Assembly (NCBI GenBank): GCA_013373245.1
Contig: JABXID010000079.1
Coordinates: 1 to 43,722 of the forward strand
DNA from: Gammaproteobacteria bacterium
GTDB lineage: Bacteria > Pseudomonadota > Gammaproteobacteria > Enterobacterales > Alteromonadaceae
Reading direction: 5' to 3'
DNA length: 43,722 nt
The notes under the pieces are model-generated. The model was not told the origin of the DNA. It did not search any database and was given only the letters and a program-made list of their open reading frames with translations. Shown piece after piece: positions 1 to 43,722 of this stretch. Positions within the stretch are counted from its first letter, which is position 1. Each line of letters begins with the position of its first letter. A program made the translations under genes and the position numbers.

Positions 1-1454
1 ACTTCCTGACAACGACGCTCCATTTCTGGGTTTTCACGTTGAACTGATGCAAAGTCTAAATCTTCATTAGATTGACCTGACGCCATTGAAGACGCAGCAC
101 CACCACCAAGACCGATGTTCATCGCCGGGCCGCCAAGCGCAATAAGTTTTGCTCCTACCGGAATAACGCCTTTGTCTGTATGTTCACGACGAATGTTGCC
201 TAAACCACCTGCAAGCATAATTGGCTTGTGATAACCACGAACTTCTTCACCGTTAAAGCTATTTACTTTATCTTCGTAGGTACGGAAGTAACCTAAAATA
301 TTAGGACGACCAAACTCGTTGTTAAACGCGGCGCCACCTAATGGGCCCTCCATCATAATGTCTAATGCATCAACAATACGAGAAGGTTTGCCGTAGTTAA
401 TTTCCCATGGTTGTTCAAAGTTAGGAATACGTAAGTTTGATACCGTAAATCCAACCAAGCCAGCTTTTGGTTTAGAACCACGGCCGGTTGCACCTTCGTC
501 ACGAATTTCACCACCTGAGCCAGTTGCAGCGCCTGGGAATGGCGAGATTGCCGTTGGGTGGTTATGAGTTTCGACCTTCATTAGAATGTCGATATTTTCG
601 TGGTGGAATTTATAAGAACCTGAGCTTGGCTCAGCGAAAAAACGCCCCGCTTCACTGCCGTGCATTACCGCCGCGTTGTCTTTATACGCAGACGTTACAT
701 AGTCACTGTTGTGCTCAAAGGTATTTTTGATCATCTTGAACAATGATTTTGGCTGCTCAACACCGTCAATCGTCCAGTCAGCATTAAATATTTTGTGACG
801 ACAATGCTCTGAGTTTGCTTGGGCAAACATGTAAAGTTCGATGTCATTCGGGTTGCGACCCAACTTATTAGTGAAGTTCTCGACTAAATAGTCGATTTCG
901 TCATCTGCAAGCGCTAAGCCCATTTCAATGTTAGCTTTCGCTAGCGCATCACGGCCACCAGATAAAATATCTACCGATGAAAATGGTGCCGGCTCGTCCG
1001 CAACAAATAATTGTTCAGCTTGTTCAAATTGAGAAAACACAACTTCAGTCATTCTGTCGTGCAGCAGCGCGGATAATAAAGATTTTTGAGCGTCAGTCAG
1101 TGGCGAATCAGTGATCACATAATATGCGATACCGCGTTCGATGCGCTTTACTTGCGCTAAGCCACAGTTATTGGCAATGTTGGTTGCCTTCGTCGACCAT
1201 GGAGATATTGTTCCAGGTCGAGGGGTTACTAAAAGTAACTCGCCTTCTGGTTGATGTTGGGCTATTTTCGGCCCGTACTCCAACAAAGCATTAAGCTTCG
1301 CGAGTTCATCCGTTGATAATTCTGCCGTTGTGTGGGCAAAGTGAGAAAATTCCGCGTAAATATCTTTTACATTTAAACCATTTTCATTAAATGCTTTAAG
1401 TAATTTTTTAACACGAAAGTCAGAAAGCGCTGGGGCACCGCGAAGGATTAACAT
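1..1454 (-). CDS. purL: Phosphoribosylformylglycinamidine synthase, N-terminal part (runs off left edge)
   Basis: PurL converts FGAR, glutamine and ATP to FGAM, the fourth step of de novo purine synthesis, in the cytoplasm. The ORF track misses it because the gene is cut by the window edge. Translating the minus strand from the ATG at 1454 gives about 484 residues beginning [15 protein letters not shown]. It contains hallmark PurL stretches: [45 protein letters not shown] split over the active site, and [18 protein letters not shown]. The large gammaproteobacterial form is about 1,300 residues, so roughly the first third is present; the glutaminase domain lies outside. The gene is divergent from mltF, a common gammaproteobacterial arrangement. 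A TATAAT box followed by a G+C-rich stretch lies about 45 bp upstream of the start. Identification is certain from the motifs. Confidence 0.97.
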
Positions 1455-1757
1455 ATGCCAATTCACCGTTCATTTTGAAAGGAAAAAAATTAGGCGCGCA
1501 TTATATACACAATCAGCACTAAGTAACAGAATCTTATGCTTAATATTTACCGATAAACTCGATTAACTCACTTTGATATACATTGTCATACTGTTGTAAC
1601 AAATAATTCTAAAAATATATTATTAACACCTTGCCTTTATTTCTCTGTGTTTGGGTGAAATAGACTACGATTTTACGAAATGGGCCTAATGACTGCTGAC
1701 ATTTCTTTTGCTATAAATACGCCAATGGACACTTTGAAGTACACTCAGCGATTTGCC
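1455..1757. other. Divergent purL/mltF intergenic region
   Basis: About 300 bp between the purL and mltF starts. It holds the purL promoter candidate near 1500-1505 and AT-rich sequence. The ORF track extends mltF upstream to 1680, but that extension looks non-coding in character. I saw no RNA gene, riboswitch or clear mltF promoter here. Confidence 0.5.
1500..1505 (-). promoter_or_regulatory. Candidate purL -10 box with G+C-rich discriminator
   Basis: Read on the minus strand the sequence is TATAAT followed directly by GCGCGCC. The -10 is a perfect consensus match, but no good -35 sits 16-18 bp upstream. A G+C-rich discriminator is typical of promoters sensitive to ppGpp, which would fit a purine gene. 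That regulation is inference. Confidence 0.45.
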
Positions 1758-3182
1758 ATGCGAATCAATTATAGGATCAAGCTCATTTGGGCTTGTGCTT
1801 TGGTGTACCTAGTGACAGGGTGTCAACCTGCTTATGAATTGTCGCAGCTGCAAAAAATAAAACAGTCCGATGTGTTACGAGTGGGCATTTTATTTAACCC
1901 AACCAGCTATTATGTAGATACCAACGGAACCGCAGGCTTTGAACACGATTTAGTTAATGAGTTTGCTAATTATCTTGATGTTGAAATCGAACTTATTCCC
2001 AGCTACCACATTTCTGAGTTATTACCGAAGTTAGAAAATAACCAAATTGATATTTTAGTCGGCGGCCTCACCCGTACAGAGAGTCGTTCCGATAAGTTCC
2101 GTTTTTCTCCACCATACCTAAACATCAGTCAAAAGTTAGTTTATAAACAAGGTAAACAGCGTCCAACCAAATTGTCTGAAGTGGATGGTGTGATTACAGT
2201 GGCGCCAGAGACTAGTCACCTTGAAATATTAGAAGAATTAAAAGAGGATTATCCGGATTTACAATTTGAAGTGTCGAAAAACGCTGACCCAAACGAATTG
2301 CTGGAAATGATAATCGATGGCAGTGTTGAATTTACCATCGCAGACTCACACAATTTATCCATAGTTAGACGATACTTTCCTGACATCAGCGTAGCCTTCA
2401 CATTAGAAAAAAGCCGTGACCTCAACTGGTTATTGCAAAACAATCGAGACGACTCGTTATACGCCATCCTTATCGACTTTTTTGGTGACATGAACGAAAG
2501 CGGTGAATTGATAGCACTAGAGGATAGATACTTTGGCCACGTAGAAAAATTCAACTACGTCGATACTCGGTTATTCATGAAAGCGGTTGACCAAGTATTA
2601 CCAACCTATCAACCTTGGTTTGAAGAGTATGCGTCTGGCTTAGACTGGCGACTGTTAGCCGCTCAAAGTTACCAAGAATCACATTGGGACCCGAGAGCTA
2701 AGTCGCCTACTGGTGTTCGCGGTATCATGATGTTAACTCAACCAACAGCAAAACAACTAGGTGTGAAAAGTCGCTTAGACGCTGAAGATAATATTCGAGG
2801 CGGTGCTGTGTATTTGCAACAGTTAATGCGCCGGGTTCCTGATAGGATCTCGGAACACGACCGACCTTGGTTTGCGTTAGCGGCCTATAACGTCGGCTGG
2901 GGCCACGTGCAAGATGCTAGAAGACTAACTTCACAATTAGGTGGCGACCCAGATAAATGGGTCGACGTTAAACAGAAACTGCCACTATTGCGTCAAAAGC
3001 GTTATTACAAAAAAACTCGATATGGATTTGCTAGAGGTGATGAAGCGGTTACTTATGTATCTAACATTCGTCGCTATTACGACACTTTAGTTTGGCTAGA
3101 CCAAAAGGCCACAGAGGAAGAGATAGCTGAATTGCGCCGTGAAGAAGCGCAAAAACCCGCAATCCCCGAAATAGCACAATAA
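1758..3182 (+). CDS. mltF: Membrane-bound lytic murein transglycosylase F
   Basis: MltF cleaves the glycan backbone of peptidoglycan to 1,6-anhydromuropeptides in the periplasm. The N-terminal half (about residues 40-270) is a periplasmic solute-binding-like domain (VLRVGILFNP, IDILVGGLTRT, EFTIADSHNL). The C-terminal half is a lysozyme-like SLT domain with the catalytic Glu in QSYQESHWDP (about E307), then SPTGVRGIMMLT and AAYNVGWGH. I chose the ATG at 1758 over the track's 1680 because it places a signal sequence ending in LVTGC, a lipobox, at the N-terminus; the upstream 26 residues look spurious. From this start the protein is 474 aa, typical of the family. E. coli MltF has a plain membrane anchor, so the lipobox here is a variation inferred from the sequence. 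It lies between purL and tadA as in many gammaproteobacteria. Confidence 0.95.
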   Translation: MRINYRIKLIWACALVYLVTGCQPAYELSQLQKIKQSDVLRVGILFNPTSYYVDTNGTAGFEHDLVNEFANYLDVEIELIPSYHISELLPKLENNQIDILVGGLTRTESRSDKFRFSPPYLNISQKLVYKQGKQRPTKLSEVDGVITVAPETSHLEILEELKEDYPDLQFEVSKNADPNELLEMIIDGSVEFTIADSHNLSIVRRYFPDISVAFTLEKSRDLNWLLQNNRDDSLYAILIDFFGDMNESGELIALEDRYFGHVEKFNYVDTRLFMKAVDQVLPTYQPWFEEYASGLDWRLLAAQSYQESHWDPRAKSPTGVRGIMMLTQPTAKQLGVKSRLDAEDNIRGGAVYLQQLMRRVPDRISEHDRPWFALAAYNVGWGHVQDARRLTSQLGGDPDKWVDVKQKLPLLRQKRYYKKTRYGFARGDEAVTYVSNIRRYYDTLVWLDQKATEEEIAELRREEAQKPAIPEIAQ

Positions 3183-3322
3183 TCTTTACGCTCTCATCGT
3201 GTATAATCTCGTTGTCAGTGCACCGGGGCTTGTGTATCGACATAAAACTGTCATCATTAATATGCTATTCTCAGCATAATAAACAAAAACAATCACTACA
3301 GATAAACACCAGCAGGAGAAAA

Positions 3323-4044
<722 letters not shown>

Positions 4045-4187
4045 TCAAATAACCAATACAGCTATAAGCCTGTAAAAACAAATGGTTATACATTGGCATT
4101 ATATTTGGTTGTTATGATAACAAAATTCAATGCATTGCGTTGCACAACTGCTATTATTTAAAACATTTCGTCGAAAAGGAAAACATC

Positions 4188-4421
4188 ATGCCTAATTCAA
4201 TTCTTACTATAGTTTTAGTGTCCGTTATTGGAGGACTATTATATGCGGCTTATGAACAGCATGTGAAACTGCAATTAAAAAAGCATAAAGCCAAACCAGA
4301 TGAGGAAACTCAAAAAGAAATCGCTGATCTAAAAGAGCGTGTTGCGGTGCTTGAAAAAATAGTCACTGATGAAAAATATAACTTACGCAAAGAAATAGAC
4401 TCTTTAGACAAAGCCAGTTGA
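4188..4421 (+). CDS. PspB-like small membrane protein
   Basis: A 77-residue protein starting MPNSILTIVLVSVIGG. One N-terminal membrane helix (residues 4-20) is followed by a charged, probably coiled-coil tail. The tail segment ERVAVLEKIVTDEKYNLRKE resembles the end of E. coli PspB (ERIQALESILDAE...WRDR), so I read it as a phage-shock-protein-B-like protein. PspB partners PspC to release the PspF activator from PspA under inner-membrane stress. No pspA, pspC or pspF lies nearby, so the role here is uncertain. I prefer the ATG at 4188 over the track start at 4140 because it follows an AAAGGAAA RBS and puts the helix at the N-terminus. The PspB link rests on my memory of the sequence and on size and topology. 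Confidence 0.6.
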   Translation: MPNSILTIVLVSVIGGLLYAAYEQHVKLQLKKHKAKPDEETQKEIADLKERVAVLEKIVTDEKYNLRKEIDSLDKAS

Positions 4422-4550
4422 TGTATACGACGCGTTGATTATTTTAATAACTTTACTTTTGATAAATAATAAAAATTCACTATTTATTATTAGAATTAGC
4501 TGCACTATATTGGATAGTGAATTAAATATTATCGCATTATAGGATATTGA

Positions 4551-6803
4551 TTGTTTCTAAGTAATTTAGCTCGTTGCAGGTGCATACATCCCTTAGCGGG
4601 CTTTCTATTTTTAGGTACAACCTGTGTGCATGCATATGCAAACATGAATCAATTCGACGACGACGAACTGTTCTCTTTGTCTCTCGAAGAGTTACTCATG
4701 GTAGAAGTAGAAACTCGTAAAACCAAAGAAAACTTGGCTGTAGTTCCGCTTTCCAACACCCTTATTACTCATCATCAAATGCAACAACACAACATCTCCT
4801 CCATTTATGAATTAGCGGAGTTTGTTCCCAATTTCTCCTATCGCCGCAGTTTTGGTAAATTACAAGAGCGCGGAGTTACACGAGGTGTCGCTAACGTCAC
4901 TGGTGAAAATGTAACTGGCGTGTTCATTGACGGCATGGCGGTAAATGGCTTAATAAATAGTCTCGACCTGTCCCAATTCAAATACGCTGAGGTTGTTCGA
5001 GGACCACAGGCCACACTTTATGGCCGCAGTACTTTTGCAGGTGCAGTGAATTTGACGACCGGCAATCCACTTGAACAACTAAATACGTCTGCCAGTGTTT
5101 CCATTGGACAAGAACAACGCATTCGCACGACAATTCAATTCGGACATAAAATTTCCGAGCAATTGGCACTGCAATTTACCGCTAGTACTCGCCAAAAATC
5201 TGGCGAATATAACAATGCGTTGGGCGATGGTGCTGGTTCTTTAAATGAGCAAAAAAATCAATCGCTCAGTATTATTTCAGGTTTCAAGATTGATGAGTTT
5301 GCGCTTGATGGAAAGATTACATTTATTCACAGCAACGATGATGACTCACCGTATGCCACAACTTTGCAGTTAAGCGACAAAAACAACTGCTTTCTTGACG
5401 CTGGACGTCAATACTTTTGTGGGCAACTCGAGGCGCCAAATACAATAGGTTACAACAATTTAGGACTCTCAAATATTAATGGGGATGTAGGCTACCAAAA
5501 CACATTTAACCTGCTAAATTCCCATCTTAATTTTAAAGTCAATGAATCCCATACACTTAAACTCAATAACTCTTTTTCCGAACAACAACAAGCTTATTTA
5601 GTCGATGGTGACTACTCGTCGGTTGAATTCTATTGGGCTGATAACCAGTTAGACAGAGACAGTGTCACTGCCGAATTACAATGGGCGTCAACATGGTCGG
5701 ATTCTTTAAACAGCTTGATTGGTGTTTTTTATCAAACCAACGAAACATTTAACGTTTCAAATGCATACTATCCACCTAGCCAATCACCAACCCCCTCTCC
5801 ACTTAGAGATGAACATTTAAAACTGGAAAACTTAGCCTTGTTTTCTAGTGTAACTTACCAGCTAGATAGCCAAAGTGACATTATTGCGGACTTGCGAATA
5901 GCCGAAGAAACGGTCTCGTTTGATCACCAAGTTCAATCAGGTCAACAAACGTTTAACACGCTCTCGCCTAAACTGACATACCGCTACGCTTACGATGAAA
6001 AAACCAACGTATATGCCAGTATTTCAAACGGCACAAAACCCGGAGGCTTCAATCCCTCGATTTGGAACGATGCGCTAAACGGCGCAAACCAGCTGATAAG
6101 AGACCGCTACCGAACTTTTGATCAAGAATCTTTATGGCAAAGTGAGATTGGCATTAAGGGCCGCAGCGCAAGCAATAAACTCAGCTACTCGCTAAATGTA
6201 TTTGTTGCTCAATGGGATGATTTGCAAACCTCACAAAGTATCACTTTTGATTTAAACGACGGTTCAACAAAATCAGAAGGCATTGTTTCAAACAGCGGCG
6301 AGGCTGATACTCATGGTGTCGAACTAGAAGTGAAACAGCAACACACTAGCCGTTTGAATAGTTGGTGGCATATAGGTTACGCACACACAGAGTTTGTTGA
6401 CTCTGAAACTTCGGCACAAAAAGAGTTAACTGGTGTTGGTAGTATCAATGGTAATCAAATCCCCAATTCTCCGGAATTAACCGGAGCGCTGGGAGTTCAA
6501 TATCAAACATCTCATGCTCAGTGGCACATCCGTTACAATAGCAGCATTCACCACGAATCAGCCCGTTTTGTTGCAGAGCATAATCTTGCCGAAGTTCCAG
6601 CAATCAATAAACTAAGACTGGGAATCACTGCCGATATGTCAAACTGGAACGTATCACTTCACACTACAATTGCAGAGCACTCAAACCATATTGAAAGTGC
6701 AGCACGACTTGGTGATCCAACAACATTCTTTCGCTTAAGAGCGTTTGGCTTGAGCTTATCCGATTCAAACTTCACAGAGCTGACTATCAAGTATCAGTTT
6801 TAA
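4551..6803 (+). CDS. TonB-dependent outer-membrane receptor
   Basis: A 750-residue protein with a signal peptide ending near HAYA (about residue 30). An N-terminal plug follows (about residues 50-170; VEVETRKTKENLAVVP, then FVPNFSYR, VFIDGMAV and EVVRGPQATLYGRSTFAGAVN, the last highly typical of the family). The rest is a 22-strand barrel region ending in the aromatic residue of YQF, as barrel-assembly substrates do. It imports a bulky ligand through the outer membrane using TonB energy. Nothing in the sequence or neighbours fixes the substrate, and no siderophore genes are nearby. The start is TTG at 4551, supported by an AGGA six bases upstream. The next gene, 83 bp downstream, encodes a periplasmic binding-like protein that may act with it. 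Confidence 0.9.
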   Translation: MFLSNLARCRCIHPLAGFLFLGTTCVHAYANMNQFDDDELFSLSLEELLMVEVETRKTKENLAVVPLSNTLITHHQMQQHNISSIYELAEFVPNFSYRRSFGKLQERGVTRGVANVTGENVTGVFIDGMAVNGLINSLDLSQFKYAEVVRGPQATLYGRSTFAGAVNLTTGNPLEQLNTSASVSIGQEQRIRTTIQFGHKISEQLALQFTASTRQKSGEYNNALGDGAGSLNEQKNQSLSIISGFKIDEFALDGKITFIHSNDDDSPYATTLQLSDKNNCFLDAGRQYFCGQLEAPNTIGYNNLGLSNINGDVGYQNTFNLLNSHLNFKVNESHTLKLNNSFSEQQQAYLVDGDYSSVEFYWADNQLDRDSVTAELQWASTWSDSLNSLIGVFYQTNETFNVSNAYYPPSQSPTPSPLRDEHLKLENLALFSSVTYQLDSQSDIIADLRIAEETVSFDHQVQSGQQTFNTLSPKLTYRYAYDEKTNVYASISNGTKPGGFNPSIWNDALNGANQLIRDRYRTFDQESLWQSEIGIKGRSASNKLSYSLNVFVAQWDDLQTSQSITFDLNDGSTKSEGIVSNSGEADTHGVELEVKQQHTSRLNSWWHIGYAHTEFVDSETSAQKELTGVGSINGNQIPNSPELTGALGVQYQTSHAQWHIRYNSSIHHESARFVAEHNLAEVPAINKLRLGITADMSNWNVSLHTTIAEHSNHIESAARLGDPTTFFRLRAFGLSLSDSNFTELTIKYQF

Positions 6804-6886
6804 ATAGTACTGTTCGAGTAAAGGGTACTTCTCGCGATGAAATTTCGACTATCGAAAAAGTAATCAAATTTCACTATACTGAAAAC

Positions 6887-7759
6887 GTGATTGTAAATTT
6901 GGTGTGTATCTTGTTCAAACTCCTCATCGCTCTAATTATTGTATTTTCCAGTTCGTCTATAAACGCGAAAACGTTAATGTTTATTCGCGATGACGTGTTA
7001 GAAAATTATTACAACTTTCTAAAAGGCAGAGACGTTCTCAGCATAAGAAATTTTAGCGGTGAGTTTATCCGTCGTGATGTAGTCGATATGATTTTATTGC
7101 AACAGGCATTAAAAATTGGTGGTTTTAACATGGAATTTGACTACGCCCCGGGCCGACTGAATTTTCGCAATACCCGCATGTTAGAAGAAGGAAAACTGCT
7201 GTTAAGCTTTGATTCATATTGGTTGCAAGACGCGAAACTTCTATCAGAAGACTTGTACATATCCGAGCCTGTGATCAGAAAAGGCGAATACCACGCAGCC
7301 ATTTATGCAAGCCCCAAACACCCGACTATTTTTAACGTTTCTACTATCGAAGACTTAAGAAAGCATACAGCGGTTTCTACGCCAAAATGGAAAACCGACT
7401 GGGCAACATTGCAAGCCCTCAACCTAAAAGAACTAATTCACGAAGACGAATGGGTCAGCCAAGCAAAAATGGTCTCATTAAGATTAGTTGATTTCATTAT
7501 GATGCCGTTTACATCGGAAGGCAGTAACACATACCATTTAGAATCCATAAAGCTGCAACACATTCCTAATACAGCTTTGTTATTAAACGACAGTCGTCAT
7601 TTTGTTGTCAGTAAAAAACACCCTTTGGGCAACGAAGCCTTTACTTCGCTAAATAAAGGCCTGACTGTTTTAAGAAAAGAAAATCGTATTACATCCGCTT
7701 ATAAAGAAGCCGGCTTTTTAATCGATACGACAAACATTAAAGTCCTAAATGCCCAATAA
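6887..7759 (+). CDS. Periplasmic SBP-like protein (transporter substrate-binding domain family)
   Basis: A 290-residue exported protein. A hydrophobic N-terminus (LFKLLIALIIVFSSSSINA) is followed by a mature part resembling family-3 solute-binding proteins: LQQALKIGGFNMEFDYA, EGKLLLSFDSYW, ISEPVIRKGEYHAAIYA, TIEDLRKHTAV and a C-terminal LNKGLTVLRKENRITSAYKEAG. No ABC permease or ATPase gene is adjacent, so it may be a ligand sensor or an accessory protein rather than a transport component. The start is unsure: GTG at 6887 lacks a clear RBS, and TTG codons shortly downstream are alternatives that keep the signal peptide. It follows the TonB-dependent receptor by 83 bp and ends just before a strong terminator, so the two may be co-transcribed. 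The ligand is unknown. Confidence 0.7.
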   Translation: MIVNLVCILFKLLIALIIVFSSSSINAKTLMFIRDDVLENYYNFLKGRDVLSIRNFSGEFIRRDVVDMILLQQALKIGGFNMEFDYAPGRLNFRNTRMLEEGKLLLSFDSYWLQDAKLLSEDLYISEPVIRKGEYHAAIYASPKHPTIFNVSTIEDLRKHTAVSTPKWKTDWATLQALNLKELIHEDEWVSQAKMVSLRLVDFIMMPFTSEGSNTYHLESIKLQHIPNTALLLNDSRHFVVSKKHPLGNEAFTSLNKGLTVLRKENRITSAYKEAGFLIDTTNIKVLNAQ

Positions 7760-7763
7760 AAAA

Positions 7764-7785
7764 GGCGCATATACATGCGCCTTTA
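7764..7785. terminator. Rho-independent terminator, possibly bidirectional
   Basis: A perfect 7-bp stem GGCGCAT/ATGCGCC with loop ATAC (7764-7781) is preceded by A residues and followed by TTTATAG. It lies 4 bp after the stop of the SBP-like gene. The A-rich 5' flank means it could also work on the other strand. Confidence 0.85.
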
Positions 7786-7853
7786 TAGTTTATAAAAATA
7801 GACTGCACTGCATTAAACTTCATTTATTACATTGTGGTTTTAATTCAAGCAAC

Positions 7854-7959
7854 GCCACGAAGAATTTTCAGCCCTAGAGTCAAATGGGATTGTGCGAAAT
7901 AGTTAGGGCTAAGACGAGGCTGTCAAAGATTTTTACCTCGGGAGTTTGCTCCAGTAAAT
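7854..7959. repeat. 106-bp repeat, copy 1
   Basis: This aligns without gaps to 8007-8112 at about 85% identity by eye. It begins GCCACGAAGAATTTTCAGCC and ends GGGAGTTTGCTCCAGTAAAT. It contains internal inverted repeats (AGCCCT/AGGGCT and CGAGG/CCTCG). It lies between the terminator at 7764 and the 3' end of guaA. Confidence 0.85.
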
Positions 7960-8006
7960 AACCTATATTCACCCGTCTTTCTACAAAGTAGTTTTTCTTA
8001 AACAAG

Positions 8007-8112
8007 GCACCGAGGAATTTTCAGCCCTCTACTCAAATGCGATTATGCTAAATAGTTGGCGCTAAGACGAAGCCGTCAAATATTTTTACCTCGGGAGTTT
8101 GCTCCAGCAAAT
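8007..8112. repeat. 106-bp repeat, copy 2
   Basis: Second direct copy, starting 153 bp after the start of copy 1 and of the same length. The most conserved part is the 3' section TTTTTACCTCGGGAGTTTGC. The rest of the 7760-8167 gap shows no supportable gene. One frame of both copies reads like protein (FSAL...DEAVKxFYLGSLLQ) but is broken by stops. Confidence 0.85.
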
Positions 8113-8127
8113 GACTGAGGTAAAAAT
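8082..8127. repeat. Perfect 11-bp inverted repeat at the end of repeat copy 2
   Basis: ATTTTTACCTC (8082-8092) pairs with GAGGTAAAAAT (8117-8127) across a 24-nt loop. The loop itself contains GGAG/CTCC and the palindrome-like TTTGCTCCAGCAAA. It lies 40 bp beyond the guaA stop codon, so on the minus strand it would be in the guaA 3' untranslated region. It could act as a transcription-end or RNA-stability hairpin; this is inference. Confidence 0.6.
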
Positions 8128-8167
8128 TGCAGACAATGACGTATTAGCTCCAAATATGACGCAGAAT

Positions 8168-9751
8168 CTATTCCCACTCAATCGTAGCCGGCGGCTTACC
8201 ACTAATATCGTAAACCACACGAGAAATACCATTGATTTCATTGATGATACGGTTAGAAACCTTGCCTAGGAAATCGTAAGGTAAATGTGCCCAATGTGCA
8301 GTCATAAAGTCGATAGTTTCTACTGCTCTTAAGCTCACCACCCAGTCGTACTTGCGTCCATCACCCATTACACCAACTGAACGAACTGGTAAGAATACCG
8401 TAAACGCTTGCGATACTTTGTTATAAAGGTCTGCCGCATGTAACTCTTCGATGAAGATAGCGTCTGCACGACGAAGTAAATCAGCGTATTCCTTTTTCAC
8501 TTCACCTAAGATACGAACACCTAAACCCGGTCCTGGGAACGGATGGCGGTATAACATGTCATACGGTAAACCGAGCTCTAAACCAATCTTACGCACTTCG
8601 TCTTTAAACAACTCACGCAATGGCTCAACTAAACCAAGCTCCATGTCTTCTGGTAAACCACCTACATTATGGTGCGATTTAATCACGTGTGCTTTGCCCG
8701 TTTTAGACGCCGCTGATTCGATGACATCAGGATAGATAGTACCTTGAGCTAACCATTTTGCGTTTTTAAGTTTGCTCGCTTCCTCGTCGAATACTTCTAC
8801 GAATACATTACCAATGATCTTACGTTTTTTCTCAGGATCATTCTCGCCAGCTAAGCGGTCTAAGAAACGTTGTTCTGCGTTAACATGAACAATATTCAAA
8901 CCAAAGTGGTCGCCAAACATATCCATTACTTGCTGGCCTTCGTTCAAACGCAATAAACCGTTATCTACGAAAACACAAGTGAGTTTGTCACCAATCGCAC
9001 GGTGTAATAACATAGCTACAACTGATGAATCAACGCCACCAGATAAGCCAAGAACCACTTCGTCATCGCCAACTTGTGCCTTCATTTTTTCCACGGCATC
9101 TTCAATGATTGACGCAGATGTCCAAAGCTTTTCACACGCACAAATATTACAAACGAAGTTTTCTAAAATACGCAAACCTTGTTTAGTGTGCGTAACTTCA
9201 GGATGAAACTGAACGCCATAAAAGCGCTTTTCTTCGTTTGACATAACCGCGTATGGGCAAGAGTCAGTTTTTGCAACTGTAGTAAAGTCGGTTGGGATGG
9301 CTTTTACTTTATCGCCATGACTCATCCAAACGTCTAACAATGCGTTTCCGCCAGCAGCGATTGAATCTTCAATACCTTCTAATAACGCAGATTCAGAAAT
9401 AACTTCTACTTGCGCATAACCAAATTCACGTTCATTTGATACTTCAACCGCACCGCCTAACTGCTGTGACATGGTTTGCATACCGTAACAAATACCAAGT
9501 ACTGGAATACCAGCGTTAAATACATACTCAGGCGCACGAGGTGAATCATGCTCAGTAACAGACTCAGGTCCGCCCGCTAAGATAATACCGTTCGGATTAA
9601 ATTCTTTGATCTGCTCTTCGGTAACGTCCCACGCCCAAAGTTCACAATAAACACCAATTTCACGAATACGACGTGCAATTAATTGAGTGTACTGAGAACC
9701 AAAATCTAAAATTAAAATTTTGTGCTGGTGAATGTCTTGGTTTAGTGACAT
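8168..9751 (-). CDS. guaA: GMP synthase (glutamine-hydrolysing)
   Basis: GuaA aminates XMP to GMP with glutamine and ATP, the last step to GMP. At 527 residues it has the usual two-domain form. The N-terminal class I glutamine amidotransferase spans about residues 1-200, with the nucleophilic Cys in GICYGMQ and the His-Glu pair in [10 protein letters not shown]. The ATP pyrophosphatase domain follows, with the PP-loop [12 protein letters not shown]. The dimerisation domain ends in the conserved TIEWE. An AAGG lies seven bases before the ATG. The gene follows guaB in the same direction, but 297 bp separate them, and that gap contains a hairpin and a dispersed repeat. Nothing is odd in the protein. 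Confidence 0.98.
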
Positions 9752-9804
9752 GTTTTAGCCTTCTAATTTGTAAGTCGAACTTTGTTCAACTATGTAATTG
9801 AAAA

Positions 9805-9822
9805 GTCGGGCAAATACCCGAC
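9805..9822 (-). terminator. Hairpin with short T-run between guaB and guaA
   Basis: On the minus strand GTCGGG-TATTTG-CCCGAC is followed by TTTTC. The 6-bp G+C-rich stem plus four T residues resembles a weak intrinsic terminator. It lies about 55 bp upstream of the guaA start, where it could reduce read-through from guaB. Confidence 0.5.
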
Positions 9823-9837
9823 CTTGAATTCGTTTTT

Positions 9838-9910
9838 GTCATTCCGAGACAGTCTAAGCTTGTCGAAGAACCTTTTAAGATCCCTCCACTCTGTCCTCGG
9901 TCGGGATGAC
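9838..9910. repeat. Dispersed intergenic repeat, GTCATTCC type (short copy)
   Basis: A 73-bp element bounded by GTCATTCCGAG and TCGGTCGGGATGAC, whose ends are imperfect inverted repeats. The same sequence family occurs in the opposite orientation at 43403-43529. Shared inner blocks include AAGATCCCTCCACTC. It sits in the guaB-guaA gap. Confidence 0.75.
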
Positions 9911-10048
9911 ACAATTTATAATATTTTTTGCTTGTAGCTCGATTTGAGATAATTTTTAAGCCAAATCATTGAGTTCTAGGAAAACGCGCGGAATGTAAAC
10001 TTTTACCTGAGCGCGTTTGACAACGAAATCGGTGATTTGGCGACAAAA

Positions 10049-11518
10049 TTATCCTAAACGATAGTTAGGCGCCTCTTTTGTTATTTGCACATCATGCACG
10101 TGCGACTCCCCCATACCGGCTGAAGTAACTCGAACAAACTGAGGTTTAGTGTTTAATTCATGAATTGAACCACAGCCAGTTAAGCCCATTGCACTGCGAA
10201 TACCACCAAGTTGTTGGTGAATAATATTTTCGATTGGGCCTTTGTATGCAACTCGACCTTCAATACCTTCTGGTACAAGTTTTTCTTTGTTGTCTGACTT
10301 TTGGAAGTAACGGTCTGATGAACCATCTTTTTGGTTCATAGCGCCTAAGCTACCCATGCCACGATATGATTTGTAGTAACGACCTTGGTAAAGTTCTACT
10401 TCACCTGGCGCTTCTTCAGTACCTGCTAACATAGAACCAACCATTACACAGCTGGCACCAGCAACTAATGCTTTGGCGATGTCACCTGAGAAACGAATAC
10501 CGCCATCGGCGATAACTGGAATATCTTTGCCAGCAACTGCTGCTACAGCATCTGCAATAGCCGTAATTTGTGGAACACCACAACCTGTAACGATACGTGT
10601 AGTACAAATTGAACCTGGACCGATACCAACTTTTACTGCATTTACGCCAGCTTCAACTAATGCTAAAGCACCTTCAGCCGTCGCAACGTTACCACCAACA
10701 ATTTCTAAATCAGGGTATAAAGCACGAGTGTTTGCTACACGGTCTAAAACACCTTGCGAGTGGCCGTGAGATGTATCAATCAATAACACATCAACGCCAG
10801 CTTCAACTAATGCTGCAATTCGCTCATCTGTGCCTGCACCTACACCAACAGCTGCACCTACACGTAAACGACCAAATTCATCTTTACATGCGTTTGGTTT
10901 TTCATCGGCTTTTTGGAAGTCTTTTACTGTGATCATACCGTTTAATTTAAACGCATCATCAACCACTAATATTTTTTCAACGCGATACTCATGCATTAAA
11001 CGTAAAACTTCTTCACGAGGAGCATCAGCTTTAACCGTTACTAATTTCTCTTTTGGTGTCATTACAGACGTAATGTTAGCGTTTAAGTTTGTTTCAAAAC
11101 GTAAATCTCGACCTGTCACAATGCCTTCTAAATTATTTTCAGCATCAACAACTGGGAAACCTGAATAACCGTGCTCTTGTGATAATTTTAATACATCGCC
11201 GATAGTTACGTCTTTTGTAACTGTAACAGGGTTAGAAACTATGCCTGCTTCGAATTTTTTAACTTTACGCACTTCATTGGCTTGCGCGTCGATAGACATA
11301 TTTTTGTGAATAAAACCTAAACCGCCCTCTTGCGCTAACGCAATAGCAAGTCTGCTTTCAGTGACTGTGTCCATCGCAGAGGACACCATAGGAATTTTTA
11401 ACTCGATGTTTTTTGTAAGACGAGTGTTTAAATTGGCTTCGTGTGGAAGAATCGTTGAATGACCAGGAACAAGTAGGACATCATCGAATGTTAGAGCTTC
11501 TTTAGCGATCCGCAACAT
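10049..11518 (-). CDS. guaB: Inosine-5'-monophosphate dehydrogenase
   Basis: GuaB oxidises IMP to XMP with NAD+, the committed step to guanine nucleotides. The protein has 489 residues. An N-terminal barrel segment ([15 protein letters not shown]) is followed by two CBS domains at about residues 90-205 ([28 protein letters not shown]). The barrel then resumes with the catalytic loop [11 protein letters not shown] (the Cys forms the E-XMP adduct), [16 protein letters not shown], and the mobile flap [10 protein letters not shown]. It is divergent from xseA, as in E. coli and relatives. The promoter candidate at 11572-11600 serves it. Confidence 0.98.
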
Positions 11519-11571
11519 GGCAATTTTTACCTTAACAGTTAAGTTATTGAGGGGGTGTATGTTGCGGCGGC

Positions 11572-11600
11572 ATTTTAATCGAAACTTGTCGTTAGGACAA
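11572..11600 (-). promoter_or_regulatory. guaB sigma-70 promoter candidate
   Basis: On the minus strand: TTGTCC (-35), a 17-bp spacer, TAAAAT (-10), then GCCGCCGC. Both hexamers are good matches at ideal spacing. The G+C-rich discriminator is the type associated with stringent (ppGpp) control, which is known for E. coli guaB. The leader to the ATG is about 45 nt. Confidence 0.7.
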
Positions 11601-11662
11601 CTGACTAATGCAAAAAAACTTGTTAAAGTTATCGTTTATTTTGTAATTCGTTGATTATTTAA

Positions 11663-13003
11663 GTGCATTCCGTTTCTTCATCGTCCAAACAACAGATTTA
11701 TCAAGTATCCGAACTCAACCAAAAAGTACGAATGTTACTGGAAGGTGAGTTCCTAAATGTTTGGATTACTGGAGAAATTTCAAACTTTGTCAAAGCAGCC
11801 AGCGGTCACTGGTACTTCTCGTTAAAAGATAAAAAAGCACAAATCAAAGGCGCCATGTTCAAAGGCAATAATCGCATGGTAAAAGCCAATATTAGCGAAG
11901 GCTCACAAGTATTAGTTCGCGGTAGGATCAGTCTTTACGAACCGAGAGGCGATTATCAGCTTATTGTTGAAATGATGGAACCTGCTGGCGAAGGTTTGTT
12001 AAAACAACAGTTTGAACAGTTAAAACAAAATCTCGCGCAAATGGGCTTGTTCGACCAAGACGTTAAACGCCCAATTCCGGTTGCGCCCAAACGGGTCGGC
12101 ATCATCACTTCGCCAACTGGTGCTGCCATTCACGATATATTGACTGTGTTAAAACGCCGGTCACCGCAAACCGAAGTTGTCATATACCCAAGTATGGTGC
12201 AAGGTGAACACGCCTCTCAAAACTTGATTTGGGCAATAAACATGGCCAATCATCGCAATGAAGTTGACGTATTAATTGTCAGCCGTGGTGGCGGTTCTTT
12301 GGAAGATTTATGGTCGTTTAATGACGAAGCGCTGGCACATACTATCTACAATTCCGCACTGCCGATTATCAGTGCCGTTGGTCATGAAGTCGATGTCAGT
12401 ATTTCTGACTTTGTTGCTGATCTGCGTGCACCAACTCCTTCGGCTGCCGCGGAAATTGTCTCTACCGATAATAGCGAATTAACCAACAAAATTACGCAAC
12501 TATATTCGCGTTTACTGATGGCTTACGCCAACGAACATAAAAACCGAAAAGCATTAGTAACTAAACTCAGTAAAAATGTTGGACTTTTGCATCCAAGTTA
12601 CAAAATTCAATTAGCTCAACAGCAAACCGACGAATTGCAGTTTAAGCTGAACCAACTGATTCATAAAAAAATGAATGAAAGTCGTCATCGTGGCTCAGTC
12701 GCCCAAGAATTGTTACTGGCCCATTCTCCAAAACACCAACTGAATTACGCCATTGAAAAACAAAAACAACTGAGCCAATCATTAACCTATTACTTTCAAA
12801 ATCAAATGGCCAAACAACAACAGCGCTTGGCGCAACAAGCAGAAAAGCTCAATTTGGTCAGCCCTCTTGCCACACTGCAACGTGGATATGCTATCGCGAC
12901 TGACGAAAAAGGTTCTGTTATCACCTCTAAAACGCAGGCGACAAAAAACCAATCACTGAAGTTAAAAGTTTCAGACGGGGAAATAAAGGTCAAGGTGACA
13001 TAA
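11663..13003 (+). CDS. xseA: Exodeoxyribonuclease VII large subunit
   Basis: XseA is the catalytic large subunit of ExoVII, which with several XseB subunits degrades single-stranded DNA into oligonucleotides. The protein has 446 residues. An N-terminal OB-fold (about residues 10-105; LLEGEFLNVWITGEISNF, SGHWYFSLKD) is followed by the catalytic domain (KRVGIITSPTGAAIHD, DVLIVSRGGGSLEDLWSFND, PIISAVGHEVDVSISDFVADLRAPTPSAAAE). A long Gln/Lys-rich coiled coil comes next, then the C-terminal LQRGYAIATD. The start is GTG at 11663, which fits the N-terminus of relatives; no strong RBS is evident. xseB is not in this window. It ends at a strong bidirectional terminator. Confidence 0.97.
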   Translation: MHSVSSSSKQQIYQVSELNQKVRMLLEGEFLNVWITGEISNFVKAASGHWYFSLKDKKAQIKGAMFKGNNRMVKANISEGSQVLVRGRISLYEPRGDYQLIVEMMEPAGEGLLKQQFEQLKQNLAQMGLFDQDVKRPIPVAPKRVGIITSPTGAAIHDILTVLKRRSPQTEVVIYPSMVQGEHASQNLIWAINMANHRNEVDVLIVSRGGGSLEDLWSFNDEALAHTIYNSALPIISAVGHEVDVSISDFVADLRAPTPSAAAEIVSTDNSELTNKITQLYSRLLMAYANEHKNRKALVTKLSKNVGLLHPSYKIQLAQQQTDELQFKLNQLIHKKMNESRHRGSVAQELLLAHSPKHQLNYAIEKQKQLSQSLTYYFQNQMAKQQQRLAQQAEKLNLVSPLATLQRGYAIATDEKGSVITSKTQATKNQSLKLKVSDGEIKVKVT

Positions 13004-13026
13004 AAAAGCGAGATAAACTCGCTTTT
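13004..13026. terminator. Bidirectional intrinsic terminator between xseA and cytochrome b561
   Basis: AAAAGCGAG/CTCGCTTTT stem (13004-13012 with 13018-13026) and loop ATAAA. A and T runs flank a 5-bp G+C-rich core, so it can stop both convergent transcripts. Confidence 0.85.
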
Positions 13027-13053
13027 CTAATTTCCAATTTGAATGTAATGATT

Positions 13054-13617
13054 TTACTCGCTGATTTGTTTGCCTTTCATTCGCAACAACGTTTGATCTT
13101 TATAAACAAAATGATGTTTTAGCGCGCCTGCAATATGCAGCACTATGGCAACGACCATCACCCAAGCTACAACCTCATGCATTTGGCTACCAACACTAGC
13201 CCACTCTTTACTCAGAGCTACGACCTTGCCTGGGTTAATCGGATCTGGGTTAGATGCAATTAATTCCACACCAAACATGTAAACACCGCGGCCACCAGCT
13301 GCACTCATTAACATGCCGGACATTGGCATTAACATTGAGCCTATCAATAATACCCAATGCACCACTTTACTTAACAATAGTTCTAAACGCTGCACTTGGC
13401 TAAGTGCTTCAGGAAAACCGTTCGCGATACGCCACAGTACCCGTGCCACAACAATGAAAAATATCAAAGCACCAAATGACTTGTGTAAACCATACAACGC
13501 AAAGGCTTTGGTGGTTTCCATATAAAATCCAACGGCGAGTAACATAATTACCGACAATGCCACAATCCAGTGGAGTGCGATTGTCACCGCAGATAATCTA
13601 AGTTTTCTGTCTTTCAT
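13054..13617 (-). CDS. Cytochrome b561 family protein
   Basis: A four-helix inner-membrane di-haem b-type cytochrome of the CybB family, which passes electrons from the quinol pool to unknown or stress-related acceptors. The protein is 187 residues from the ATG at 13617, which has AGAGGA just upstream; the track's start at 13638 adds seven doubtful residues. Candidate haem His residues lie in IALHWIVAL, LYGLHKSFGAL, VVHWVLLI and MHEVVAWVMV...VLHIAGALKHHF. The four hydrophobic segments are clear. The loop between helices 3 and 4 (LIASNPDPINPGKVVALSKEW) is periplasmic in relatives. It lies 44 bp downstream of the Hsp70-like gene on the same strand and may be co-transcribed with it. Confidence 0.9.
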   Translation of the reverse strand: MKDRKLRLSAVTIALHWIVALSVIMLLAVGFYMETTKAFALYGLHKSFGALIFFIVVARVLWRIANGFPEALSQVQRLELLLSKVVHWVLLIGSMLMPMSGMLMSAAGGRGVYMFGVELIASNPDPINPGKVVALSKEWASVGSQMHEVVAWVMVVAIVLHIAGALKHHFVYKDQTLLRMKGKQISE

Positions 13618-13661
13618 AAATTCCTCTGCTGAGTTCAAACTAGACTTTTATCTACTCTAAC

Positions 13662-15158
13662 CTAAACTTTATTTGCTTGGATACTCAAACCTTCTGAAAT
13701 CGACTTGAACGCGTCCGCCGTTACAATTGGTAAATCAGGTAACATGTCTTTTATTTCTTGTTGCACTATTGGTGATAAGCTCATACCACCTGTAATAAAT
13801 AACAACTCTGGCGTTTCACTGCTGTTTTCTAAACATTCGCGGATCAGGCTTTTTACTCGCGCCATCCAGCCCAGCATAGAACGTTTTAAATCGGCCTCGG
13901 TAAGTTCAACATTAAAGTCAGGCTCAATATATTTAAGTGGTAATACAATGTGTTGCTTATCTGACAACATTTCTTTAGCCATACGAGAAGAGTTGACTAA
14001 TCGTGCTGAGAGTTTTTCTTCTTGTACTATTAACAGTTTTTCTAACTTTTCAGGCTCTTTCGCCACCGACATGGTTTGTGCGATTTCCAAACCAATGTCA
14101 TCTGAGAAGAAGTTATTTAATCGAGGAATGTCATCAACAGCCACCATGTCATTAAAATAACTTGGCGGAATAGGAATGCCACTGGTTTGTTCTGTACCTA
14201 AGCCCATGGCCGGTGCAATGGATTTAATAATTAAGTTTTTATCACACTCCATGCCACCTAAACGTGTGCCGGTGACTGACAAAACGTCTTGCTGGCGATC
14301 GTAATCCGCTTGTTTTTCACCGCCCAATTTAATGACGCAGATATCCGTTGTACCACCACCGATATCAACAACCAATGCCGTTTTTTCTTCTTTAAGCTCT
14401 TGCTCTATTCGGTATGCAGCCGCAATCGGCTCTTCTAAAAACTCTACTTTTTCAAAGCCCGCTTTTTTAGCTGCTGCGGTCATAATGGTAATGGCTTGTT
14501 GATTGCCTTCTTCGCCGCGCGTACCGTGATATTTTACTGGACGACCAATCACAGCGCCTTGCACTTTTTTACCAAGTTGGTTCTCGGCGGACTCTTTAAA
14601 AAATGCCAATTGCTTGGCGATTAAGCCAACAAAAGCGTCTCGCTGCCCCGACAATAAGTTTGCACCCAAGAAGTTCTTAGGTGAATAGATTAAGCGGCCT
14701 TTTTCAGGTGTTTTTAAATACTGTTTAAACCCAGCTTCACCAAATAAAAACGTGCCCGTTTCTACCATTTTATAAAGTGGCAAATCATCAACTGATTGAT
14801 TTTTAAGAAGCTCATTAATAGCCCGACGTTGCAATTTTGGCGTGTTATGAAACTCAGCGCGAAGTTCATCAATCTGCTTAAGGTAACGACGCTGATCTTG
14901 CGGCGTTGTAGCTTCTTCGTATTTATCTTTGGCTTTATCGAGCTGTGCACTCACCGAGCGTTTAATTTGCTCCACTTTCTCTTGAATGACCTCAACCGGA
15001 GGCAACGGCAAATCATCTTCGTAATAGATGAACACAGACGAGCGTATTTTGAATGGCGTTTTTGAATCCTTGTCTAACTCAATATAATGATGCTGTCCGC
15101 CATCAAATAAAACTACCTCTGAGTTAGAAGTTCCGTAATCTATACCAAGTGTTACCAT
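13662..15158 (-). CDS. yegD: Hsp70-family chaperone-like protein (YegD type)
   Basis: A 498-residue actin-fold ATPase. It starts with the phosphate-1 motif GIDYGTSNSEVVLFDGG and has phosphate-2 VVDIGGGTTDICVIKLGG and an adenosine motif near LLFITGGMSLSPIV. There is an insertion rich in charged residues after residue 60 (VEQIKRSVSAQLDKAKDKYEEA), probably a coiled coil. It lacks the DnaK substrate-binding domain and lid, as E. coli YegD does (about 450 aa), so it is not DnaK. The function of YegD proteins is not established. The gene lies between an oxidoreductase and cytochrome b561 on the same strand, with short gaps (84 and 44 bp). The symbol is assigned by resemblance. Confidence 0.85.
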   Translation of the reverse strand: MVTLGIDYGTSNSEVVLFDGGQHHYIELDKDSKTPFKIRSSVFIYYEDDLPLPPVEVIQEKVEQIKRSVSAQLDKAKDKYEEATTPQDQRRYLKQIDELRAEFHNTPKLQRRAINELLKNQSVDDLPLYKMVETGTFLFGEAGFKQYLKTPEKGRLIYSPKNFLGANLLSGQRDAFVGLIAKQLAFFKESAENQLGKKVQGAVIGRPVKYHGTRGEEGNQQAITIMTAAAKKAGFEKVEFLEEPIAAAYRIEQELKEEKTALVVDIGGGTTDICVIKLGGEKQADYDRQQDVLSVTGTRLGGMECDKNLIIKSIAPAMGLGTEQTSGIPIPPSYFNDMVAVDDIPRLNNFFSDDIGLEIAQTMSVAKEPEKLEKLLIVQEEKLSARLVNSSRMAKEMLSDKQHIVLPLKYIEPDFNVELTEADLKRSMLGWMARVKSLIRECLENSSETPELLFITGGMSLSPIVQQEIKDMLPDLPIVTADAFKSISEGLSIQANKV

Positions 15159-15242
15159 TCGTTAAATATCTCATTGTTTAAGCGTTAAAAAACGGCTAGC
15201 AATTCTACCCATCTAAAAAGAAAAAACCATGAAAATTTAGGC

Positions 15243-16490
15243 TCAATTTAGGCCATTACGTTTTAAGTAACGTTTCGTTAACTTAGCTTTGCGCAATTGT
15301 TCCAACAACAAAGTCACAAATGGGGAGTCGTTAGGTTTTGGCGATTTATTTTTGCCTAAACGTCGTAATTGACGAGTCACTAAAGCCATAGTCGCAAGCC
15401 CAGCAAGTGTTTTGTCTTTCCAAGTTACGGTTTTATTTTCAACAACAAACGCCTTGTCATGTTGCCACTTATTTACCAAATCTGGTGCAAAGGCTAATGC
15501 GCTGGCAATACCAACGAGCTCAGGCCCTGAATTTACCACCTGTTCAGCGGTTGCAAACCGACGTATACCGCCTGTGGTCATCACTGGCAATTGCGTCGAT
15601 TCTGCTATTTCTTTCGCAAACTTCAAAAAGTACGCTTCGCGCTCAAGCGTCCTGCCGTCCGCGGTTTTACCCTGCATGGCCGGAGATTCATAACTACCGC
15701 CAGACAACTCAACAAAGTCTATTCCTTCCTGTTGTAACATTTTAACCACTTGTTTAGCCTCGCCAAGATCAAAGCCTCCACGCTGGAAATCCGCAGAGTT
15801 GAGTTTTACGGCAACGGTGAAGTCAGCAGATACTTGCTGTTTAATTTGCTGCACAACCGACAATAAAATACGAGCCCTATTTTCTAACGCACCGCCCCAA
15901 TCATCGTCTCTTTGATTGGTCAAAGGCGATAAAAACTGTGCGATTAAGTAACCATGTGCAGCGTGGATTTGAACACCATCAAACCCTGCTTTTTCAGCTT
16001 GCAAGGCGGTATCCACAAAACGTTGAATAACATCATTAATATCTGACTCGGTCATGGCCTTAGGTTGACCAAACAGTTTTGAGTGTTTTCCCATTTTAAG
16101 CGCCACGGAAGACGGTGAAAGCACCTTACCTTTCATATTTGCAAATACCTGTCGTCCTGGATGATTAATTTGCATCCAAACTTTACTGCCTCCGCTTTGG
16201 GCGTGACTCGCCCAAGTTTTAAAGGGTGAAAGGTCGGTATCCTTTTCTAACACCACCCCACCAGGTCTCGTCATAGCTAAACGGTCAATCATCACATTCC
16301 CTGTCAGTATTGCGCCAACACCGCCTTCGCTCCACGCTCGGTACAAGTTAAATAAATTTTGATCAGGTGCTTGATTTGCATCCCCCATCCCTTCCTCCAT
16401 CGACGCTTTAACAATACGATTTTTAACTGACTGTCCATTCGGCAAAATAAATGCAGACAAAGGCGAAGATGCTGTTGAATCTTGACTCAT
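15243..16490 (-). CDS. NADH:flavin oxidoreductase, old yellow enzyme family
   Basis: An FMN-dependent TIM-barrel reductase. The sequence shows the expected order: NRIVKASMEEGMGD (FMN phosphate region), GGVGAILTGNVMID, VWMQINHPGRQ, the active-site GFDGVQIHAAHGYLIAQFLSPLTNQRDDDWGG split over the HxxH motif, VAVKLNS, and MTTGGIRR near the end. It resembles the single-domain 2,4-dienoyl-CoA reductase/NemA-like branch without the C-terminal Fe-S/FAD domains. The substrate is unknown; such enzymes reduce activated C=C bonds. The track start at 16535 is a TTG; the ATG at 16490 (MSQDSTASSPLSAF) with AGAG upstream is more likely, giving 415 residues. It is divergent from the SBP-like gene. Confidence 0.88.
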   Translation of the reverse strand: MSQDSTASSPLSAFILPNGQSVKNRIVKASMEEGMGDANQAPDQNLFNLYRAWSEGGVGAILTGNVMIDRLAMTRPGGVVLEKDTDLSPFKTWASHAQSGGSKVWMQINHPGRQVFANMKGKVLSPSSVALKMGKHSKLFGQPKAMTESDINDVIQRFVDTALQAEKAGFDGVQIHAAHGYLIAQFLSPLTNQRDDDWGGALENRARILLSVVQQIKQQVSADFTVAVKLNSADFQRGGFDLGEAKQVVKMLQQEGIDFVELSGGSYESPAMQGKTADGRTLEREAYFLKFAKEIAESTQLPVMTTGGIRRFATAEQVVNSGPELVGIASALAFAPDLVNKWQHDKAFVVENKTVTWKDKTLAGLATMALVTRQLRRLGKNKSPKPNDSPFVTLLLEQLRKAKLTKRYLKRNGLN

Positions 16491-16678
16491 AAATAACTCT
16501 GTAAGATCACACTTTCCGACGTTTTCGAAAAACAAAAATTAGATAGGCTGTATATGTAGACAAGCTAGTTGTTTGGCAAGCCCAATATTAGAAATTAATA
16601 TCAGACCCATTGATAAACAGAGCCATATCACTTTGATTCAAAGTTCCCGATGCCTGACTTTTAATTAAAAACAAACTG

Positions 16679-16691
16679 CGTTAAGTTAACG
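16679..16691. promoter_or_regulatory. 13-bp perfect palindrome, possible operator
   Basis: CGTTAAGTTAACG is a perfect dyad about one base, 44 bp upstream of the SBP-like gene start. Its position in a divergent promoter region suggests a repressor or activator site, but short AT-rich dyads also arise by chance. Nothing else stands out in this 244-bp gap. Confidence 0.3.
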
Positions 16692-16734
16692 GCATAGGAT
16701 ATTTTTTACATTGTTATTTAGCTTTTGAGGCTCC

Positions 16735-17538
16735 ATGCGCCATACCAATCCAAATTATTTAGTAGACAAAGGATTAATCGCCATGCTCACTCTATTTTTG
16801 AGTTTTGGCGCAATTGCTCAACAAACTGACAAGCCTTTTATTGCTGATAAACAAGAAACTAACGTCATCAAAACCTGCTTAGACTACACGCCATTCACCA
16901 TAGACGATCATGGGAATAAAGAGTGGGCTGGTAGGAATATTGCGACGCTTTATCTACTCTCACAAAAGCTAAACTACCGCTTAGATATGTCCTTAAGAGC
17001 ACCATTTGTGCGTTGCATGCGTTTTTTAGAGCAAGGGGAAATTGACGTTATTGGCGGACTAATATCAACCGAAGAACGCAAACAAAAGTATGTATTAATT
17101 CCTTATTTAGACAAAGACAGCTTAGCCATATTTTACCTTAAAAACCGCAAAGCGCCATTAGACATTAATAACCTTAGACCAACCGAAACTATTGGCGTTC
17201 ACAGAGCGTTTGCCGTACCAGATGAACTAAACAAGCCACTGTTAAATCAGTCCTTAGTGCCCATTCCTTCTGTAAGCACCGGTCTATTAATGGTAACAAA
17301 AGATAGGTTAACCGGCGTATTAGCAGGCTTACGCAATGGCAAGCAAATTATAGCGGAATGGCCCGAACTGGCCGATCAATTTAACTATTTTGAGATTAAG
17401 CCGGTAGGGGATAAGTCAGTTCACTTTGCCATATCCCCCACATCCCAACTTGCGAGCAAATTAGATCTAATAAGAAAAGCGGTAGATGAAATAGCTGCCG
17501 ACCCTCAATATGCACATTTACAGCAAAGTACTAATTAA
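16735..17538 (+). CDS. Periplasmic family-3 solute-binding-like protein
   Basis: A 267-residue exported protein. A signal peptide ends near SFGAIAQ (about residue 29). The mature region resembles SBP_bac_3 proteins: NVIKTCLDYTPFTI, NIATLYLLSQKLNYRLDM, GEIDVIGGLISTEERK, PTETIGVHRAFAV, and a C-terminal LDLIRKAVDEIAADPQY. A GAGG lies just upstream of the ATG. It has no transporter genes next to it. It lies about 270 bp before a chemoreceptor that lacks a ligand domain, so it could present a ligand to a membrane partner, but that is speculation. Similar orphan SBP-like proteins are common in Alteromonadales. The ligand is unknown; the size is normal for the fold. Confidence 0.75.
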   Translation: MRHTNPNYLVDKGLIAMLTLFLSFGAIAQQTDKPFIADKQETNVIKTCLDYTPFTIDDHGNKEWAGRNIATLYLLSQKLNYRLDMSLRAPFVRCMRFLEQGEIDVIGGLISTEERKQKYVLIPYLDKDSLAIFYLKNRKAPLDINNLRPTETIGVHRAFAVPDELNKPLLNQSLVPIPSVSTGLLMVTKDRLTGVLAGLRNGKQIIAEWPELADQFNYFEIKPVGDKSVHFAISPTSQLASKLDLIRKAVDEIAADPQYAHLQQSTN

Positions 17539-17809
17539 ATTTTTAATTTTGTAAAACTGGCCAAGCATGAAACACCGATTATATAAATTTTAATAAACGT
17601 TTCAGGGAGAATCGTGCTCTTCAACGTTCTTTTTCAATAAGCTTCCGGAACAAGGAACAAACCAAAATTGTGCAACCGTCCCACAATGCACCAACTTAAA
17701 CCGTTTATTTACTTATAAATAGTTAATTTTCACCTATAATTCATACAGTTATAAGTTGGAATATTTATTGTATTGTCATACTACAAGATGGAATTTTAAT
17801 GACCGCAGT

Positions 17810-18973
17810 ATGAACAGCTTAATGTTTACCCCAGTGAATAAACTCCTCCAATTTATTGGACTTAAAGCCTATTTAAGTTTCCTATTTATCTTAATTTTGT
17901 TACCACTTCCTTTTATTGCCAACGAACTGCACCATCAAAACGTTTCTTCTAACTCACTCAACTTTTTTGTGATAAATACAATCATCATTTTCTATTTATT
18001 AAGCGGATTAATATCGGCTGTCAAAGTTAATGTAGGTGAATTTACCGCGTCGTTAGCGGTAGAAAAAGCTGAAGAATTTGATTATCGACGAGCAAAATTA
18101 GACTCAATTTTACCACTCGATGCTCTGGTTGATTTGTTAAAAACCTATCGTGAGTTAGACCGTGTTAATCATAAACACCACGATAAATTAGAAGAAGTTG
18201 CATACTCTGCAGCGCAAGTGATTGACACTGCACATGCAGTATCCGACAACGTGCAAAAACAGTCAGATGCCACCAGCTCCGCCGCTGCGGCTATTACAGA
18301 GATGACGCAAGCTTTGTCTGAAGTGAATTCACAAATCGGCGACGTACATGAGTCAAGCCAACAGGCACATCAAACATCTGCAACCGGCCGACAACGCATT
18401 CTGGAGTTAAACGCAGCATTAGACAAGGTAGTTAAAGAAGCAAAAGACACTCAAGCTGACATTGAACAATTAAAAAACCTTGCTAACACCGTGTCCAAAA
18501 CGTCTGAATCGATCCAAGGTATTGCCGATCAAACTAATCTTTTAGCGCTAAATGCATCAATAGAGGCAGCTCGCGCAGGCGAACTAGGACGTGGATTTGC
18601 TGTAGTTGCTGAGGAAGTCAGAGCCCTTGCACACCGAGCCCATGAATCCGCTGAGAGCATAGTAAAAAACGTTAACTTAGTCATTTCACAAGGCAATAAG
18701 ATCTCCACCAGCATGATCAATGTTGTCGAACAATCCGCTGGTTGTGAATCTCAAGCCAGCATAGTTGATAGTTCGTTGTCTGATATAGAGGAAGCGACCA
18801 TGCAAGTTCAGCAAAAAATGGAAGTGGTCGCGACAAGTTCGGAGCAACAGAATCAAGCTATTAACGAAATTTCAGAACATGTGGAGTTGGTGGTGCAAGG
18901 CGCTCAAGCCAATGCCAATATCGCCAAACAAACCGAAACAGTGGCAACACACTTAAAAATGTTAACACAATAG
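17810..18973 (+). CDS. Methyl-accepting chemotaxis-like protein without a periplasmic ligand domain
   Basis: Two N-terminal membrane helices ([14 protein letters not shown] and [18 protein letters not shown]) are separated by only about 17 residues, so no periplasmic sensor domain fits between them. A short linker without an obvious HAMP domain leads to a long MCP signalling coiled coil. Its hairpin tip, [21 protein letters not shown] with [15 protein letters not shown] after it, binds CheA and CheW in known receptors. The track starts at a TTG (17756); I prefer the ATG at 17810 ([13 protein letters not shown]) or 17822, because no RBS supports the TTG. From 17810 the protein is 387 aa. No pentapeptide tether for CheR is visible at the C-terminus (MLTQ). 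The NIT-like gene follows after 19 bp, probably in the same operon, and may supply the missing sensor. Confidence 0.85.
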
Positions 18974-18992
18974 ACAAAGCAGGTAGTTAAAA

Positions 18993-19835
18993 ATGGACAT
19001 TCATATCGTCACCGTTGTTGTATTAATTATTGTTGCTATGGCGTTGCACTTTAGCCGCCAAAGCTCAGAAAAGAAAAAACAACTGTCTGGTCTCTCTATT
19101 ATAGTAAAAATAAAGACCCTAATGTCATTGGTGCAACAGCATCGAGGGCTTAGCTCTGCGTGGTTAAACGGCGATCAATCTAAGTTGCCTATTCTAAAAA
19201 ATATGGAACAAAAAATAGGTTTGTTATGTGGTGAAATCAACGAAACCGGCATAGAAAACATCAATGTTCGTTGGCGTGGATTTCTTGATCACTGGTCGCG
19301 ATTGACCCGAAAAAGCCACGATACAGATGTCACCAACAACTTTAAACAACATACTCAAATGATATCGAACCTGTTGTATTTATTAGAAGATGAAGCTGAG
19401 CGCGCGCACCTTACTCCTAGTGCCATTCCTGAACTTCCTAGTATCGGCTTTGTTTGGCGAGAGTTAGTTTCTACCGCTGAAAGCGTTGGTCAATCTAGAG
19501 CTATTGGCACAGGCGTCGCTACTGCAAAGTCTTGTTCCAGTGTCGATAAAATCCGCTTATCTTTTTTAGAGAAACACATAAACTCCACTTGCTCAGACAT
19601 GTTAAAAAAACTCACTTGTTTGGAGCAATTCTCAGGTCAGCACGCCAATTTGCTTAGCTCTGCACAAGATAAAATGAAACGACTAATTAACACCATCGAG
19701 CATGATTTAATTCAAGCATCAAAGGTATCTATCGATCAAAATGATTACTTTAACTTAGCGTCAGATACCATCACGAGTTTAGACAACATTTTTAACAGCC
19801 AAGTTGAGCAAGTGAAGATGGTGTTAACACAATAA
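18993..19835 (+). CDS. NIT-like sensor protein with one membrane helix
   Basis: A 280-residue protein. One membrane helix (VTVVVLIIVAMALHF) is followed at once by a basic stretch (SRQSSEKKK), which by the positive-inside rule puts the rest in the cytoplasm. The soluble part resembles the NIT (nitrate- and nitrite-sensing) all-helical domain: LVQQHRGLSSAWLNGD near residue 50 matches its ERGLS-type motif. The second-half segment WRELVSTAESVGQSRAIGTG matches the family's second repeat. There is no output domain, so it would have to signal through a partner, most plausibly the chemoreceptor whose stop codon is 19 bp upstream. The family call is from motif memory and is moderate; the ligand is not shown. 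Confidence 0.6.
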   Translation: MDIHIVTVVVLIIVAMALHFSRQSSEKKKQLSGLSIIVKIKTLMSLVQQHRGLSSAWLNGDQSKLPILKNMEQKIGLLCGEINETGIENINVRWRGFLDHWSRLTRKSHDTDVTNNFKQHTQMISNLLYLLEDEAERAHLTPSAIPELPSIGFVWRELVSTAESVGQSRAIGTGVATAKSCSSVDKIRLSFLEKHINSTCSDMLKKLTCLEQFSGQHANLLSSAQDKMKRLINTIEHDLIQASKVSIDQNDYFNLASDTITSLDNIFNSQVEQVKMVLTQ

Positions 19836-19964
19836 ACATTTCCTTCCATAACATTGGCTAAATAATCCCACAGACACAACGACTGATTATATTTGCAATA
19901 GCGCATCCCTGATCTATTCTGAATAGCAGTAATACCTTTCCTACCAATAAGTACTGCGCCTTGC

Positions 19965-21863
19965 ATGGATTTTGTAAAAAATAATAAAAACACTTTAGGC
20001 CTAATAGCCTCTATTTCACTGTTCTGTTTGTTAGTAGTTACTTTCACATTTTTACAAGCCGAACTGTTGAAACAGCAGCAACTATTTCGTTATTCGGTTT
20101 CCTTAGCCGATGGGTTACGCCAAACATCAGACGATCTAACTCGTATGGTAAGAACCTATGCCGTGACCAAAGATGAGCGCTACAAACAACAGTTTTTAGA
20201 GGTTCTTGCAATTCGCGATGGTAAAGCGCCAAGACCAGAAAAATTTAATCAAATATACTGGGATTTGATTGGTCCCGACGGAAAGCGCCCTTACCCTTAT
20301 GGTGAAACAATCGCCCTCACCAAAAAAATGAAAAACGCGGGCATAACAGAGCAGGAACTTTCCTTATTAAACGAAGCGAAAGTAAATTCTGACGCATTAG
20401 CGATTATAGAGCAAAATGCTATGGATGCCCTTCAGGAGCAACTGCCGCCACAGCAACACCTTGCGATTATTAACTCCTTGCATGATGAAACTTATCATCA
20501 ATATAAAATGGGCATTATGAAACCAATATTCGACTTTCAACAGGCCATTGAGCAAAGACAACAAGCAAAGGTTTTGACGTTCAAACGTTATCTAGTTGCT
20601 TGTGGTGTATTTATTGTTTTGAATTTACTTATCCTAGCCTATTTCATCGCCAAGCTTTTACATTACGAAAGAAGTAAGGCGGAGCTTCTAGAAATAGAGG
20701 TTTCAAATAGAACGGAGCAATTACAAATAGCAGCTCAGAAATCGGAACTTGCGAACCAAGCTAAAACTCAGTTTTTGTCAAACATGAGTCACGAGATCAG
20801 AACGCCTATTAATGGCATATTTGGCAGCCTACAAATTCTTAAACTGCAGCTGGCGAAAGAATCAAAACAACACAAGTTAGTTGATATAGGCATAGACTCT
20901 TGTGAAAGCTTATTGAATGTAGTTGACGATGTACTCGACATCGCCAATCTCGAAGCAGGAAAAGTTGGCATTGAGTCGGAGCCTTTTGATCTAAAAGAGC
21001 TCGTAACAAGCGTTGTTAATGTGCTTAGCATCAACGCTAAAGAAAAAGCAATTGTGCTGAATTATGAAATTGATGACACGTTGAATACAAATCGCTGTGG
21101 CGATCCAAAAAGAATCAAACAAATATTACTCAACTTAACGTCCAACGCGTTAAAGTTTACCGAGCATGGAGAAATAAAGCTTAGAGTTATGCCTTCCCCA
21201 GACAGCACTGGTAATACTATTCAATTTGTAGTGCAAGATACTGGCATAGGTATGTCGCCAGAAATATTAAACAAGCTATTCGAAAAGTTTGAGCAAGCCG
21301 ACATCAGTGCCACACGAAAATATGGCGGTTCGGGATTGGGACTTGCCATTGTTAAGTCACTGCTTGAACTTATGCAAGGAGACATAACTGTAAAAAGCAC
21401 TGAAGGAAAAGGTTCGACGTTTGTCGTTAAACTTCCGCTGCCGATAAACGAGCAATCTGATAATACAAAAAGAAAAACAAGTGTAACGCCTCCAAACCTA
21501 GTTGATTGCAACATCATGGCGGCGGAAGATAACCCTATCAATCGCCAGATTTTCAGTGCGATGATCGCGGCTACTAATGCCAACGTCATTGTTGTTGAAA
21601 ATGGAGACCAAGCCGTTAACTACTGTAAACAGCAGATACCCGATTTAATATTTATGGATATACAAATGCCAGTCATGGATGGTATCGAAGCATTTAAACA
21701 TATAAAACAGCAACATCCTGACCTGCCAATTATTGCTTTAACAGCAAATGCATTACCGGACGATATAGCGCTGTATCGTCAAACAGGATTTAACGAAGTA
21801 CTCACAAAGCCACTTAATGCCGAACATTTTTACCATGTGTTAAAAACATATACTGGCGATTAA
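19965..21863 (+). CDS. Hybrid sensor histidine kinase (HisKA-HATPase-REC)
   Basis: A 632-residue inner-membrane kinase. Membrane helices at about residues 12-30 and 205-228 bracket a helical periplasmic sensor of about 175 residues ([23 protein letters not shown]). The kinase core follows: H-box [14 protein letters not shown] (phospho-acceptor about H276), N-box [16 protein letters not shown]1 VQDTGIGMS and G2 [16 protein letters not shown]-terminal receiver has acidic residues [10 protein letters not shown], phospho-acceptor Asp about 565 in [12 protein letters not shown], and Lys in LTKPLN. There is no HPt domain, so phosphate must pass to a separate HPt protein; one is encoded at 23925. 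The ligand is unknown. flgP ends 18 bp after it on the other strand. No strong RBS precedes the ATG. Confidence 0.92.
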
Positions 21864-21880
21864 CGTTGAAACTAATTGAA

Positions 21881-22351
21881 CTAGTAATAATTTACTTTTT
21901 TAATGGTACGTGGACGCGCATTAATCTGGTAGAGCTGATATACCAGTTTCATGTCTAACTCGACTTCAGTTGCATAAGTATCTCCAACAGGATAAGACTT
22001 AACAATGCGGGCGCCACGAATTACCCCTTGTACTTTTGCGCGCAATTTATCATCGGTTGCAACAAGGTTGCTAACGTCTGACTTGCCTTTAATTTGATGA
22101 CCATATACTTGTTCGGCAAGTTCACGATAGGCGTCAAGTTTCGAAGCGCGCATGGCCATAATATTTTTAATTTCTGCGCTGTCGCCAGGTTGTGCAGTGA
22201 TAGGTGCATAACCTACCGCGCGAATGATAGGAAAGTTTTTAGGTTCTTCATATTGCCAAACAACATGTTTATCTAAAAACATGCTACAGCCGGATATGGA
22301 CATCAGCAATAATATGCCTGCAATTTGCTTTATTACGTTTGTGTATTTCAT
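21881..22351 (-). CDS. flgP: Flagellar assembly lipoprotein FlgP (LPP20 family)
   Basis: A 156-residue outer-membrane lipoprotein starting MKYTNVIKQIAGILLLMS, with lipobox SISGC. The mature part shows the LPP20-type pattern AVGYAPITAQPGDSAEIKNIMAMRASKLDAYRELAEQVYG broken across two strands and a helix, then VQGVIRGARIVKSYPVGDTYATEVELDMKLVYQL. In Vibrio, FlgP with FlgO and FlgT builds the outer-membrane-associated H ring of the polar flagellum. Divergent flgT next door supports the name. The track begins at 22387; the ATG at 22351 gives a proper signal peptide. In Vibrio flgO is with flgP; here the next gene downstream is a histidine kinase, so flgO is not in this window. Confidence 0.85.
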   Translation of the reverse strand: MKYTNVIKQIAGILLLMSISGCSMFLDKHVVWQYEEPKNFPIIRAVGYAPITAQPGDSAEIKNIMAMRASKLDAYRELAEQVYGHQIKGKSDVSNLVATDDKLRAKVQGVIRGARIVKSYPVGDTYATEVELDMKLVYQLYQINARPRTIKKVNYY

Positions 22352-22530
22352 TAACCCAAATCTCACTTCGCCATCAACATAGAGCACTATCTATTGAAAT
22401 CTGTTGCTCAAATTCATTTACTTGTGTTGTCCACATTCAAATTCTAAGCCAATGTAATTTGACGCATTTTCACAACAGATAAAACTCTATATAAACAGCA
22501 ACTTAATCTCAAACAAATAACAAAATCCGC

Positions 22531-22547
22531 TTGGCGTAATACTTGCT
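22531..22547 (+). promoter_or_regulatory. Sigma-54 (RpoN) promoter of flgT
   Basis: TTGGCGTAATACTTGCT matches the -24/-12 consensus, with GG and GC separated by exactly 10 bases. Transcription would begin near 22558-22560, about 40 nt before the proposed flgT start. RpoN control is known for polar-flagellar genes in Vibrio and relatives. Confidence 0.7.
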
Positions 22548-22597
22548 ACTTATCCATTGAATTTATTAAGTTAAGACTATCTGACGGTTTTTTGTCT

Positions 22598-23845
22598 ATG
22601 TTAATTATGTCGCTTTCCAAACTAAAATTGCTAATTAAATACACGTTATCATATGCCGAGCTAAAGGCTGTTCGAGCGCTATTAATGTGCCTAATGTTGT
22701 GCGCCACCAGTTTTGCCGCCAATGCTGATTGGTATGAAGCAACTGGACAAGCAGCTGTCAGACACGGTGATGTAAAAAGTGCCAAAAACCGTGCATTACA
22801 AGATGCCATAAAACAAACCATGTTATTTGCAGGCGCTAATGTTGCTAGCGTGCAAAAAATGTCACAAGGTTTATTAATAGACGATTACACTCAAATATAC
22901 GCACAAGGTTCAGTAAATCAGATTGAAATCATTGATGAATCATACCGCGGCAACACCGTAAGTATTACTATTCGTGCCGACATTTTTGCCGATGATGAAA
23001 AATGTTACTCTTCGGAATTCAGCAAAAAAGTTGCCATCACTCAGTTTCCAATTCAACATTGGCAGGACGCTAAAATTGGCAATTTGTATGGGTTAGAAAA
23101 AGAGTTACCACGAAAAATAGCCGCTATGTTTAAAGGCTCAGGTGCTATTTATCCAATCGCGTGGTTACAAAAAAAACTCAATGTTGAGATGGATTTTGAA
23201 CAACAAGGCCGAGTTCGTCATCAAATGCTAGACGCCGTCGCAACTCAAGCAAACGCTCAGTTTGTTATGATAGGTCGAATATCGGATTTATCATTCGGTG
23301 ACAAGACCAATGGGTTAATGTTCTGGCAAGATGACTTATACGAACGTTTTTTTTCGATGGATATTATTATCGCCAACGCCTTAACAAACGAAGTGTTATA
23401 TCAAAACCGATTCCATACTTCTGCAGAATGGGAATACGATAAACGTGAAGAAGTAAATATAAACAGCCGACAGTTTTGGAACAAACAGTATGGCAAGTCC
23501 ATAGAAGAGTTATTGGCTGACGCGCGTAACGACATTTTGGCTAATTTGAGTTGCCAACAATTACAAAGCAAAATTTTATCCGTTCGAGATGGTGAACAAG
23601 TACACCTCAACATTGGCCTTGGTCAAGGTGTGGCGGTCGGTCAAGAGTATAGAGTGTCTTATCGCGCTGACGTTATTGATGATAACGGCAACTTGTTAAC
23701 CAACTTCGTTATTAGCCCTTATCGTGTGCGCATTACTCAAGTATACGAAAACTCTGCGATTGCTGAATCGTTAGATGCCGACTTCATGAATAATGTGCAG
23801 GTAAATGATGTAATCGAGCTAAAAAGCTGGGACGACGGCTGGTAA
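22598..23845 (+). CDS. flgT: Flagellar H-ring protein FlgT
   Basis: FlgT is a periplasmic protein that builds the H ring around the basal body of the polar flagellum and helps T-ring and stator assembly. The sequence has an N-terminal export signal (LLMCLMLCATSFAANA) preceding DWYEATGQAAVRHGDVKSAKNRALQDA, the start of the FlgT N-terminal domain. A middle domain follows (VAITQFPIQH, AQFVMIGRISDLSF, FFSMDIIIANALTNEVLYQ). The C-terminal domain includes VHLNIGLGQGVAVGQEYRV. The track begins at a TTG (22592); the ATG at 22598 or 22607 is likelier, giving about 415 residues. The leader before the signal core is unusually long (about 25 residues), so a start further in is possible. It is divergent from flgP and has a sigma-54 promoter candidate. 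Confidence 0.88.
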   Translation: MLIMSLSKLKLLIKYTLSYAELKAVRALLMCLMLCATSFAANADWYEATGQAAVRHGDVKSAKNRALQDAIKQTMLFAGANVASVQKMSQGLLIDDYTQIYAQGSVNQIEIIDESYRGNTVSITIRADIFADDEKCYSSEFSKKVAITQFPIQHWQDAKIGNLYGLEKELPRKIAAMFKGSGAIYPIAWLQKKLNVEMDFEQQGRVRHQMLDAVATQANAQFVMIGRISDLSFGDKTNGLMFWQDDLYERFFSMDIIIANALTNEVLYQNRFHTSAEWEYDKREEVNINSRQFWNKQYGKSIEELLADARNDILANLSCQQLQSKILSVRDGEQVHLNIGLGQGVAVGQEYRVSYRADVIDDNGNLLTNFVISPYRVRITQVYENSAIAESLDADFMNNVQVNDVIELKSWDDGW

Positions 23846-23924
23846 AATAAACGCCCCCTAATGTTGATAGTATTTGTAATTATGCTTTAATAAAATCATT
23901 GTGTTTTGAATAAAGTTAAAATGT

Positions 23925-24284
23925 ATGTCTTTGGAAAGCTTAAAAACAATTGACGGTATTGATGCTGAACAAGGTCTGGTCAATTGCATGGATGATGAAG
24001 GGTTGTATTTATCAATTGTCGGTATGTATGTCGATCAAATATCTGAGTACTTACCCTTATTTGCTGAGCATTATGACAACGAGCAATGGGAAGAATACGG
24101 CAAACTCGCGCACTCTGTAAAAGGCGCGTCTGCCAGTGTAGGTGCAACCTCAATCCAAGAAGTTTCAGCAGAACTTGAAGCTGCGGCAAAACAACAAAAC
24201 ATCGCCGTCATTCAAGAGAAACACAGTTCATACATTGAGCTGTTAACTGACACGTTATCGAAATTACAAGCAAGTGTGTTATAG
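23925..24284 (+). CDS. Stand-alone histidine phosphotransfer (HPt) protein
   Basis: A 119-residue all-helical cytoplasmic HPt protein. The phospho-acceptor His is H63 in LAHSVKGASASVGA, the standard HxxKG(A/S) pattern. Flanking helices read MYVDQISEYLPLFAEHY and VSAELEAAAKQQN. It relays phosphate from a hybrid kinase's receiver domain to a response regulator. The hybrid kinase at 19965 ends in a receiver and lacks its own HPt, which makes it a plausible partner, though flgP and flgT lie between them. The kinase at 24453 has no receiver, so it is not an obvious donor. The start ATG at 23925 has only a weak RBS. The gene stands alone, with a possible hairpin 80 bp after its stop. Confidence 0.88.
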   Translation: MSLESLKTIDGIDAEQGLVNCMDDEGLYLSIVGMYVDQISEYLPLFAEHYDNEQWEEYGKLAHSVKGASASVGATSIQEVSAELEAAAKQQNIAVIQEKHSSYIELLTDTLSKLQASVL

Positions 24285-24362
24285 CCGTTGTCATAACACA
24301 CTTTTCTACTTCTGCTTCAATATTCTTATCCGATAAACAAACTAAATACCTATCATTGACGT

Positions 24363-24395
24363 ATTCACTACATGAAGTGGTGAATAGTCGTTTTT
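24363..24395 (+). terminator. Possible terminator after the HPt gene
   Basis: ATTCACTAC-ATGAA-GTGGTGAAT forms a 9-bp stem with one G-U pair, and TTTTT follows five bases later. It is A+T-rich and the T-run is displaced, so support is moderate. If real, it separates the HPt gene from the kinase operon that starts at 24453. Confidence 0.4.
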
Positions 24396-24452
24396 CTGCC
24401 ATACTAAAATCAATTGTTATCTTACTATCGTGTTGACTTAAAAGGATTTGAT

Positions 24453-27113
24453 ATGGATTCAGCTATCGGTCAGTTTTTGCGTGGCGATTACATGCCCCAC
24501 GGTCATTGTTACATGTGGCAACCTCATATTTTGTGGACACATGTCTTGTCGGACTTACTCATTGCAACGGCCTATTTTTCAATACCTGTGGCCATTCTAA
24601 TGTTTATGAAAAAACGCAAGGATATAGGTTATAACAGTGTCTTTGTTTTGTTCTCACTGTTTATTTTGTTCTGCGGTATTACACATTTATTTGGCATCTG
24701 GACCATTTGGCAAGGCGTTTATGGATACCACGGTATAGCCAAAGCATTCACAGCAGGGATATCAATTATTACCGCTTTTTATCTTTACAAACTACTACCA
24801 GGCCTTTTAAAAGTGCCAACTCCGGCAGAAGTCGAAGGGATGAAAACAGAGATTGGAGCATCGAAACAAGAAAATCTAAAACTCACTTCACTGCTAGAAA
24901 AGCACCAACAAACACGTTGGTTAATCGACACCATAAATTTAAGTTTAGTGTTAATCAATGAATCAGGCCAGATAGTGTTCCGCAACAAAAAGTTCGAACA
25001 AGAGTTTAGTACCGACAATACTACGATGGACGAGCTTCTTTACGACGCGTCAAGTGAACTTCAAAATACATTAAGCGCACAAGTTCAAGCCATTGAAGTA
25101 GATGTTCCTCGCACTTTCATTGGCAAAGTGAAAACACGTGCGCATATTTCCAACGCAGAAATAACTGTGACAAAAAAAGAGTATGACGAGCATTTCCATT
25201 TGCTAGTAACCATAAAAGACTTAAAAGAAATCTATGCACTTAAAGACGAACTTGTCGAGTCTAACGCTCGTTTTGAACGAGCGTTAAAGGCAACGAATGA
25301 TGGTATTTGGGAATGGAACATCCATACCGGTGAACAAAATTGGTCGGAGCAAATGTTTGATTTGGTCGGAGCGGATCCCTCTTCCACGCCTACATATAAA
25401 CTCTGGTTTGATCATATACACCCAATGTTCCAAGATGATGTGCAAGAAGCAGTTGACCAACATCTGCAACAAGGTGAAAGGTATGAAGTTGAATATTTAG
25501 GCCTAGACAACCACGGAAGTTACCGCTGGTTTTTAGCAAGGGGAAATTCGATTCCTGACGAACATGGTAATCCAATAATCATGGCAGGTTCATTGCGCTA
25601 TATCGATGAAGAAAAACAAGCTAAACGATTATTAGAAGAACGCACCGAATACCTTGAAGCACTTTATAAAGGCTCGAATCACGCTATCTGGGTTGCAAAA
25701 GCGGTCGGTTCAGACTTTGAATATACTCTTTTTAACGATACCGCTTTAAAATGGACCAATACCAAGAAAAATCAAATCATCAGTAAAAAAGTGTCGGAAC
25801 TAACGCAATTCCCAGAAGACTTCAAACAGCATGTATTAGAAAAGTACAGTGAATGTTTAACCACCAAATTACCGGTGGAATATATTGAATCTTTCCCATT
25901 TGAAGGCAAACCACACTGGTTCCAAACCTCTCTTTACCCTATCAAAAACGACGAAACCGATTTTTGCCATAGCATTTTAGGCACCGCTGTTGATATCACA
26001 CAGCAAATAGAAGCGCAGCAAGCTGTAGAAGATAACCACCAGTTTCTCACCAATTTATTAGATAATTCCGTTTGTGGTTTTTACTTATTTAACTATTCCA
26101 CTATGCAAAACGAACGCATCAACAAAGCATATACTGACATTCTCGGATATAGCCTAGAAGACTTGCAATCAGATAAAAACTTCATGGCCAAATTTCACCC
26201 AGATGATATACAAGATGTTGAACATCATATAGAACAAGTGGCTAAGTCCAATTTAGGAGACAAGCACCCGCTGGAGTATCGTTTTAAACACAAAGATGGA
26301 CACTGGGTATGGTGTTATTCGGTCGACTCAATCATAGAAGTTGATAACGATGGAAAACCTCAAGTGATGCTGGGCACATTTGTTGATGTCAGTGATAAAA
26401 ATGAGTTACTTCGCCAGTTGCAGCAATCCAACGAATATTTAGAGCAGTTTGCCTTTGTCGCTTCGCACGACTTACAGGAGCCGTTGCGTAAAATCACTGC
26501 GTTTAGCGAGTCATTACAGCAGCGACTAACCCCACTATTAGCTGAGTCACCTGATGCAAAATATGAGCTAACACGCTTACAGCAGTCTGCAATCCGTATG
26601 AGTATGATGATCGAAGACTTACTCAAACTTTCTAGAATTAATACCAACAACCTACGATTAAAATCAGAGTCCTTAGATGTGGTATTGGGTTCAGTGTTCG
26701 AGCGGTTAGAGTTACGCATTCAAAAGTCTAATGCAGAAATTACGACAGCCAATACCAACACAATTATCTATGCCGACATAGGGCTATTAGAGCAGTTATT
26801 GCAAAACCTTGTTGGCAATGCACTCAAGTTTGTTAAAGCAGGTGAAACACCTAAAGTTGATATCACGGTAACGGATTTAGCGACCAGCGTGGAAATATCA
26901 ATTAAAGATCAAGGCATAGGCATGAAGCCTGAGAGTATTAAACGTATCTTCGATCCTTTCAAACGTCTGCATTCAAGAGAAGAATTTGATGGCAGCGGTA
27001 TTGGTTTAGCGATTGTTTCACAAATAGTAAAAGCCCATAAAGCGACTATTATTTGTAATAGTGAAGAAGGTAAAGGCAGTGAATTTGTTGTTTCTTTTCC
27101 TAAGGAGATGTAA
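24453..27113 (+). CDS. Sensor histidine kinase with ethylene-receptor-type membrane domain and several PAS domains
   Basis: An 886-residue inner-membrane kinase. Residues about 25-120 form three helices closely matching the ethylene-binding domain of plant ETR1 and SynEtr1: SDLLIATAYFSIPVAI, then FILFCGITHLFGIWT, then AKAFTA. Residues D34, Y41, I44, P45, C74, H78 and K97 correspond to ETR1 D25, Y32, I35, P36, C65, H69 and K91; the Cys and His hold Cu(I). No GAF domain follows. Instead there are about four PAS-like modules (roughly 160-260, 280-400, 405-525 and 530-645; the second and fourth are clear PAS/PAC). The kinase core is of phytochrome-like type: FVASHDLQEPLRKI (H672), LLQNLVGNALKFV, KDQGIGMKPE, GSGIGLAIV. 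The ATG at 24453 has AAAGGA six bases upstream; the track's 24414 is too early. Its stop overlaps the next gene by one base. Whether ethylene is the ligand is untested. Confidence 0.9.
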   Translation: MDSAIGQFLRGDYMPHGHCYMWQPHILWTHVLSDLLIATAYFSIPVAILMFMKKRKDIGYNSVFVLFSLFILFCGITHLFGIWTIWQGVYGYHGIAKAFTAGISIITAFYLYKLLPGLLKVPTPAEVEGMKTEIGASKQENLKLTSLLEKHQQTRWLIDTINLSLVLINESGQIVFRNKKFEQEFSTDNTTMDELLYDASSELQNTLSAQVQAIEVDVPRTFIGKVKTRAHISNAEITVTKKEYDEHFHLLVTIKDLKEIYALKDELVESNARFERALKATNDGIWEWNIHTGEQNWSEQMFDLVGADPSSTPTYKLWFDHIHPMFQDDVQEAVDQHLQQGERYEVEYLGLDNHGSYRWFLARGNSIPDEHGNPIIMAGSLRYIDEEKQAKRLLEERTEYLEALYKGSNHAIWVAKAVGSDFEYTLFNDTALKWTNTKKNQIISKKVSELTQFPEDFKQHVLEKYSECLTTKLPVEYIESFPFEGKPHWFQTSLYPIKNDETDFCHSILGTAVDITQQIEAQQAVEDNHQFLTNLLDNSVCGFYLFNYSTMQNERINKAYTDILGYSLEDLQSDKNFMAKFHPDDIQDVEHHIEQVAKSNLGDKHPLEYRFKHKDGHWVWCYSVDSIIEVDNDGKPQVMLGTFVDVSDKNELLRQLQQSNEYLEQFAFVASHDLQEPLRKITAFSESLQQRLTPLLAESPDAKYELTRLQQSAIRMSMMIEDLLKLSRINTNNLRLKSESLDVVLGSVFERLELRIQKSNAEITTANTNTIIYADIGLLEQLLQNLVGNALKFVKAGETPKVDITVTDLATSVEISIKDQGIGMKPESIKRIFDPFKRLHSREEFDGSGIGLAIVSQIVKAHKATIICNSEEGKGSEFVVSFPKEM

Positions 27114-27508
27114 TGAATCTAATTTTAGTTGATGACGACCCCGACGAGGCGTACATTTTAAAACAAGCGTTAACACAAATAGACGAGGCACTTGATCTTA
27201 TTTATTTTGAGAGCGGAGACTCACTGTTACCGGCGATAAAAAGCGTTGCGGACAAAAAAAGCGTTGTCTTGCTTGACCTTAACATGCCCCACTATAGCGG
27301 CATCGATTTACTTAAAAACATTAAAAAGGATACCAAACTCAATAATACCCCTGTGATCATGTATTCAAACTCTAGTAGCCCACAGGACATCCAAAAATGT
27401 TATGACAACGGAGCAAACTCCTACGTTAAAAAACCGCAAGGTTTAGGTGATACCAAAGAGTTTTTAAGTGTATTATCGAATTATTGGCAAAGGATTAATA
27501 AAACATGA
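27113..27508 (+). CDS. Single-domain response regulator (Rcp1-like)
   Basis: A 131-residue receiver domain with no output. The acidic pocket is VDDDPDEAYIL, the phospho-acceptor is D55 in VVLLDLNMPHYSG, and the conserved Lys is in SYVKKPQ. The insert after the phospho-Asp (IKKDTKLNNTPVIMYSNSSS) is typical of the Rcp1/phytochrome-associated regulators that pair with kinases having the HDLQEPL-type H-box. Its ATG overlaps the stop of the kinase (TAATG), and its own end overlaps the next gene (ATGA), so all three are translationally coupled. Its likely job is to take phosphate from the kinase and act by protein contact, or to serve as a phosphate sink for the GGDEF regulator. Confidence 0.93.
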   Translation: MNLILVDDDPDEAYILKQALTQIDEALDLIYFESGDSLLPAIKSVADKKSVVLLDLNMPHYSGIDLLKNIKKDTKLNNTPVIMYSNSSSPQDIQKCYDNGANSYVKKPQGLGDTKEFLSVLSNYWQRINKT

Positions 27509-28419
27509 ATGAATCGCCATCATTGAACAACAACCAAATGGTTTATTTATTGGAAGATGATAAAGATGATGCCTATTTGATCAGCAAAGCATTGCAAAGC
27601 GATCACTTAATGAAACATTCAGTGCTCACTTTTGATTCACTGGAAAGCATTGTTAACGCACTGAAAAACTTAACCCCCGATATCATATTAATGGACTTGA
27701 ATGTTTCAGACAGCGACGGCTTTGACACCATGTTGACCGTAAAACAGCATGCGCTCGGAGTACCGATTGTTGTAGTTACCGGTATTGATGATGCGACATT
27801 AGGCGATAGACTGATTCAACTGGGTGCGCAAGATTACATTCCTAAAAGTGAGCTTTCCGCGTCATTGTTACAACGAGTCATTCGCTTCTCAAAAGAGAGA
27901 CATTTGTTATTAAAAGCGTTAGAAAACTCAGTAAATAAAGATAACTTAACTAAATTGTACAGCCGTAAAGCATTACATCTAAAAATAGAAGAGCTTATCG
28001 ATCACGCTCGCCGTTATGAGGATTCTTTTGCTCTATTGTTTGTCGACTTAGACAACTTCAAACCTGTTAATGACATTCACGGCCATGATGCTGGAGATCA
28101 ACTTTTACAGCACATAGCTAACCGGCTGCATATGTTTAGTCGCTCAACAGACTTTGTCGCTCGGTATGGCGGAGATGAATTTGTTACCGTATTACCTCAC
28201 ATAAAAAGTCTTAATGAAGCTCAACAAGCCGGGAAACAACAACTTAAATCTATATGCGGAGATTATTTCGTTACTGACTTACAAGGCAAAGCACAAAAAG
28301 TCGAAGTGAGTGCAAGCATGGGCTACGCCATATACGAAGAACACGGGACAACCGCTACAGACTTATTGAAAGCGGCAGATGAAGCTATGTATGACGTTAA
28401 AGTACAAAAGAAAAACTAA
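27505..28419 (+). CDS. Response regulator with diguanylate cyclase output (REC-GGDEF)
   Basis: A 304-residue cytoplasmic protein. The receiver spans about residues 10-130 (YLLEDDKDDAYLI, phospho-acceptor Asp in IILMDLNVSDSDG, Lys in YIPKSE). A short helix joins it to a GGDEF domain starting at DNLTKLYSRKAL. The catalytic motif RYGGDEFV is intact, as is the substrate region FVDLDNFKPVND. The product-inhibition I-site RSTD lies five residues before it. It should therefore make c-di-GMP from two GTP, with feedback control. It starts inside the stop of the preceding regulator (ATGA overlap of 4 nt), which ties it to the ethylene-receptor-type kinase. The receiver has GVPIVVVTG at the usual Ser/Thr position. 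The operon ends after this gene; the next starts 59 bp later. Confidence 0.95.
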   Translation: MNESPSLNNNQMVYLLEDDKDDAYLISKALQSDHLMKHSVLTFDSLESIVNALKNLTPDIILMDLNVSDSDGFDTMLTVKQHALGVPIVVVTGIDDATLGDRLIQLGAQDYIPKSELSASLLQRVIRFSKERHLLLKALENSVNKDNLTKLYSRKALHLKIEELIDHARRYEDSFALLFVDLDNFKPVNDIHGHDAGDQLLQHIANRLHMFSRSTDFVARYGGDEFVTVLPHIKSLNEAQQAGKQQLKSICGDYFVTDLQGKAQKVEVSASMGYAIYEEHGTTATDLLKAADEAMYDVKVQKKN

Positions 28420-28478
28420 CAAAAACCTTTCTCATGAGCGCGAGAGTAATCATTATTTCCAAATTTAAAGAGTAAGCA

Positions 28479-29315
28479 ATGAAACCATTATCGGTAGGCA
28501 TTGTCGGCTGTGGCTGGCTTGGTAAAGCCTTATATAAAACTTTATCTGACAAGCATTATGATGTTATTGCTACTTATCAACGGCCTGAAAGTGGCGAACA
28601 ACTGCAACAATTGGGTTTCAACATCGAGCAGCTGAGTCTGCCATTCACTAATGACACTCCTGAACGATTTGATTGTTTAGATCAAGATGTAATTATAATC
28701 GCCATTCCACCAAGGCTAAGACATAACACTGACTATCCTGACAAGATAAAACAACTGGTCACCACTTGCGAAAAGCATAAGGTTCGGCACGTTATACTCA
28801 TTAGCAGCACAGCAATATATAACGGTTTAGAAGGTGTTGTTGATGAGGACAGCGAATTAAACCAAGGCGGCGATAAAGTGCAATATTTACAACAAGCAGA
28901 GCAACACCTCTCGAACTTTTCTCGACAATCGAGCGTAATAAGGCTGGCTGGGTTATTGGGGCCGGAGCGCCATCCAAGTCGGTTTATCAAAGCTGGTAAA
29001 GCTGTCGATAACGGAAATAATCCGGTCAATTTAATCCATCAAGAAGACGCGGTTGGAAACTTAATCGCCATTATAAACCGGACGTATCAACCTAATGAAA
29101 AAGTCCCAGCCCCAAAAATATACAATGGTGTGAGCAACTGTCATTGCAATAAAAAAACGTTTTATCAAGCGGCTGCGGCCACTAAGGGACTTGAGTTACC
29201 TACCTTTAGCGAAGTCCAAAATCAAGAGGCTAGACGAGTCAGTTCCGATAAATCGCGCAATAAACTGGGTTATAACTACCAACACGATGATTTGTTGGCA
29301 TGGTTATCTAGCTAA
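28479..29315 (+). CDS. NAD(P)-binding SDR/epimerase-like protein (YeeZ type)
   Basis: A 278-residue Rossmann-fold protein. The nucleotide-binding glycine motif GIVGCGWLGKALYKTL is at the N-terminus. A central VRHVILISSTAIYNG follows, resembling the Ser-Tyr region of extended short-chain dehydrogenases, and then VIRLAGLLGPERHPSRF. This order matches the YeeZ/YbjT-like NAD-dependent epimerase family, whose physiological substrate is not known to me. The start has a modest RBS (AGAGTAAG) before the ATG. It follows the GGDEF regulator by 59 bp on the same strand and may be part of that transcript, though no functional link is evident. It converges with modC, the gap being only 17 bp. Confidence 0.8.
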   Translation: MKPLSVGIVGCGWLGKALYKTLSDKHYDVIATYQRPESGEQLQQLGFNIEQLSLPFTNDTPERFDCLDQDVIIIAIPPRLRHNTDYPDKIKQLVTTCEKHKVRHVILISSTAIYNGLEGVVDEDSELNQGGDKVQYLQQAEQHLSNFSRQSSVIRLAGLLGPERHPSRFIKAGKAVDNGNNPVNLIHQEDAVGNLIAIINRTYQPNEKVPAPKIYNGVSNCHCNKKTFYQAAAATKGLELPTFSEVQNQEARRVSSDKSRNKLGYNYQHDDLLAWLSS

Positions 29316-29332
29316 TACTAAGCGGTATAAAT

Positions 29333-30472
29333 TTAGAGCGCCTTGAATTGGGCATAGACGACTTCATTAGGCTGTAAATTGAGTCGGTGAAGAGAAAGCT
29401 TAGAGATTTGCGCAAACAATCTTTGCTCACCGACCGATAAACTCACCAACGCCATATGCTCCTGCTCACAAATATTCAGGACCTTACCTTTTAGTTGATT
29501 TAACATGCTGGTATCAGCGTTAAAATGGCGTGAAATACTTACTTGATCGGCATCCAGTGTGATGCGTTTTTGTTGCACTATCACATCATCATTTTGTATC
29601 TGTGGTGTTTTATTAATGGCCTCAGCAACAACTTGTTTAAAATAGATATGCTGCTGAGGAGCATCAGACAGAGCCCATTGGCTTAAACGGTACTCTGGCA
29701 AACACCTTTGAAAACAAAGGGTTAAATTCGAGAACACAGGCTGCCCAGCTATTTGCCCTAGCTCGTTTATCAAATCAGCGGTGTTGCCGTGTTCCTCTGC
29801 ATGGCCCTGTCGAATACACAACATATAATCCGTAGCAATTGCCAACTCCTTTAAAGAATGGCTAACCAGAACAAAACAAATATTAAAGCGTCGAGCAATT
29901 TCAGGCAATAGCGTCAAAAATGAAATTCGTGTTTGCCAATCAAGCGCAGAAAATGGCTCGTCCAACAAAACAATTGGTTTGCCAGACAACAAACTTCTGG
30001 CGATAGCGACGCGCTGTTGTTCGCCACCTGACAAAGCATCAACCGATTTGTGAATTATAGGCTTTAAATTAAACCACTGAATAACATCGTGAATACTAAT
30101 ATCACGACTGACTTTATGCTCGCTAACCGTTTGTTTTTCTGTGCGCCAATACGAGTGTTTAATAACAAATTCTAAATTTTGTAACACTGTTAAATGAGGA
30201 AACAATAAAGCTTTTTGACGGTTCAACACACAAGGATTCTGCTCTGCAATCGAATGATTGCAACCGATAGATACACCATAAACATCAGATAATCCGTGAC
30301 TACCCAATTGGTAATTCGCTTGTTTTTCTAAACCAGCGAGAATACGCAACAGAGTTGATTTGCCGTGCCCTGAAGCGCCAAACACTCCAATCACCGAGCC
30401 TTTGCCGTGTAAGTCTAATTCGACTTCGAGTTTCAATTCATTTATTTGATGACTAACAGAAACTTGCAACAT
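29333..30472 (-). CDS. modC: Molybdate ABC transporter ATP-binding protein
   Basis: ModC is the cytoplasmic ATPase that powers molybdate import with ModB. The sequence has Walker A GASGHGKST, signature LSGGEQQRVAIARSL, Walker B PIVLLDEPFSAL and the switch His in VLVSHSLKE. A C-terminal extension of about 140 residues ends in a TOBE-like oxyanion-sensing domain (LKGKVLNICEQEHMALVSLSVGEQRLFAQISKLSL). At 379 residues it is near the usual length (E. coli 352). The region after Walker A carries a longer insert (SHGLSDVYGVSIGCNHSIAEQ) than is typical. It is the last gene of the PBP-modA-modB-modC run, 22 bp after modB. Confidence 0.93.
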   Translation of the reverse strand: MLQVSVSHQINELKLEVELDLHGKGSVIGVFGASGHGKSTLLRILAGLEKQANYQLGSHGLSDVYGVSIGCNHSIAEQNPCVLNRQKALLFPHLTVLQNLEFVIKHSYWRTEKQTVSEHKVSRDISIHDVIQWFNLKPIIHKSVDALSGGEQQRVAIARSLLSGKPIVLLDEPFSALDWQTRISFLTLLPEIARRFNICFVLVSHSLKELAIATDYMLCIRQGHAEEHGNTADLINELGQIAGQPVFSNLTLCFQRCLPEYRLSQWALSDAPQQHIYFKQVVAEAINKTPQIQNDDVIVQQKRITLDADQVSISRHFNADTSMLNQLKGKVLNICEQEHMALVSLSVGEQRLFAQISKLSLHRLNLQPNEVVYAQFKAL

Positions 30473-30494
30473 GTCACCCTGTCCTAATGTTCAT

Positions 30495-31172
30495 TTAGCG
30501 AATATCCGCAAGCGGTCGATTAAATTTGTATAACAACAATAAACTCAAAAACGAACAAAGCAGCAATAGCGCCGCCAGGTTATGCGCTTGTTGATATTCC
30601 AATAACTCAACATGATTATAAAGCGCTATCGACAGCACCTGCGTTTCACCTGGTATATTCCCGCCTATCATTAGCACTAACCCAAATTCACCGAGCGTAT
30701 GAGCAAAACCAAGGGTCGCTGCGCTTATGATGCTAGGTTTTAATAACGGCAATAATAAATAAGCAAAACGCTTCCAAGTGACTATGCCTAAACTGGCGGC
30801 TTGTTGTTCAAATGCTTCGCCCAATTGCGATAATCCACTCATTAATGGCTGCATTACAAAAGGTAAGGAATAAATCAAAGAACCTAACAATATACCGGTA
30901 AAACTGAACGTTAACTGCTCCCCGGTGACTTGCAACCAAGCATTACCTAACCAAGCATTTGGTGAAAAGGCCATTAAAAGATAAAAACCCAATACGGTAG
31001 GCGGCAGAACTAAAGGCAAAGTTATCAACGCTTCAATTACGGGTTTAAAACGGCCTTGATACTTATTAAGTAGCCAAGCTGCTGGCAGGCAAACCATTAA
31101 TAAAATAACAACGGTTAACATCGCTAACTTTAGGGTCAACCAAAGTGCCTGCAAATCAATATCCCATGACAT
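30495..31172 (-). CDS. modB: Molybdate ABC transporter permease
   Basis: A 225-residue inner-membrane permease with five or six hydrophobic segments. It starts with LALWLTLKLAMLTVVILLM-like sequence and the ModB hallmark LPLVLPPTVLGFYLL. The cytoplasmic EAA loop reads EQQAASLGIVTWKRFAYLLLPLLKPSI, followed by LGFAHTLGEFGLVLMIGGNIPG, all typical of ModB/CysT proteins. It forms the membrane channel that takes molybdate from ModA, driven by ModC. Its ATG shares one base with the modA stop (TGATG), so the two are coupled. The length equals that of E. coli ModB within a few residues. Confidence 0.95.
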   Translation of the reverse strand: MSWDIDLQALWLTLKLAMLTVVILLMVCLPAAWLLNKYQGRFKPVIEALITLPLVLPPTVLGFYLLMAFSPNAWLGNAWLQVTGEQLTFSFTGILLGSLIYSLPFVMQPLMSGLSQLGEAFEQQAASLGIVTWKRFAYLLLPLLKPSIISAATLGFAHTLGEFGLVLMIGGNIPGETQVLSIALYNHVELLEYQQAHNLAALLLLCSFLSLLLLYKFNRPLADIR

Positions 31173-32014
31173 CAGCCAGCTCCTTGTATATTTGTGATTG
31201 GTTGATAGCCCAAGTTTGCCAATTTTTTCTGCACTTGCGGAGAGGCAATATACTCGACAATTTTACGTAACCTGTCATTCTCATTTACCGAGCGCTGCTT
31301 TTTTAGAATAACGACTTGTTGTTCAATCGGCATATAAAATTTAGGTTCAACCACTTGATAGTTTTGATATTTACGGGGTTGCATAGCTTGCTGAGCTTGT
31401 ATCATTTGCGATTCTGAAAGAAATGCGACATTGGCATTCCCTGTATCAACAAACTGAAACGCCTGATTAATATTAGATGCTCGCAACAATCGCTTGGAAA
31501 AAGTAGTCATTAAACCTGTGGTCGCCAGAACCTCCATCGCGGCTTTCCCAAAAGGAGCCAGTTTTTCATTTGCGATTACCAACTTACCTTTATAGTTTTG
31601 TAATGAAGATACCGTTTGCATGTTTGGTTCTGTCGACCAAAACACCAGCTTACCGCGGGTATAAGTTTGTCTAAATTGAGTCAGCGCCATCTGCTCTAAT
31701 TTTTTTGGCCGTGTTACATCCGCAGCAAAAAATATATCAAACGGCGCACCATGAGTTATTTGACTAAACAACGTACCTGTCGCACCAGATGATAGGACAA
31801 AGTCGCAATCTGACTGCGCTATCGCTTCCGCTTTAGATGAACAATCTAGATCACCTAACAACTGCTGCAAGGTATGATAAAAATTACTGGCTACCGCAAC
31901 TTTAATGGTTTCAGCTGACACTTGAGTCACTGAACTCAGCATACCGCCACACAAAATCAGTAATTTTATTTTAAACCAACAACGCACCAGCAAACTGAGT
32001 CTCCTATTACTCAT
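31172..32014 (-). CDS. modA: Molybdate ABC transporter substrate-binding protein
   Basis: A 280-residue periplasmic protein that binds molybdate or tungstate. A signal peptide ends near TQVSAE (about residue 35). The mature start TIKVAVASNFYHTLQQLL is typical of ModA, as are FVLSSGATGTLFSQITHGAPFDIFFAADVTRP (broken across the hinge), GKLVFWS and VDTGNANVAFLSESQM. The Ser and backbone contacts for oxyanion binding are in VASN and SSGATG. Its ATG lies within the end of the upstream PBP gene (8-nt overlap), implying translational coupling; no independent RBS is evident. The N-terminal region before the hydrophobic core is basic (MSNRRLSLLVRCWFKIK), as expected for export. Confidence 0.94.
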   Translation of the reverse strand: MSNRRLSLLVRCWFKIKLLILCGGMLSSVTQVSAETIKVAVASNFYHTLQQLLGDLDCSSKAEAIAQSDCDFVLSSGATGTLFSQITHGAPFDIFFAADVTRPKKLEQMALTQFRQTYTRGKLVFWSTEPNMQTVSSLQNYKGKLVIANEKLAPFGKAAMEVLATTGLMTTFSKRLLRASNINQAFQFVDTGNANVAFLSESQMIQAQQAMQPRKYQNYQVVEPKFYMPIEQQVVILKKQRSVNENDRLRKIVEYIASPQVQKKLANLGYQPITNIQGAG

Positions 32015-33095
32015 TTACTAATAAATGGGAAAGATTAAAATCGTAATGGCTTAGTTGTGGATTGTACGTTTTTGACATGGCTTTGAAATTAACTTGGTGC
32101 CAGTCCCCCTTTAACAAACGCAGCAGTGAAGGTGCATTTTTTTTATCCACTATAAAAAATGGACTTTCCAAGCTGTTGGCGTGTTGTGCTTTTTGATTAT
32201 AAATATCAAAGGCAACTATCAGTGCCCAAGCTCCATGCATCTGATTACCACCCAGTGTAATATCAATTTGCTCGTTAATTACCGCCTGCACCCCTTTGAT
32301 GGTTGCGTCTACACCGCCTATCGTTACGTTATTTACATCATCATCTAATAAATCACGCAGACACTGCGCCGCTGTTATCGCAATATCGTCATTGGCAGCC
32401 CAAACTATGTCGGCTTTGCCATGACGATGATATAACTCGGTACACATGCGATAAGCCTTGCCAGGATTCCAATCGGTAAACACACTTTGTTGATAATAAA
32501 GATCATTGTACTGAGCTAACGCTTTTTGCAAGCCATCGTTGCGCTCTAATGACGACTCCATTACTCGACCTCCCGCTAAAGCGACTAACTTCAAAGGCCT
32601 TTGCGCTGTCTTTTTCAAGGCAATAGCTCGCAATGCCTGCGCCAACATCTCACCAGAGGCGGTATCATCGGAAGTAATTTGTGCTTTCCAGAATTTGTAA
32701 TTTGCTTGTGGCAACCCAACTTTCGCTCGCTCACTGCGAGGTATTTCATTAACGATAGAAATAAAAGGGATTTGTTTCTTTTCCAGCAAGTTTAACAACG
32801 GCTTGCTGGACGCTGCTCGAAAAGGCGATATAAGAAAGTCTGGCGGCGTGTCACTGTTAACAATTTTTGTGACTTCATCAAAATAACTGAAACGATTGTT
32901 ATAATCCGCATAATAAACACTTAAGTTAATGCCAAGTTGTTTCGCCACTTCTGGCATCGGCGCAACAAGGTTATCCCAAAATGCATTTTCACCTTTCGTA
33001 TGGCCGACATACGCGACATTCATTAGTCTTTTAGGCCCTTGTGCAAGTAAAGAGTTACTAACCAGCAATAACAAGATGCAAACAATCTTTAACAA
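32007..33095 (-). CDS. Type-1 periplasmic binding protein (sugar-binding/Peripla_BP_4-like)
   Basis: A 362-residue exported protein. The signal peptide LVSNSLLAQG ends near residue 19. The mature part reads as a LacI/ribose-binding-type fold: NVAYVGHTKGENAFWDNLVAPMPEVAKQLGI, PPDFLISPFRAASSKPLL, KLVALAGGRVMESSLERNDGLQKAL, ADIVWAANDDIAITAAQCL and VTIGGVDATIKGVQAV. Such proteins bind sugars or autoinducers, either for an ABC transporter or for a sensor kinase. No sugar permease is nearby, and the gene is tightly coupled to modA (8-nt overlap), which is unexpected. The start is TTG at 33095, with AGAGGT five bases upstream. A promoter candidate at 33138-33167 would drive it together with modABC. 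The ligand is unknown. Confidence 0.85.
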   Translation of the reverse strand: MLKIVCILLLLVSNSLLAQGPKRLMNVAYVGHTKGENAFWDNLVAPMPEVAKQLGINLSVYYADYNNRFSYFDEVTKIVNSDTPPDFLISPFRAASSKPLLNLLEKKQIPFISIVNEIPRSERAKVGLPQANYKFWKAQITSDDTASGEMLAQALRAIALKKTAQRPLKLVALAGGRVMESSLERNDGLQKALAQYNDLYYQQSVFTDWNPGKAYRMCTELYHRHGKADIVWAANDDIAITAAQCLRDLLDDDVNNVTIGGVDATIKGVQAVINEQIDITLGGNQMHGAWALIVAFDIYNQKAQHANSLESPFFIVDKKNAPSLLRLLKGDWHQVNFKAMSKTYNPQLSHYDFNLSHLLVNE

Positions 33096-33137
33096 AAAGT
33101 ACCTCTTAAAACTATTCTTTTAAACGACCGATAAAAC

Positions 33138-33167
33138 CTTATACCAATTATTGGCCTGATTTAACAA
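33138..33167 (-). promoter_or_regulatory. Promoter candidate for the PBP-modABC operon
   Basis: On the minus strand: TTGTTA (-35), an 18-bp spacer, TATAAG (-10). It lies 43 bp before the TTG start of the binding-protein gene and after the moaE stop, which suggests modABC can be transcribed apart from the moa genes. I did not find a convincing ModE site. Confidence 0.5.
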
Positions 33168-33204
33168 GCATTGCATTCGATGGCATAAAATAATCATACG
33201 TGTA

Positions 33205-33648
33205 TTACCACTTCTTAAGTGCGTCTTTATCTTTTTGTTGTGCCTCAACCCAATGACAGCCTTGCTTAGTTGTTTCTTTTTTCCAAAACGGCGCATCGTT
33301 TTTTAAATAATCCATGATAAATTCAGTCGCTGCAAATGCCGATTCTCTATGAGGACTGGAAATCCCAACAAATACGATTTGATCGCAAATCTTCAGTGAT
33401 CCGACGCGGTGTATAATTGTAACCCGATTGATTGGCCAACGCTCTTTTGCTTTTTGCTCTATCCCTTTTAGCGCTTTTTCGGTCATGCCAGGATAGTGTT
33501 CCAGTGTTAATCCGGTGACACCTTGCCCTTGATTAAAATCACGAACGCGTCCAATAAAAGTCACTACGGCACCGTCTTGCGCATTATTCTCAGTGAGCTT
33601 TTGATATTCGACCGCTAGATCAAAGTCAGCCTCTTGCACAACGACCAT
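33205..33648 (-). CDS. moaE: Molybdopterin synthase catalytic subunit
   Basis: MoaE, with thiocarboxylated MoaD, inserts two sulfurs into cPMP to make molybdopterin. At 147 residues it has the usual length (E. coli 150). Family motifs are VVTFIGRVRDFNQGQGVTGLTLEHYPGM (split), ALKGIEQKAKERW, IIHRVGSLKICDQIVFVGISSPHRESAF, and the catalytic Lys region YLKNDAPFWKKE. The C-terminus WVEAQQKDKDALKKW is typical. A GGAGG precedes the ATG. It follows moaD with a one-base gap between stop and start. Confidence 0.96.
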   Translation of the reverse strand: MVVVQEADFDLAVEYQKLTENNAQDGAVVTFIGRVRDFNQGQGVTGLTLEHYPGMTEKALKGIEQKAKERWPINRVTIIHRVGSLKICDQIVFVGISSPHRESAFAATEFIMDYLKNDAPFWKKETTKQGCHWVEAQQKDKDALKKW

Positions 33649-33649
33649 A

Positions 33650-33904
33650 CTAACCTCCGGTCACCGGCGGAAAAAAAGCGACTTCGTCACCATCTTCTAC
33701 ACTGAAACTTTCGACAACCAAATCATGGTTTACCGCCATCAATACGTGTCCGTCCGCTAAGCTTTTTTGCCAAACTGAACCTTTGCTACTCAGTGCTGAC
33801 TTAACTTCACTAACAGTTACACTCTCACTGGGAAATGAAAGAGTTAGCTCACCACAGCCAAGTTTTTCTTTTAATTGTGCAAAGAATTTAACTTGAATGT
33901 TCAT
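33650..33904 (-). CDS. moaD: Molybdopterin synthase sulfur-carrier subunit
   Basis: An 84-residue ubiquitin-fold protein. It begins [20 protein letters not shown], has [10 protein letters not shown] near the middle, and ends in the diagnostic FFPPVTGG. The C-terminal Gly-Gly is adenylated by MoeB and then carries the sulfur as a thiocarboxylate. Its start overlaps the end of moaC by 17 nt, indicating coupling. moeB is not in this window. The size matches E. coli MoaD (81 aa). Confidence 0.95.
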
Positions 33905-34373
33905 TTTTCCAATGTCCGTTTTTACCGCCTACCTTTTCCAACACCTTAATACCGAAGATTTCCATACTTGGGTCCGATGCTTTACACATGTCAAACAGGG
34001 TTAACACCGCCACACTTACCGCGGTCAAAGCCTCCATTTCAACGCCAGTTTTGCCAGTCAGCTTGCACATAGCTTCAACTCGAATACACTGTTCAGCAGC
34101 TTGTATTTCAAAGTTCACATCCACTTTTGACAATGCTAATGGATGACACAGCGGAATAAGGTCTGCACACTTTTTTGCTGCCTGAATTCCTGCAATTTTA
34201 GCCGTTGTGATCACGTCCCCTTTTTTATTGGTATGCGAGATAACTTGTTCGATAGTTTCGCCGGACATTTTAATAAAACCTTCCGCCACCGCTATTCTGA
34301 CAGTTTGCGTTTTATCGGTAACATCCACCATATTGGCTTGCCCGGACTGATCCACGTGAGTTAATACCGACAT
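33888..34373 (-). CDS. moaC: Cyclic pyranopterin monophosphate synthase
   Basis: MoaC turns the MoaA product (3',8-cyclo-7,8-dihydro-GTP) into cPMP. At 161 residues it has the usual length. Conserved stretches are [54 protein letters not shown] (split; includes the active-site LCHPL), [25 protein letters not shown] with the catalytic Lys in the loop that follows, and [10 protein letters not shown]. It is transcribed from moaB with only a 2-bp gap and overlaps moaD. Nothing is unusual in the protein. Confidence 0.97.
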
Positions 34374-34375
34374 GG

Positions 34376-34915
34376 TTAGCCCCTTGTTTCACATTCAACA
34401 GCATCAACTTTTTTCAACTGACCGACAAAATTACAAGGTTTGTGAGTTGAATTAAGTTGCGATTCGATAATTGACCAGGCCGTTCTGCACGCGCCTGTGG
34501 AACCCGGCATACAAAAAATTACCGTACCATTAGCAAGACCTGCTAACGCACGAGATTGCATGGTCGATGTGCCAATTTCGTCATAAGATATATGACGGAA
34601 TAACTCACCAAAGCCATCAACTGTTTTATCCAGCAAAGGCGTAATGGCCTCTGGCGTAGAATCTCTTTGGGTAAATCCAGTACCACCTGTGATCAATACA
34701 GCTTGAATATTACTCGATGCAATCCAGCCAGATACCACTGCGCGCATTTGATAAATATCGTCTTTCACAATCTTTTTTGCCGCTAACTGATGGCCCGCGT
34801 TGCTGAGAAGCTCGACCAAGGCTTTACCAGATGTATCGGTGTCTTCATTTCGGGTATCCGACACAGTTAATATCGCGACATTGAGGGGAACAAATGAAGC
34901 TGCTGGTTTTGTCAT
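34376..34915 (-). CDS. moaB: Molybdenum cofactor biosynthesis protein B
   Basis: A 179-residue MogA/MoaB-fold protein. Motifs are [39 protein letters not shown] (the MPT-binding GGTG loop) and [25 protein letters not shown], with the C-terminal [14 protein letters not shown]. The family adenylylates molybdopterin (MogA) or has a less clear role (E. coli MoaB). The operon position between mobA and moaC, and the length, fit the moaB name; a MogA-like activity is possible because no mogA is visible here. An AGGAG lies just upstream of the ATG. The gap to moaC is 2 bp and to mobA 30 bp. Confidence 0.92.
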
Positions 34916-34945
34916 GTACGCTCCTATTTCCTAATTTTTTATTGT

Positions 34946-35614
34946 TTAACTTTTTATAAATCTTTGTTTTTCTATGTAGCCAACGGCTTGTTGCCACTGA
35001 GCTGGGTCGTTTACATTCGACAAACAATTGTTCGGTAAATCATCAGTTGATAGTTCATGTAACGCAATTTGCTGAATAAAACGCCTAATAGACAAGCTCT
35101 TTTTATCGCTAACTGAAGATGTTAACCGGTGTGTTAAATCATCACGTAACAATTCAGTGTTGGGTAAAAACAACGGCAAAATATGATCTTGGTAACATAC
35201 TGCATTGTCAGTACCTGGTTCAGCTGAAAAGCTCGCATCAACTATGTTGCGTAATTGTGTCGACGTTAGAAGTGGCATATCGACAGGAATAATCAATAAG
35301 GGCAATTCGGTCTTACTCATAGCTGCATCTATGCCCGCCAAAGGCCCCTTGTTTTTAAATCGGTCTGTTACGACTTGCAAATCAACTTCATCAAAACTTG
35401 GTGATGCCAATGCCAGTTCAGAGTGAGCACTCACTAGCAACTCGGTAGCTCCGGTGTTGTTTAACAAGGTTACCGCTCGTTGCAACAATGTTTTGCCGTT
35501 CAGCTCCAATTGCGACTTATCTTGCCCCATTCGAGATGAGCGACCACCAGCAAGCACCAAACCAGCAAAAGGTTTTGCAAGTTTAAAACTATCGCCTATG
35601 ACGAAACTATTCAT
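34946..35614 (-). CDS. mobA: Molybdenum cofactor guanylyltransferase
   Basis: MobA links GMP to Mo-molybdopterin, giving the dinucleotide cofactor of DMSO-reductase-family enzymes. The nucleotidyltransferase signature AGLVLAGGRSSRMGQDKSQL is near the N-terminus. It is followed by VTDRFKNKGPLAGIDAAM and LIIPVDMPLLTS (metal-binding Asp), and a C-terminal VNDPAQWQQA. From the ATG at 35614 it is 222 aa; the track's start at 35617 is a TTG one codon earlier. An AAGGCG lies seven bases upstream. It sits between moaA and moaB, 11 bp after the moaA stop. Its presence suggests the cell makes the guanine-dinucleotide cofactor form. Confidence 0.94.
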   Translation of the reverse strand: MNSFVIGDSFKLAKPFAGLVLAGGRSSRMGQDKSQLELNGKTLLQRAVTLLNNTGATELLVSAHSELALASPSFDEVDLQVVTDRFKNKGPLAGIDAAMSKTELPLLIIPVDMPLLTSTQLRNIVDASFSAEPGTDNAVCYQDHILPLFLPNTELLRDDLTHRLTSSVSDKKSLSIRRFIQQIALHELSTDDLPNNCLSNVNDPAQWQQAVGYIEKQRFIKS

Positions 35615-35625
35615 CAAATTACGCC

Positions 35626-36597
35626 TTAACCACCAATACTGGCAAAGTGCTGATTTATGCCAGTAATGTTCTGCTGTAATTCGTGGCTGAGTTTTTTATT
35701 CGACATTGATGCAATGACATCTAGTTTTGTTTGTTCGATATCTCGCTCTTTAAGGCTACTGCGCAAATCGATACCTTGCTCGGTGAACAAACACAAATGA
35801 AGCTGACCATGCGACGATACACGCAAACGATTACAGGTCTGACAAAAGTCATTGCTGTAGGGCATGATAAGTCCAATCTTGCCTGCATATTCGGCATGGT
35901 AAAATTCTTGTGCAGGCCCTGCTAGTTTATCGCGGATCACCTGACTCCAACCTTGGTCCAGTAATTGTTGTTTCAGTATTGAGCCTGATACATGGTTTTG
36001 CTGAAAATATAGCTGATTTGAGCCGGTCTCCATTAATTCTATGAAACGAACTGTTATGGCGTTGTCTCGCAGCCAAGCTAGATAATCGTCAAACATCGAC
36101 AAATTAAACTGTTTAAGCAACACAGCGTTTAACTTAATCTTATCAAAACCCAAGGCTTGCGCTTTAGTGATACCAGCTAAAATATTTTCGAGTTTGCTGC
36201 TGCCGGTAATGGTTTCAAACATTCTAGGGTCTAAACTGTCGGCGCTGACATTCAAATTGGTTAATCCAGCGTTTAACCATTGTTCAATTTTTTTTTCTAA
36301 ATTAAACCCGTTCGTCGTCAACGCGACTTGCTCAATACCCGGAGTATTTGCACACAGTGCGATGATATCGGTGAGATCTTTACGAAGGGCTGGCTCGCCG
36401 CCAGTGATGCGAACTTTTTTGGTGCCGAGTTGCGCAAAAGCGCTGACCAAGGTCTGAATTTCAGACAGTGACATATAATCCCGCTCTCCCAAACAGTCAT
36501 AGCCGTCGGGCAGGCAGTAGTTGCAACGGAAATTGCACGCGTCAGTAATGGACAGGCGCAAGTATTCAAACTTGCGACCGAAGTTATCTTGTAACAT
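35626..36597 (-). CDS. moaA: GTP 3',8-cyclase
   Basis: MoaA is a radical-SAM enzyme that starts molybdenum cofactor synthesis from GTP. The N-terminal cluster motif is DACNFRCNYCLP (CxxxCxxC). The SAM-binding ITGGEPALRKDL follows, then the second cluster with QTCNRLRVSSHGQLHLCLF. The usual C-terminal GG is present (ASIGG), which activates the enzyme with MoaC in relatives. The track starts at 36660; the ATG at 36597 (MLQDNFGRKFEYLRLS) is right by homology and has GGAAAGGTG just upstream. From there it has 323 residues, a typical length. It heads the moaA-mobA-moaBCDE operon and has a structured leader. Confidence 0.96.
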   Translation of the reverse strand: MLQDNFGRKFEYLRLSITDACNFRCNYCLPDGYDCLGERDYMSLSEIQTLVSAFAQLGTKKVRITGGEPALRKDLTDIIALCANTPGIEQVALTTNGFNLEKKIEQWLNAGLTNLNVSADSLDPRMFETITGSSKLENILAGITKAQALGFDKIKLNAVLLKQFNLSMFDDYLAWLRDNAITVRFIELMETGSNQLYFQQNHVSGSILKQQLLDQGWSQVIRDKLAGPAQEFYHAEYAGKIGLIMPYSNDFCQTCNRLRVSSHGQLHLCLFTEQGIDLRSSLKERDIEQTKLDVIASMSNKKLSHELQQNITGINQHFASIGG

Positions 36598-36682
36598 AAC
36601 ACCTTTCCAAATGCGGGAGGCCGACGACATTTCTCTCGTGACCCTGGCAATCTGCAACATTCATAACTACTCAACAAGACTA
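36598..36682 (-). ncRNA. Structured moaA leader, candidate molybdenum-cofactor (Moco) riboswitch
   Basis: On the minus strand the moaA leader reads GGGTCACGAGAGAAATGTCG, then TCGGCCTCCCGCATTTGGAAAGGTG directly before the ATG, so the structure would include the ribosome binding site. The block CCTCCCGCA...GGAAAGG resembles my recollection of the 3' part of the Moco RNA motif found upstream of moaA in other gammaproteobacteria. From the nearest promoter candidate the leader is only about 80 nt, short for that class, so it may be partial or the transcript may start further upstream. Confidence 0.45.
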
Positions 36683-36712
36683 GGTATAGAGTATTGCGAT
36701 TGCGGCGAACAA
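36683..36712 (-). promoter_or_regulatory. moaA promoter candidate
   Basis: On the minus strand: TTGTTC (-35), an 18-bp spacer, TATACC (-10). Transcription would start near 36676 and yield a leader of about 80 nt. The rest of the gap to 36852 shows nothing further that I can support. Confidence 0.45.
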
Positions 36713-36851
36713 ACCATGCTGTTAATGTTTAAGTTAACAATTTAGGCGTGCAAGCTCGGAGTTAATCATTGTGTTCTTGAGTATCCGAAATACAATCTAT
36801 GGATGCAACTAAAGAATTGGAATAGTTAATACCAATTCACACAAACCAAGA

Positions 36852-39392
36852 TTATCGTGAATTTTCTGTAGAGTTAGGTTTGTATTGTAGCCAACGCATG
36901 TAGTCCAAAAACGCCATTGGCTCTGCGAAATAATACCCCTGTGCGAATCTACAATTTATTGCCTGTAAGATTTCTCGGGATGCTTCAGATTCAACACCTT
37001 CGGCAACAACTTCAATTCCCAACTTAGAGGCTAAATCAATAATAGACTCTGCAACAGTTCGATTTAACAGCCCGTGTTCCAAATCAAAAAACGTTTTATC
37101 TAACTTTACTTGTGCTGGAGCCAAAAGCGTCAACTGATTCAGGTTAGAATAACCAGAGCCGAAATCATCGATGGCAATTTTAAACCCTTGTTGAATAAAC
37201 TCCGCCGTCACACCTTTTACCAAAGATTGCTGATCAACCGTCGCGTCTTCTTTAATTTCAAAAATAACCGTTTCAGGTGGCACATTGTGCTCAACCGTCG
37301 CGGTTAACACATTTGCCAATAAACTATTGTCTAACAGATCTTTCACTGACAAGTTAATCGATATTGAATGCTCAAAACCAAGTTTTAACAATTTACTGTG
37401 CTGCTCAAACCCTCGACCGATAACCCATTCGGTCAACTGATTCATCACTCCGGTCTGTTCCGCGACCGCAATGATTTTTGCAGCGTCAACAAGACCACGT
37501 TCATTATGATTCCACCTCAGCAACAGCTCGCTGCCAATAACTTTGCCACTTTGCATTTCAACTTGTGGCTGATGAAAAAGTTGCAAGTCATCGTTAAGAA
37601 TTGCTTTTTGTAACTCGCCGGCTAACTCGAAATTTTCTAAACTGGAGTTTTCATTTGATTCTTCAAAGCGCAGCGCTGGTAACTTATCTCGTTTTGCCAA
37701 ATAGAGGGCTTGATTAGCGTAAAACAATAGATGCTGACTTTGTTGGCTGTCGAAACTCTCTGGCGGATAACTTACCAATCCCACGGTAGATGACGGCGAT
37801 ATTGCCGCGCCATTTATATACACCAATGTAGAGACCGCTTCTTGCATTACATTGACATTATATTCCAGAGTTTGTTCGGTTAAATCACCGAGAAAAACAA
37901 CGGCAAAACGAGCGTCATTAATACGGATCACGTGATGTTCTTCACTGTGTAAATTAATACCAAACTTGTATACCGAAGACAAACCTTCGCTATACTCTTC
38001 GATATTACGAAATAACTCTCGATATAATTGATTGGCTTTTTCTACGCCCAGCCCAGCAAAGAAGGCGTCAGCTTGATCTATTTCAAACACCCCTAAAGTA
38101 AAATGCTTTTTATTGGCTGTGAGCTTTTCTAAAACGATATTTAATGCAACCTTATTTGGTAGCCCAGTGATTACATCGTGATGGGTTTTGTAATCTTTAT
38201 CTAATTCATTAACCCTGAACCTATCCATTAAAGCTATCGCCATAATGCAAATCTCAGATAAAATCCCAAACATAGCCGCATTACGGGTTAAAAAGTTATA
38301 TGCAATGCCACCATTAAACGCAGCGATGCCAACACCTACGCCGACAAACAAGGGTATCCAAGATGCCAAATAATATTTAACCCAAATAAGCTTCTCGCCA
38401 ATAACTTTCGACATCAAAATAATGGCATATACATAAACTGACGCGACGCTCGCAAAATAAACCGGAGTTAGTGTACCTTCAGTTAAAAATAGCGCTGAAG
38501 CTGCAAATAAAAAGTTTAACCGCGACAGGAACACGCCAAGTTGTACAAACCAAGGTTTTACCTTTTGGAAACGTAAAAACGCGATGGCAAAACGAATAGC
38601 AAAAGCCAACCCACAGAAATGTGAAATCAACAAATGGTCATTCATCCAACTCGCTAATTCAAATGGTAAAATAAAATAAGTGAAACCATTGATCATCGAC
38701 ATGGTTAAACCGGCAAACGCAATGTAACCAATGTAATTTATGTAAGAAAGGTCACCGATGCCTCTAAACATAAAGAAGTTGTATATCACCATGATCAAAA
38801 CAACGCCGACAAAACAGCCCAACAACATCAACTGCGCACTACTTCGTAACTCAGAAGAAGATACCGACTCGATGATAATGGGACTGGCACTTGCACCATT
38901 AGTCTTAACGTGTACGTACATCACTTGTTGCTTTTCAAACCCATTGAATAAACTAAATTGTGGCACGACATAGTCAACCGCCGTTGCTGATCTTTGTGTG
39001 TCACCAACAGTTTTCTGAGATAACAGAGTGGTGTTTTTTTTATTATCGATATGTCGTTCAAGTAAATGAAATTTAATCGAGTCGAGAGTTGGATTATCGA
39101 CCGTAATGGTGATGGGCTCAGTCACAGCGCCAGAATTGTCCTTTAAAACAATTTGATACCAAACAGAAAAGTCGAGAGATAAAGGTTTGTGTAATTGACG
39201 AGTAGAATCAGCAAACATTTCTTTTGGCAATTTACTGACTTGCTCTAAAGTGAGCGGATTGGTGGAGTCATCTAAATAAAGAATATCAAACTGATCGTTA
39301 TAACCGGCTGAATATGCAGGAGCAGACGCACCTAACATCAAACCGACGCAAAGCAAAATCAATCCTAAACTTTTACTTATACAGAAATGCAA
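36852..39392 (-). CDS. 7TM-DISM sensor with degenerate GGDEF and EAL domain (c-di-GMP phosphodiesterase)
   Basis: An inner-membrane protein of 846 residues. Signal peptide (ASAPAYSA), then a periplasmic 7TM-DISM extracellular domain to about residue 175 (SVWYQIVLKDNSG, VYVHVKTNG-like), seven membrane helices (about 185-390), a GGDEF-like domain (about 400-560) and EAL (about 590-830). The GGDEF active site is replaced (NDARFAVVF where GGDEF is expected), so it cannot make c-di-GMP. The EAL domain keeps the key residues: SELLLRW (ELL for EAL), SINLSVKDLL, FEIKEDA, IDDFGSGYSNL, KLDKTF, VVAEGVES and AQGYYFAEP, so it is probably an active phosphodiesterase. The track start (GTG at 39413) is less likely than the TTG at 39392, which has AAAGGGAG six bases upstream. 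The stimulus is unknown. Confidence 0.88.
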   Translation of the reverse strand: MHFCISKSLGLILLCVGLMLGASAPAYSAGYNDQFDILYLDDSTNPLTLEQVSKLPKEMFADSTRQLHKPLSLDFSVWYQIVLKDNSGAVTEPITITVDNPTLDSIKFHLLERHIDNKKNTTLLSQKTVGDTQRSATAVDYVVPQFSLFNGFEKQQVMYVHVKTNGASASPIIIESVSSSELRSSAQLMLLGCFVGVVLIMVIYNFFMFRGIGDLSYINYIGYIAFAGLTMSMINGFTYFILPFELASWMNDHLLISHFCGLAFAIRFAIAFLRFQKVKPWFVQLGVFLSRLNFLFAASALFLTEGTLTPVYFASVASVYVYAIILMSKVIGEKLIWVKYYLASWIPLFVGVGVGIAAFNGGIAYNFLTRNAAMFGILSEICIMAIALMDRFRVNELDKDYKTHHDVITGLPNKVALNIVLEKLTANKKHFTLGVFEIDQADAFFAGLGVEKANQLYRELFRNIEEYSEGLSSVYKFGINLHSEEHHVIRINDARFAVVFLGDLTEQTLEYNVNVMQEAVSTLVYINGAAISPSSTVGLVSYPPESFDSQQSQHLLFYANQALYLAKRDKLPALRFEESNENSSLENFELAGELQKAILNDDLQLFHQPQVEMQSGKVIGSELLLRWNHNERGLVDAAKIIAVAEQTGVMNQLTEWVIGRGFEQHSKLLKLGFEHSISINLSVKDLLDNSLLANVLTATVEHNVPPETVIFEIKEDATVDQQSLVKGVTAEFIQQGFKIAIDDFGSGYSNLNQLTLLAPAQVKLDKTFFDLEHGLLNRTVAESIIDLASKLGIEVVAEGVESEASREILQAINCRFAQGYYFAEPMAFLDYMRWLQYKPNSTENSR

Positions 39393-39492
39393 GCGTAGCT
39401 CCCTTTGCAGCACGTCGGATTTGAGTAACTTATCTCTCTATTAAATACTGATTAAACGCATTTGCCAAGGCTGATGCTAATAATCGACTAGA

Positions 39493-40083
39493 TTAATTGT
39501 GTTTATCCTGATCGATTCGACTGGCAATGGCACCGTCTTGGTTTTTGTATTTGGCATCAACTCTTGATGTGTAGGGTTTTGCCGCAGGTGCCGTCATAGT
39601 TTCAAAACTCAAGGCACCTATCTTCATTTGCGGTTTGAGTGCCAGTGGCAATTTACCTGAGTTGTAAAATTCAAGCACGATATTGCCGGACCAGCCAGGA
39701 TCAATTCGGTGCGCCGTAACGTGTACCATTAACCCCAAACGAGCAAGCGAAGAGCGGCCATCCAGCCAGCCAACTAAGTCACTTGGTAAGGTAATTGACT
39801 CATAAGTCATTGCCAGCGCTAATTCCCCCGGATGCAAGAAGAAAGCTTCGTCTTCACCAATGATAATTTCGTCACTCATAATAGACTCTAGCGCTTTTTC
39901 CGTTTGCGCTTTTGGGCCACTTAAATCTATGTATGGGGCAGCATGATCTTGAAATACACGGAACTTATTACCTAAGGTTAAATCCACGGTAATACCTGAT
40001 ACTTGATCGTTATCAGGTCTTGGCTCAATCACGATTTTGCCTTGGTTTAAGTAATTGATTATATCGATATCGCAAAGACGCAT
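39493..40083 (-). CDS. dcd: dCTP deaminase
   Basis: Dcd converts dCTP to dUTP, the main source of dUMP for thymidylate synthesis in enterobacteria and relatives. At 196 residues it is close to the E. coli enzyme (193). Conserved stretches are [65 protein letters not shown] split around the active site (the Glu in LEFYN is catalytic), and [17 protein letters not shown]. It follows apbC on the same strand with a 3-bp gap, as in many gammaproteobacteria, and is likely co-transcribed with it. Confidence 0.97.
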
Positions 40084-40086
40084 GGT

Positions 40087-41127
40087 TTATCCTAACGCAA
40101 TTATATTTTCAGTTTGTTTTGACAGCTGCATCATAAGTGAAAATGCCAACGGTTGATACTCATTATTTTCAGTTAAACCGTATAGTTGCCCTGAATCGCC
40201 AGCTTCTCGAATAGTTTGTTTTAGTGGTAACTGCGCCAGCAATGGAACATTGTGACGTTTCGCACATTCAACCCCACCAGAATCACCAAATAATGCATGG
40301 GATGTTCCGCAGCTTTCACACACAAACAAACTCATATTTTCCACCAAACCAACAATTGGCGTTGCCACTTTGTTAAACATATTGATGCCTTTGTCGGCAT
40401 CCGCTAAAGCTACTGTTTGCGGTGTGGTAACGATGAGCGCACCGTCACATTTCACAGTATCAGACATGGTCAACTGAATATCACCTGTACCTGGTGGCAT
40501 ATCCACTAACAGGACATCCAATTCAGGCCAATTTGTCTCGTTAATGACTTGCATTAACGCTTTTGACGCCATAGGCCCGCGCCAAACAACAGCTTGCTCA
40601 TCCGGTACTAAAAAACCAATGGAATTCAAAAAAACACCGTGTTGATTAAACGGTTCCATGCGTTTGCCATCTTTTGACTCAACTTGTTGACCTTGTAAAC
40701 CAAACATTAACGGAACTGATGGGCCGTAAATATCGGCATCTAACACGCCAACCTTGTGACCAGTTTTTGCAAGCGCTGCAGCCAAATTAGCAGTTACTGT
40801 CGATTTACCCACCCCACCTTTGCCCGAGGCTATTGCGACAACCAATTTAATATTCGCTATCGCTTGTTTATGTTTCTGTGGTGGCTGATGAGATAAAGTA
40901 ACTGGCTGATCAAACGCTCGAGTCGCTAGTGCAGCTTTAATTTCATCTTCGACAAATTCAGGGTTAAATGGCACTTTAACGTGAAATGAATTGCTGGATT
41001 GTTCTATTGAAAGTTGACCCGTTATGCCGTTCGGAAAATTAGGTGTTTGTAGGTCCGACAACAAGTCACGCAACAATTGTTTGTCATCCGTGTTGCTCTT
41101 ACTTGAAAATATGTTAGAAAATTTCAT
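40087..41127 (-). CDS. apbC: Iron-sulfur cluster carrier protein, Mrp/ApbC ATPase
   Basis: A cytoplasmic P-loop ATPase that binds and delivers Fe-S clusters. The N-terminal region (about residues 1-90) is a MIP18/DUF59-like domain. The ATPase follows with deviant Walker A VVAIASGKGGVGKSTVTANL, DADIYGPSVP, LLVDMPPGTGDIQLTM, and the cluster-binding CxxC in VCESCGTSH. The track start at 41184 is replaced by the ATG at 41127 (MKFSNIFSSKSN), giving 346 residues, the usual size (E. coli 369). No strong RBS is visible. The gene is divergent from metG, the classical mrp-metG arrangement. Confidence 0.95.
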   Translation of the reverse strand: MKFSNIFSSKSNTDDKQLLRDLLSDLQTPNFPNGITGQLSIEQSSNSFHVKVPFNPEFVEDEIKAALATRAFDQPVTLSHQPPQKHKQAIANIKLVVAIASGKGGVGKSTVTANLAAALAKTGHKVGVLDADIYGPSVPLMFGLQGQQVESKDGKRMEPFNQHGVFLNSIGFLVPDEQAVVWRGPMASKALMQVINETNWPELDVLLVDMPPGTGDIQLTMSDTVKCDGALIVTTPQTVALADADKGINMFNKVATPIVGLVENMSLFVCESCGTSHALFGDSGGVECAKRHNVPLLAQLPLKQTIREAGDSGQLYGLTENNEYQPLAFSLMMQLSKQTENIIALG

Positions 41128-41195
41128 ATTCGTCTTATTCTTTGGTGCTTGGAGGGTGCAAATAATACGTAAATTATGTAACATCGCCCCCCTAA

Positions 41196-41208
41196 ACTCT
41201 ACTAGAGT
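41196..41208. promoter_or_regulatory. 13-bp palindrome in the apbC/metG promoter region
   Basis: ACTCTACTAGAGT is a perfect dyad about one base, in the 114-bp divergent gap. It could be an operator or chance; I know of no regulator with this site. Confidence 0.25.
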
Positions 41209-41241
41209 CTGTTAATTTAGTTCAAAGGCTTTTTCAAATTT

Positions 41242-43272
41242 ATGTCTACCGCAAATTCAAAACGTAAAATTTTAGTCACCAGTGCTTTACCGTACGCCAA
41301 TGGCTCGTTGCACTTGGGTCACTTAATGGAATATATCCAAACTGATATTTGGTACCGTTTCCAAAAAGCACAAGGTAATGAGTGTTACTACGTTTGTGCG
41401 GATGACGCCCACGGCACGCCGATAATGTTGAAAGCACAAGAGCAAGGCATTAAACCAGAAGAAATGGTTGCTAAAGTGCGTGAAGAACGCATTGTTGATT
41501 TCGCTGACTTTTTTATTGAATTCGATAACTACCATTCAACTCACAGTGACGAAAACCAAGAGTTAGCCTCGCTTATTTACAACAAATTAAATGATGCTGG
41601 GTTTATTGCGAAAAGGTCAATCAGCCAGTTATTCGACCCTGAAAAACAAATGTTTTTGCCAGACCGTTTCGTAAAAGGGACTTGTCCGAAATGTAAAGCG
41701 GACGATCAAAACGGCGATAACTGCGATAAATGTGGTGCGACTTATACGCCAACCGACTTATTAAATCCTAAGTCAGTTATTTCTGGTGCAACTCCGGTAT
41801 TGAGAGACTCAGAGCACTACTTCTTCGACTTGCCTAAGTTTGAACCAATGTTAAAAGAATGGTTGCACAGTGGCAGTATTCAAACAGAAATGGCTAATAA
41901 ACTGGCTGAATGGTTTGAGCAAGGTTTACAGCAATGGGATATCAGCCGCGACGCGCCTTATTTCGGCTTTGAAATTCCAAACGCACCTGGTAAATACTTT
42001 TACGTTTGGTTAGACGCACCGATTGGTTACATGGCGAGTTTTAAAAACCTGTGTGACAAACAAGGCATCAACTTTGACGAGTTTTGGTCGGCTGACTCAG
42101 ACGCTGAGCTTTACCACTTCATTGGTAAAGACATTATCTATTTCCACAGCCTGTTTTGGCCTGCCATGTTAGAAGGTGCAAATTTCCGTAAACCTACTAA
42201 TGTGTTTGCTCATGGATTTGTCACCGTAAATGGCGAGAAGATGTCAAAATCTCGAGGCACCTTCATCAAAGCAAGAACCTATTTAGATCATTTAAACCCT
42301 GAATATTTGCGTTATTACTTCGCGTCTAAATTGAACAGTGGCATTACCGACTTAGATTTGAACTTAGATGACTTTGGTCAAAAAGTGAATTCTGACTTAA
42401 TTGGTAAAGTGGTTAACATTGCCAGCCGTTGTGCGGGCTTCATCAAAAAACGTTTTGATAGTAAGTTGTCGAGCAATATTGACGCACCTGAGCTACTGGC
42501 TGATTTCCAAAATGCAAAAGCAAGCATTGCACAAAGCTTCGAGCAAAGAGAATTTGCTAAAGCGGTACGCGATATTATGGCCTTAGCGGATAAAGCCAAT
42601 AAATATATTGATGATAAGGCTCCTTGGGTTTCTGCCAAAGATGAAAACCTACAGCAACAAACTCACGACGTTTGTTCCATGGGGATTCACCTCTTCCGCA
42701 TTTTAATGACTTACTTAAAACCGGTGTTACCGGGTATGGCCAAAGAAGTCGAGGCGTTCTTAAATACGGAACTGACTTGGCATTCCATTGATGACACACT
42801 GGTTGATCATGACATCAATAAATTCAAAGCGTTAATGCAACGTGTTGATATGGAAAAAGTAGAAAAAATGGTGGAAGACTCGAAAGAAAGTCTAGCTGCC
42901 GCCGCACCAGCACCTACAGGGCCTCTTGCAGATGAGCCATTAGCTGATGAAATCGAATTTGGTGATTTTGCTAAAGTCGACTTGCGTATCGCTAAAATCA
43001 TCAAAGCCGAGCACGTTGAAGGCGCAGAAAAACTGTTAAAGTTCCAGCTTGATATTGGCGGCGAAACTCGTCAAATCTTCTCAGGTATCAAAGCTGCGTA
43101 TTCTCCTGAGGACTTAGAAGGCAAATTAACGGTTGTTGTTGCAAATCTAAAACCAAGAAAAATGCGTTTTGGTATGTCAGAAGGCATGATCTTAGCGGCA
43201 GGCCCTGGTGGCAAAGACCTATGGATATTAGAACCGCACGAAGGCGCACAGCCTGGAATGCGAGTTATGTAG
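41242..43272 (+). CDS. metG: Methionyl-tRNA synthetase
   Basis: MetG charges tRNA-Met with methionine. At 676 residues it has the full E. coli-type form. The class I HIGH motif is in [15 protein letters not shown], the zinc knuckle is [18 protein letters not shown], and the KMSKS loop is in [12 protein letters not shown]. The anticodon-binding helical domain includes [21 protein letters not shown]. An Ala/Pro-rich linker ([15 protein letters not shown]) leads to the C-terminal tRNA-binding dimerisation domain ([38 protein letters not shown]). It is divergent from apbC. The sequence is intact to its stop. Confidence 0.98.
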
Positions 43273-43293
43273 CTGGAAGCAAAGAAAGACGTC

Positions 43294-43318
43294 ATCCCGG
43301 CGCGTTTTTGGCCGGGAT
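43294..43318. repeat. G+C-rich hairpin downstream of metG
   Basis: ATCCCGGC (43294-43301) pairs perfectly with GCCGGGAT (43311-43318) around loop GCGTTTTTG, preceded by GTC. The GTCATCCCGG edge resembles the end of the larger dispersed repeat that follows, so it may be a shortened family member. It could act as a metG terminator, but no T-run follows. Confidence 0.6.
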
Positions 43319-43356
43319 CTCTAGCTGAGCTTCGAGTTTCGAAAAGAAAAAGGCTT

Positions 43357-43386
43357 GAAAGCTGGAAAGCTGGAAAGCTGGAAAGC
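43357..43386. repeat. 8-bp tandem repeat (GAAAGCTG)
   Basis: Three full units of GAAAGCTG and a partial fourth, in tandem. This looks like a simple-sequence slippage tract in non-coding DNA. Confidence 0.9.
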
Positions 43387-43402
43387 AAACCAATGAAAAC
43401 GC

Positions 43403-43529
43403 GTCATCCCGACCGAGTGGTTCATTTTTGCAGGGATAGAGCGTCTAACTTATAAACTGACATATTCGAGTGGAGGGATCTTTTTTAAGAGCAAGATTCC
43501 TCGACTCGCTTAGGCTCCCTCGGAATGAC
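43403..43529. repeat. Dispersed intergenic repeat, GTCATTCC type (long copy)
   Basis: Read on the minus strand it begins GTCATTCCGAGGGAGCCTAA and ends ACTCGGTCGGGATGAC. It matches 9838-9910 at both ends and at AAGATCCCTCCACTC, but carries about 50 extra bases in the second half. It is in inverted orientation relative to the first copy. Confidence 0.75.
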
Positions 43530-43581
43530 AAAAGTGTATGTTCTCGCTCTTACTTAAAACTTAAAACTTATAGCTTATCGA

Positions 43582-43722
43582 TTACGACTCTTGTTTCTCT
43601 TTGACAAAGTAAACAGACAATGCACCTAGGATCATACTTACACCGGCCAACATAATAATACTAATGGCGTTATTACCAAACACATTTCCTAATATCCAAC
43701 CACTGACAATACCTGAAATGAT
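43582..43722 (-). CDS. C-terminal end of a membrane transporter, probably MFS (runs off right edge)
   Basis: The minus strand is open from the window edge to a TAA at 43582-43584, giving 46 residues. It reads as a hydrophobic helix pair with a short loop (IISGIVSGWILGN, then AISIIMLAGVSMILGALSVYF) and a charged tail VKEKQES. The pattern fits the last two helices and C-terminus of a major facilitator superfamily transporter. The substrate and subfamily cannot be told from this fragment. It converges with metG. The ORF track omits it because the start codon is outside the window. Confidence 0.6.
   Translation of the reverse strand: MISGIVSGWILGNVFGNNAISIIMLAGVSMILGALSVYFVKEKQES

Follow-up and report, generated by a model that had tools for sequence, protein, structure and literature searches.

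What is the repeated sequence beside guaA, and how did it come to lie there? The window, the whole 43,722-nt stretch of DNA that was analysed, carries guaA (GMP synthase) on the minus strand at 8168-9751 (NCBIfam PRK00074.1, 839.9 bits), with its TAG stop codon at 8170-8168. Downstream of the gene, two ungapped copies of a repeat occupy 7847-7962 and 8000-8115. A preliminary description had put this ungapped pair at 106 bp and about 85% identity, which was a fair account; as measured here, the copies are 116 nt long and 84% identical, with a spacing of 153. The protein-like reading frame reported in the repeats is likewise present (GACGAGGCTGTCAAAGATTTTTACCTCGGGAGTTTGCTCCAG). Such frames have already been described in ERIC (RU-1) (PMC2759123), and a coding ancestor for the repeat was considered and dropped as unneeded for explaining it. 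The 11-bp hairpin reported beyond copy 2 exists and forms only the inner stem of a palindrome that extends from 8042 to 8167. The extent given for the repeats also required revision: copy 2 runs on to 8167, where it meets the guaA stop codon, and copy 1 is truncated.

The palindrome at 8042-8167 was compared with a covariance model (R1) built from 26 aligned ERIC loci, none of them from this genome, after 296 genomes of the order had been sampled for ERIC. Within the window and the ndk locus (L002) described below, R1 matches exactly two places: 8042-8167 on the minus strand (55.9 bits; E, 2e-11) and L002 1500-1625, also on the minus strand (57.7 bits). Both matches span model positions 1-127 of 127. 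A repeat that had been assigned to an unknown family, and to which no name could be put, is thus recognised end to end by a model made from ERIC only. Reciprocally, a second model (R2), built from stop-type elements with the guaA and ndk copies among them, recovers classical ERICs in other families with E values down to about 1e-17. The E. coli ERIC consensus, confirmed in 5,393 of 5,426 E. coli genomes, gives a nearly gap-free alignment with the minus strand of both copies and is identical at 74 of 125 positions of copy 2 (59%) and 70 of 125 positions of the ndk copy (56%). These alignment scores were equalled by 0 of 2000 dinucleotide or palindrome-preserving shuffles, and the opposite orientation showed no similarity to the consensus.

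The element is an imperfect palindrome over its whole length of 126 nt, compared with 127 nt for ERIC, and each full copy folds from one end to the other as a single hairpin. As RNA, the window plus strand of copy 2 folds at -49.4 kcal/mol (z, -6.8), and the ndk copy, in the strand given, folds with a z of -7.1; 0 of 200 shuffles were as good in either case. The other strands gave z values of -4.7 (guaA copy) and -5.1 (ndk copy). The TATACCC and GGGTATA terminal repeats of ERIC are absent from both full copies, which end in ATTCTGC...GCATAAT (guaA) and ATTCTGC/GCAGAAA (ndk). Target-site duplications were sought and none was found at either full copy. Because of the non-TATACCC ends and the lack of a visible TA duplication, the elements are filed as an ERIC-type variant and not as classical ERIC.

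No match to the element was returned by Rfam for the window stretch and 16 loci (a weak STnc40 match in the window covers the terminator, not the element), by an exact search for the core in GTDB contigs, or by a distant-mode search of a plasmid collection. A repeat private to this genome, first suggested by short chance BLAST matches in 60 relatives, was overturned by the profile approach. In sequence and architecture, the window element almost certainly belongs to the ERIC family.

Copy 1 consists of the right half of the element plus 42 bp of flank, at an offset of 153. Its truncated ERIC (7889-7962, minus strand; about model positions 53-127) lines up with copy 2 at that offset; R1 alone misses it, and folding of copy 1 yields no hairpin. 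A non-ERIC flank (8000-8041, minus strand) is duplicated together with the truncated copy, and the repeat alignment places the second copy of this flank at 7847-7888 (minus strand). The 42-nt flank is common to copies 1 and 2 and absent behind the ndk copy, and for this reason copy 1 is best read as a decayed local partial duplication and not as a second insertion. The linker between the repeats (7963-7999, minus strand) is without clear homology to what follows the second flank. Its tail scored 6.5 against a shuffled mean of 4.3, and 228 of 2000 shuffles scored as high; a linker forming part of a 153-bp tandem unit was not supported by this shuffle comparison. We regard the identity of the guaA feature as an ERIC-type element, together with the anatomy given here, as very likely.

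A tandem array of the sort seen behind gcvH may have decayed to give the guaA locus of the window. At that gene, head-to-tail pairs with 0-1 nt spacing were observed at five loci (L071:2148-2396, L080:1375-1623, L081:1501-1747, L249:1501-1751, and L253:1376-1625), and the first member of the pair sits at the stop codon.

The full-length element starts at the base right after the guaA TAG, in the sense orientation of guaA and upstream of its terminator. The terminator-like hairpin (GGCGCATGTATATGCGCC plus a T run; 7761-7784, minus strand) lies ~385 nt downstream of the guaA stop here, beyond the element and the truncated copy. The guaA stop has the same position in seven sister species, where an equivalent hairpin follows close behind it, within some tens of bases. 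The same hairpin is shared by the end of a 290-aa ORF (6887-7759, plus strand) that is convergent with guaA and has no NCBIfam match, and it gave sub-threshold Rfam matches to Salmonella sRNA models.

The repeat is not confined to the guaA locus. A search of the same genome yielded a third copy (G000:C144:37921-38019) between ndk and rlmN (ndk was assigned by NCBIfam, rlmN named from translation only). The similarity of copy 2 to this copy extends past the end noted earlier, up to the guaA stop codon. The ndk copy is a second full ERIC-type element (L002:1500-1625) that abuts the ndk stop, ahead of a terminator-like hairpin and rlmN; the ndk stop codon is conserved in 8 of 8 genomes, and the element lies between it and the hairpin. 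The guaA and ndk copies are each other's nearest relatives (0.72 identity). They have the same orientation and both touch a stop codon, bordered on the left by the stop codon's TA at ndk and by TAG at guaA, and on the right by CG and GT; the divergent 3′ untranslated regions (3′ UTRs) preclude an exact empty site. The genome thus holds two full copies, in the 3′ flanks of guaA and ndk, and one truncated copy, all intergenic, dispersed, and low in number, as counted by sequence searches in a draft of 285 contigs that is 89% complete and could hold more. Searches of seven sister genomes with R1 and R2 found no element, and the guaA and ndk sites were both without one; both insertions are therefore particular to this lineage among the genomes sampled. 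Judged by guaA, at about 87% protein identity, the host is closest among named organisms to species of Thalassotalea and Colwellia.

Taken alone, the two window copies would be no more than a remote ERIC of ordinary kind; it is the stop-codon class behind them that makes them interesting. R1 found ERIC relatives in at least 36 of 150 genomes and at least 20 of 52 genera of the family, and R2 found them in at least 116 of 299 sampled genomes and at least 28 of 52 genera, all of these counts being lower bounds, with few candidates scored per genome. A start at a stop codon was already frequent among the diverged-end elements of the first sample. In a test set of 71 elements outside the R2 building set, scored with models free of flanking sequence, 53 start no more than 6 nt from the stop of a sense ORF lying upstream and none (0/71) ends at an antisense stop; a stop-adjacent start is expected by chance at about 1% of non-ORF positions. 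Most of the other test elements lie about 125 nt or more beyond, as the second element of a head-to-tail array. When the sets were pooled, 101 of 145 elements with non-TAT ends stood at stop codons versus 8 of 76 with TAT ends (Fisher P, 4e-18), a value that is indicative only, since the counts include many orthologues from related species and P values therefore overstate independence. ERIC relatives thus fall into two kinds: those ending in TATACCC are located anywhere relative to stop codons, and those with other ends start mostly at most 6 nt from a sense stop codon, behind dozens of genes. The stop-codon rule was also seen at loci in other families of the order.

The stops at the 101 stop-type elements are TAA in 85 cases, TAG in 16, and TGA in none, compared with 9.4% TGA in neighbouring ORFs. 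These elements carry 71 distinct left heptamers, and yet the left and right ends of one element are complementary: 6.19 of 7 positions pair, versus 3.74 with partners shuffled. Host genes identified by NCBIfam include gcvT, gcvH, hisG, rpsI, mreB, prfC, and a narK-like gene, and several recur across genera (gcvT, gcvH, prfC, hisG, and rpsI). We consider it an even call that the ERIC relatives include a distinct, widespread class at the TAA and TAG stops of housekeeping genes, in sense orientation, with arms that are locus specific yet complementary, so that the element would either target stop codons or be rebuilt there by a hairpin-templated process, and that its members persist at the same genes in different genera (gcvH, prfC, hisG, rpsI, and others).

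At prfC (release factor 3), a stop-codon element is found in many species (L076, L256, L261, L273, L276, L283, L284, L321, and L322, of which L321 belongs to another family), and its terminal arms vary between species but remain complementary. At L235:1501-2132, behind a regulator-like gene, three ERICs that score highly and are almost identical follow one another every 252 nt; their ends are CTTAGCC...GGCTAAG.

The preliminary description had called the repeat structured and suggested a mobile ancestor, and both suggestions agree with an ERIC-type miniature element that has covarying base pairs. The stems of the two full copies differ by compensating changes. Across 33 stop-type elements, 87.7% of cells pair (64.6% when shuffled), changes on both sides occur in 26 of the 27 pairs, and the covariation score is 0.591, compared with 0.184 for shuffled alignments and at most 0.139 for slid structures. 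The palindrome is preserved by compensatory change. In the sense orientation, G-U pairs are rare; A-C mismatches, which read as G-U in the complementary strand, outnumber them several-fold in all ERIC classes (A-C, 40, 40, and 65; G-U, 3, 7, and 16, respectively), classical ERICs included. Part of the A-C excess sits at a few shared positions, and the excess persists without them. The antisense strand folds better in 26 of 26, 30 of 32, and 57 of 65 elements. The A-C excess and the better antisense fold suggest that conservation of the palindrome may act on the bottom strand or on the DNA and not just on an mRNA hairpin, and wobble that favours the strand opposite the mRNA argues against selection on the mRNA hairpin alone.

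These observations can be arranged into a candidate history. A non-autonomous palindrome of ~127 bp would have inserted in this lineage in sense orientation, leaving the guaA stop intact and probably using the TA of the stop codon. Insertion at that TA fits the use of TAA and TAG and the lack of TGA, yet no duplication is visible. Partial duplication of the right half, with 42 bp of flank, would have come after insertion. The position between stop codon and terminator implies that the element is present in the guaA transcript, where it would be expected to form the start of the 3′ UTR, ahead of the original terminator. There it would lengthen the 3′ UTR and present a long hairpin whose base would be covered by terminating ribosomes; such coverage could alter RNase access and hence the 3′-end stability of guaA mRNA. 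ERICs in Yersinia have been proposed to destabilise the upstream transcript in an orientation-dependent manner via a ribosome-exposed RNase E site (summarised in PMC2229807 and PMC10969869). By analogy, control of the mRNA 3′ end by the guaA copy, coupled to terminating ribosomes, is a tentative proposal, somewhat less likely than not.

The strand asymmetry bears on an account in which the palindrome is maintained as DNA, by hairpin-primed synthesis, template switching, or a single-stranded bottom-strand transposition intermediate, and has no role in mRNA. Three observations suit this account: compensated pairs are exchanged in double steps, with hardly any G-U on the sense strand; A-C is more frequent than G-U both in classical and in stop-type elements; and most elements fold better as the antisense strand. 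However, the account gives no reason why stop-type elements should be fixed in sense orientation and at stop codons, and we hold it possible but doubtful. The recurrence of the same genes and the strong covariation would suit a resident structured 3′ UTR RNA that is no longer mobile, is inherited vertically at housekeeping genes for mRNA processing, and shares only a remote common ancestor with ERIC. When each element's closest counterpart was sought outside its own genus, it belonged to the same gene in 49 of 77 cases (9% expected), a likeness that speaks for inheritance. Against this, there is no element at guaA or ndk in 7 of 7 sister species. Moreover, the ERIC-type element that sits precisely at the guaA stop codon of another genus (G516; locus L262) is only 58% identical to the window's and no closer to it than random (0.58); this, with the mutual nearness of this genome's own two copies (72%), speaks for separate arrivals here. 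A resident RNA of this kind is accordingly judged unlikely.

Two other readings fare far worse against the ERIC-type assignment. Long imperfect hairpins, and a GTTAGGC-like motif in the ndk copy, recall an integron attC site, REP/BIME, or another known structured element, but there is no Rfam match to the element and no integron setting, and the ERIC model fits the whole length; attC and REP/BIME were dropped, and this reading is highly improbable. A local duplication with no wider family, the case that the preliminary description had named as its refutation, is more improbable still. Copy 1 really is a local duplication, non-ERIC flank included, but the full copy at ndk, the ERIC model match, and the many relatives in the family refute a purely local reading for copy 2.

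ERIC, known since 1990-91, is widely used in typing. A stop-locked ERIC class with self-complementary, locus-specific ends and no TGA would offer a testable handle on how the element moves, through its choice of target, and on what it may do, through a link between translation termination and mRNA decay. Neither such a class nor ERICs near Colwellia were found described in the papers covered here, and priority is uncertain.

Among known systems, Correia/NEMIS, RUP, YPAL, and other bacterial miniature inverted-repeat elements (MITEs), likened here by description only, are also small non-autonomous palindromes able to act in transcripts; they differ in target and ends. The ERICs at gene 3′ ends in Yersinia are closer: as summarised in the literature, they lie behind a gene and are cotranscribed with it (here predicted from position), orientation matters, and a ribosome-exposed RNase E site is proposed (PMC2229807, PMC10969869). 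The elements described here differ from those in forming a sequence-defined class that is fixed within about 5 nt of TAA or TAG and has locus-specific ends. The closest likeness is to ERIC itself (IRU, RU-1), with which the window element shares length, whole-element palindrome, internal motifs, intergenic site, and reciprocal full-length model match, and from which it differs in its ends (ATTCTGC...GCATAAT versus TATACCC...GGGTATA) and in an identity of 56-59%. Whereas the ERIC hosts known from the literature are Enterobacteriaceae and Vibrionaceae (PMC10969869, PMC2267715), the window host is near Thalassotalea and Colwellia, which widens the ERIC host range to these marine relatives.

Follow-up and report, generated by a model that had tools for sequence, protein, structure and literature searches.

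The window (the whole analysed stretch of 43,722 nucleotides) comes from a marine gammaproteobacterium, as the first-pass annotation had supposed. At positions 24453-27113 of the forward strand it carries a gene for a sensor histidine kinase of 886 aa, for which Pfam gives the architecture ETR1_N, three PAS domains, HisKA and HATPase_c. The ATG codon at 24453 is preceded by AAAAGGA, and both the open reading frame and the residue numbering proposed earlier proved correct. The ETR1_N three-helix membrane domain (Pfam PF25487) is encoded by positions 24528-24815 and holds the putative copper/ethylene residues D34, Y41, I44, P45, I71, C74, H78 and K97. It is preceded by an N-terminal segment (24453-24524) with the motif PHGxCxxW (P15, H16, G17, C19 and W22). 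The PADLOC matches obtained with this protein concerned its generic kinase ATPase part only.

Two further genes follow on the same strand: (i) a single-domain receiver of 131 aa (27113-27508), whose start shares one base with the stop of the kinase gene, and (ii) a REC-GGDEF diguanylate cyclase of 304 aa (27505-28419), which begins 4 bases before the end of the lone receiver gene. The phospho-acceptors of the two receivers were assigned by sequence to D55 and D64, respectively. The GGDEF motif of the cyclase and its RxxD I-site, correctly spaced from GGDEF, are both intact. The genes thus have the features of a two-component unit with a response regulator-diguanylate cyclase as its output, namely adjacency, an intact catalytic motif and conservation as a unit. 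Among the 32 HisKA matches in the source genome, two (this kinase included) are followed on the same strand by a GGDEF gene at a distance of up to 2 kb, and in a third case a GGDEF gene lies just upstream.

Upstream of the kinase gene, positions 19965-24284 encode a hybrid kinase (HK-REC), an LPP20 lipoprotein, FlgT and an Hpt protein standing alone, possibly the relay partner that the hybrid kinase lacks. The reverse strand carries a molybdenum block (29333-36660), composed of a ModC-type ABC ATPase gene (judged from its sequence) followed by MoaE, MoaC, MoCF, MobA-like and MoaA-like genes. It also carries a second c-di-GMP enzyme gene of the window (36852-39413), encoding a 7TMR-DISM receptor whose EAL domain is strong and whose GGDEF domain is weak and probably degenerate.

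The membrane domain of the kinase

The first-pass annotation had described a gammaproteobacterial histidine kinase with a copper-binding domain of the ethylene-receptor type and had proposed an HMM search. This search placed residues 26-121 in PF25487 (E=2.1e-35; 121 bits, cut-off 27), so the assignment lies far beyond chance. A profile search of the whole source genome revealed a single copy of the domain (E=1.1e-36). No rival family was found for the helices in Pfam, NCBIfam or the PDB sequences; NCBIfam holds no model for the ETR1_N domain, and the PDB sequence search with the kinase gave no match. A Foldseek search with the AlphaFold2 model returned insignificant matches only (best E 0.9), and these searches yielded no solved structure of an ETR1 membrane domain. 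In the model itself (mean pLDDT 82.5), three long helices (24-54, 61-86 and 90-118) agree with the three-helix N-terminus described earlier, and a short helix (16-20) stands before them. Helices 1 and 2 are linked by the Lys/Arg-rich loop KKRKD, which suggests that the N-terminus lies outside, facing the periplasm like the copper site.

The residues were assigned by anchoring the alignment on AzoEtr1 of Azospirillum brasilense Sp7 (locus L075), whose D35, C75, H79 and K98 correspond to D25, C65, H69 and K91 of ETR1; in our kinase D34, C74, H78 and K97 each lie one position before their AzoEtr1 counterparts. All seven residues that ETR1 needs for ethylene binding (D25, Y32, I35, P36, I62, C65 and H69) are present, as D34, Y41, I44, P45, I71, C74 and H78, and K97 is present too. 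The copper of ETR1 has been located at Asp25, Cys65 and His69 by XAS and mutagenesis (PMC12643061). The earlier list contained D34, Y41, I44, P45, C74, H78 and K97, all of which were found in the ORF, and lacked I71. Its claim of matching spacing held for D34-x6-Y41, for the step of 29 from P45 to C74 and for C74-x3-H78, but not for K97, which reaches ETR1 K91 only via a gap of three residues: the step from H78 to K97 is 19, compared with 22 in ETR1 (69-91), and it is also 19 in AzoEtr1 (H79-K98).

Conservation was assessed in an alignment of 69 bacterial rows, among them two from duplicate genomes and a number of closely related Pseudomonas sequences. C74 and H78 are each kept in 67/69 rows, Y41 in 64/69, and D34 and K97 each in 61/69; copper ligands are missing in certain members of the family (L047, L070, L071 and L073). 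The profile match, the AzoEtr1 alignment and the per-residue conservation together support the ETR1-type domain described at the outset; from these residues we infer ethylene binding by the kinase, although ligand specificity is not readable from residues alone.

The motif preceding helix 1

Directly before helix 1 we observed the sequence PHGHCYMW (24492-24521), which is near-invariant in bacterial ETR1_N proteins. In the same 69 rows P15 and H16 are each kept in 65, G17 in 67, and C19 and W22 each in 66, i.e. as strongly as the copper core residues. The copper core is broken in 5/5 rows lacking H16 or C19 versus 3/62 in which both are present (Fisher p=6e-6, a value to be taken as a guide only, because the alignment rows are related). 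Plant ETR1 presumably has the Cys alone at this position. The segment is expected to face the periplasm and may serve in copper capture or in dimer linkage; it is possibly a second metal site or a copper-entry motif.

Conservation of the kinase-cyclase cassette

The order kinase-REC-REC-GGDEF is kept in Pseudoalteromonas (58% kinase identity), Alteromonas (43%) and Psychrosphaera (40%). In a hand count from the locus list, covering 24 non-redundant Alteromonadales-type loci of the family and the order, 15 had the ETR-kinase, a REC and a REC-GGDEF or REC-GGDEF-EAL gene on one strand. The lone REC was detected in 14 of these, the fifteenth (L091) having room for it, and GGDEF and the I-site are intact in all 15. 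The other nine loci comprised four with a divergent REC-GGDEF gene, one with a convergent REC-GGDEF-EAL gene, one direct ETR-GGDEF fusion and three with none of these, so that a c-di-GMP enzyme adjoins or is fused to ETR1_N in 21/24 loci.

Against an assumed background of 10%, the binomial probability of 15/24 is approximately 3e-10 for loci that share descent. In the domain tree most cassette loci group in a single clade (19 rows, support 98/98), and the 15 cases are therefore not independent events; this tree is short and weakly resolved, and served only to identify the nearest kin of the source kinase. In the neighbourhood comparison no cyclase neighbour was found beside the Pseudomonas and Azospirillum relatives. 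Direct fusions of ETR1_N were seen to GGDEF-EAL in two members of the class and to GGDEF in one family member. Such kinase-free fusions, to GGDEF or GGDEF-EAL in other gammaproteobacteria (L083, L098 and L101), represent an alternative route from this sensor to c-di-GMP.

Profile matches to ETR1_N above the cut-off, counting the source genome, occurred in 16/61 genomes of the relatives sample, 10/274 of the class sample and 23/299 of the phylum sample, and homologues in many proteobacteria are already on record in the literature. It was fair to call such a domain little explored in a marine gammaproteobacterium, but it is not rare, and these counts and publications make the ETR1_N member itself ordinary. 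The domain family is known already; the point of interest is the wiring of the receptor to the cyclase. No mention of a conserved ETR kinase-cyclase pairing was found in the literature searched, and we claim no priority.

Proposed function and alternatives

Cyclic di-GMP is the second messenger that governs the switch between swimming and biofilm. We propose, with a probability of roughly 0.6, that the kinase senses ethylene or a small alkene in a Cu(I)-dependent manner and controls c-di-GMP via the co-encoded receivers. Cu(I) would be held by C74 and H78, together with D34 (paired to K97), in the ETR1-type three-helix domain, and ethylene or a similar small alkene would be sensed through the bound copper. 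Ligand binding would change how strongly the cytoplasmic kinase autophosphorylates, most likely reducing it, in line with ETR1 and with the proposals for SynEtr1 and AzoEtr1. Ethylene inhibits the kinase activity of ETR1; indirect evidence indicates the same for SynEtr1, and for AzoEtr1 it is predicted by the authors of that work. Phosphate from the kinase would pass to the lone receiver and the REC-diguanylate cyclase, so that ethylene would leave less kinase phosphate, a less active cyclase and a lower c-di-GMP level; the gas would thereby set the balance of attachment and motility. Copper loading, the ligand, phosphotransfer to these partners and the sign of the response are thus what we infer, and the three PAS domains may bring in a second signal.

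The sign may differ between organisms: the biofilm response to ethylene is opposite in Synechocystis (more) and Azospirillum (less). In Azospirillum both c-di-GMP and biofilm fall in response to ethylene, an effect for which the cassette offers a testable route. Proof of bacterial ethylene sensing comes from only a few organisms. Here the conserved operon of a proteobacterial receptor also encodes the cyclase, the likely link to behaviour, which opens the question to direct tests in marine bacteria that can be cultured. Alkenes are stated to arise photochemically in seawater (Ratte and colleagues, as cited in PMC6682694), which makes ethylene plausible as a marine cue. More tentatively, Alteromonadales-type marine bacteria might possess a dedicated ethylene-to-c-di-GMP pathway in which the bacteria-specific His/Cys motif loads or caps the copper site.

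The domain might instead bind Cu(I) and respond to another natural signal (another alkene, CO, oxygen, redox state or periplasmic copper) with the c-di-GMP output retained. We regard this as unlikely, though it deserves to be taken seriously: the copper ligands are conserved, yet pocket residues cannot prove ethylene, and PHGxC, whose loss coincides with that of the copper core, adds a His and a Cys before helix 1 that are fit for copper capture. The same motif, however, occurs in the ethylene-binding AzoEtr1, the non-ligand residues that mutagenesis links to ethylene binding (Y41, I44, P45 and I71) are retained, and the tested bacterial relatives react to ethylene at the ppb level.

There is little likelihood that the membrane domain has become a relic for structure or dimerisation, its fold kept but its sensing lost, with the signal carried by the three PAS domains of the same kinase. 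The four family members that lack copper ligands would suit such a relic, but they are visibly degenerate elsewhere too, and this kinase and almost all of its close relatives retain all eight positions even though identity over the whole domain drops to 40%. Slimmer still is the chance that REC and REC-GGDEF serve another kinase and that the receptor output is not c-di-GMP: the receivers might, for example, answer to the hybrid kinase (19965-21863) via Hpt (23925-24284), the genes of which lie 2.6 kb and 0.2 kb upstream of the ETR kinase, respectively, but the relatives in Pseudoalteromonas, Alteromonas and Psychrosphaera, which keep kinase-REC-REC-GGDEF, showed neither of the upstream Hpt and FlgT genes as neighbours.

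Comparison with known ethylene receptors

The closest described system is AzoEtr1/AzoRR-etr1 of Azospirillum brasilense (PMC11819568). AzoEtr1 residues 1-130, expressed in yeast, bind 14C-ethylene, and cells in which the gene is disrupted lose binding. The source kinase shares with it an ETR1_N domain with identical spacing of D, C, H and K, the PHGxC motif, the combination of PAS and histidine kinase, and an overlapping downstream gene for a lone receiver. In contrast, AzoEtr1 has one PAS domain and 525 aa, compared with three PAS domains and 886 aa here, and no diguanylate cyclase was found adjoining its gene.

SynEtr1 (slr1212) of Synechocystis, compared by description, likewise carries an ethylene-binding domain on a histidine kinase that feeds a response regulator. 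It differs in being also a photoreceptor and in signalling via slr1213 to a small RNA (PMC11819568, PMC6682694).

Plant ETR1 has the same three-helix copper/ethylene domain, with the seven essential residues and K91. It differs in its His-to-Lys step (22 compared with 19), in presumably lacking the PHGxC histidine, in a Cys pair that makes the dimer disulfide, in its GAF domain and in its kinase-independent signalling to CTR1.
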